Virus record (IMG/VR): IMGVR_UViG_3300037961_001086
Coordinates: 1-27,006 of that record
Length of the DNA stretch: 27,006 bases
Direction: 5' to 3' (one strand)
From: a virus
The position numbers were made by a program, and so were the translations under genes. Under the pieces are notes generated by a model. That model saw nothing but the letters and a program-made list of their open reading frames with translations, was not told the origin of the DNA and made no database searches. This document shows positions 1-27,006 of the stretch, in pieces (position 1 is the stretch's first letter; every line of letters begins with the position of its first letter).

Positions 1-255
1 TACAAAAAAGCAGATCATTTTAAAACTTTAGATGATAATAGTGCTGGTATGGCTGACCAAAGTGAGTTACCAGGTCAGTTTCATCAGTATTTAGTTGACA
101 AAGCTATTGCTTTAGGGTATGAAACTAAGCCAGAAGCAATACAATTAGCACCATATTTTGATAATAAATTTGAAAAAGGTGTTAAAGAGGGTAAAACTTT
201 TGCTAATAGAAATAGAGTTTCTGGTATGAGACACGTACAACAGTCTAGTTATTAG
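1..255 (+). CDS. C-terminal part of a possible head-tail adaptor protein (5' end outside window)
   Basis: The frame is open from base 1 to the TAG at 253-255, so this is the last 84 residues of a longer protein; the first internal Met (base 49) is probably not the start. The visible part contains a LPGQFHQYLVDKAI segment and then a helix rich in charged residues ending in QQSSY. A 'LP..FH..LVD.AI' stretch followed by a long helix is reminiscent of phage adaptor (connector) proteins that join portal to tail, and the position before tail genes fits. That is a resemblance from memory, not a proven match. It could equally be another small virion protein. It is followed 8 bases later by the next gene with its own AGGAG. 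Confidence 0.6.
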   Translation, partial: YKKADHFKTLDDNSAGMADQSELPGQFHQYLVDKAIALGYETKPEAIQLAPYFDNKFEKGVKEGKTFANRNRVSGMRHVQQSSY

Positions 256-263
256 GAGTATTT

Positions 264-560
264 ATGGCTAAAAAAACAGATCCAAGACTTAAAAGAGTAG
301 GAGTTTCAGGTTATAATAAACCAAAACGTACACCGAATCATCCAACTAAATCACATGTAGTGGTTGCAAAAGGTGCTGGGTGTCCTAATGGTAAAGTTAT
401 TAGATTTGGACAGCAAGGTGCAAAGACTGCAGGTAAACCTAAAGCTGGTGAATCTAGAGCTATGAAAATGAAAAGAAAAAGTTTTAAAGCAAGACATAGA
501 AAAAATATAGCTAAAGGTGTATGTTCTGCAGCATACTGGGCTAACAAAGTTAAATGGTAG
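264..560 (+). CDS. small basic phage protein of the SAAYWANKVKW type
   Basis: This 98-residue protein is strongly basic and has no membrane segment. It has a KKTDPRLKRVGVSGYNKPKR start, a central VIRFGQQGAKTAGKPKAGES segment and an AAYWANKVKW end. Proteins with this ordered set of motifs recur in marine cyanophages and related phages, but I know of no assigned function. AGGAG at 254-258 is spaced six bases before the ATG. It heads a run of tiny basic genes. High charge suggests nucleic-acid or capsid contact, which is inference only. Antisense open frames across it are composition shadows. Confidence 0.85.
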   Translation: MAKKTDPRLKRVGVSGYNKPKRTPNHPTKSHVVVAKGAGCPNGKVIRFGQQGAKTAGKPKAGESRAMKMKRKSFKARHRKNIAKGVCSAAYWANKVKW

Positions 561-564
561 GAGG
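559..564 (+). promoter_or_regulatory. strong ribosome-binding site for a 14-codon gene
   Basis: AGGAGG lies five bases before the ATG at 570 and overlaps the end of the previous gene. It is among the best Shine-Dalgarno matches in the window and is the main reason to accept such a short reading frame as translated. It may also feed the coupled genes downstream. Confidence 0.65.
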
Positions 565-569
565 ATAAC

Positions 570-614
570 ATGCCATATCATAAAGGTAAAAAAAAGAAGG
601 GTAAGAAAAAATGA
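570..614 (+). CDS. 14-residue Lys-rich miniprotein
   Basis: The frame reads MPYHKGKKKKGKKK and stops at a TGA that overlaps the next start (ATGA at 611-614). It is far below usual gene-calling limits. Support comes from a perfect AGGAGG at 559-564, the tight ATGA coupling, and the fact that Lys-rich MPY..KKKK miniproteins are found in this kind of gene run in other marine phages (from memory). Ten of fourteen residues are Lys, Gly or His. It may be a functional polycation, or only a leader that loads ribosomes for the next gene. The sequence cannot separate these. Confidence 0.55.
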   Translation: MPYHKGKKKKGKKK

Positions 615-760
615 AAGTCAAAGCACCAAAGGGATATCATTTTATGAAGAAGGGTAACAAAATGTCTTTAATGAAAAACCCTAAAGGTGGATATAAACCA
701 CATAAAGGAGCTTCATTGACAATGAACTTACCTGTAATGAAAACGCATGGAGGTAAATAA
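611..760 (+). CDS. small basic phage protein, 49 aa
   Basis: This frame starts at the ATG overlapping the previous TGA and ends with TAA sharing its last A with the next ATG (TAATG at 758-762). The protein begins MKVKAPKGYHFMKKG and contains an NPKGGYKPHKGAS segment. Lys, Gly and His are abundant and no hydrophobic segment is present. Short proteins with a KAPKGYH...KGGYKPHKGAS pattern occur in other marine phage virion regions, without known role. The coupling at both ends makes it likely to be translated with its neighbours. Confidence 0.65.
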   Translation: MKVKAPKGYHFMKKGNKMSLMKNPKGGYKPHKGASLTMNLPVMKTHGGK

Positions 761-864
761 TGCCTAAAAAAAAGAAAGTTGGTTTAACTAAAAAACAAAA
801 AACATTACCTAAGTTTTTACAAGACGCAATATTAGGTAAGAAAAAGAAAAAGGCTAAGAAGTAA
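760..864 (+). CDS. small Lys-rich protein, 34 aa
   Basis: The ATG shares its A with the preceding TAA. The protein is MPKKKKVGLTKKQKTLPKFL followed by a short QDAILG helix and a Lys-rich end. About half the residues are Lys. The middle LPKFLQDAIL could form one amphipathic helix between two polylysine ends. No function is recognised. Its place in a coupled run of tiny basic genes supports translation; the short length limits confidence. Confidence 0.6.
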   Translation: MPKKKKVGLTKKQKTLPKFLQDAILGKKKKKAKK

Positions 865-865
865 A

Positions 866-1018
866 ATGGCTAAGAATAATCCAATAGATAAAGCATTGTA
901 TGCTGCTTGTAAAGCACAGGCTAAGAAAAAATTTGATGTATATCCATCTGCATATGCTAACGCATGGCTTGTAAAGTGTTACAAGAAAAAAGGTGGAAGA
1001 TATAGAAAAGGCAAGTAA
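866..1018 (+). CDS. small basic protein with KFDVYPSAYAN motif, 50 aa
   Basis: The ATG begins one base after the previous stop, and the TAA at 1016-1018 shares an A with the next ATG. The core KKFDVYPSAYANAWLVKCYK followed by KKGGRYRK is a well-conserved small motif found in many phage and large-virus proteins (it has a Pfam DUF entry whose number I do not trust myself to quote). Its function is unknown. The motif is clearly recognisable, so the gene is real despite its size. Two Cys (C15 and C38) are present. Confidence 0.78.
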   Translation: MAKNNPIDKALYAACKAQAKKKFDVYPSAYANAWLVKCYKKKGGRYRKGK

Positions 1019-1278
1019 TGGCTAAAGAAGGTTTAAAAAAATGGTTTGATGAAACTTGGGTAGATATAAGTGCACCTAAGAAGAATGGTAAGTGGCAACC
1101 TTGCGGTAGAAAGAAAGCTAAGGGTGGTAAACGTGGGTATCCAAAGTGTGTACCTATAGCTACTGCTAATAAAATGACAGATAAACAAATTGCAAGTGCA
1201 GTTAAAAGAAAAAGAAAAGCTGAAAGTAGTGGAGGGCGTAAAGGTAAAAAACCTAAGAACGTAAAAACATTCGTATGA
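1018..1278 (+). CDS. small basic protein with EGLKKWF...YPKCVP motifs, 86 aa
   Basis: It starts in a TAATG junction. The N-terminus reads KEGLKKWFDETWVDI, followed by a PCGRKKA segment, a RGYPKCVP segment and a basic C-terminus ending NVKTFV. Proteins with this order of motifs are common in marine phages and have been given a DUF; no function is known. The two Cys in CGR and KCVP could bind a metal or pair, which is speculation. The TGA at 1276-1278 overlaps the next ATG. Confidence 0.82.
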   Translation: MAKEGLKKWFDETWVDISAPKKNGKWQPCGRKKAKGGKRGYPKCVPIATANKMTDKQIASAVKRKRKAESSGGRKGKKPKNVKTFV

Positions 1279-1418
1279 GAGGATTAAAACCACAACAAGC
1301 TAGACATACAAACGGAAAAAAGAAAACTAGACAAGGGAATAGTCATAATACAAAGTATAGTAATAAGATGAGTCCTAATTATAAAAAAAGATATATAGGT
1401 CAAGGTAGAAATGGCTAA
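1275..1418 (+). CDS. small basic protein, 47 aa
   Basis: It starts in an ATGA overlap with the preceding gene and runs 8 bases into the next one, whose ATG is at 1411. The protein starts MRGLKPQQARHTNGKKKTRQ and ends in KRYIGQGRNG. Lys, Arg, Asn and Gln dominate; no hydrophobic core is expected. It is the last of the tiny basic genes. No family recognised; support is coupling on both sides. Confidence 0.6.
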   Translation: MRGLKPQQARHTNGKKKTRQGNSHNTKYSNKMSPNYKKRYIGQGRNG

Positions 1419-1668
1419 CCCGTGGAAAAAAGGAAACTTTGGTTTAGCATCATTTAGTGATATTCATGCATCATTTGATGATCTTCACCAACATTTTAAC
1501 GATAACACAGATGGTAATTTTACAGATATACCAACACCTGATGGAAAGGTTGATGATGCAGTGTTTACTTTAATACCAGCACCATTAGGAAAGGTTGCTG
1601 AGCCAACATATACTAATGTTCCTCAGCCAAATGAACCAACATATAATGACATAGGAGTGACAACATAA
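1411..1668 (+). CDS. small tail-cluster protein with Pro-rich repeats, 85 aa
   Basis: Composition switches sharply here from basic to acidic and neutral. After a MANPWKKGNFG start, the protein has three or four loose copies of a [FY]T-x-[IV]P-x-P unit (FTDIPTPDGKV, FTLIPAPLGKV, YTNVPQPNEP). Such short extended repeats suit a fibre-associated or linker protein. I do not recognise a family. It ends in a TAATG junction with the next gene and leads the tail-fibre cluster, so a virion role is likely by context. Confidence 0.75.
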   Translation: MANPWKKGNFGLASFSDIHASFDDLHQHFNDNTDGNFTDIPTPDGKVDDAVFTLIPAPLGKVAEPTYTNVPQPNEPTYNDIGVTT

Positions 1669-1919
1669 TGGGTGGAAGTTTAACAGGACCAAATAAAATT
1701 AAAGATGTGTATAAAAAAATTGTTTTTTATGATGACAATAAATTAAAAATTGATAACGGAACTGCTGATGTTACCATAACACAAGCAGATAACTTTAGTT
1801 CAGATATAGTAGCAGGTACTGGTATAGTTACATCTGAAGCTGGAGGACAAACAACAATTAGTATAAAAGACGCAGATGTACTTCTGCAAAATGAGGATAT
1901 AAATGGAGGGATATTCTAA
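1668..1919 (+). CDS. small tail-cluster protein, 83 aa
   Basis: An acidic 83-residue protein with TAATG junctions on both sides. Beta-rich sequence such as KIVFYDDNKLKIDNGTADVT is followed by a GTGIVTSEAGGQTTISIKDA segment, a pattern common in phage fibre proteins (alternating short strands and Gly turns). It probably forms a short fibre section or a partner for the 311-residue protein that follows. No specific family is identified. Confidence 0.72.
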   Translation: MGGSLTGPNKIKDVYKKIVFYDDNKLKIDNGTADVTITQADNFSSDIVAGTGIVTSEAGGQTTISIKDADVLLQNEDINGGIF

Positions 1920-2854
1920 TGGCAAATAAAATACAGATTAAAAGAACGTCTACTTATAATGCCACAGATGTATCTAGTTTGACATTAGCATACGGTGAGT
2001 TAGCATGGTCTAATGGTAACAACAAACTATACATAGGTAAATTAGGTAGTGATAATAGTACAGTATCTACAACAGAGTTAAATGCTTTGATTGTAGGAGG
2101 GTTTACAAGTTCATCGGCTTCAGAATTAAACATTCTAGACGGTGCAACAGTACAAACAAGTGAGTTGAACGTCTTAGACGGAATTACTTCAAACACAGGA
2201 GAACTTAATTTAGTAGATGGTTCTTCAGCTGGAACAATAGTAAATAGCAAAGCAGTTATTTACGGTTCAAGTGGAGAAGTAAATGCTACAACTTTACAGA
2301 TTGGAGGAACATCAATAACTGCTTCAGCTAGTGAATTAAATAAATTAGATGGAGTAACTGCATCTACATCTGAATTAAATTTAGTAGATGGTATTACAGC
2401 AGGTACAGCTTCTGCAAGTAAAGCAGTAATATTAGATAGTAATAAAGATATTACTGGAATTAGAAACATGACATTAGCTGGAAACTTAACTGTTAATGGT
2501 ACTACTACAACAGTTAATTCAACTACAGTTTCTATAGGTGATAACTTCTTAGAACTTGGTGATGAGATTGAAGATGCAGGAACAGAAGCAAATGCTGTTG
2601 ATGTTGGTATCTTTTTCCCAAGAGATAATGATACAAGTGGTAGTGATTTGTATGTATACGATGGTTTAGGTTATGATGGTTCAGCAGCTAAATGGTTCTT
2701 CTTTAAAGGATTACCAGAAAAACCAGGTGCAGCAGCTAGTATTAATGTAAATGCATTAGCTAAATCACATACTATATGTGCAAACTTAGAAGGTATTAGT
2801 TCATCAGTACATAATACAATAGATCAATACGATATAGATTGCGGAACATTCTAA
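1919..2854 (+). CDS. tail fibre/virion protein with SELNxLDG repeats
   Basis: The 311-residue protein begins with a KIQIKRTS...LAYGELAW...KLYIG segment (residues 4-40), a layout seen at the N-terminus of many phage fibres and in Mtd-like receptor binders. Residues 67-160 carry five copies of a [ST]-x-ELN-x-[LV]DG unit. A Gly/Thr-rich strand region follows (183-206), then a C-terminal part with FLELGDEIED and a KWFFFKGLPEKPG loop. SELNxLDG repeats are typical of structural proteins in marine phages. The following gene starts immediately after the stop and shares the same N-terminal pattern, so the two probably attach at the same place or assemble together. Confidence 0.82.
   Translation: MANKIQIKRTSTYNATDVSSLTLAYGELAWSNGNNKLYIGKLGSDNSTVSTTELNALIVGGFTSSSASELNILDGATVQTSELNVLDGITSNTGELNLVDGSSAGTIVNSKAVIYGSSGEVNATTLQIGGTSITASASELNKLDGVTASTSELNLVDGITAGTASASKAVILDSNKDITGIRNMTLAGNLTVNGTTTTVNSTTVSIGDNFLELGDEIEDAGTEANAVDVGIFFPRDNDTSGSDLYVYDGLGYDGSAAKWFFFKGLPEKPGAAASINVNALAKSHTICANLEGISSSVHNTIDQYDIDCGTF
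2117..2398 (+). repeat. five SELNxLDG-type repeats in the fibre gene
   Basis: Within the 311-residue protein, units SASELNILDGAT, QTSELNVLDGIT, NTGELNLVDGSS, SASELNKLDGVT and STSELNLVDGIT follow each other, the third and fourth separated by about 35 residues. The DNA copies differ at many third positions, so this is a protein-level repeat rather than a recent duplication. Confidence 0.85.
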
Positions 2855-5380
2855 ATGGGTAATGTAATAAAAATAAAAAGAGGGTCGGGTGTACCCTCTT
2901 CATCTAATGATGTATTAGAACATTATGAGTTAGGATATAGAACTGGTACAACAGAGCTATATATTAATGATGGTGGTACATATCGTCAAATAGGTGGTAG
3001 TGGTGGACTATCTTCTGTTAACAACTCTAATTGGTCTGGTACTGATTTGGCAGTTGCAAATGGAGGTACTGGAGCAAGTAATGCAAGTGATGCAAGAAGC
3101 AATTTAGGATTAGGTTCTTTATCAACATTATCTACAATAAATAATTCTAATTGGAGTGGAACTGACTTAGCAGTAGCTAATGGAGGTACTGGAGCGTCTA
3201 GTGCTAGTGATGCTAGAAGTAATTTAGGATTAGGAACTGGTGCTACTTTAAATACTGCTGCAGTAACTGATGGTGCTACTACATTAGCAACAGGTAATGC
3301 AATATATGACCATGTAACTACTAGAATTAGTGGTAAAGCAGACGCTTCAAGTTTAGGTGATTTAGCATTAGTAGATGATATTCCTGCTAGTAAAGTAGTA
3401 TCTGGTACATTAGCAACTGCTAGAATACCTAACTTAGCAGCAAGTAAGATTACAAGTGGTACTATTTCTACAGCAAGATTAGGTATTCCTTCATCTGGAG
3501 ATTGGTTTTCTGGTGGAGCTTCTATTGTTGCAACTGACGGAGTTATGGAAATTGGTAGATATATAGATTTTCACAATTCAGATACAACAACAGACGATTA
3601 TCATATTAGGTTAGATTGTGAAAGTACAAGTGTTTTAAATGTAGTGGGTGGTACATTAGAAGTAGGTGGCTCTCGAGTATTGACAGTAGGAGATGAGGGT
3701 AGTGGAAATGGATTAGACGCTGATACATTAGATACAATAGAAGCAAGTGAATTTTTAAGAAGTAATGCTAATGACAACTTTAGTGGTACATTGAATTACA
3801 CACCAAATACTGGTACAATACTTTCTGTAGACGGACAAGCTATTTTACAGCGTATGACAGAAAATGGAGCTATTACTATTGGACACGATGACGCAGTTAT
3901 AATTGCTGGTGGAGATACAAGTGGTGTAATGAATACCAATATAAACAATGCGACAGAAACAGTATTTGTTGGAGCAGAGGGTGGATTGGTAGTTTATGCG
4001 TTTCCAAGTAATAATACATCTTGGAGCAATAGAAAAGAATTATCTTACAATGGTACAGCTTTAGATGTAGAAGGAAATATAACTGTATCTGGAACAGTAG
4101 ATGGTAGAGATGTTGCTTCTGACGGAAGTAAGTTAGACGGAATAGCAAGTGGAGCTACTGCTAATAGTGGTACAGTAACAAGTGTAGCTACTGGCGGTGG
4201 TTTAACTGGTGGAACAATTACTGGTTCAGGAACAATATCACACGCAGATACTTCTTCTCAATCATCTTCTAATAATAGTGGAAGAACTTACATACAAGAT
4301 ATTACATTAGATACTTATGGCCATGTTACTGGAATTGCAACTGCAACAGAAACTGTAACTAACACAGATACAAATACAAATCAGTTAACAACATTTACAT
4401 TAACAGCAGATAGTGGTAGCAATCAAACAATAGCACATGGAAATACTTTAGACATTGCAGGTGGTACAGGAATTTCAACTTCGGTTGGTTCTACAGATAC
4501 AGTTACTATAACTTTAGGTAATCATAGTGGAGATTTAATTACTTCTGGTACAGTAGCTGCAGCAAGAATTGCTAATTTACCTGCTAGTAAAATTACAAGT
4601 GGAACTATACCTTCTGCAAGATTAGACTCAGACACTGCACATTTATCTGGTACACAAACATTTAGTGGAGCTAAAACATTTAGTAGTCTTGCAAGTTTTA
4701 CAATGGACGGTAATACTATTTCAGGTATTGATGATTCAGGAGAGTTTACTAACAACGATTCTCACATTATGACTTCTGCAGCGGTAGAAGATAAAATTTT
4801 AAGTTATGGATATACTACTGCTTCAGCTTTAGGATTGGGAGATCTGGCGTTAGTAGATGACATTCCTGCAAGTAAAATAGTTAGTGGTACTATTGCAGAT
4901 GCTAGAATAGCTGCATCAAGTATTACACAACATACAGACTCAAAGTATTTAAGAAGCAATGCTACAGACACTGCAAGTGGAGTTATAACTTTTAGTAATA
5001 CAACAAACTCTACATCTAAAACTACTGGAGCAGTAAAGATAAGTGGTGGTCTAGGTGTTGCTAAAACTCTTAATGCTGGAGAAGATGTTGTTGCTTATGC
5101 TTCATCAGATAAAAGATTAAAAGATAATTTAAAACCTATTGAAAATTCTTTAGACAAACTTTCTAAACTATCTGGTTATGAATTTGATTGGAACCATAAG
5201 CAAGAAACTTTTAAAGGACATGATGTAGGTGTTGTAGCACAAGAAGTAGAAGAAGTATTACCAGAAATAGTAACTACAAGAGATAATGGATATAAAGCAG
5301 TTAAGTATGAAAAACTTGTTCCATTATTAATTGAGTCTATCAAAGAATTAAAAGCAGAGATAGAGGAGTTAAAAAAATAA
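2855..5380 (+). CDS. tail fibre with C-terminal S74 self-cleaving chaperone
   Basis: The 841-residue protein starts with an IKIKRGSG...YELGYRTGTTELYI attachment-type segment. Its middle is Gly/Ser/Thr-rich, with a duplicated GGTGAS-x-ASDARSNLGLG module and several PASKI-x-SGTI-x-x-AR modules expected to form a trimeric beta structure. Residues about 749-841 are an intramolecular chaperone (peptidase S74, as in endosialidases): SSDKRLKDN, then GHDVGVVAQEVEEVLPEI, then YEKLVPLLIESIKEL and a coiled-coil end. The Ser-Lys dyad spaced by five residues fits S751 and K756. In the family this domain trimerises, folds the fibre and then cuts itself off near the Ser. The likely role is host recognition. 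It ends in a TAATG junction. Confidence 0.92.
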   Translation: MGNVIKIKRGSGVPSSSNDVLEHYELGYRTGTTELYINDGGTYRQIGGSGGLSSVNNSNWSGTDLAVANGGTGASNASDARSNLGLGSLSTLSTINNSNWSGTDLAVANGGTGASSASDARSNLGLGTGATLNTAAVTDGATTLATGNAIYDHVTTRISGKADASSLGDLALVDDIPASKVVSGTLATARIPNLAASKITSGTISTARLGIPSSGDWFSGGASIVATDGVMEIGRYIDFHNSDTTTDDYHIRLDCESTSVLNVVGGTLEVGGSRVLTVGDEGSGNGLDADTLDTIEASEFLRSNANDNFSGTLNYTPNTGTILSVDGQAILQRMTENGAITIGHDDAVIIAGGDTSGVMNTNINNATETVFVGAEGGLVVYAFPSNNTSWSNRKELSYNGTALDVEGNITVSGTVDGRDVASDGSKLDGIASGATANSGTVTSVATGGGLTGGTITGSGTISHADTSSQSSSNNSGRTYIQDITLDTYGHVTGIATATETVTNTDTNTNQLTTFTLTADSGSNQTIAHGNTLDIAGGTGISTSVGSTDTVTITLGNHSGDLITSGTVAAARIANLPASKITSGTIPSARLDSDTAHLSGTQTFSGAKTFSSLASFTMDGNTISGIDDSGEFTNNDSHIMTSAAVEDKILSYGYTTASALGLGDLALVDDIPASKIVSGTIADARIAASSITQHTDSKYLRSNATDTASGVITFSNTTNSTSKTTGAVKISGGLGVAKTLNAGEDVVAYASSDKRLKDNLKPIENSLDKLSKLSGYEFDWNHKQETFKGHDVGVVAQEVEEVLPEIVTTRDNGYKAVKYEKLVPLLIESIKELKAEIEELKK
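3020..3235 (+). repeat. direct duplication of a 32-residue fibre module
   Basis: Residues 56-87 (bases 3020-3115) and 96-127 (3140-3235) of the 841-residue fibre are almost identical: NNSNWSGTDLAVANGGTGAS, then one variable residue, then ASDARSNLGLG. The period is 40 residues (120 bases). The DNA copies differ mostly at silent positions, which points to an old duplication held by selection on the protein. Confidence 0.85.
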
Positions 5381-6489
5381 TGGCTCTTACTTCATCAGGA
5401 CAAATTAGTATGAACGATATTAATGTTGAGTTTGGTAGAAGTGGAACTACTGCTAACAGTTCATTAGAAGATTTATCTGATGGAACTGTAGCTACTATTA
5501 ACACACAAAATGCTAGTGCAGACAGACCAGATGGTAGTGCACCTCATGCTATGAGTGAGTTCTATAGTTATGACCATGACTTAGCTGGTACATCTTGGAG
5601 TACTACAGACAATACTGGATTAAATCTAACTGATTTACCAGGAGGTACTGGTACAAGTACCAAAGATGCACAGATGACAGTATCTAATGGTAGTGGTGGT
5701 ACAAGTTTATCTTTATCAACAACTGGTGGACCATTTGGTACATTTACAATGGCTACATCTTCTAGTGGAGACCCTGGTTTTATGGGTACAAGTAATAGTG
5801 GTACAAATTTTATAAGTGTGTCATCATCTAATAGTAATAGTTTATACACTGGACATAATTCAGGAACAAGATATATTAGAACTAGATGGGCTCACTCACC
5901 TGCTAATAAAGATGGTACAGGTTCATACACATTAACACTTACAAATAATAGTGTTAGTGCAACTGTTACAGGTAATATTACATTTGCTGGTGGTGGTGGC
6001 GGATTTGGTTTTTGTATTTATGAAAACATACCAGTTAATTTGAAAGAAGGAACTGCAAACATACATGATTTAGATGTTGGAGATATGATAATGTCTTACA
6101 ACTGGGAAACTGGAGAAGAAGAAGAAGTAGAAATATTACAAATAGAAAAAAGATTACATGATAACTTATATAAGATTATGCTATCAGACCCGAACGATGA
6201 AACAGATGGTGAAGAATTAAAAGAGTTGATACTTACACAAGACCACCCTGTATATAAAGAAGATGGTAGTATGGTATCTGATGATCCAAGTAGAACATCA
6301 GCAAACTATGATTTAGATGCAGCTGCTATACAGCCTAATGATTTGTTAAAAATATTAGATGGTAAATATTATGCACAAGTTCATAGATTAGAAGGATTTC
6401 CAAAGAAACATTGGACATATACAATTTTAACAAAGAATAATAACTTTTATGCAAATGGCGTACTAGTACACTCAGAGATAGGTGAATAA
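5380..6489 (+). CDS. tail/adhesin protein with C-terminal Hint (hedgehog/intein) domain
   Basis: The 369-residue protein starts with SSGQISMNDINVEFG, a small N-terminal pattern found in many marine phage virion proteins. A Gly/Ser/Thr-rich beta region follows (about 65-203), then a GGGGGFGF linker. The C-terminal Hint domain begins at C212 (FCIYENIPV). It has a block-A-like DLDVGDMIMSYN, a block-B TQDH (T286, H289) in LILTQDHPVY, and a terminal FYANGVLVHS. In splicing inteins the last two positions are His-Asn. Here they are H364-S365, followed by only EIGE, so splicing is unlikely. Known Hint domains of this type cleave or activate the bond before the Cys, so processing of a fibre or transfer to another molecule is possible. 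Start shares an A with the preceding TAA. Confidence 0.85.
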   Translation: MALTSSGQISMNDINVEFGRSGTTANSSLEDLSDGTVATINTQNASADRPDGSAPHAMSEFYSYDHDLAGTSWSTTDNTGLNLTDLPGGTGTSTKDAQMTVSNGSGGTSLSLSTTGGPFGTFTMATSSSGDPGFMGTSNSGTNFISVSSSNSNSLYTGHNSGTRYIRTRWAHSPANKDGTGSYTLTLTNNSVSATVTGNITFAGGGGGFGFCIYENIPVNLKEGTANIHDLDVGDMIMSYNWETGEEEEVEILQIEKRLHDNLYKIMLSDPNDETDGEELKELILTQDHPVYKEDGSMVSDDPSRTSANYDLDAAAIQPNDLLKILDGKYYAQVHRLEGFPKKHWTYTILTKNNNFYANGVLVHSEIGE

Positions 6490-6490
6490 A

Positions 6491-6706
6491 ATGTGGGAAT
6501 TATTTAAAGACAAAAATGAATATAACGAAAAGAATATTATTGGATTTTTATCATTTGCACTAATGTGTATATTTGGTATTGTTGATTTGGCTATGGGTAT
6601 CATAGGTATAGAGTTAATGGTAAATGATTATATTTATAATTCATTTGTTTGGGTTACTCTAGGGTCATTTGGTATTTCAGCATCAGAAAAGGTTTACAAA
6701 AAATAA
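6491..6706 (+). CDS. small membrane protein, holin candidate (71 aa)
   Basis: ATG at 6491 lies two bases after the previous stop; a GTG at 6482 in frame overlaps that gene and is less likely. After a charged start (WELFKDKNEYNEKN) there is a long hydrophobic stretch (about residues 17-42, IIGFLSFALMCIFGIVDLAM onward) and a second, weaker one (about 50-62) ending in SEKVYKK. Two short membrane segments with charged ends suit a holin or holin-like protein, and lysis genes are near. But a better holin candidate lies at 8412, so this may be an accessory or antiholin. Confidence 0.72.
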   Translation: MWELFKDKNEYNEKNIIGFLSFALMCIFGIVDLAMGIIGIELMVNDYIYNSFVWVTLGSFGISASEKVYKK

Positions 6707-6724
6707 AACGTAGGGGACTATAAA

Positions 6725-7021
6725 ATGGAAGTAGGTAAAGACACTAAATTTACATTATCTATAGAAACAGGTGTTAGTATCTTAGTTACTGTAGGTATGA
6801 TTATAGGTATGTGGTATTCATTACAAGCAGAAATAGAACTTGCTAAAGAATTACCAGAGCCTGAGGTTTCACGTATGGAATATGATTTGAAAGATCAAAT
6901 GATTCGTGATTCAATATTAAATACAGAAAATAAAGTAGATAAGTTAGAAGAGAAGGTAGATGATATCAAAGAAGACACAAAAGCTATCACTCAAACACTT
7001 ATAGATATGAATAACAAATGA
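6725..7021 (+). CDS. membrane-anchored coiled-coil protein (possible inner spanin or holin partner)
   Basis: A 98-residue protein with one N-terminal membrane segment (about residues 13-33: ETGVSILVTVGMIIGMWYSL). It is followed by a charged helix (NKVDKLEEKVDDIKED) with heptad-like hydrophobic spacing. N-in single-pass proteins with a periplasmic coiled coil resemble inner-membrane spanins, and it sits between a candidate holin and a secreted protein. No outer-membrane lipoprotein partner is visible within it, so spanin is only a suggestion. GGGGAC-like purines precede the ATG. Confidence 0.7.
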   Translation: MEVGKDTKFTLSIETGVSILVTVGMIIGMWYSLQAEIELAKELPEPEVSRMEYDLKDQMIRDSILNTENKVDKLEEKVDDIKEDTKAITQTLIDMNNK

Positions 7022-7030
7022 GGATGAATC

Positions 7031-7411
7031 ATGAAAAAGTTTATATTATCATTATGCTTATGGCTTGGACTATCGTCTACATGGCTACACTCGCAGTCAG
7101 TTAACTTAGATAATTTTCAAGCAATACAATTAATGAGCCTAGAAGAGTGTGCTGTAGTACAGGTAAATGCTTCTTGGAACTTTGCTAATAGATTAGACAT
7201 TGCTAAGTTGAAAGATTGTTATATAGCAGAAGTAGACTTAACTAATAAAGCTATTGGTGCAGTAATACAAAAAGAATGGAGTATAAAGGTAGTACCAACT
7301 ATTATTATATTTCAGAATGGTAAAGAAGTAAAACGATTTGAAGCAGGTATATCAATGAAGTTTGATGAACAATCTGTTTTAGAAAACATTAGGAAAGAAA
7401 TTAAAAAATAA
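7031..7411 (+). CDS. secreted thioredoxin-fold protein lacking the CXXC site
   Basis: The 126-residue protein begins with a signal peptide (MKKFILSLCLWLGLSSTW, probable cleavage near HSQ-S). A thioredoxin fold follows: VVQVNASWNFANRLD, then YIAEVDLTN, then SIKVVPTIIIFQNGKEVKRF. The cis-Pro (P89) and the NGKEV hairpin are kept. Where thioredoxins have WCGPC, this protein has W49-N-F-A-N53, so both active Cys are replaced by Asn. It cannot be a normal disulphide exchanger; a binding or structural role in the periplasm, or in the particle, is more likely. Cys remain at 9, 40 and 63. It lies among small membrane genes of the lysis region. GAGGAT precedes the start. Confidence 0.8.
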   Translation: MKKFILSLCLWLGLSSTWLHSQSVNLDNFQAIQLMSLEECAVVQVNASWNFANRLDIAKLKDCYIAEVDLTNKAIGAVIQKEWSIKVVPTIIIFQNGKEVKRFEAGISMKFDEQSVLENIRKEIKK

Positions 7412-7450
7412 GTATATTACAATTAAAAACACAAATCAAGGAGAAATAAC

Positions 7451-7756
7451 ATGGCATTTCCAAATATGAGTACTAAAAATAAAAAGACTGGAATAACTTT
7501 CGGTGAAGCATTTAAGAATGCGAGAAAAAGAGGAGCAGCTACTTTTATGTTTAATGGTAGTTCTTTTAGTACTAAAACTAAAGATGAAGTAGGTAAAAAG
7601 AATACACGTGCACAAGCTAGAGCTGCTAGAAAAAAAGGTAGAGTAGCTGCTAGAGGAGCAAAAGGTATTAAAGCTAAGATGGCTGCTAGAAAAGCAGGTA
7701 GAATGGCTGCTAGAAAAATCAAAAGAGGCAACAAAGCTTTAAGAAGATATAGCTAG
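7451..7756 (+). CDS. basic protein with FGEAFKNARKRGAATFMFNG motif (101 aa)
   Basis: The N-terminal half contains a TFGEAFKNARKRG...TFMFNGSSFSTKTKDE stretch. From memory, this resembles a short motif (F..AF..AR..G..TF.WNGK.Y.T) found in small proteins of many environmental phages. The second half is almost only Ala, Arg, Lys and Gly (repeated AARKAGRMAARK-like units), so a net charge well above +20 is expected. Such a tail probably binds nucleic acid or an acidic virion surface. AAGGAG lies just before the start. The antisense open frame across the Ala/Arg region is a shadow. Confidence 0.78.
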   Translation: MAFPNMSTKNKKTGITFGEAFKNARKRGAATFMFNGSSFSTKTKDEVGKKNTRAQARAARKKGRVAARGAKGIKAKMAARKAGRMAARKIKRGNKALRRYS

Positions 7757-7764
7757 GAGGAACG

Positions 7765-8208
7765 ATGGGAGCACCACAGAGAGGTATAAAAAATAGAAAA
7801 GCAGGTAGAACAGGTATAATTGTTGGTACTGGAGGAGCTATTGCTTATGACTTGACTAGGGGTAGAAATATTACTGGTCAGAGTTTAGGTAGAGCTGCTA
7901 CTGTTACAAGTCAAGCACTTGGTGGCATGAGAAAGTTAGGATCGCAAATAGCTACTAATTTAAAACATGCATACGGAGTTGGTAGAGGTACAGTTAAATT
8001 ATTACCAGCTAATGCAGGTACAGGTAAACCGCCGTTTAGTAAAGACCAAGTAAAAAAAGCACTTAAAAAAACAGCTAAATATGCAGCTAAAAAAACAGGA
8101 CAAGCTGCTGTGCTTAGTGGACCAGCTAAACATCCAGCTGTTATAGGTACTATTGCAGCAGGTTCTACTGTTTATGATATGTATAAGTTTATTAAAAATA
8201 ATAAATAA
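7765..8208 (+). CDS. Gly/Ala/Lys-rich basic protein of unknown function (147 aa)
   Basis: AGGAGG at 7755-7760 precedes the ATG. The protein starts MGAPQRGIKNRKAGRTGIIV, has a small Gly-rich segment (GTGGAIAYDL), a Lys-rich middle (QVKKALKKTAKYAAKKTGQA) and a mildly hydrophobic end (AVIGTIAAGSTVYDMYKFIK). It could form amphipathic helices that touch membrane or DNA. I recognise no family. It pairs with the basic protein before it, 8 bases apart, suggesting they are used together in the particle. Confidence 0.7.
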   Translation: MGAPQRGIKNRKAGRTGIIVGTGGAIAYDLTRGRNITGQSLGRAATVTSQALGGMRKLGSQIATNLKHAYGVGRGTVKLLPANAGTGKPPFSKDQVKKALKKTAKYAAKKTGQAAVLSGPAKHPAVIGTIAAGSTVYDMYKFIKNNK

Positions 8209-8221
8209 GTGAGGATAATAA

Positions 8222-8419
8222 ATGGCAAAAGAGAAAAAACTAACATTACAAGAACAAGCTGAGCAAAAAATGCAAACACTTGTAGATCAACATAATGAAC
8301 TTGTTAATTCAGCAAAAGAAACTAATGCTAGATTAGCAGAAGTAAAGCAATTACTTGTTGAACATCAAGGATATATGAAGGGATTAGAAGCTTGTGAAGA
8401 GGACTGCAAGAATGCCTAA
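8222..8419 (+). CDS. small coiled-coil protein (65 aa)
   Basis: A 65-residue protein that is nearly all one charged helix (LTLQEQAEQKMQTLVDQHNE then ETNARLAEVKQLLVEHQG). The end, LEACEEDCKNA, has two Cys four apart. It precedes the three-TM holin and overlaps its start region by 8 bases, so a lysis-related or structural helper role is possible. GAGGAT lies before the ATG. No family recognised. Confidence 0.72.
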   Translation: MAKEKKLTLQEQAEQKMQTLVDQHNELVNSAKETNARLAEVKQLLVEHQGYMKGLEACEEDCKNA

Positions 8420-8783
8420 GTTAAATGTAATAACAGGTATTATTGATAAAGTTGCTGGTCATGTAGATAAGTTTACATTAGATAAGCAAGAGAAAGCTGA
8501 ATTAATTGCTGAAATTAACAAGGCTCAGTTAGAAGTAAATAAAGTTGAAGCAGGACATACGTCTAGATTTGTAAGTGGCTGGAGGCCGTTTACGGGCTGG
8601 ATTTGTGCTACTGCACTCGGATACCATTATATTTTACAACCATTGTTAACGTTTATATTATATTCATCTGGTAATCAAATAGAATTACCTGTGTTTGATA
8701 TGACTACGTTAACAACGGTCTTGTTAGGTATGCTTGGTCTTGGGGGAATGCGTTCATTTGAGAAAGTTAAACGATCAGCCTAG
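8412..8783 (+). CDS. three-TM holin of the gene-transfer-agent type
   Basis: The ATG at 8412 (123 residues) is preferred over an in-frame GTG at 8394 that lies deeper in the preceding gene; GAGGA at 8398-8402 fits it. A charged helix (LDKQEKAELIAEINKAQLEV) leads into HTSRFVSGWRPFTGWICATA, the hallmark of the 'holin of 3TMs' family described for gene-transfer agents (GTA_holin_3TM). Hydrophobic segments follow (LGYHYILQPLLTFILY and TTLTTVLLGMLGLGG). Its job would be to open the inner membrane for the lysozyme encoded at 12862, which is unusually far away. This is the most convincing holin in the window. Confidence 0.85.
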   Translation: MPKLNVITGIIDKVAGHVDKFTLDKQEKAELIAEINKAQLEVNKVEAGHTSRFVSGWRPFTGWICATALGYHYILQPLLTFILYSSGNQIELPVFDMTTLTTVLLGMLGLGGMRSFEKVKRSA

Positions 8784-8787
8784 GAGG
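8782..8787 (+). promoter_or_regulatory. ribosome-binding site that fixes a TTG start
   Basis: AGGAGG lies four bases before TTG at 8792 and overlaps the holin stop region. There is no ATG nearby that keeps the first metal-binding motif (D12-x-H14), so this site decides the start of the metallophosphoesterase. Confidence 0.7.
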
Positions 8788-8791
8788 CATT

Positions 8792-9559
8792 TTGAAATTA
8801 AAAAAACGTGGTATAATAATACCAGACCAGCATTATCCATTACAAGATAATGCAGCTGTAAACTGTGTAGTAAAAGCAATAGAAAAAGTTAAACCTAATG
8901 TTTTTGTAAATTTAGGTGATGTTGGAGAGTGGGAGTCTGTATCTGCTTGGAAGTATAAAGATAAGAAACTACCACCGTTAGAGTTTCAAATACCTATTAT
9001 AGATGAGGATATTAGATTAGTAAATGAGGGATTAGATGTTTGGGATAAAGTTCTTAAAAAAGTCAAGTGTAAAGAAAAGTATTTACTCCAAGGTAACCAT
9101 GATCTCTGGTTGGATAATTTTGTTAGCAAATATCCTTACATGGTTAATTACACGTTTGAAAGAGCGTGTAAAATAAAAGAAAGAGGATATAAGTACACTG
9201 AATATAATTTACCTATACAAATTGGTAAGCTTACTTTTTTTCATGGTGCCTATGCAACTACGTATCATGCGAAAAAACATTTGGAAGCTTATGGAGAAAA
9301 TGTAATATACGGACATACTCATGATGTACAGAGACATACATTGACTAAACTAGGTGGTAATATTGCTGCTTGGTCAATGGGTTGTTTGAAAGATATGTCT
9401 CATGAAAAGAATAGATGGTTAAAAGGTAGGCTACATAATTGGGCACATGCTTTTGCTATCGTTGATTGGTATACGAATGGAAAGTTTAAAGTAGAAGTAG
9501 TAGAAATAGTAGATGGTAAAACATCAGTTTGGGGAGAGATAATAGATGGGAATGTTTAA
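8792..9559 (+). CDS. calcineurin-like metallophosphoesterase
   Basis: The 255-residue protein uses a TTG start directly after AGGAGG. All motifs of the two-metal phosphoesterase family are intact and in order: D12-x-H14 (IPDQHYP), GDVGE (G42-D43), GNHD (101-104) in LLQGNHDLW, an FFHGAY His (H151) and GHTH (174-177). In the family these hydrolyse phosphomonoesters or diesters, sometimes nucleic acid. The substrate here cannot be told. It has no signal peptide, so it acts in the host cytoplasm or the particle. It sits between the holin and tail genes, and phages often keep such enzymes among late genes. It overlaps the next gene by 14 bases. Confidence 0.88.
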   Translation: MKLKKRGIIIPDQHYPLQDNAAVNCVVKAIEKVKPNVFVNLGDVGEWESVSAWKYKDKKLPPLEFQIPIIDEDIRLVNEGLDVWDKVLKKVKCKEKYLLQGNHDLWLDNFVSKYPYMVNYTFERACKIKERGYKYTEYNLPIQIGKLTFFHGAYATTYHAKKHLEAYGENVIYGHTHDVQRHTLTKLGGNIAAWSMGCLKDMSHEKNRWLKGRLHNWAHAFAIVDWYTNGKFKVEVVEIVDGKTSVWGEIIDGNV

Positions 9560-9740
9560 TACATCCACTGGTAAGGGTCAAGAGTTTATAGGTACATCTA
9601 TTAATGATAGTAGACGTAAATATAATTTAAAAAATATATCTAAGAAACAAGTTAAATTGGTAGATATGAATGATATTACCAGAGGAAATATATTGTGTGC
9701 AAAATTAAGGAAAGTAGCTAATGCCAAAAGAAAACGCTAG
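9546..9740 (+). CDS. small basic protein of unknown function (64 aa)
   Basis: It begins inside the end of the phosphoesterase gene and ends 20 bases inside the next gene, so it is coupled at both ends. GGGGAGAG lies just before the ATG; a second in-frame ATG comes two codons on. The sequence MGMFNTSTGKGQEFIGTSIN is followed by a Lys/Arg-rich part (SKKQVKLVDM and KLRKVANAKRKR). No family recognised. Its position suggests a virion or assembly role. Confidence 0.62.
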   Translation: MGMFNTSTGKGQEFIGTSINDSRRKYNLKNISKKQVKLVDMNDITRGNILCAKLRKVANAKRKR

Positions 9741-12114
9741 CATAAAAAATTTTAGTGGTGGACTAAATAATAATACTAACTCAAAAGATTTATTAGATAA
9801 TGAATTTCAAGTATTAGACCAACTATCAAATGAAGTACCTGGTAAGTTATTTCCTGCTGGGTCTACATCTACTGTTAGTATAGGTAGTAATGCAATTACT
9901 AGTATTGATGGATTGATACGTGGTAATGGTTTATTACAAACTAATTTAGATAGAAACATTGGTTCTAGTGGTATAAATGAAACTGAGTATTTATTTATTA
10001 ATGATGACAATGATCACTTAGTACGTATATATGATTATACTAATAGTGCAGTAGAAACTCCTACAATAGATTATGGTGATACTGCTGGCAAGAAAGTACA
10101 GATGTATAATATTGATGGTGCTATAAGAGTAGTACCAGAATTTGGGACTTCTGTTGGTACAAATAAACCAACTATATTTGCTTTTCATAAATTTGTTAGA
10201 AGGTTAGGTGGTAGTGATACTGCTATAGACCATGAAGATACTGGTAGTTTTTCTACAAATGATTTATATATAGCACCAATAAGAGGTAGGTCTAATGTTG
10301 ATAAATACAAACCAGATGAAATGTATAATTCATTAGCTGATGGTTTTGTCAATGGATTTCATACTCCAGGTAATGGTTCAGAAGTATTTATGTTTCCAGC
10401 AACAGCTGATGACAGTTCAAATCCAACACGATTTGGTTTAAGTGCAGATGCTGCTGAACAACTTTTAGATGATTGGGATAATTCAGGTAGTGGTAATCCT
10501 TATACTGATGATAATGAAGGTGGTATGGGTGTATTCATTGGTTTTTCAGGAGATGATCTTGCAGACACAGGCTCTAGTATAGATGTTATACCAGGAACAA
10601 GATATGTATTATTTGCTTCTAAAGTTTATAAAGATTTTAATGGTAATAAACAAGAATCAGAATCAATACATATAGGACACATAGATCAGAGTGCAACTTC
10701 TACTAAAAAACAAAATTTATATTTTGGATTATTAGGTAGAATGGGTGGCAGAGAAAAAAATTATTCAGGGTTTAAATTATATTGGGCCCACGTAACTGAT
10801 ATTGATATAGTATCTGGAGCTGATGGAGAAATTAATACAGGTACATTAGGTCCTAAATATTTATTTGCTGAAGTAGATTTTGAAGAAGGTGTTCGTTATG
10901 CAGGTTCTGATTCTTATTCGTTTTTAAGTACTGTAACGATTAATAGTGAATTACAATTTGAATACCCAGGTAATTTGTATAGTAATACTTCATATGCACA
11001 ACCTTTTGAAGTAACAGAATTAAAAACAGCAGAACCTAGTTTAATAGATAAAGGTTCTGTTATAGGTCCAGCAAATACAGGTTTTAAAACAAGTACTATT
11101 TTAAATAGAAGATTGTATGTTGGTAATGTTCAATATGAAAATGAAGATGGAGAGTTAATAACTAAATCAGATAGAGTTTTAAAATCATTACCTAATAAGT
11201 TTGATATTTTTCCAGAAAATTCTTTTATAGATGTTGAAGTAGAGGATGGTGATAGTATAGTAAAGTTAGAATCTTTAGGGAATAAACTATTACAATTTAA
11301 AAAAAGAAATTTATTTATTATAAATGTTTCAAGAGATATAGAGTTTTTAGAAGCATCATTTAATTTTAAAGGTTGTAAAAAAGATTATCATGTAACAAAA
11401 GGTGATGGCTTTGTTGCTTGGTTTAATGAATATGGAGCATATATATTTAATGGTGAAACAGTTTTAGATATAACATTGGGTGCAAACGGACAATCTAAAT
11501 TAGCTAATTGGTCTGGAGATTACTATCATGATGATATGATGTTAGGATATTTACCTGAAAGTAAAGAACTTTTATTTTTAAGAACTGGTACAAAAACATT
11601 GATCTATGATTTAAAATCAGAATCTTGGAGAACTAGAAGTATGACTGTTGGTACTGCAACTAACATGGTTAATTTTAATGATGGTGATTTATATTACTTT
11701 GAACCTAATCCAGTAGAAGGTGGAGGTACAGTTACAATAAGTTTGAAAAAGTTTAATCGTGGAGTTGCTACTATGAGTACTGGTACTTTATTAAAAACAA
11801 AAGAATATGAGATGGGTTCACCTAGTGCAAGCAAAAACTTTAGTGCTTTGTATATTCGTTACACAGGACAGAATGCATCTAATATTATGGTAAAAGGATT
11901 TGGTACTAGAAAAGATAATACAGACTTAACAGTGACTAATATAAGTGCATTACAGGACTCTAATGGTGCCTTTAAAACGCTTAAATTGCCCCTTAACGAC
12001 ACTTTTAATAACTTACTTAGCATGGGTATAGAGTTAGCTGCTACAAACAGCGTAGCGAACGATTTTGAAATAGATGAAATATCTATAGTTTTTAGACAAA
12101 AGGTAGTAACATAA
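9721..12114 (+). CDS. large tail protein, possible nozzle (T7 gp12 / P22 gp10 type)
   Basis: The 797-residue protein starts with IKNFSGGLNNNTNSKDLLDN, a start shared by many phage tail and 'DNA stabilisation' proteins (SGGLN...D..dNE.....N). The body is beta-rich with repeats of short Gly turns, and later segments such as VAWFNEYGAYIFNGETVLDI and LLFLRTGTKTLIYDLKSESW look like beta-propeller blades. T7 gp12 and P22 gp10, which close the lower tail, have that fold. So a nozzle or tail-hub role is plausible but inferred. It overlaps the previous gene by 20 bases and ends in a TAATG junction. Confidence 0.72.
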   Translation: MPKENASIKNFSGGLNNNTNSKDLLDNEFQVLDQLSNEVPGKLFPAGSTSTVSIGSNAITSIDGLIRGNGLLQTNLDRNIGSSGINETEYLFINDDNDHLVRIYDYTNSAVETPTIDYGDTAGKKVQMYNIDGAIRVVPEFGTSVGTNKPTIFAFHKFVRRLGGSDTAIDHEDTGSFSTNDLYIAPIRGRSNVDKYKPDEMYNSLADGFVNGFHTPGNGSEVFMFPATADDSSNPTRFGLSADAAEQLLDDWDNSGSGNPYTDDNEGGMGVFIGFSGDDLADTGSSIDVIPGTRYVLFASKVYKDFNGNKQESESIHIGHIDQSATSTKKQNLYFGLLGRMGGREKNYSGFKLYWAHVTDIDIVSGADGEINTGTLGPKYLFAEVDFEEGVRYAGSDSYSFLSTVTINSELQFEYPGNLYSNTSYAQPFEVTELKTAEPSLIDKGSVIGPANTGFKTSTILNRRLYVGNVQYENEDGELITKSDRVLKSLPNKFDIFPENSFIDVEVEDGDSIVKLESLGNKLLQFKKRNLFIINVSRDIEFLEASFNFKGCKKDYHVTKGDGFVAWFNEYGAYIFNGETVLDITLGANGQSKLANWSGDYYHDDMMLGYLPESKELLFLRTGTKTLIYDLKSESWRTRSMTVGTATNMVNFNDGDLYYFEPNPVEGGGTVTISLKKFNRGVATMSTGTLLKTKEYEMGSPSASKNFSALYIRYTGQNASNIMVKGFGTRKDNTDLTVTNISALQDSNGAFKTLKLPLNDTFNNLLSMGIELAATNSVANDFEIDEISIVFRQKVVT

Positions 12115-12347
12115 TGAAAAGAAAGATGAGTATATTAAATTTTATATCAAACCTTGATAGCGTTAGAAATAAAATAGAAAAAATAGATAAACAATTTGAA
12201 ACACCAATAAAGACTACAATAGATAGACCTATTAATGATGAAGGTGTAGATGGTGATAGAAAAGTTGTAAGAGAAGTTGATAAAGAATTTTTATATATTA
12301 AAGTAGGTGGCAGGTGGATGAAAACAGAATTACAGGAGGTTGAATAA
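12114..12347 (+). CDS. small virion-region protein (77 aa)
   Basis: A 77-residue protein with TAATG junctions at both ends. Its N-terminus is a charged helix (LDSVRNKIEKIDKQFET), and its C-terminus (KEFLYIKVGGRWMKTELQEV) looks like a short strand pair similar to those in marine phage structural proteins that end '..LYIKV.GRW'. No function is recognised. Tight coupling to the large tail gene suggests a tail-associated role. Confidence 0.72.
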   Translation: MKRKMSILNFISNLDSVRNKIEKIDKQFETPIKTTIDRPINDEGVDGDRKVVREVDKEFLYIKVGGRWMKTELQEVE

Positions 12348-12862
12348 TGGCAACAGAAGCAAGCAATATTTTGACAATGGTAAGAACTTTTGCAGAGAGA
12401 CAAAAAGAAGAAGAGCTAGATAGACAACTTGCAGATGGACCGCTAGGATATAGTGGTGGATTAGCAGGTTTTATAGATGATATGACAGCAGGTGTATTAA
12501 CTAGAACTGCATTTAAAGAAGGTGAAGAAGCTGTTAAGGATGCTTTTGACACTAGAACTATGAAAGAAAAAATTCAAGATGAAGTAGAAGCATTTAGAGA
12601 AGTGATAGATAGTGGAGACTTTACTGCTATAGATATATTTGATTATGGTATAGCACAATTAAAAGCAAAAGGTGCAGATACAAGTGGAATAGAAAGTTTG
12701 TATCAGCAATATTTACAAGGAACAACATTAACTACAGTTGATGGGAATGGAAATAAAATACAATACCAAGACGTTGGACCTGTTTCTAATTCTACTAGTT
12801 CAGCACCAGGAGATCAAGTAGGTAAGTTTAATCCGTTCTTTAATCCTTATGGTAGGAAATAA
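12347..12862 (+). CDS. virion-region protein of unknown function (171 aa)
   Basis: An acidic, largely helical 171-residue protein coupled at both ends by TAATG. It has an AERQKEEELDRQLADGPLGY segment, a short Gly/Ala segment (YSGGLAGFIDDMTAGVLT) and a tail with KFNPFFNPYGRK. The family is not recognised. Its place between a tail gene and the lysozyme, upstream of the ejection-type proteins, suggests an internal or tail protein. Antisense open frames here are shadows. Confidence 0.72.
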   Translation: MATEASNILTMVRTFAERQKEEELDRQLADGPLGYSGGLAGFIDDMTAGVLTRTAFKEGEEAVKDAFDTRTMKEKIQDEVEAFREVIDSGDFTAIDIFDYGIAQLKAKGADTSGIESLYQQYLQGTTLTTVDGNGNKIQYQDVGPVSNSTSSAPGDQVGKFNPFFNPYGRK

Positions 12863-13359
12863 TGTTTTTAAATATTAAAAATAAATCATTCAAACAAAAG
12901 CTTTATGAACATATAAAGTTAAGAGAAGGTTATAAAGATGTAGTATATTTAGATACTCTTGGTAAACCTACTGGTGGTATAGGTCATTTACTTAGTGCAG
13001 ATGAAAAGAAAAAATATCCTGTAGATTCTATATTAAAAGAAAGTTTAATTAAAGATTGGTATGAAAAAGATATAGAGAAATCTTTAGAAGCTTGTAATGA
13101 GCAATGTAAAATATTAAATATTTATGATAAAGATTTTAAGATTGCATTAACGTCTGTTAACTTTCAACTTGGTACTAAATGGTTTAGAAAGTTTCCTAAG
13201 ACATGGCATGCACTATGTCATAAAGATTATGATTTGGCTATAGCAGAGATAACATATAAAAAACCTGGTGAGCCAGAATACTCTGATTGGTATAAACAAA
13301 CACCAGTAAGAGTAAAAGATTTTGTAGAAGCAATAGAAAATATTAAGGAGAGTGTATAA
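12862..13359 (+). CDS. T4-type lysozyme (glycoside hydrolase 24), endolysin or virion lysozyme
   Basis: The 165-residue protein has the T4 lysozyme catalytic set with exact spacing: E22 in KLREGYKD, D31 in VVYLDTLGKP and T37 in PTGGIGHL (T4: E11, D20, T26). The C-terminal half keeps NFQLGTKWFRKFPKTW and WYKQTPVRVKDFVEAI, matching the end of T4 lysozyme. It cuts the glycan of peptidoglycan. No signal peptide is visible, so release would need the holin. However, its position among virion genes rather than next to the holin leaves open a role in the particle during entry. Coupled by TAATG on both sides. Confidence 0.93.
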   Translation: MFLNIKNKSFKQKLYEHIKLREGYKDVVYLDTLGKPTGGIGHLLSADEKKKYPVDSILKESLIKDWYEKDIEKSLEACNEQCKILNIYDKDFKIALTSVNFQLGTKWFRKFPKTWHALCHKDYDLAIAEITYKKPGEPEYSDWYKQTPVRVKDFVEAIENIKESV

Positions 13360-13697
13360 TGGCACAAGATAAAAAGAAATCACCTGTGCAAATAGCAGGA
13401 GAAAATGAAGCTATGGCTGCAGATAATGTAACCGTAGATCCAAATTATGTTGCTGAAGTAGAAGCACAACAAGCAGAAATGGATAGTACTTTACAAGCTG
13501 AAAGAATTATAGCATTAGAAGAAGCTGAAAATAATACAGACCCTATACCTAATCTTGACTTTCAAAAAGATGTAGAAGCACAAAGACAAGCAACTAAAAA
13601 TGCAGCACAAGCAGAGATAGCAAAGTCATTTGATTTATTCGATATAGCAGAAGATTTAGGTTTAAAGTTTCAACCATTTAAAAACGGGGAGGAGTAA
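13359..13697 (+). CDS. acidic Ala/Glu-rich protein (112 aa)
   Basis: A 112-residue acidic protein with no hydrophobic segment. Long helical stretches rich in Ala, Glu and Gln (VAEVEAQQAEMDSTLQAERI and EAQRQATKNAAQAEIAKSF) end with a DLGLKFQPFKNGEE tail. It may be an internal virion protein or an assembly helper. Its acidic nature contrasts with the basic genes earlier. No family recognised; TAATG junctions at both ends support it. Confidence 0.72.
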   Translation: MAQDKKKSPVQIAGENEAMAADNVTVDPNYVAEVEAQQAEMDSTLQAERIIALEEAENNTDPIPNLDFQKDVEAQRQATKNAAQAEIAKSFDLFDIAEDLGLKFQPFKNGEE

Positions 13698-14275
13698 TGC
13701 CTATATTTGGAGGAGCAATAATTGGTGGTATAAAAGCATTAGCTGCTGGATTTAAAGGAGCAACTGCTTTATCTAAAGCTAGCATGTTATTATCTGGTGG
13801 TCAAATGGCATATGGTGCTTTTGTTAATAAGTCAGAAAGAGAACGAGCAGCTTCTGATAGAGCGGCAACAAGAAAGATGGCTATACAAGGACAGTTAGAT
13901 TTACGTGGTGCAGCTAAAAGTGCAGATGAACGTTCTCTAATAAGACAAGGTTTTATTAATGAAAACGTTGGAATACAAAGTGAAAGTTTTGCTAGAGAAT
14001 CTAGAGGTAGTATGAGGTCATTGGAGTCAAACATTGGAATGGGTGGACTATATGGTTCTGGTTCAGCTGATCAACTAAGACAAGATATGGCAGCTGAAAT
14101 AGCTTCAAGAGGTGCAGGTATGTCTTTAGCAGCATCGCAAGATAGATTCGGTGAAGCACAAAGAAGAGAAGCTGAGTTAAGAGATATACAAAATAGTATG
14201 TTAGAGTTATCTGTATATACAGGTAGAAACTATAATATATTAGATACATATGGTATTAGAAATAATTTAAGTTAA
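13697..14275 (+). CDS. internal virion protein candidate (T7 gp14-like size and layout)
   Basis: The 192-residue protein begins with a Gly/Ala-rich hydrophobic region (FGGAIIGGIKALAAGFKGAT and MLLSGGQMAYGAF). A long charged helix follows (SERERAASDRAATRKMAIQG), then a Gly/Ser-rich segment (IGMGGLYGSGSADQ) and another helix. T7 gp14, an ejected internal protein that forms a pore in the outer membrane, is 196 residues and has a similar N-terminal hydrophobic and helical plan. The next two genes include a giant protein in the place where T7 has gp15 and gp16. I infer an ejection role; sequence identity is not claimed. Confidence 0.68.
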   Translation: MPIFGGAIIGGIKALAAGFKGATALSKASMLLSGGQMAYGAFVNKSERERAASDRAATRKMAIQGQLDLRGAAKSADERSLIRQGFINENVGIQSESFARESRGSMRSLESNIGMGGLYGSGSADQLRQDMAAEIASRGAGMSLAASQDRFGEAQRREAELRDIQNSMLELSVYTGRNYNILDTYGIRNNLS

Positions 14276-14287
14276 AAGGAGTAAGAG

Positions 14288-14890
14288 ATGTCTTATAGTT
14301 CAAGAGTAATTAAATCATTATCAGATCTTGTACAGTCCCTACAACAGTACAATGCTAGTAAAGATGATGCAAAAGATATTGCAAAGGCTTTAATATTAGC
14401 ACAAGAACAAGCTAAGTTGCAAACAGATCAAATGTTGTTACAGAACGCAATAACTACAAATCAAGAATTAGTACAGAGTTCTTTGACAGACATATCTGCA
14501 ATATCAATGAGCGACCAGGGAGAGTTTTCATCAGCTGATTATGATAAGATGGTTGAGAGTACACCATTTTTTGCATTGAGACCTAACAGAAGAATACGTA
14601 AAAGTGCTACTTCTTATATGGATGCGTTCGATGCAGCAGATGCAACTAATCTTAATTACTATTCAAATTTAGAAGCTAAAGCTGCATTGATGGGTAGTGA
14701 TAATGTAGTAGTAGAAAAAACAAAAAGTTTAATTGATGGACAAATAAATCAATTAGAAAATTTATCAGCAACATTAAAAGATACAAAAAACAATGTAGGT
14801 TTTGTACAAGATGATAGATATGATAATTTAATATCAAGAGTAGATACTAAGTTACAACAAAAAATAGAATACAGAAAACGTTTAGACTAG
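14288..14890 (+). CDS. helical virion-region protein (200 aa), possible ejection partner
   Basis: A 200-residue protein with helical, Gln/Asp/Lys-rich segments (KALILAQEQAKLQTDQMLLQ, then LIDGQINQLENLSATLKDTK). There is no clear membrane segment. It lies 12 bases after the gp14-like gene and 7 bases before the giant gene, with GGAGTAAGAG before its ATG. Position suggests a partner of the giant protein inside the head or tail, in the place of a small second internal virion protein. No family recognised. Confidence 0.72.
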   Translation: MSYSSRVIKSLSDLVQSLQQYNASKDDAKDIAKALILAQEQAKLQTDQMLLQNAITTNQELVQSSLTDISAISMSDQGEFSSADYDKMVESTPFFALRPNRRIRKSATSYMDAFDAADATNLNYYSNLEAKAALMGSDNVVVEKTKSLIDGQINQLENLSATLKDTKNNVGFVQDDRYDNLISRVDTKLQQKIEYRKRLD

Positions 14891-14897
14891 GAGTAAA

Positions 14898-17800
14898 ATG
14901 GAATTTAGAAATCCTAATTTAAAACAAGCTATAGCTGGGTTTCAATCTGGTGCATTAGATCAAAGACGTTTTATAGTACAGTTAGATACAATCTATAGAG
15001 CCAACCCTAAATCTTTTACAGAAGAAGAAGTTGATTATATAGAAAAACAATTTAAGAAAACTGATATAAAATTTAACAGAGATTTAGAAGCAGCTGATGC
15101 TAATCTATTAAGCACAGCAAATCAATTTATATCTGGTATGGTAGAAGGTTTTACTACATTAGGTTGGTCAGAAGAGCCTGATACTACAGCAGAATCTATT
15201 GCTAATAAGTTAGGACACTTGATAGGGTTTGCACCTGATGTAGTAGCAAGTGTACTATCTATGGGACAATATGTACCTATTGCTACTGCTAAAGCTATTA
15301 GTAGAAAAAGTGCTGGTGCAGTAAGTAAAGGTCTACAAAAAGCGGGGGAGAAAGCACCTGCTATCTTAAGAAAAGAGTTAGCACCAGATACATTTGCATT
15401 ACAATCAATACCTATGAAAGTTGCTGATGTTGTTATGGACAATGTAAAAGCAAGTTTAGGTAGTGCTAATGTTACAACTACTGGTTATCTATCTAGAGGT
15501 ATATTTGCTAACACTAGATTTAGAGATATAGGAGAACAAGCATTACACTTAGGTGTTGCTATGGGTGTATCTTCTTGGAAAGAAGGACCTAAAGGAGCAG
15601 CAGAAGCAGGAGTATATGGTGCAGCAGCAGGTACATTGTTTGGTACTATAGGTAATTATGTCAATGTTGCACGTTTGATAGCAAATCCTAAGACTACACC
15701 AGTTGGACAAAAGATTGTTAGAGGTGTAGCTAAACGATTAGTAGAGGATGAAGAAAAATATAGAGCAATGAACATGCTTATAAGAGGTTCTCTTGGTGCT
15801 GGAGTACAAGGTGGTATGGCAACAGCACAGCAACTACCTGTAGCAGAACAGGTATATGAATATTTATTAGGTGCTTTCTTTGGTGCTAGTGCTAGAGATA
15901 GAGGGTTTATAGAAAGAACAAGATATATAAATAAAAACTTTGCTAAGTTTGGAGATATTACAACACCAGTAAAAACAGTAGAACAAAAACTTAGAAAAGA
16001 TCCAGACTTTCAAAAACTAAATAAGTTTGACCAAGACTATGTTATAAAACATATTGCAGTAACACAGCAACAAATATTTAATAATATAAATAGAGGTGTA
16101 TTAAATCCTGAAATAGCACAAGAAGTTCGTAGGATAGCAAAAGAATTAGGTATAGAGTTAGAGGTAGCTACACCAAAACAAATAGAAAAGATTACAGAAA
16201 AACTATCTGATAGTCAGATTATAAAGAAAGATTTAGAAGGTATAAAGTATGAGATTAGAGATGATAATGTAATACCAGAAGTGTTAAAAGGTGCAACTCA
16301 AGATTACATAAATGACTTATCATTAAAAGTAGATGATATGATAAGACTAGAACAAAATAAAGATTTGAATGAACCTCTTGTAAACAATTCTGAAATAAGA
16401 GATATAGCTTTAGAGATTAGAAAAATACAAGGTAAAGATGTTACTGATATAGGTAGAGGTAAGGACGAGATACTTGTTAATTTATCTAAGCTAGCAACAG
16501 ATTCTAAGTTTAATTTACCTGAATTTAAAAGATTGATTACAGAAAAATATCTAAAGAAAGTAGAAAACAAAGCAGAGTTTTTTAGAAAAGTAGATGATTT
16601 AAAATTAGGTAGATATTTAAAAACAAAAAAGAATGTTTTCAATAGAGCAGAGTTGACAGTAGATGTAGTAGATGCTGACCCTAACACTGGTGAAATAACA
16701 AAGGTAAATGTTTTTCCTTCACCACATACAGATTTAAAAGGTAATCCTGTTAATACTGGTAGTGGACAAAACAAATATAATGCAGCTATAAAAGCAGGAG
16801 ATGGAGTACCAGTAAGAATTATATTACGTAAATCATACATTATGTCTCAATTACATAAGTATGGTAAAGGTGATAATGCTATAGATGTATTTAGCAAAGA
16901 TGTAGAAAGTCCTTTAGGTTTCCATAAATTAAAAAAAGGTAATCCAGATTTTTTACCTAAAGAAGCCATAGTAAAAATTAGAAAAGCATTGCAAGAACAG
17001 GAAACTCCGTTGTATTTATTTGGTGGTGCTAAAGATAGTGGAGTATTGGTTGTACATAGAGTACCATTTACAGATGCACAATTTAGTTCTGCTAGACAAA
17101 GACAAGTGTTACGTGAGTTAGGTTTAAGTTCTAAGATTGTAAATGCAGAAGGCTATCAAGTAAAAGAAACGGTATCTAATATTTATTATTTATTAAGAGA
17201 GTCTGGATATATGGATGTTAATGATCCGATAACTGTTAGTAATTTAGTAAAAGGTTTGAAGAAGTTTAGAAAGCAACCTTTGTATGAGACTGTACAAGCA
17301 TTTAATAAATATAATAATTTAGCACAAGGTTCTGATATAAGATTAGAAAATGAATACGGATTTATAAAAGACATAGGAGATGAATCTACTTTTAAATTTA
17401 TACAGATAAAAGATTTAGAATCTAAGTTTGAAGTAGGTGGTGTACCTTCTAAGTCAGCTATAGATGCTGTAGTATATGTTAGGCAAGATGTATTTGACGC
17501 TATAAGAAAGAAAAATTATTTATCAAGTCGTAATGGTTTTTTGAAAATGGTAGGATTTAGTGCACCTAGAGATGGAAATGGTACTATATTATTAAAGACA
17601 GGTACATTTAAAGCTACTGAAAAAATGGATGCATTTATGCAGGCTAACAACATACACTTTATGACAGCTGAATCTGCAACAAAAACTAGCCTTGGTTTGA
17701 AAACTCATGACATAGTTTATAAGAATAATAGATGGGATTTTGGTACAGCAGATAAACAGATAAGACCTTATGAGATGCGTGCAGATGAATTGTATTTAAA

Positions 17801-20800
17801 CTTTGGTGTATATGAAAATTACTCTAAGTTAAATATGAGTATGCCTATATCTAAACAAATATTTGATAAAATAAATTATGAACAATTAGGTGAAGATGGT
17901 CCAGCATTTCGTGCTGCTTACGAAAAATTTGTTAATGAATCATTAGCTGGTGATCCTGCAACTAATAAAGCATTTGAAAGAGCATTAGTAAAACAAGATG
18001 GTAATTACGAAATACCAAATTTATTTCGTGTAGATATAGAATTAATTAATAGAGCATTAACAGTAGAACATATAGATACTCCTTTTGGTAGAAATGTATT
18101 AAAGAAAATTATGGAAAGAGGTAATGAAGATTATCATTCTTTAATTTATGAACAAGGAGATGTTATAGATAAAAAATTATTTGGTGTAGAGAATATAGAT
18201 ATACCTGACTTATTAGCACAAAATGATTATAGAATGTCTGCTATTACACATCCAGGAGTACGTGAGTTTGTAAATAAAAGTTTAACAAGTTATTTACATA
18301 TGCGTGCTATCAGACCTACAGCTAGCAATGCAGTAGATATTAAGTTAGGACCAGCAGATTTAGAAGTTGCAGCAGGCTTACAAGACAATCAAGTAAAGTT
18401 TGGTCAAGGTATGAAAAACTTTTTGATTAAAATTAAAGGACAATCTAAACAAGTAAGACTTGAAGATGCTTGGAATACATTTAAGGATATGAAAAAGTCT
18501 GATAATAGATATAATGATTATAAAGAAGCGTTAACTTTTATGGCTATGAGAAATCCTAATAGTGGTAATGGTGGAGTTCGTATATTAGAGATGGCTGGTT
18601 TTGTAGCTAGAGAAGGTACTGCTGCTGTTACTACATCTAAGACTGACTATTACTTAGGTGGTGCAGATAAAGATGCTGATAGTATTGCTTTATATCAAAA
18701 CATGCCTGGTATATTTAAAAAAGTATTTAGTAAATATGAAAGTGAATTGCAACGTGGTAGAGATACATACTCTTTTGAAAATGTAGATCCTCAAAGTACT
18801 TTTGCTACAGAGAAACTAATAGAAGAGTATCCAAATATTAAAGTATCAGAAGGCAGTAGAAAAGCATTAGAAGATTTATTAACAACAGATTCAAGAATAG
18901 ATGTAGCAAGACAAGCAAAGATAGGTAAAGTAAATATAGATTTTATTGTAAGTGGTTTTAATAGAATGCAAGTTGTTGCAGATTTAATACAACAAGAAGG
19001 TGGTGTAATAAATTCTAGACAAGCAATATTAAAAAAGGAAGGGGATAGTCTTGTACCTACTGGCTTGTTTGATAATATAAGTATTAAATTAAAGAAAGGT
19101 GTTGATATAAAGCAATTACAACTTGATACTTATCTTGGTATTAACTATATGGCTGACTCTGCAAACTTTGTAAAGATGGAAAAATATCCTGTAATTTTAG
19201 AAACGTTTTGGAAAAAATATTTTGAAGTAACTAATTTAAATGGTAATAGAAATATTACAGAGTTCCAACAAAACTTTCGTAATGTAGAAAAATTAAATGC
19301 ATTACAAACACTTCATAATGTAGTTTATAAAGGTAAAAATTTATCTAATAGATCTGTTGCAGACAAAGCTGCTTCAGATTATTTAGATGCTTTTGGTAAA
19401 CAGAATCATTTTTATGGTCAGTTAGCTACTGTGATTAATAATTATAGTAGTTTTGGTATTAATCCATTTAAATATTTATTTAGTAAAAACTTTAAAAACT
19501 ATAATAACTATGAAGTTGCAAGAGAATATACATTAAGACTTAGAGAAGAAATAGTAAAGAACGAAGCATTGATAAAACGTTTTGGTATATTAGATAATTA
19601 TACTAGCATTGTTGAAGCTAAAGCTGCTTTAGATAGACTGATTAAGAGTGAAAACTACTCTGCTTTTTATAATAAAATGATTGAATACCAATCTATGCAT
19701 AGGGCTATGGAAATGTCTAATGGTTTGATAAGAACATATGCTGGTAATGAAAGAAGTAAATACAGTAATGATACATTAGAATTAGAAATAAAGAGTCTTA
19801 TTGATAATACATGGACTATTAAATCAATGTTTAACAGAGATTTAAATTTAGTTCCTGAAGGGTTTGCTAAAGAAAACTTATCTATGGCAGACATAAATCA
19901 ATACATATATGTAACTAAAGCAAAGATAAAGGCTAAGTATAAAGACGAACCTTCGTTAGCTAAAGACTTAATAAATGTTTATGAAGCTTGGTTATTGGCG
20001 ACTCCTAAATTAGATAGACCATTAAATGAATTACAACAATCTGCATTAGATACTATTTTTAAAGAAAATAAATTTATAGAACGTGGAACTATAAGTGGTA
20101 ATACAACAAGTAAAGGTTTTGATAATGCATTAGTAAATAAACAAAGAGCATTTTTAGCTTATGCTGGTACACCTAATTATATGTTACAAAGTTTAGCTAT
20201 TAGTGCTAAAGGTAGAAGAGATTATTTTGATTATTTAGAAACACAATTAGTAGATAGATCAGAACGTATATCTAAAAGATTGAATGAACAAAAAAATAAT
20301 CCAGAAGAACACACATTAGAATCATTAGCAAAAGAAGCAGCAGAACAAGATGTGTCTGTAAAAGATAATATGAAAAGAATATTAGATACAGAAGCTTTGG
20401 TAGGTACAGTGTTAGAAAAGTTTGACTTTGTAAAAACTAATACTGGTAATAGAAATAAAGCAATAACTCGTGATGCAGATAAACAACTTAAAAGATTACA
20501 AAGTTTATTAAGAGAAAGTCCTGATGCTATTATGAGATTAGAAGAACAGTTTATAGAACTTACATATAGACTAGAAGGATTAGGTAGAAGATTAGATACT
20601 GCCAATGTAAAAGATTTAAAGTTATTTGTTGATGCATTAGAAGTTTATTGGAGTGCTAAGAAACCTGGTGATAAAGTGAAAAAGTTTTTTAGAGCACCTG
20701 GTGGTAGAGATAATATATTAAATTATACATACACTCAAAGAGATTTAAGACTAATGGAAAAAATGGAAAGAGAAACAAATCCTAGATTAGTTTTAGATAA

Positions 20801-23800
20801 GTTTGGTAAGATAGTACCAATGAGAATTAAAGTTCCAACAAGTACATTAGAGTTAGGTAGATTAACTATTGATAGATTTGATACGTTTCAAAAGACTATC
20901 AATGCAGCACAACAAGATAAGATAAATGGATTATTTGAATATTTAAACAATGACAATCCAAACTTAATACAATATAGAGATTTATTATTTGAAGCAGCTG
21001 TTAATAAAATAGAATGGAATGATGGTAAGTTTCCAAGTAATACCTATAATAAATTACAACAAGAAGCTATTAGAAAGGCATGGTCAGAAAGTTCTGAAGC
21101 TTTATCTAAATTAGAAAAAGAAGGTATAATGTTTGACATGTCTAGTCCAGGTGGTAAAGCTGTAAGAAAAGATGTTACTGCTAATGAGTATGTTGATCGT
21201 ATTGTAAAAGATGTAAAAGAATTTTTATCTGATATACAAAAAGTATATATTGATTCACGTGTTGATATGTTAGAAAAAACATTACCAAGAAGATCTAAAA
21301 AGTTTATTGGTTCTAATACTAAAGACAAGAACACAAAGAGATTAGAAGATTTGTTTTTAACTGAAACAGGGTTGATAGATTTGAATACTGTTAACTTATT
21401 GTTTAAAGATTTATCTAATAGAAATGTAAGTGAACGTGAGTATATTGGTAAGTTTTTAATTAGTATAAATGATTATAGATTTATTAAACATCACTTAGAA
21501 GTATTTGATAGAATACAATTTAAACTTGGTGATAAAATAGATTTGAATAAACCATTGAATAGTAAAAATAAAAATATTGTAAAAGGATTAGTCTTGCAAG
21601 AACTAAACTCTACTAAAAATAAACCTGACTATTATGAAAGGTATGCTGTCGGTAAAGTAGAAGAAGGATACTTTCCTAGAAATGGACATGGTAGAAATGA
21701 AGCTGAAAGAAAAGAGTTAGAAGCTTGGAATGAGAATAGAGCATTAGAACAATTAAAAGAAGCTGCTGAAGATCCAACTCAATTACCTGAAAAAATTAGA
21801 GTTGAAATGGAGTTAGGTAATATTGACATGCAACAAGCATTGTCTTTATATAGAGAACAATTACTAGGTAATGCAGCTAGAAATACAAACCAATCTTTAA
21901 CATCAGGACAAGCAGAAGCAGAAAGACAAATAATAGATTTGTTAAGTAGGCCTAACATAGATGGATTTATTGGTGATTATGCAGCAGGTAGTACATTAAA
22001 AAGAGGACAAGACTTTATGCCTTTTTATAGAAAAGATTTAGATGCATTGCGTAATTACACTGGTGGATTATTTAAAATGTGGTTTACAAACTTAGCTGGA
22101 TTAAGAAGTGAAGTATTATTGAAACAATTTGATTATGCAAATAAAGGTGAAACGTATGCAAGAGATTGGTCTAACTATATGAGAAATGCTTTTACAAATA
22201 TGATGGGACTTAGTACCTATAGAGCATATAATATACATGGTATTGAAAAGAAAGACCAACAAATGTTTAGAGACTTTATTGCAAGTGGATTTAAAAGAGG
22301 TAAATATTCTGGACATATGAAAGATAAAATTATTGATTTTGAAATTGCTATTGAACCATCACCTGTAGAAAAAAGAATTATATTAAGAAGACAAGATAAA
22401 AGTTTATCTACTAAAGAAAGACAAAAGGCTGCTAATAAAGAAATACTAGCATTGAAAACAAAACGTGCTAAAGAATTAGTTGAACAAGTAAATACTACAG
22501 GTAAGTATGGTACATTGTATCACTACACAAGTGATGAAGCAGCAGTAAGTTTCTTTAAAAAAATTGATAAATTATTTGGTGGTAGAATGTTTAAGGATCT
22601 AAACAAGATGAGTGAACGTGATAAGAACTTTGAAATCATTAGACGTATTAGAGACTTTAGTGATTTAGAAGGTAAGTTTGAGCTATTGACATTACTATCA
22701 CACCCTAAAACAGCTATAACTAATTTATATGGTGGTACTCAAAACACTATATCTGATACAGGTTGGAAACCATTTAGGCAAGCTAATGATACAGAGTGGA
22801 TGATTAAAAATTTATTTGATAATGGTAAAGCAGAATTTAGTTTTTTAAACCAACAAACTGGTAGGGTAGAAAGAAAAAGAATTAATACCAAAGAAAGAAT
22901 ATATGAATGGATGGAGTCTTTAGGTGTATTTGATCAGATGTTTTTAGACCTTGTTGCATTAGATAAAAACTTTGGTAGACAAGGACAAAGAAAGTTTTTT
23001 GAAGAGTTTATTAGACGTATGAATAAATCATACAGAGAAGGTATTATAACTACTGAAACAATACATAATAGAGAAGCTAAAAAAACATTAAGAGAAGTTG
23101 CAAGAGATTTAAAAATAGAAGTACCTGTTACTGAGTTAGGTGCTTTACCAATGAAATGGTCTGAAAGAATATTGCGTGGTAATGCTTTCTTAGCAAATTA
23201 TATAAACTTACATCAGAATGTTATAGGTCCTAATATTGCAAAAGGAATACCGTTTGATAGTAGAGTATTGACTAACTTTGCTATGAAAGGTATTGAAGCA
23301 TCTCAGTTTATGTATCAAGCAACCTTTAGACCTAACTTTGCCAACACATCATTAGGTCGTGTATTGACTAGATTCCAACCTTATGCATGGAATAGTATTG
23401 GTAGACGTATTAAATTATTTAAAGATGCACAACAATCTGGATGGAACAGAGAAGTATTAGCAAGTAAAAAGTTTCAAAGACAATTTACATTTGATCTAAT
23501 GGCTCTTGCTATGGCTAATATATTTGTAGCAAGTATATTTGAATATGCATTATCACCACCTATGAATTGGTTACAAGATAGTGCAGCATTATTATTTGGT
23601 GATGAGAAAGAAAGAGAACGTGCATTCTTTAGTTCATATCCATCACCTGTATTAGCACCTTTACAAATTGTTACACCACCTATTGGTAGATTTGTATTGT
23701 CGCCAATTACATCTATATTGAATGGTGATATGGAAAACTTTACTAAGTATCAGTTAGCTACATACTTTCCATTTGGTAGGTTAGGTAGAGATGCATATAG

Positions 23801-23942
23801 AACATTCAATAGTCCAGCTATGGCTGTAGATTTTATGACTGGATTACCTTTACATCAAGTTCATGAGTTAAGAAGAGATAAGATTGAACTAGATAAATTA
23901 GAACAACAAGCTAAAGAATTAGAAGAAGAGTTAGTAGAATAG
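14898..23942 (+). CDS. giant virion protein with two-barrel RNA polymerase core (probable ejected virion RNA polymerase)
   Basis: At 3014 residues this is one third of the window. Three Gly/Ala-rich hydrophobic regions lie at about 105-135, 215-268 and 293-334. The polymerase-like core lies at about 850-1350: DAVVYV (856-861), an LLKTGTF lysine (K900), an IHFMTAESATK lysine (K929), LYLNFGVYENYSK, R1218-N-P1220 with SG, a YLGGADKDADSIALY metal site (D1257, D1259, D1261), and AKIGKVNIDF (G1343-K1344). Order and spacing match the two double-psi-barrel polymerases of crAss-like phages and QDE-1/YonO relatives. The remaining ~1650 residues are mostly helical, with an LLSHPKTAITNLYGG segment near 2600 and hydrophobic segments near 2867-2886 and 2912-2935, ending in a coiled coil. 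I infer packaging and ejection. A gene start with GGAG lies 7 bases after the previous stop. Confidence 0.8.
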   Translation: MEFRNPNLKQAIAGFQSGALDQRRFIVQLDTIYRANPKSFTEEEVDYIEKQFKKTDIKFNRDLEAADANLLSTANQFISGMVEGFTTLGWSEEPDTTAESIANKLGHLIGFAPDVVASVLSMGQYVPIATAKAISRKSAGAVSKGLQKAGEKAPAILRKELAPDTFALQSIPMKVADVVMDNVKASLGSANVTTTGYLSRGIFANTRFRDIGEQALHLGVAMGVSSWKEGPKGAAEAGVYGAAAGTLFGTIGNYVNVARLIANPKTTPVGQKIVRGVAKRLVEDEEKYRAMNMLIRGSLGAGVQGGMATAQQLPVAEQVYEYLLGAFFGASARDRGFIERTRYINKNFAKFGDITTPVKTVEQKLRKDPDFQKLNKFDQDYVIKHIAVTQQQIFNNINRGVLNPEIAQEVRRIAKELGIELEVATPKQIEKITEKLSDSQIIKKDLEGIKYEIRDDNVIPEVLKGATQDYINDLSLKVDDMIRLEQNKDLNEPLVNNSEIRDIALEIRKIQGKDVTDIGRGKDEILVNLSKLATDSKFNLPEFKRLITEKYLKKVENKAEFFRKVDDLKLGRYLKTKKNVFNRAELTVDVVDADPNTGEITKVNVFPSPHTDLKGNPVNTGSGQNKYNAAIKAGDGVPVRIILRKSYIMSQLHKYGKGDNAIDVFSKDVESPLGFHKLKKGNPDFLPKEAIVKIRKALQEQETPLYLFGGAKDSGVLVVHRVPFTDAQFSSARQRQVLRELGLSSKIVNAEGYQVKETVSNIYYLLRESGYMDVNDPITVSNLVKGLKKFRKQPLYETVQAFNKYNNLAQGSDIRLENEYGFIKDIGDESTFKFIQIKDLESKFEVGGVPSKSAIDAVVYVRQDVFDAIRKKNYLSSRNGFLKMVGFSAPRDGNGTILLKTGTFKATEKMDAFMQANNIHFMTAESATKTSLGLKTHDIVYKNNRWDFGTADKQIRPYEMRADELYLNFGVYENYSKLNMSMPISKQIFDKINYEQLGEDGPAFRAAYEKFVNESLAGDPATNKAFERALVKQDGNYEIPNLFRVDIELINRALTVEHIDTPFGRNVLKKIMERGNEDYHSLIYEQGDVIDKKLFGVENIDIPDLLAQNDYRMSAITHPGVREFVNKSLTSYLHMRAIRPTASNAVDIKLGPADLEVAAGLQDNQVKFGQGMKNFLIKIKGQSKQVRLEDAWNTFKDMKKSDNRYNDYKEALTFMAMRNPNSGNGGVRILEMAGFVAREGTAAVTTSKTDYYLGGADKDADSIALYQNMPGIFKKVFSKYESELQRGRDTYSFENVDPQSTFATEKLIEEYPNIKVSEGSRKALEDLLTTDSRIDVARQAKIGKVNIDFIVSGFNRMQVVADLIQQEGGVINSRQAILKKEGDSLVPTGLFDNISIKLKKGVDIKQLQLDTYLGINYMADSANFVKMEKYPVILETFWKKYFEVTNLNGNRNITEFQQNFRNVEKLNALQTLHNVVYKGKNLSNRSVADKAASDYLDAFGKQNHFYGQLATVINNYSSFGINPFKYLFSKNFKNYNNYEVAREYTLRLREEIVKNEALIKRFGILDNYTSIVEAKAALDRLIKSENYSAFYNKMIEYQSMHRAMEMSNGLIRTYAGNERSKYSNDTLELEIKSLIDNTWTIKSMFNRDLNLVPEGFAKENLSMADINQYIYVTKAKIKAKYKDEPSLAKDLINVYEAWLLATPKLDRPLNELQQSALDTIFKENKFIERGTISGNTTSKGFDNALVNKQRAFLAYAGTPNYMLQSLAISAKGRRDYFDYLETQLVDRSERISKRLNEQKNNPEEHTLESLAKEAAEQDVSVKDNMKRILDTEALVGTVLEKFDFVKTNTGNRNKAITRDADKQLKRLQSLLRESPDAIMRLEEQFIELTYRLEGLGRRLDTANVKDLKLFVDALEVYWSAKKPGDKVKKFFRAPGGRDNILNYTYTQRDLRLMEKMERETNPRLVLDKFGKIVPMRIKVPTSTLELGRLTIDRFDTFQKTINAAQQDKINGLFEYLNNDNPNLIQYRDLLFEAAVNKIEWNDGKFPSNTYNKLQQEAIRKAWSESSEALSKLEKEGIMFDMSSPGGKAVRKDVTANEYVDRIVKDVKEFLSDIQKVYIDSRVDMLEKTLPRRSKKFIGSNTKDKNTKRLEDLFLTETGLIDLNTVNLLFKDLSNRNVSEREYIGKFLISINDYRFIKHHLEVFDRIQFKLGDKIDLNKPLNSKNKNIVKGLVLQELNSTKNKPDYYERYAVGKVEEGYFPRNGHGRNEAERKELEAWNENRALEQLKEAAEDPTQLPEKIRVEMELGNIDMQQALSLYREQLLGNAARNTNQSLTSGQAEAERQIIDLLSRPNIDGFIGDYAAGSTLKRGQDFMPFYRKDLDALRNYTGGLFKMWFTNLAGLRSEVLLKQFDYANKGETYARDWSNYMRNAFTNMMGLSTYRAYNIHGIEKKDQQMFRDFIASGFKRGKYSGHMKDKIIDFEIAIEPSPVEKRIILRRQDKSLSTKERQKAANKEILALKTKRAKELVEQVNTTGKYGTLYHYTSDEAAVSFFKKIDKLFGGRMFKDLNKMSERDKNFEIIRRIRDFSDLEGKFELLTLLSHPKTAITNLYGGTQNTISDTGWKPFRQANDTEWMIKNLFDNGKAEFSFLNQQTGRVERKRINTKERIYEWMESLGVFDQMFLDLVALDKNFGRQGQRKFFEEFIRRMNKSYREGIITTETIHNREAKKTLREVARDLKIEVPVTELGALPMKWSERILRGNAFLANYINLHQNVIGPNIAKGIPFDSRVLTNFAMKGIEASQFMYQATFRPNFANTSLGRVLTRFQPYAWNSIGRRIKLFKDAQQSGWNREVLASKKFQRQFTFDLMALAMANIFVASIFEYALSPPMNWLQDSAALLFGDEKERERAFFSSYPSPVLAPLQIVTPPIGRFVLSPITSILNGDMENFTKYQLATYFPFGRLGRDAYRTFNSPAMAVDFMTGLPLHQVHELRRDKIELDKLEQQAKELEEELVE
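17445..18947 (+). other. two-barrel RNA polymerase core inside the giant gene
   Basis: This region encodes residues about 850-1350. The first barrel holds K900 and K929, 29 apart; the second holds R1218, P1220 and the D-x-D-x-D triad at 18666-18680. In the family the lysines contact the incoming nucleotide and the aspartates hold catalytic magnesium. The R-x-P to aspartate distance here is about 39 residues, close to the 35 or so of bacterial beta-prime. The borders are estimates from motifs, not from a structure. Confidence 0.72.
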
Positions 23943-23955
23943 ACTTCTTTTTTTT
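23923..23955 (+). terminator. likely intrinsic terminator overlapping the end of the giant gene
   Basis: AAGAAG (23923-23928) can pair with CTTCTT (23944-23949) across a 15-base loop, and an eight-T run (23948-23955) follows at once. The stem is short and AT-rich, so it may be weak. It includes the stop codon at 23940-23942 and would end the long virion transcript just before the converging - strand genes. Confidence 0.45.
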
Positions 23956-23999
23956 CGGTGGCTGATATTCCTTTCCCCTTTTCTTCTTTCTTCTAAATC

Positions 24000-24186
24000 T
24001 TTGCCCTACTTTAGTTAATATATCATACATCAGTGCCAACCAAGTGTATTTGCTATAAAAGGGTAATACAGGATTGGATACCTGCCCGACTCCTTTTAAG
24101 CCGTGTTTAATTTTAGTAGGGCAAAACTTACGAACAAGACAGGAAAATGAATAATCTCGTCTAAAGGTTAAACCTGCCTTGCTCGT
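24000..24186 (-). ncRNA. candidate structured RNA in the convergent gap
   Basis: The region between the converging gene blocks holds three inverted repeats. Read on the - strand, bases 24186-24173 pair with 24143-24130 as a 14-bp stem with two G-U wobbles. On the + strand those two positions are A-C mismatches, which favours a - strand RNA. Next, 24125-24115 pairs perfectly over 11 bp with 24010-24000. That stem encloses a 7-bp hairpin (24098-24092 with 24062-24056) with a CAGG/CCTG pair inside. It would be the 3' end of the leftward transcript or a separate small RNA. A DNA-level site or a terminator for the leftward genes is an alternative. Base composition is less AT-rich than the genes around it. 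Confidence 0.4.
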
Positions 24187-24211
24187 TTTCATAGGAGTAT
24201 ATGTTCACATA

Positions 24212-24364
24212 TTACAGTTCGTTTACACGATCTAGTAATTCTTCTAATATAATCATTTCTTGTTTAGAAACAAAAGGTGCTTTTTTATAATTAACTAAAG
24301 CTGCTTTCATTAATAATACTTCTGCTGGATTATAAAATACTAAAGTTATTTGATCTTTACTCAT
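24212..24364 (-). CDS. small acidic-helix protein (50 aa)
   Basis: A 50-residue frame starting at an ATG that overlaps the TGA of the gene before it (ATGA). It reads MSKDQITLVFYNPAEVLLMK, then KKAPFVSKQEMIILEELLDR and VNEL. The length is below usual gene limits, but the coupling, the ordinary AT-rich codon use and the helix-forming end make it credible. No function recognised. It is the last gene of the leftward block before the structured gap. Confidence 0.6.
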   Translation of the reverse strand: MSKDQITLVFYNPAEVLLMKAALVNYKKAPFVSKQEMIILEELLDRVNEL

Positions 24365-24534
24365 TCATAACTCCCACTTTGGTTTACATAGCCATCAGTA
24401 GTATCTTCACTATCTTCTGATTTCCTGATCTGTTTGTTATGTTTTTGTTTCAGTTCATCTTCTAGTGCTGTGATAATCTTCTGTGCTAATTTAATTATTA
24501 CGGTTGCCTCGTCTTTATTCATCTCTATCATCAT
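24361..24534 (-). CDS. small charged protein (57 aa)
   Basis: The chosen ATG at 24534 has AAGGG six bases upstream; other in-frame ATGs lie at 24531 and 24522 (the last would give 53 residues). The protein has a helix (TVIIKLAQKIITALEDELKQ) followed by a charged, probably unstructured end (KSEDSEDTTDGYVNQSGSYE). It overlaps the end of the nuclease gene and the start of the next gene. No family recognised; it could be a partner or regulator of the neighbouring replication proteins. Confidence 0.58.
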   Translation of the reverse strand: MMIEMNKDEATVIIKLAQKIITALEDELKQKHNKQIRKSEDSEDTTDGYVNQSGSYE

Positions 24535-24850
24535 TATTTTCCCTTTCTATCTTTATTAGTCTTAACCATTCTTTCAATGGTATTACAGCTAAAGGTTCTT
24601 TTCTATCCATTCTAGTTACTACTACATCTACGTCTTCACCATGATTATCTGGATATAACCATTCAGCTATTCTTTTTCTTCGTTTTGCTTGCACGCAATA
24701 GTCTTCTACTATTACATCAACGACTTCTGATTTACCTAATGATCTGCCGTCAGAAGCATAGGCCCTCTTTGCAGAGAGCCCCACTTCTTTAGCTGCATTA
24801 ACAACTTCTCTTTCAAGATTGTTGCCACGAACTTTATTTTTATGCGTCAT
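24515..24850 (-). CDS. PDDEXK nuclease, Hjc-like Holliday junction resolvase candidate
   Basis: The 111-residue protein has a short nuclease core: KVRGNNLEREVVNAAKEVGL (Glu at 13/15), a SDGRSLGKSEVVDVIV segment with D45, and YCVQAKRRKR with Q54-x-K56. This E...D...(E/Q)-x-K order fits the PDDEXK fold and small Hjc-type resolvases found in phages, which cut branched DNA during replication or before packaging. The usual acidic residue of E-x-K is Gln here, a change often seen in this fold. The gene overlaps its upstream neighbour by 11 bases and lies in the replication block. Confidence 0.78.
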   Translation of the reverse strand: MTHKNKVRGNNLEREVVNAAKEVGLSAKRAYASDGRSLGKSEVVDVIVEDYCVQAKRRKRIAEWLYPDNHGEDVDVVVTRMDRKEPLAVIPLKEWLRLIKIERENNDDRDE

Positions 24851-25046
24851 ACTTAGGCGATCTCATTGTTATACTGGTATCCCAATTACGTAATAATAAA
24901 TGTAATTGTTTAGTACCAACTCCTATTGATATACCATAGTGTTTACCAATATTAGAGTCAACATAATAACATAAATCAAATAAACTAAACAGTGTTAACT
25001 TTCTCATATTTACGTCATTATTATTTGTATGTTTGTATTTTATCAT
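24840..25046 (-). CDS. hypothetical protein between helicase and nuclease (68 aa)
   Basis: AAAGGAAAG lies three bases before the ATG at 25046, a good ribosome site. The protein starts MIKYKHTNNNDVNMRKLTLF and includes a KHYGISIGVGTKQLHLLLRN stretch. It has no recognisable domain. It sits 10 bases after the primase-helicase stop and overlaps the nuclease start by 11 bases, so it is almost surely translated in the same operon and probably serves DNA replication or recombination. Confidence 0.68.
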   Translation of the reverse strand: MIKYKHTNNNDVNMRKLTLFSLFDLCYYVDSNIGKHYGISIGVGTKQLHLLLRNWDTSITMRSPKYDA

Positions 25047-25056
25047 TATCTTTCCT

Positions 25057-26850
25057 TTATATGTTTACTTTTTTAAATGTCATTGTTTCAGGATTAAACT
25101 CTGTAACAAATTCTAATTTACCGTCATCTCTAGATTTCTCAGACATAACAGTTCTATAAATTTCGTTACGATTACCCTTTAAAACAATAACTTTATCAGC
25201 TTTCTGCACTACATTTGATGAACCTTTAAGAGAGTGTAGCCCAACTGTACCTTGTGAAGCACTAGCTTTATTCAGGTGATGTATAGCAAAGATCAAAGTA
25301 TTATTACGTTGTGCTATTTGTTTCAATGCATCTATAATAACATTTTGTTTTTGTATATCACCATCAAACCTATCTACTTGCATTTCATCAGTAGTATCTA
25401 CTACTAATATATTAGGTTCATATTGTGCTACTACTTTCTTTACAGCCTCAATCTCAGGTGCTATCACCATTATCTTTAGATGACTTAGTTCATCTTGCAA
25501 AGAAAAGTCTGGATTGTTTTTATATTGTTCTATAATCCAATCACTGTTTTTCTTTTTAGCAATCTGACCAAATCTTCTCCAAGTTAATATCTCATTCATT
25601 TCTAATGATAAAAACAAAGTATCTTTCTTTGCTTTTGCAACTATGTTCTGTACAAAAGCTGTCTTACCCATACCTGTATCACCACTAAATATAATAAGTT
25701 CACCTGGTCTAAATGCATAATCTGGTGCACCATCAAATATATCTTGCATGTTTACACTTCTTGTTGTTAAGTCATTAGTAATATATTCTTTGAATGTATC
25801 TTCTAATGAACTAACATCACGTATATCTAATACATAGTCTTTACGTTTAAAGTGTATACATTTTGGATCACAATACTCCATTAGAATAGAATCATCACAG
25901 CCATATATATATTGATTATCATATATGTTTTGTACTGTTCTATTTATTTCATCTAATTCTAACTCACCTTGTGCCCATTGTATCATGCCGTTGTATGCAA
26001 CTATAAATGGAATACCTGCTCTTTTATATGAACTTATCATACGCATCATCTTCATATTTCTTGAACCTTGTGAAGGCCCTTCATTAAAGATGTGTTGAAC
26101 ACAAGTAACAACTGAATTAGTTTTACCTGTATTCATTGGTATTACATTTGAACTTGCACTTACTTTTGATACTATAGAACTTTGTAAATAAGGTTCTATA
26201 TATATATCTGAAGCATTAAATGTAGCATAAAAGTTTGTTTTTGTTTTGCTATATTTAGTATAAGCTGCTTTGGATTTTGCTATACTGCAAACTTCATCGT
26301 AACTTATTGTCCAAATATCATCTAAAGGTATCCATACCTTATATAGATTAGTCTTCTTATTTAGTGACCAATTTGATCTAATGATTCTCATTTTATCGTA
26401 TATGTTGTCACCAAAACTGAAGTGCTCTGTTAATGTAGATTTAACTTTTGTATGTAGGTTTTTATTAGGTTGAAACCCAAAAACATTAAGTAGCTCAATA
26501 TGATAACCACTACCGCTAAACCAAATATTAACATGCTCAGAATTAATACCATAATCGAAAAGCTCATTACAACAATGTCTAATATAATCTTGTAAATCAT
26601 TTCCATCGATATCTCCTTTATCTATATCTATTAATATTCTATCTAAATATGCTAAGCCATCAAACTTTCTTACTGACTTAGACAAAGCAACATGATTTTG
26701 TAAAGTGTTATCAAAAAGATAATATGATCTATACATTTCAGTACCAAAGTAGTTTTGTTTTTCTACTTCTAAATAGTCTTTGTAAGACATAACATTATTT
26801 CTATTTCTAATGCTACCTTTTACAACTTCTATTAGTCTGTTATCTTCCAT
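25057..26850 (-). CDS. archaeo-eukaryotic-type primase fused to DnaB/RecA-type helicase
   Basis: The 597-residue protein has two halves. The N-terminal half looks like an archaeo-eukaryotic primase: an ILIDIDKGD metal motif (D75, D77), IWFSGSGYHIEL (SGSGYH 112-117) and YDKMRIIRSNW (R155, R158). A Cys cluster (C318, C327, C331) may bind zinc. The C-terminal half is a RecA-fold helicase: GDTGMGKT Walker A (390-397), FLSLEM, ILVVD Walker B (D485), AIHHLNKA (H524-H525) and a LHSLKGSSNVVQKAD segment (539-552). One protein would both unwind the fork and make primers, like T7 gp4 but with an unrelated primase half. AAGG precedes the ATG. The next gene upstream ends inside its start. Confidence 0.9.
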   Translation of the reverse strand: MEDNRLIEVVKGSIRNRNNVMSYKDYLEVEKQNYFGTEMYRSYYLFDNTLQNHVALSKSVRKFDGLAYLDRILIDIDKGDIDGNDLQDYIRHCCNELFDYGINSEHVNIWFSGSGYHIELLNVFGFQPNKNLHTKVKSTLTEHFSFGDNIYDKMRIIRSNWSLNKKTNLYKVWIPLDDIWTISYDEVCSIAKSKAAYTKYSKTKTNFYATFNASDIYIEPYLQSSIVSKVSASSNVIPMNTGKTNSVVTCVQHIFNEGPSQGSRNMKMMRMISSYKRAGIPFIVAYNGMIQWAQGELELDEINRTVQNIYDNQYIYGCDDSILMEYCDPKCIHFKRKDYVLDIRDVSSLEDTFKEYITNDLTTRSVNMQDIFDGAPDYAFRPGELIIFSGDTGMGKTAFVQNIVAKAKKDTLFLSLEMNEILTWRRFGQIAKKKNSDWIIEQYKNNPDFSLQDELSHLKIMVIAPEIEAVKKVVAQYEPNILVVDTTDEMQVDRFDGDIQKQNVIIDALKQIAQRNNTLIFAIHHLNKASASQGTVGLHSLKGSSNVVQKADKVIVLKGNRNEIYRTVMSEKSRDDGKLEFVTEFNPETMTFKKVNI

Positions 26851-27006
26851 CCTTTTACCTTACTATTGCTATGTTCAACTTCTTCTAACTTTAATCCGTG
26901 TCTACTTAAAGTATTTTCTTCACGAATCTTTCTAAATGCCCTAGCATAAGTACTTCCAGTGTGCATCTTTTGATGTACTAGGTTTCCATATGTAGGTAAT
27001 GCACCC
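26832..27006 (-). CDS. C-terminal part of an unknown protein (5' end outside window)
   Basis: On the - strand a frame is open from the window edge to a TAA at 26834-26832, giving 57 residues. These start GALPTYGNLVHQKMHTGSTY and include ARAFRKIREENTLSRHGLKL. It overlaps the primase-helicase start by 19 bases, the close packing seen elsewhere in this operon. The other two frames on this strand stop early. The sequence looks like a charged helical C-terminus; I do not recognise the family. A replication role is inferred from position only. Confidence 0.6.
   Translation of the reverse strand, partial: GALPTYGNLVHQKMHTGSTYARAFRKIREENTLSRHGLKLEEVEHSNSKVKGWKITD

Follow-up and report, generated by a model that had tools for sequence, protein, structure and literature searches.

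A putative N4-style ejection cassette with a predicted two-barrel RNA polymerase in a lineage of uncultivated phages

In phage N4 (Schitoviridae) gp52 and gp51 form an outer-membrane channel and a periplasmic tunnel, and gp50 then follows, as outlined in the relevant part of PMC12633501. The N4 virion RNA polymerase (vRNAP) is a T7-like single-subunit polymerase, and a review cites unpublished data by which injection depends on its N-terminal domain and encapsidation on its C-terminal domain (PMC4496689). A two-barrel, single-chain RNA polymerase is packaged in the virion of the crAss-like phage phi14:2 (PDB code 6vr4); it has 2180 amino acids and two cysteines, its neighbours are other large structural proteins and the genome is 100 kb. 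For the cargo proteins of crassviruses, extrusion in a partly unfolded state has been proposed (PMC10172136). The long-tailed Thermus phage P23-45 has a two-barrel core in gp96, a tape-measure fusion protein of 5,002 residues that is found in the virion and contains no cysteine. The gp14-gp15-gp16 set of T7 is without a polymerase; gp16, the largest of the set, carries a lytic transglycosylase domain.

We have analysed a window of 27,006 bases, a virus record to the full length of which all window coordinates refer. Three adjacent genes in it had been read from sequence as a possible DNA-ejection module recalling that of T7, with a polymerase core in the third, giant protein. An ejection module combined with a polymerase is still the best reading. 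It rests on the conservation of the cassette and its place at the 3′ end of the virion genes, on a predicted RNA polymerase fold, and on the lack of cysteine in all three proteins. N4 gp52-gp51-gp50 is a better analogue than the T7 set, and sequence homology to neither was found.

The three genes and their surroundings

The open reading frames lie where that reading had placed them, at 13697-14275, 14288-14890 and 14898-23942, all on the plus strand. They encode proteins of 192, 200 and 3014 amino acids and are separated by 12 and 7 bases. Scans of IMG/VR revealed relatives of the giant that include clade A, to which the window belongs, and clade B; loci newly found in the last scan carry no tree-based clade assignment. 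The small-medium-giant order is kept in 51 of 52 loci from these uncultivated viruses, with a protein of 200-415 amino acids directly upstream of the giant and one of 155-323 before that. In the single exception the contig begins 390 bases 5′ of its giant gene. This count uses 19 of the 21 loci of one relative set, L060 and L061 being left out as the gene start is missing. The giants of clades A and B are homologous from end to end (24% identity, HHalign E 9e-217, 2932 columns), which together with the recurrent gene order excludes a chance arrangement.

The first protein is rich in glycine and alanine, as had been noted (12.5% and 14.1%, respectively, of 192 residues). Its architecture is gp14-like, with a hydrophobic N-terminus for which the Kyte-Doolittle mean over 19 residues is 1.53, against 1.31 for T7 gp14. 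Relatives of this protein were detected in 13 of the 14 relatives searched, and it is homologous between clades A and B (HHalign E 3e-5). For the second protein HHalign detected no homology between the clades and no profile match to T7 gp15, N4 gp51 or P22 gp20; it has no strong hydrophobic stretch on the Kyte-Doolittle scale and is short for a tunnel. When both small proteins were compared by HHalign with T7 gp13-15, N4 gp51/52, P22 gp7/14/16/20 and the phi14:2 neighbours nothing significant emerged; the best result, with N4 gp52, had a probability of 4% and an E of 0.01 in a set of about 100 comparisons. By analogy, we propose that the 192-residue protein may be an outer-membrane pore or first-out protein and the 200-residue protein a periplasmic tunnel or portal-associated protein.

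Just 5′ of the cassette a 112-residue protein (13359..13697, plus strand), also free of cysteine, is a possible fourth member. Upstream of it lies a phage lysozyme (PF00959; 12862..13359, plus strand); as it has three cysteines, it is more probably an endolysin than a protein that is ejected.

The giant gene is the last of the virion gene block. The genes beyond it are on the opposite strand and include a DnaB-like helicase, recognised in a Pfam and PHROGs scan. Both ends of a relative of 44,807 bases (G001, loci L035-L037), the giant of which is 99% identical to that of the window, align to window positions 23,619-24,706, and they share an overlap of about 160 bases with 87.5% identity. The genome is thus about 44.7 kb and G001 is nearly complete; it carries a DnaB-like helicase and a RusA-like resolvase. 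The head genes of the relatives comprise an SU10-like capsid protein, a P22-like portal, an SU10-like adaptor and a terminase, a combination that points to a podovirus-type, short-tailed particle. The nearest matches of the capsid protein among phage records show at most 28% identity across about half its length.

Other genes of the lineage deserve a brief description. A tail-type protein at window positions 5380-6489 has a C-terminal part that resembles, by eye, a Hint (intein-type) domain, with no Pfam match above threshold. A small protein at 7031-7411, thioredoxin-like with a signal peptide by eye, is conserved in several relatives. The early region of two relatives (L030:14366-17815 and L036:16421-19816) encodes a protein of 627-641 amino acids without a family match, followed by a JAB-domain protein and a ThiF-family protein. 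The trio resembles a ubiquitin-style conjugation system, and the JAB and ThiF families were matched in L030.

Conservation and predicted fold of the giant protein

Searches of 50,697 phage records with the giants of clades A and B turned up no relative of either; for clade B the query consisted of residues 1-2991 of a single giant. A search for a host in 84,980 prokaryote genomes with a C-terminal profile gave 34 pattern matches, none of them confirmed. Sequence searches of solved structures with the whole giant, its core, its N-terminus and both small proteins returned nothing significant, and the same is true of a Pfam and PHROGs scan of the giant.

Conservation of the giant peaks at both ends. 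Identity to the window protein over residues 1-300 is 60-66% in clade A and 28-33% in clade B, over residues 451-2250 it is 25-51% and 12-23%, and over residues 2851-3000 it reaches 78% and 48%. The conserved N-terminal domain, residues 1-345 (14898..15932, plus strand), is a candidate injection or membrane domain. The C-terminal domain, residues about 2401-3000 (22098..23897, plus strand), is the most conserved part and a candidate encapsidation or ejection domain. A model of the latter is uninformative, given a pLDDT of 58.8 and a best Foldseek E of 1.6, which is no match.

Hydrophobic regions near both ends had been noted as possible membrane-crossing parts, and their presence is confirmed only in part. 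Within the C-terminal domain residues 2863-2881 form a clear hydrophobic stretch in clade A (Kyte-Doolittle 1.82 in the window, 1.61-1.92 across 13 proteins with the window included), but the counterpart in all five clade B proteins reaches only 1.19-1.26. The stretch at 2919-2937 scores 1.14. Crossing by residues 100-340 finds little encouragement in the window, where residues 105-123 score 1.35 and the segment 300-345 never exceeds 0.8. With one stretch that is clear in clade A and weak in clade B, membrane insertion of the giant is the least supported step of the model considered below.

The polymerase core that had been seen in the giant is borne out. It occupies residues about 574-1522 (16617..19463, plus strand). 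In an alignment of 18 giants a DxDxD motif (Asp1257, Asp1259, Asp1261) is invariant in the context GADKDxD, which is present in all 34 full-length giants. Two lysines 29 residues apart, Lys900 and Lys929, are likewise invariant in the 18; we take them to be the counterparts of the active-site lysines in other two-barrel enzymes. An AlphaFold2 model of residues 560-1750 (pLDDT 74) has as its best Foldseek matches in the PDB the phi14:2 virion RNA polymerase (E 4e-11) and QDE-1 (E 8e-8), with P74 gp62 a weaker match (E 3e-3). Superposition with VIA-align gives Z 17.7 against QDE-1 (609 residues, 5.2 Å), 13.0 against the phi14:2 enzyme (691 residues aligned), 11.7 against P74 gp62 and 9.6 against P23-45 gp96. 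A fold search of predicted viral proteins gave 21 matches passing E 0.001, the best of which are unnamed, so similar cores sit unannotated in databases. PolD is absent among the fold matches listed, an absence that excludes nothing. With DxDxD in a conserved context and fold similarity over the whole core, the modelled core is of the two-barrel (double-psi beta-barrel) RNA polymerase fold, of the QDE-1/phi14:2 type, and its activity is predicted on that basis. No sequence match between the giant and the phi14:2 polymerase was found in the phage-record search or with HHalign.

How then does the locus compare with N4? The order of a small, a medium and a giant gene in one operon (in 51 of the 52 loci, set against the N4 record), a giant of 3,000-3,500 amino acids and the lack of cysteine in all three proteins are shared. 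The core, in contrast, is two-barrel with DxDxD and not T7-like, HHalign finds no significant profile similarity of the giants or of the small proteins to gp50-52, and the genome is about 44.7 kb compared to 70 kb. The arrangement is N4-like, yet with a core of another fold and no detectable homology the lineage is not a member of the N4 group.

Absence of cysteine

The giant contains no cysteine in any of 66 loci (150,821 residues), among which are 34 full-length proteins that fall into 22 clusters at 90% identity. The two small proteins are likewise free of it in all 51 loci counted (25,893 residues). The loci are related and such counts are not independent. The 66 comprise 28 and 21 loci from earlier IMG/VR scans and 17 new contigs from the last scan, the remaining loci of which repeat contigs already counted; 43 of its 44 loci were examined, all without cysteine. 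Two contigs contribute two giant loci each (L060/L068 and L061/L065). In other open reading frames of at least 150 codons from five relatives there are 342 cysteines in 51,023 residues, and only four of the 44 with at least 400 lack cysteine, one of these being what is left of a giant that a piece border had cut. Since these other frames include that remainder and one small cassette protein the contrast is conservative. In the window alone the deficit is milder, 0 cysteines in 3,406 cassette residues against 13 in 4,371 residues of virion proteins (p 9e-4).

Ejected proteins of cultured phages behave in the same way. N4 gp50, gp51 and gp52, T7 gp15 and gp16, and P22 gp7, gp16 and gp20 have no cysteine and T7 gp14 has one. 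These nine proteins from T7, P22 and N4 thus hold 1 cysteine in 7,864 residues, compared to 30 in 6,280 for 14 other virion proteins (Fisher p 4e-10). Each of three large virion proteins of phi14:2 has one or two cysteines. Statements in PMC2784036, PMC3915230 and PMC3715699 note that an N4-like vRNAP lacks cysteine and link this lack, as a suggestion, to its passage through the tail and into the cell, while the corresponding statement in PMC4837373 gives the fact alone. In the parts of the literature on cysteine in ejection proteins that we searched, the N4-like papers state the absence for the vRNAP only and no general statement was found. The present analysis extends this to a different polymerase fold and to two companion proteins. 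Cysteine composition is the strongest evidence for ejection.

Four loci (L072-L075) form clade C, the giants of which (2,773-2,777 amino acids) are not detectably homologous to those of clades A and B and are excluded from the 66; the small proteins are included in the 51. Each clade C giant has a single cysteine, which is its last residue, and upstream are cysteine-free proteins of 170 and about 380 amino acids in the same size order. A DFDID motif occurs in a clade C giant (seen in L041). Should this giant also be a polymerase, the layout has recurred once more.

Two contigs have a mixed content. One of 89.8 kb (G013, L030-L034) carries two complete, differing gene sets of the lineage, with giants of 3182 and 3444 amino acids, and is probably two genomes joined in assembly. 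In another of 69.5 kb (G004, L041-L044) a clade C tail/ejection module and a clade A module flank one head-gene set of clade A type. The capsid proteins of the clade C records G015 and G017 are only 33-48% identical in matched pieces, which indicates that G004 is a chimeric assembly or a recombinant.

A delivery model and its alternatives

We consider it probable that the three genes constitute an N4-style ejection cassette with a virion two-barrel RNA polymerase. By analogy with N4, the 192-residue protein would leave the particle first and the 200-residue protein second, and the two would make an outer-membrane pore and a periplasmic tunnel. The giant would be packed in the head and would thread the tail largely unfolded, with which the partly unfolded extrusion of Crassvirus cargo is in agreement. 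In the cytoplasm it would refold, with its two-barrel core, and transcribe the first genes; it may also help to pull DNA in. What speaks against the model is that the small proteins resemble none of the known ejection proteins compared, and that no early promoter motif common to four sets of genes from relatives stood clear of shuffles. A sigma-70 scan of window positions 12800-24700 gave fewer sites than in shuffles.

Could the giant instead be a non-virion polymerase, a late transcriptase or replicase made in the infected cell from a gene that simply happens to close the late operon? There is a precedent in P23-45 gp64, a non-virion two-barrel RNA polymerase (PMC10770324), and no DNA polymerase was recognised among the proteins scanned, those of G001 included. 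Enzymes of the gp64 type are, however, of about 600 residues (chains of 591-595), and such a role leaves the length of the giant, its strongly conserved termini and the lack of cysteine in it and its small neighbours unexplained. We regard it as unlikely. A fusion of a tail tape-measure protein and a polymerase, in a long-tailed phage, seems more doubtful still. P23-45 gp96, likewise without cysteine, is just such a fusion but a weaker fold match to the core. The head and connector genes here are of podovirus type, matches to tail-tube, sheath or tail-chaperone proteins were absent among the scanned proteins (the scan covered part of the small open reading frames), and two small cysteine-free genes precede the giant as in N4.

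A T7-type gp14-gp15-gp16 set in which gp16 gained a polymerase is highly improbable. The likeness to T7 stands as regards size order, the gp14-like first protein and the lack of cysteine in gp15 and gp16, and it is often size and synteny, not sequence, by which homologues of ejection proteins are matched (PMC8954989). But HHalign comparisons of the proteins of both clades with single T7 sequences, which limit sensitivity, gave no profile similarity to gp13-16 (E at least 0.07). The sizes differ, with 200 residues in the second protein compared to 747 in gp15 and a giant 2.3 times as long as gp16 (3014 against 1318 amino acids), and the giant has no Pfam or PHROG match to a lytic-transglycosylase family.

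Returning to the N4-style cassette, we put forward, more tentatively, a further proposal. The giant may be a self-delivering two-barrel RNA polymerase that evolved separately, in which an N-terminus for ejection and a C-terminus for encapsidation enclose the core in a single chain free of cysteine, within an N4-like cassette. It would serve both as an inner-membrane part of the ejectosome and as a transcription motor that reels the genome in, and selection for threading through the envelope would keep cysteine out. If the N4-style cassette reading is right, unrelated polymerase folds, T7-like in N4 and two-barrel here, reached the same ejection layout and the same strict exclusion of cysteine, and ejected virion proteins of uncultured phages could be told simply from the absence of cysteine in their sequences. 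The lineage would also present a compact system, a genome of about 45 kb with one gene taking up one fifth, in which to address how an enzyme of 3,000 residues passes a phage tail. Finally, again if right, the cassette reading suggests that a phage lineage without a cultured member can begin transcription without the host polymerase.

Follow-up and report, generated by a model that had tools for sequence, protein, structure and literature searches.

The giant protein encoded in IMG/VR virus record IMGVR_UViG_3300037961_001086 (the window, 27,006 nucleotides) carries a well-supported two-barrel RNA polymerase core in residues 620-1780. We consider it likely, with a probability of roughly 0.78, that this polymerase is packaged in the virion as part of the giant protein, is ejected, and starts the transcription of the replication genes. 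The gene is a single open frame of 3,014 codons with zero internal stops (Table 1), and those homologues that do not run off contig ends are also single proteins, of 2,633-3,523 aa. The interval in which the first-pass annotation had seen the polymerase signature (17445-18947) corresponds to residues 850-1350 of a protein laid out as an N-terminal module (~1-620), the polymerase (~620-1780) and a helical C-terminal module (~1780-3014).

Table 1. Features of the giant gene and its neighbours in the window.
Feature	Coordinates	Strand	Basis
Lysozyme/endolysin upstream of the giant gene	12862..13359	+	PHROG endolysin, E 1.7e-13
192-aa protein	13697..14275	+	ORF
200-aa protein directly upstream of the giant gene, structural block	14288..14890	+	ORF
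Giant protein with two-barrel RNA polymerase	14898..23942	+	One open frame; 99% identical sibling copy
Conserved N-terminal module, residues 1-350, Gly/Ala-rich	14898..15947	+	Block identity
RNA polymerase region modelled, residues 620-1780	16755..20237	+	AlphaFold2; Foldseek
First double-psi-barrel region (beta-like, lysine), residues ~858-972	17469..17813	+	Strand-rich in model; profile match
K900, first active-site lysine	17595..17597	+	35/35 members
K929, second active-site lysine	17682..17684	+	35/35; aligns with invariant gp66 K1065
Second double-psi-barrel region (beta'-like, catalytic), residues ~1145-1267	18330..18698	+	Model strands 526-648; profile match
R1218-x-P1220	18549..18557	+	35/35; aligned with gp66 R-I-P
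D1257-x-D1259-x-D1261, predicted Mg2+-binding catalytic triad	18666..18680	+	35/35; 39 residues past R1218
Predicted bridge helix 1330-1366, with R1333 and G1343-K1344	18885..18995	+	37-residue helix in model
GINYMADSA motif, D1420 invariant	19137..19163	+	hhalign: counterpart of crAss vRNAP V-D-x-A-K-D
Conserved helical C-terminal module, residues 2600-2990	22695..23867	+	Conservation; model
Primase-helicase	25057..26850	-	PHROG DnaB-like helicase, primase/helicase

We collected the family through IMG/VR scans with single proteins and growing alignments, plus one scan of prokaryote genomes. This yielded 62 sequences covering the core, 35 of them non-redundant when the window protein is included, and the non-redundant relatives are 17-56% identical to the window protein over the core. 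The residues on which the first-pass annotation had based its reading were all found at the positions it gave, in an uninterrupted frame: K900 in GTILLKTG, K929 in ESATKT, R1218 and P1220 in MRNPNSGNGG, D1257, D1259 and D1261 in YYLGGADKDADSIALY, which holds the sole D-x-D-x-D of the 3,014-aa protein, and G1343-K1344 in KIGKVN. Both lysines, R1218, P1220 and the three aspartates are each present in 35/35 non-redundant members, as are R1333 and D1420. The distance from the arginine to the aspartates is 39 residues in every member, that between R1333 and position 1344 is 11 in all, and that between the two lysines is 29, or 30 in some. The GK pair, listed by the first-pass annotation as one more motif, is better described as part of a predicted bridge helix (1330-1366) whose invariant residue is R1333; G1343 is kept in 32/35 members and position 1344 is K in 27, R in 6 and Q in 2. 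Judged from the sequences, chance is excluded for a motif set that stays invariant across 35 members down to 17% identity.

We used hhalign to compare the family profile with one built from 57 crAss-like virion RNA polymerases (vRNAPs), profile-profile comparison being one of the checks that the first-pass annotation had proposed. Both barrels matched in register and far above the controls: the P value was 2e-5, or 6e-6 without inserts, and the score without inserts was 64.7, whereas none of 40 column shuffles exceeded 22.3 and the reversed profile reached 16.1. The in-register pairs include RxP, the D-x-D-x-D with the catalytic triad of the crAss-like enzymes, the bridge-helix GK, and ADSA with V-D-x-A-K-D. 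When aligned alone, the lysine barrel gave a P value of 3e-5, with M914 and K929 pairing with M1050 and K1065 of phi14:2 gp66 (numbered by adding one to a translation used without its first Met). The counterpart of K900 is less certain and would be gp66 K1027, as suggested by the common K-K-M-K order and the loosest alignment only. RxP precedes the aspartate triad by 39 residues here and in gp66 and by 38 in gp96 of the Thermus phage P23-45. The signal came only from the 57-sequence profile, hhalign of the family against the single gp66 or the single gp96 sequence being uninformative.

Structure prediction, also proposed beforehand, pointed to the same fold. The AlphaFold2 model of residues 620-1780, with 34 sequences, has a mean pLDDT of 80.9 and a pTM of 0.77; it places both lysines in a strand-rich segment, flanks RxP and the Asp triad with strands in a second segment, and shows a 37-residue helix (1330-1366) carrying R1333 and GK. 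A Foldseek search of the PDB returned phi14:2 gp66 (6VR4) as top solved match (E 1.2e-10), followed by QDE-1 (5FSW, E 1.4e-5); among the matches listed these were the only two below 0.001, the other 48 being multisubunit RNA polymerases with weak E-values. The hits among predicted viral structures include many crAss-like phage proteins; these stand among the best matches together with unnamed proteins and a podovirus protein that bears the label RNA-dependent RNA polymerase. Against 6VR4 the model has a low global TM-score of 0.35 (rmsd 23.6); large insertions and displaced domains within the aligned span are the probable cause. Because invariant catalytic residues, in-register profile matches and fold matches coincide, the two barrels and bridge helix of the single-chain two-double-psi-barrel RNA polymerases are well supported in this region, and the reading of the first-pass annotation stands. 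By this reading the protein would hold a single-chain, DNA-dependent RNA polymerase. The first barrel would contribute K900 and K929, the second R1218 and the Mg2+-binding D1257/D1259/D1261, followed by the bridge helix, and the core would be expected to synthesize RNA.

Two other explanations bear on this core. A large structural or polyvalent protein might have lost polymerase activity or might only resemble a polymerase; phages often encode giant polyvalent proteins (PMC5512222), and single-protein searches against Pfam, PHROGs and PDB sequences gave no significant match. We regard this as exceedingly improbable, given that none of the catalytic residues varies even at 17% identity and that the profile and fold matches are specific and backed by controls. 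A packaged two-barrel enzyme could also act as a primase or a PolD-like DNA polymerase instead of a transcriptase: PolD has a two-barrel core too (PMC10770324), and we recognised no DNA polymerase among the scanned proteins of the sibling contig described below. The nearest enzymes by profile and fold, gp66 and QDE-1, nonetheless make RNA, and the same genomes encode their own primase-helicase, which leaves this alternative very unlikely.

A sibling contig of 44,807 bases, which bears a 99% identical copy of the giant protein, gives the outline of the genome to which the window belongs. The window reads across the junction between the two contig ends, each of which matches it on one side, and therefore the genome closes at ~44.65 kb. 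The strand of the giant gene also carries TerL, portal, major head protein, tail proteins, a tail fibre, a holin-like protein, the lysozyme and two small proteins; the giant gene terminates this structural block, and the replication genes, including the primase-helicase, occupy the opposite strand. The lysozyme has weaker PHROG matches to tail lysozyme and internal virion lysozyme. Neither of the small proteins was assigned, the 200-aa protein having no family match and the 192-aa protein no Pfam match; the size, composition and position of the latter may resemble those of T7 gp14.

A two-barrel giant gene is present in 15/15 related contigs searched, and two contigs of ~89 kb carry two. No T7-type RNA polymerase was found in these 15 contigs, in a search whose T7 positive control matched at 1e-109, and the window protein has no match to PF00940, the domain of the T7/N4-type enzymes. 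Much of the gene set is kept in a 46-kb contig from a Prochlorococcus single-cell genome (TerL 63%, portal 46%, metallophosphoesterase 70%). We considered and rejected the identity of a crAss-like phage, as the genome is ~44.65 kb and its head and packaging genes are unlike those of Crassvirales; the relatives of portal, MCP and TerL among the matches listed include no named crassvirus. The TerL relatives among the matches listed are Mu-like, N4-like and other phages, and the tail proteins had no match in the relatives search. By tblastn the core had no relative among 50,697 phage records, and neither had a distant family member. The polymerase family is one for which we found no cultured member, in an uncultured, podovirus-like phage of roughly 45 kb.

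The position of the gene and the precedents from other phages make packaging and ejection of the giant protein plausible. Packaging is suggested by its place at the end of the structural block behind a lysozyme, by a layout like that of the N4 vRNAP, and by the absence of a T7-type polymerase in the 15 contigs. Residues 1-350 have a mean identity of 38-45% per 100-residue block across 29 full-length members, which exceeds that of most of the protein, and residues 2600-2990 are its most conserved part by the same measure. The C-terminal module contains a hydrophobic segment (~2863-2885); its model is helical, with moderate confidence that becomes low at the C-terminal end, and found no match in the PDB, nor did this region contain a convincing Pfam domain. 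Residues 1-350 may be an ejection or membrane part and the C-terminal module a packaging or ejection part; since the latter matches no known family or fold, an ejection role for the flanking modules is a guess from position.

A polymerase of this kind could instead be made after infection and transcribe late genes, as YonO, a single-chain two-barrel RNA polymerase, does for SP-beta (PMC5467207). Congruent with such a non-virion enzyme, a near-consensus sigma-70 promoter (11/12) precedes the replication block in the divergent region, in an area where sigma-70-like sites overall are no more frequent than chance. We consider this reading unlikely. The core is flanked by two modules conserved in the giant proteins throughout the family, the non-virion YonO is far smaller at ~100 kDa, and the giant gene, being last in the structural block, would itself be a late product. 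Our preferred reading, a virion enzyme, would have the giant protein synthesized late, alongside the structural proteins, and loaded into the head; it would be ejected by way of the short tail, before the DNA or together with it. It would then refold at the inner membrane and transcribe the oppositely oriented replication block, after which the host RNA polymerase or other phage factors would take over. For P23-45, PMC10770324 proposes that the RNA polymerase stays at the pore and transcribes the incoming DNA, which could apply to the window phage by analogy. A common promoter motif in the intergenic regions of the replication genes did not rise above shuffles; together with the sigma-70 promoter, this leaves room for the host RNA polymerase in early transcription.

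Among known polymerases, phi14:2 gp66 and P23-45 gp96 are precedents for two-barrel enzymes in virions (PMC10770324). Like the window protein, gp66 is a single chain with a lysine barrel followed by an RxP/DxDxD barrel, and it shares the conserved M-15-K pattern, the R-D spacing of 39 and the bridge-helix GK. It differs in being ~10% identical in the fold alignment, with a likeness detectable profile-to-profile only, in its length (2,180 vs 3,014 aa), and in belonging to a ~100-kb crassvirus, whereas the ~45-kb podovirus-like genome described here is unrelated. P23-45 gp96 carries FRNPVMGHGG and DFDGD, and no profile similarity to it was detected with the single gp96 sequence used. Its RNA polymerase likewise resides within a giant virion protein (PMC10770324), but P23-45 is long-tailed and the polymerase occupies the N-terminal part of its 5,002-aa tape measure. 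The N4 virion RNA polymerase (Schitoviridae) is a parallel in plan, with segments of 998, 1,100 and 1,400 aa and the polymerase in the middle (PMC5512222); its module is T7-type, in contrast with the two-barrel core here. Several of the TerL relatives among the matches listed belong to N4-like phages. The QDE-1-type RNA/DNA-dependent RNA polymerases share the single-chain two-barrel core but are eukaryotic RNA-interference enzymes outside any virion protein. YonO, compared by its description, is also a phage single-chain two-barrel DNA-dependent enzyme, and it departs from the window protein in its size and its late-gene role (PMC5467207).

A closer examination of the relatives unveiled a variable site between DxDxD and the bridge helix. 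The gap measures 65-93 residues in most members, including the window protein (76 residues, no inserted domain), and 205-298 in eight. Pfam identified an AlkB-like 2OG-Fe(II) oxygenase in the enlarged gap of two of them (L065, L067) and a cpYpsA SLOG domain in three others (L054, L059, L080). L080 sits on a branch far removed from that of L054 and L059, which makes it likely that this one site received insertions repeatedly.

We found no paper in the open literature that names this polymerase family; it may already be listed in the supplements of PMC10770324, a paper that mentions 23 families and a search of viruses for two-barrel RNA polymerases. We give even odds to the proposal that the family is new and that its members are packaged two-barrel RNA polymerases of a widespread, uncultured ~45-kb podovirus-like lineage, filling the slot that a T7-fold enzyme holds in N4-like phages, some members with AlkB-like or SLOG inserts.

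The experimentally characterised phage two-barrel RNA polymerases cited here belong to crAss-like phages, the Thermus phage P23-45, SP-beta and jumbo phages. That podovirus-like phages with small genomes have the same active site suggests that carried starter polymerases are commoner than thought, and that a packaged polymerase with an N4-like protein plan need not be T7-fold. Phage two-barrel polymerases bear on the origin of cellular RNA polymerase, and ~35 diverse natural variants of this one are now available for comparison. The inserted domains offer a testable clue to the events that accompany phage DNA entry: if the proposal is true, an AlkB-like dioxygenase or SLOG domain could act in the repair or sensing of nucleic acid or nucleotides while the first transcripts are made.

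The interval between the DxDxD motif and the predicted bridge helix of the polymerase accommodates whole additional domains in some relatives. An AlkB-like 2OG-Fe(II) oxygenase domain is inserted there in L065 and L067, and the same site holds a cpYpsA SLOG domain in L054, L059 and L080, three sequences that fall into two distant lineages. Long insertions between the same two elements are also present in L060, L061 and L079; a Pfam scan of those of L060 and L079 returned no match.

Insertions also flank the lysine barrel in some relatives. Ahead of it, relative L012 carries an insertion of ~115 residues (residues about 819-947). Pseudomonas jumbo phages, Noxifer among them, encode a hypothetical protein with which this insertion shares 45% identity. 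In L064 and L065 an insertion of ~130 residues lies between the lysine barrel and RxP, and its match to DUF4326 is weak, under the curated cut-off.

Inserted domains and other genes
Feature	Location	ORF	Basis or remark
AlkB-like 2OG-Fe(II) oxygenase domain in polymerase	L065 residues 1381-1515	L065:6422	Pfam
AlkB-like 2OG-Fe(II) oxygenase domain in polymerase	L067 residues 1331-1467	L067:365	Pfam
cpYpsA SLOG domain in polymerase	L054 residues 1369-1531		Pfam
cpYpsA SLOG domain in polymerase	L059 residues 1369-1531		Pfam
cpYpsA SLOG domain in polymerase	L080 residues 667-808		Pfam
Tail-region protein	window 5380-6489		C-terminal third Hint/intein-like by its sequence
Adjoining JAB-like and ThiF/E1-like genes	L005:7306-8169 and 8166-8816		among replication genes

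A Pfam search of the tail-region protein returned no match. Its C-terminal third starts with a Cys, contains TQDHPVY, ends in VLVHS and reads like a Hint/intein-type domain.

Two contigs, G002 (that of L049, 89.8 kb) and G014 (that of L065, 89 kb), each contain two different giant polymerase genes, spaced about 44-49 kb apart. Either these contigs are chimeric assemblies of two phage genomes or they represent a real double genome.

Finally, the Prochlorococcus single-cell genome AG-436-M02 includes a member of the phage group as a separate contig (G008:C10, 46,061 bases; L074, L164-L166), which may be a lead to a Prochlorococcus host or may derive from a co-sorted particle.

Follow-up and report, generated by a model that had tools for sequence, protein, structure and literature searches.

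A giant late-cluster protein of an uncultured phage carries a probable two-barrel RNA polymerase with a lysine in its metal-binding loop

The DNA analysed here (the window; 27,006 nt of IMG/VR record IMGVR_UViG_3300037961_001086) comes from an uncultured phage, probably a marine one on the wording of an earlier sequence-only reading. Its largest feature is a giant ORF that is the final gene of the structural (late) cluster, as seen from the gene order in the window and in G001 (IMGVR_UViG_3300030116_002299), a 44.8-kb contig nearly identical to the window across the giant-ORF region (Table 1). Tail-fibre-like genes, a metallophosphoesterase, a 797-aa gene, a phage lysozyme and three small genes precede it on the + strand, and the opposite strand bears a DnaB-type primase-helicase and a RusA-like gene. 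G001 also has matches to a terminase (Terminase_6C), a P22-like portal (P22_portal) and an SU10-like capsid protein (SU10_MCP), so that the giant ORF, behind the lysozyme and the small late genes, closes a terminase-portal-capsid-tail cluster. The portal of G001 is P22-like, and nothing in that contig was recognised as a long-tail tape measure. The order of the small genes before the giant ORF is kept in G001 and in two further contigs, G002 (69.5 kb) and G003 (89.8 kb; L069-L077 for the two), and the pair immediately 5' of it would occupy the slot of podovirus internal virion proteins. Relatives of the giant protein in IMG/VR are about 2,450-3,450 aa long.

Several neighbouring genes are worth recording in their own right. 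A small thioredoxin-like gene with a signal-peptide-like start (window 7031-7411) is conserved in the late clusters of G001, G002 and G003. The divergent early block of G001 contains JAB and ThiF genes, where a JAB-protease-like gene (Prok-JAB, under the cut-off; L067 18306-19166) adjoins a ThiF/E1-like gene (L067 19166-19813; together G001 38306-39813), and similar genes occur in the early blocks of G002 and G003. JAB and ThiF/E1 genes occur as pairs in known systems of ubiquitin-like conjugation and of anti-defence. G002 and G003 each contain two structural clusters and two giant RNA polymerase (RNAP) ORFs, with the motif pairs DKDAD + DFDID and DKDAD + DKDID. They may be assembly chimeras or concatenated phages, so no single-genome claim is based on either of them alone.

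Table 1. Positions of the features discussed (window coordinates unless a contig is named)
Feature	Position	Strand	Basis or remark
Giant ORF, 3,014 codons, carries RNAP core	14898-23942	+	ORF list
Modelled two-barrel RNAP core, residues 554-1603	16557-19706	+	AlphaFold2 with Foldseek and VIA matches
Beta-like barrel DPBB-B (approximate), residues 831-973	17388-17816	+	Model strands; limits inferred
K883, invariant Lys, beta-like barrel	17544-17546	+	34/34 family; 60/60 rows with a residue
K900, invariant Lys, beta-like barrel	17595-17597	+	34/34 family; 60/60 rows with a residue
K929, invariant Lys, beta-like barrel	17682-17684	+	34/34 family; 61/61 joint rows
Beta-prime-like barrel DPBB-A (approximate), residues 1145-1270	18330-18707	+	Model secondary structure; limits inferred
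R1218-x-P1220, counterpart of the conserved Arg-x-Pro before the metal loop	18549-18557	+	61/61
DKDAD putative metal-binding loop, residues 1257-1261	18666-18680	+	Bases, alignments, locus scans
C-terminal helical region, kept in relatives	22020-23939	+	Alignment; low-confidence model (pLDDT 60)
Phage lysozyme gene, same late cluster, upstream	12862-13359	+	Pfam PF00959, E 9.5e-7
Two small genes immediately 5' of giant ORF	13697-14275, 14288-14890	+	Position
Sigma-70 promoter/TTAGTATACTYTAAGTA block	G001 33194-33262 (two copies); G002 36336; G003 11101		
Single-copy element AAAAATGCAACTAGAATGTGTGTG, TATATA a few bases on	G001 33509-33531 (= L067 13509-13531)		Before early genes

The DKDAD motif is not a chance DxDxD, to judge from its conservation. 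The textbook metal motif is NADFDGD, and a lone DxDxD among 3,000 residues means little. The window reads GAT AAA GAT GCT GAT in frame within the giant ORF, as the sequence-only reading had described; its mention of two Lys is ruled out, since the motif holds one, and three more invariant Lys (K883, K900 and K929) sit in the upstream barrel. Every one of the 34 rows of the family alignment has GGADKDAD, including members with as little as 17% identity to the window protein, and this stretch is among the few fully invariant residues together with R1218, P1220 and the three upstream Lys. Across 44 loci (21 distinct 24-mers), the motif codons differ synonymously only (GAT/GAC, AAA/AAG, GCT/GCA).

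Searches of IMG/VR extended this conservation to a wider set of relatives. A first scan with part of the protein returned two relatives at ~50% identity and one near-copy, and D-K-D-x-D was retained at all three loci; a motif-based DNA pattern gave 15 loci, and a profile scan gave 47, down to 22% identity. One pattern of the profile scan included the motif, so the scan was redone with two patterns outside it, from an upstream-region profile. D-K-D-x-D was present in 25 of the 25 loci examined in this way (x = A, S or G), some on contigs that had already turned up in earlier scans. A sister group, first located through its position in a contig, shows DKDID in every member of a scan whose patterns again lay outside the motif. 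The outside-motif scans of both groups therefore indicate that the Asp triad and the Lys are fixed, and that the fourth residue may be A, S, G or I. Free replacement of the triad, the observation that the sequence-only reading had set against its own proposal, was not seen: the triad is invariant in every relative covering it, and the motif Lys is kept at all 25 loci of the outside-motif scan.

The predicted fold places the motif in a two-barrel RNAP core. An AlphaFold2 model of residues 554-1603, built from the 34-row alignment, has a mean pLDDT of 81.9 and a pTM of 0.81. Its first Foldseek match in the PDB is phi14:2 gp66 (6vr4; E 2.1e-11), followed by QDE-1 (E 7.9e-5) and then by beta-prime chains of cellular RNAPs. 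VIA-align gave Z scores of 16.6 for QDE-1 (587 residues), 13.2 for gp66 (685 residues) and 11.6 for the non-virion RNAP P74-26 gp62 (471 residues), and the match lengths of 587 and 685 residues mean that both barrels are spanned. The features that characterize the superfamily are found together, namely two double-psi barrels sharing one active centre within a single chain (model core against QDE-1 and gp66), a DxDxD motif in the second barrel with an invariant triad, and the first-barrel Lys and the Arg before the triad (60-61 of 61 sequences from four groups). The model of the C-terminal helical region was too poor for a fold search (Table 1).

Sequence homology to crAss-like RNAPs is suggested by one local profile match, and the wider case is structural and draws on the predicted model. 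Against a profile of 11 crAss-like sequences, hhalign aligned 60 columns of the second barrel, with DKDAD on DFDID and R-x-P on R-x-P (probability 78.6, E 1.7e-5), while a profile of the family's C-terminal region, used as a negative control, gave a probability of 0.1 and an E of 0.47. This profile alignment and the fold together point to DKDAD as the counterpart of DFDID. In the first barrel, three Lys columns are held in common with the crAss-like enzymes. The model would place the giant-ORF RNAP on the crAss-like/QDE-1 side of the superfamily, with template-directed RNA synthesis as the predicted activity.

The DKDxD enzymes form a lineage of their own. We aligned 61 sequences (44 DKDAD, 5 DKDID, 2 DFDID and 10 crAss-like), in which the columns conserved in at least 90% are K883, K900, K929, R1218, P1220, F1235 (56/61), G1255 (59/61), D1257, D1259 and D1261, nearly all of them catalytic. 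Position 1258 is Lys in 49 rows, comprising the 44 DKDAD and 5 DKDID sequences, and Phe in 12, and position 1260 is Ala in 44, Ile in 14 and Val in 3. In a maximum-likelihood tree, DKDAD and DKDID make up one group (support 97/97) with DKDID nested among DKDAD, the DFDID giant-ORF sequences take a separate branch, and the crAss-like rows fall on their own side of a branch (100/99) that includes no DKDxD row. The tree, which covers these four groups, is unrooted and has long branches, so its deeper order is not claimed. The protein does not belong to the crAss-like gp66 family, either by its grouping or by a DFDID/DFDVD motif. The fold match, the alignment of DKDAD on DFDID and the 97/97 clade support the earlier suggestion that the catalytic loop has diverged and defines a branch of its own.

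Two conserved blocks are shared by the early regions of G001, G002 and G003. The first, where the early region begins, combines a perfect sigma-70 promoter (TTGACA-17-TATACT) with an overlapping TTAGTATACTYTAAGTA repeat, and it looks like a regulated promoter read by the host. A host whose sigma-70 promoters are canonical would suit TTGACA/TATACT better than Flavobacteriaceae. The sole GTDB hit, L105 (DIAL01000052.1), is a short contig with a DKDAD RNAP fragment in a Flavobacteriaceae MAG (UBA5079); it is a weak host clue and may reflect phage contamination. The second block lies about 300 bp beyond the sigma-70 promoter and outside the window. It consists of a 23-bp element, AAAATGCAACTAGAATGTGTGTG, with exact matches in 23 IMG/VR contigs (L131-L153), one per locus, located 90-260 bp upstream of the first same-strand ORF of at least 40 codons. 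The element is conserved far more than its surroundings, and the TATATA past the 23 searched bases is invariant in 19 distinct flanks.

The 23-bp element may be a promoter of the giant-ORF RNAP, but the same picture would arise from an origin, from a packaging site or from a leader read by the host. Of 11 contigs that were newly found through the element and checked for the RNAP, it is carried by four, which are the four longest (all >25 kb), and two of these have DKDID. Allowing up to three mismatches, the element occurs in 7 of 27 contigs carrying this RNAP or its kin; no match to it was found in the DKDSD-type, DKDID (L089, L091) or DFDID contigs that were checked, a set that includes fragments. 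A 16-mer repeat search for multi-copy promoters gave nothing useful, a sigma-70 scan 5' of the giant ORF gave fewer hits than shuffled sequences, and Rfam had no match in the window or the early region.

We consider it likely that the product of the giant ORF is a DNA-dependent RNAP with both barrels in a single chain, and that it would be packaged in the virion, pass into the cell alongside the DNA and transcribe the early genes there. The three Asp would hold Mg2+ at the barrel interface, as in known two-barrel RNAPs. In such enzymes, contacts to the end of the transcript and to the incoming NTP come from the first-barrel Lys, and those to the nucleotide from the Arg; by these counterparts, K883, K900, K929 and R1218 would touch the transcript, the nucleotide being added or the phosphates of that nucleotide. 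The Lys in place of the aromatic residue is a fixed feature of the clade that leaves the triad intact, with A, S, G or I tolerated before the last Asp. Ejected internal proteins sit at the end of the structural cluster in many short-tailed phages. Because the gene takes the last position of the structural cluster and has phi14:2 gp66 and P23-45 gp96 as precedents, packaging and early transcription would by analogy be its likeliest role, and the C-terminal helical region is possibly an ejection or membrane part.

An active two-barrel RNAP that stays out of the virion and serves middle or late genes, with host RNAP reading the early ones, appears unlikely. The perfect host-type sigma-70 promoter before the early genes of three related contigs means that these genes could be host-transcribed, and non-virion two-barrel RNAPs are known, as in P23-45 gp64 (PMC10770324). 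However, such relatives are small (about 590 residues in gp64, against 3,014 in the giant protein), and here the gene ends the structural cluster and the core is fused to about 2,000 more residues, of which the helical C-terminal part is conserved, as in injected proteins. That the core is a degenerate, inactive remnant with a structural role in an ejected protein is very improbable; a remnant used structurally was the other possibility named in the sequence-only reading. The unusual Lys within the metal loop and the failure of any sequence family to recognise the core would suit a remnant, but the three Asp, the three Lys and R-x-P stay invariant down to 17% identity in an alignment that varies at most other columns. 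The motif codons change only synonymously, and the motif is kept at 25 of 25 loci sampled with patterns outside it. Because every alignable catalytic-site residue withstands such strong divergence, we rejected the pseudo-enzyme reading. A two-barrel enzyme with another activity, such as RNA-templated or DNA synthesis (QDE-1-like or PolD-like), is scarcely credible. The best structural Z does belong to QDE-1, a copier of RNA and DNA templates, but the top Foldseek match is the phage vRNAP gp66 and the context is a dsDNA phage with its own primase-helicase.

The lineage was previously unannotated. Neither Pfam nor PHROGs yielded a credible match to the RNAP region, whether in the giant protein or in its relatives, the lone PHROG match being to the C-terminal part of one relative (L061) and of unknown function. 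No phage record in INPHARED was matched by tblastn with five queries, the window protein among them, and a sequence profile run against PDB chains gave chance hits only. A search of 18 related contigs for a T7-type RNAP found no match, and its control was likewise without signal. In BFVD, unnamed viral models match well (best E 4.5e-28), so relatives are probably present in UniProt without a name. Neither DKDAD/DKDID nor an enzyme with Lys at that place was found in the open-access literature, and activity is therefore not assured.

The RNAP fold and the probable function are already known; what is new, within the searches made here, is the loop variant, the lineage that has it and its occurrence in small phages. 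From sequence conservation and the predicted model, the DKDxD lineage looks like a working and probably injected polymerase. The residue between the first two Asp is Phe in all crAss-like enzymes compared, and a clade with Lys there and the rest of the active site kept suggests that the position is not tied to an aromatic side chain. The clade thus offers a natural variant for probing the role of this residue. It widens the range of giant and probably injected two-barrel RNAPs to include compact phages missed by the protein family libraries used, and the analysis yields a candidate promoter and a defined core construct. For P23-45 gp96, a construct of more than 1,050 residues was needed (PMC10770324). 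More tentatively, the clade may consist of small phages in which an injected two-barrel RNAP, with a loop Lys that would bind nucleotide or phosphate, is served by one highly conserved early promoter per genome, a possibility about which we are doubtful.

The closest named system is phi14:2 gp66 (PDB 6vr4; KC821624), the virion RNAP of a crAss-like phage, which the title of the PDB entry calls virion-packaged. Like the window protein, gp66 carries both barrels in one chain and is encoded by a large gene in the virion region, and the two have the three Lys, R-x-P, the three Asp and the Gly that precedes this triad by two residues in register, with 39 residues from the Arg to the first Asp in both. 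In contrast, gp66 has DFDID in place of DKDAD and 2,180 rather than 3,014 aa, its genome is about 100 kb against 44.8 kb for G001, and the two proteins show no BLAST-level similarity and fall in separate tree groups. The giant ORF of other IMG/VR phages (L078-L080) has the same three Lys, R-x-P and triad, but its motif is the canonical DFDID and Glu replaces the Gly two residues before the triad. A DFDID giant-ORF RNAP candidate with this Glu and an 885-aa companion ORF is also seen in L069 (3173-11491 and 516-3170, both on the - strand), as in L078-L080.

QDE-1 (7y7p, 2j7n), the fungal RNAi polymerase, has the highest structural Z to the core model at 9% identity and copies both RNA and DNA templates; unlike the phage protein, it is a eukaryotic cellular enzyme of RNA silencing. 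YonO of the Bacillus prophage SPbeta (PMC5467207) resembles the window protein by description, as a single-chain two-barrel phage RNAP. P23-45 gp96, a giant tail protein with a vRNAP at its N-terminus (PMC10770324), similarly embeds a two-barrel RNAP within a giant protein, there a virion protein; its motif is DFDGD and its carrier is a tape measure protein from a long-tailed phage, whereas here the motif is DKDAD and the portal is P22-like.
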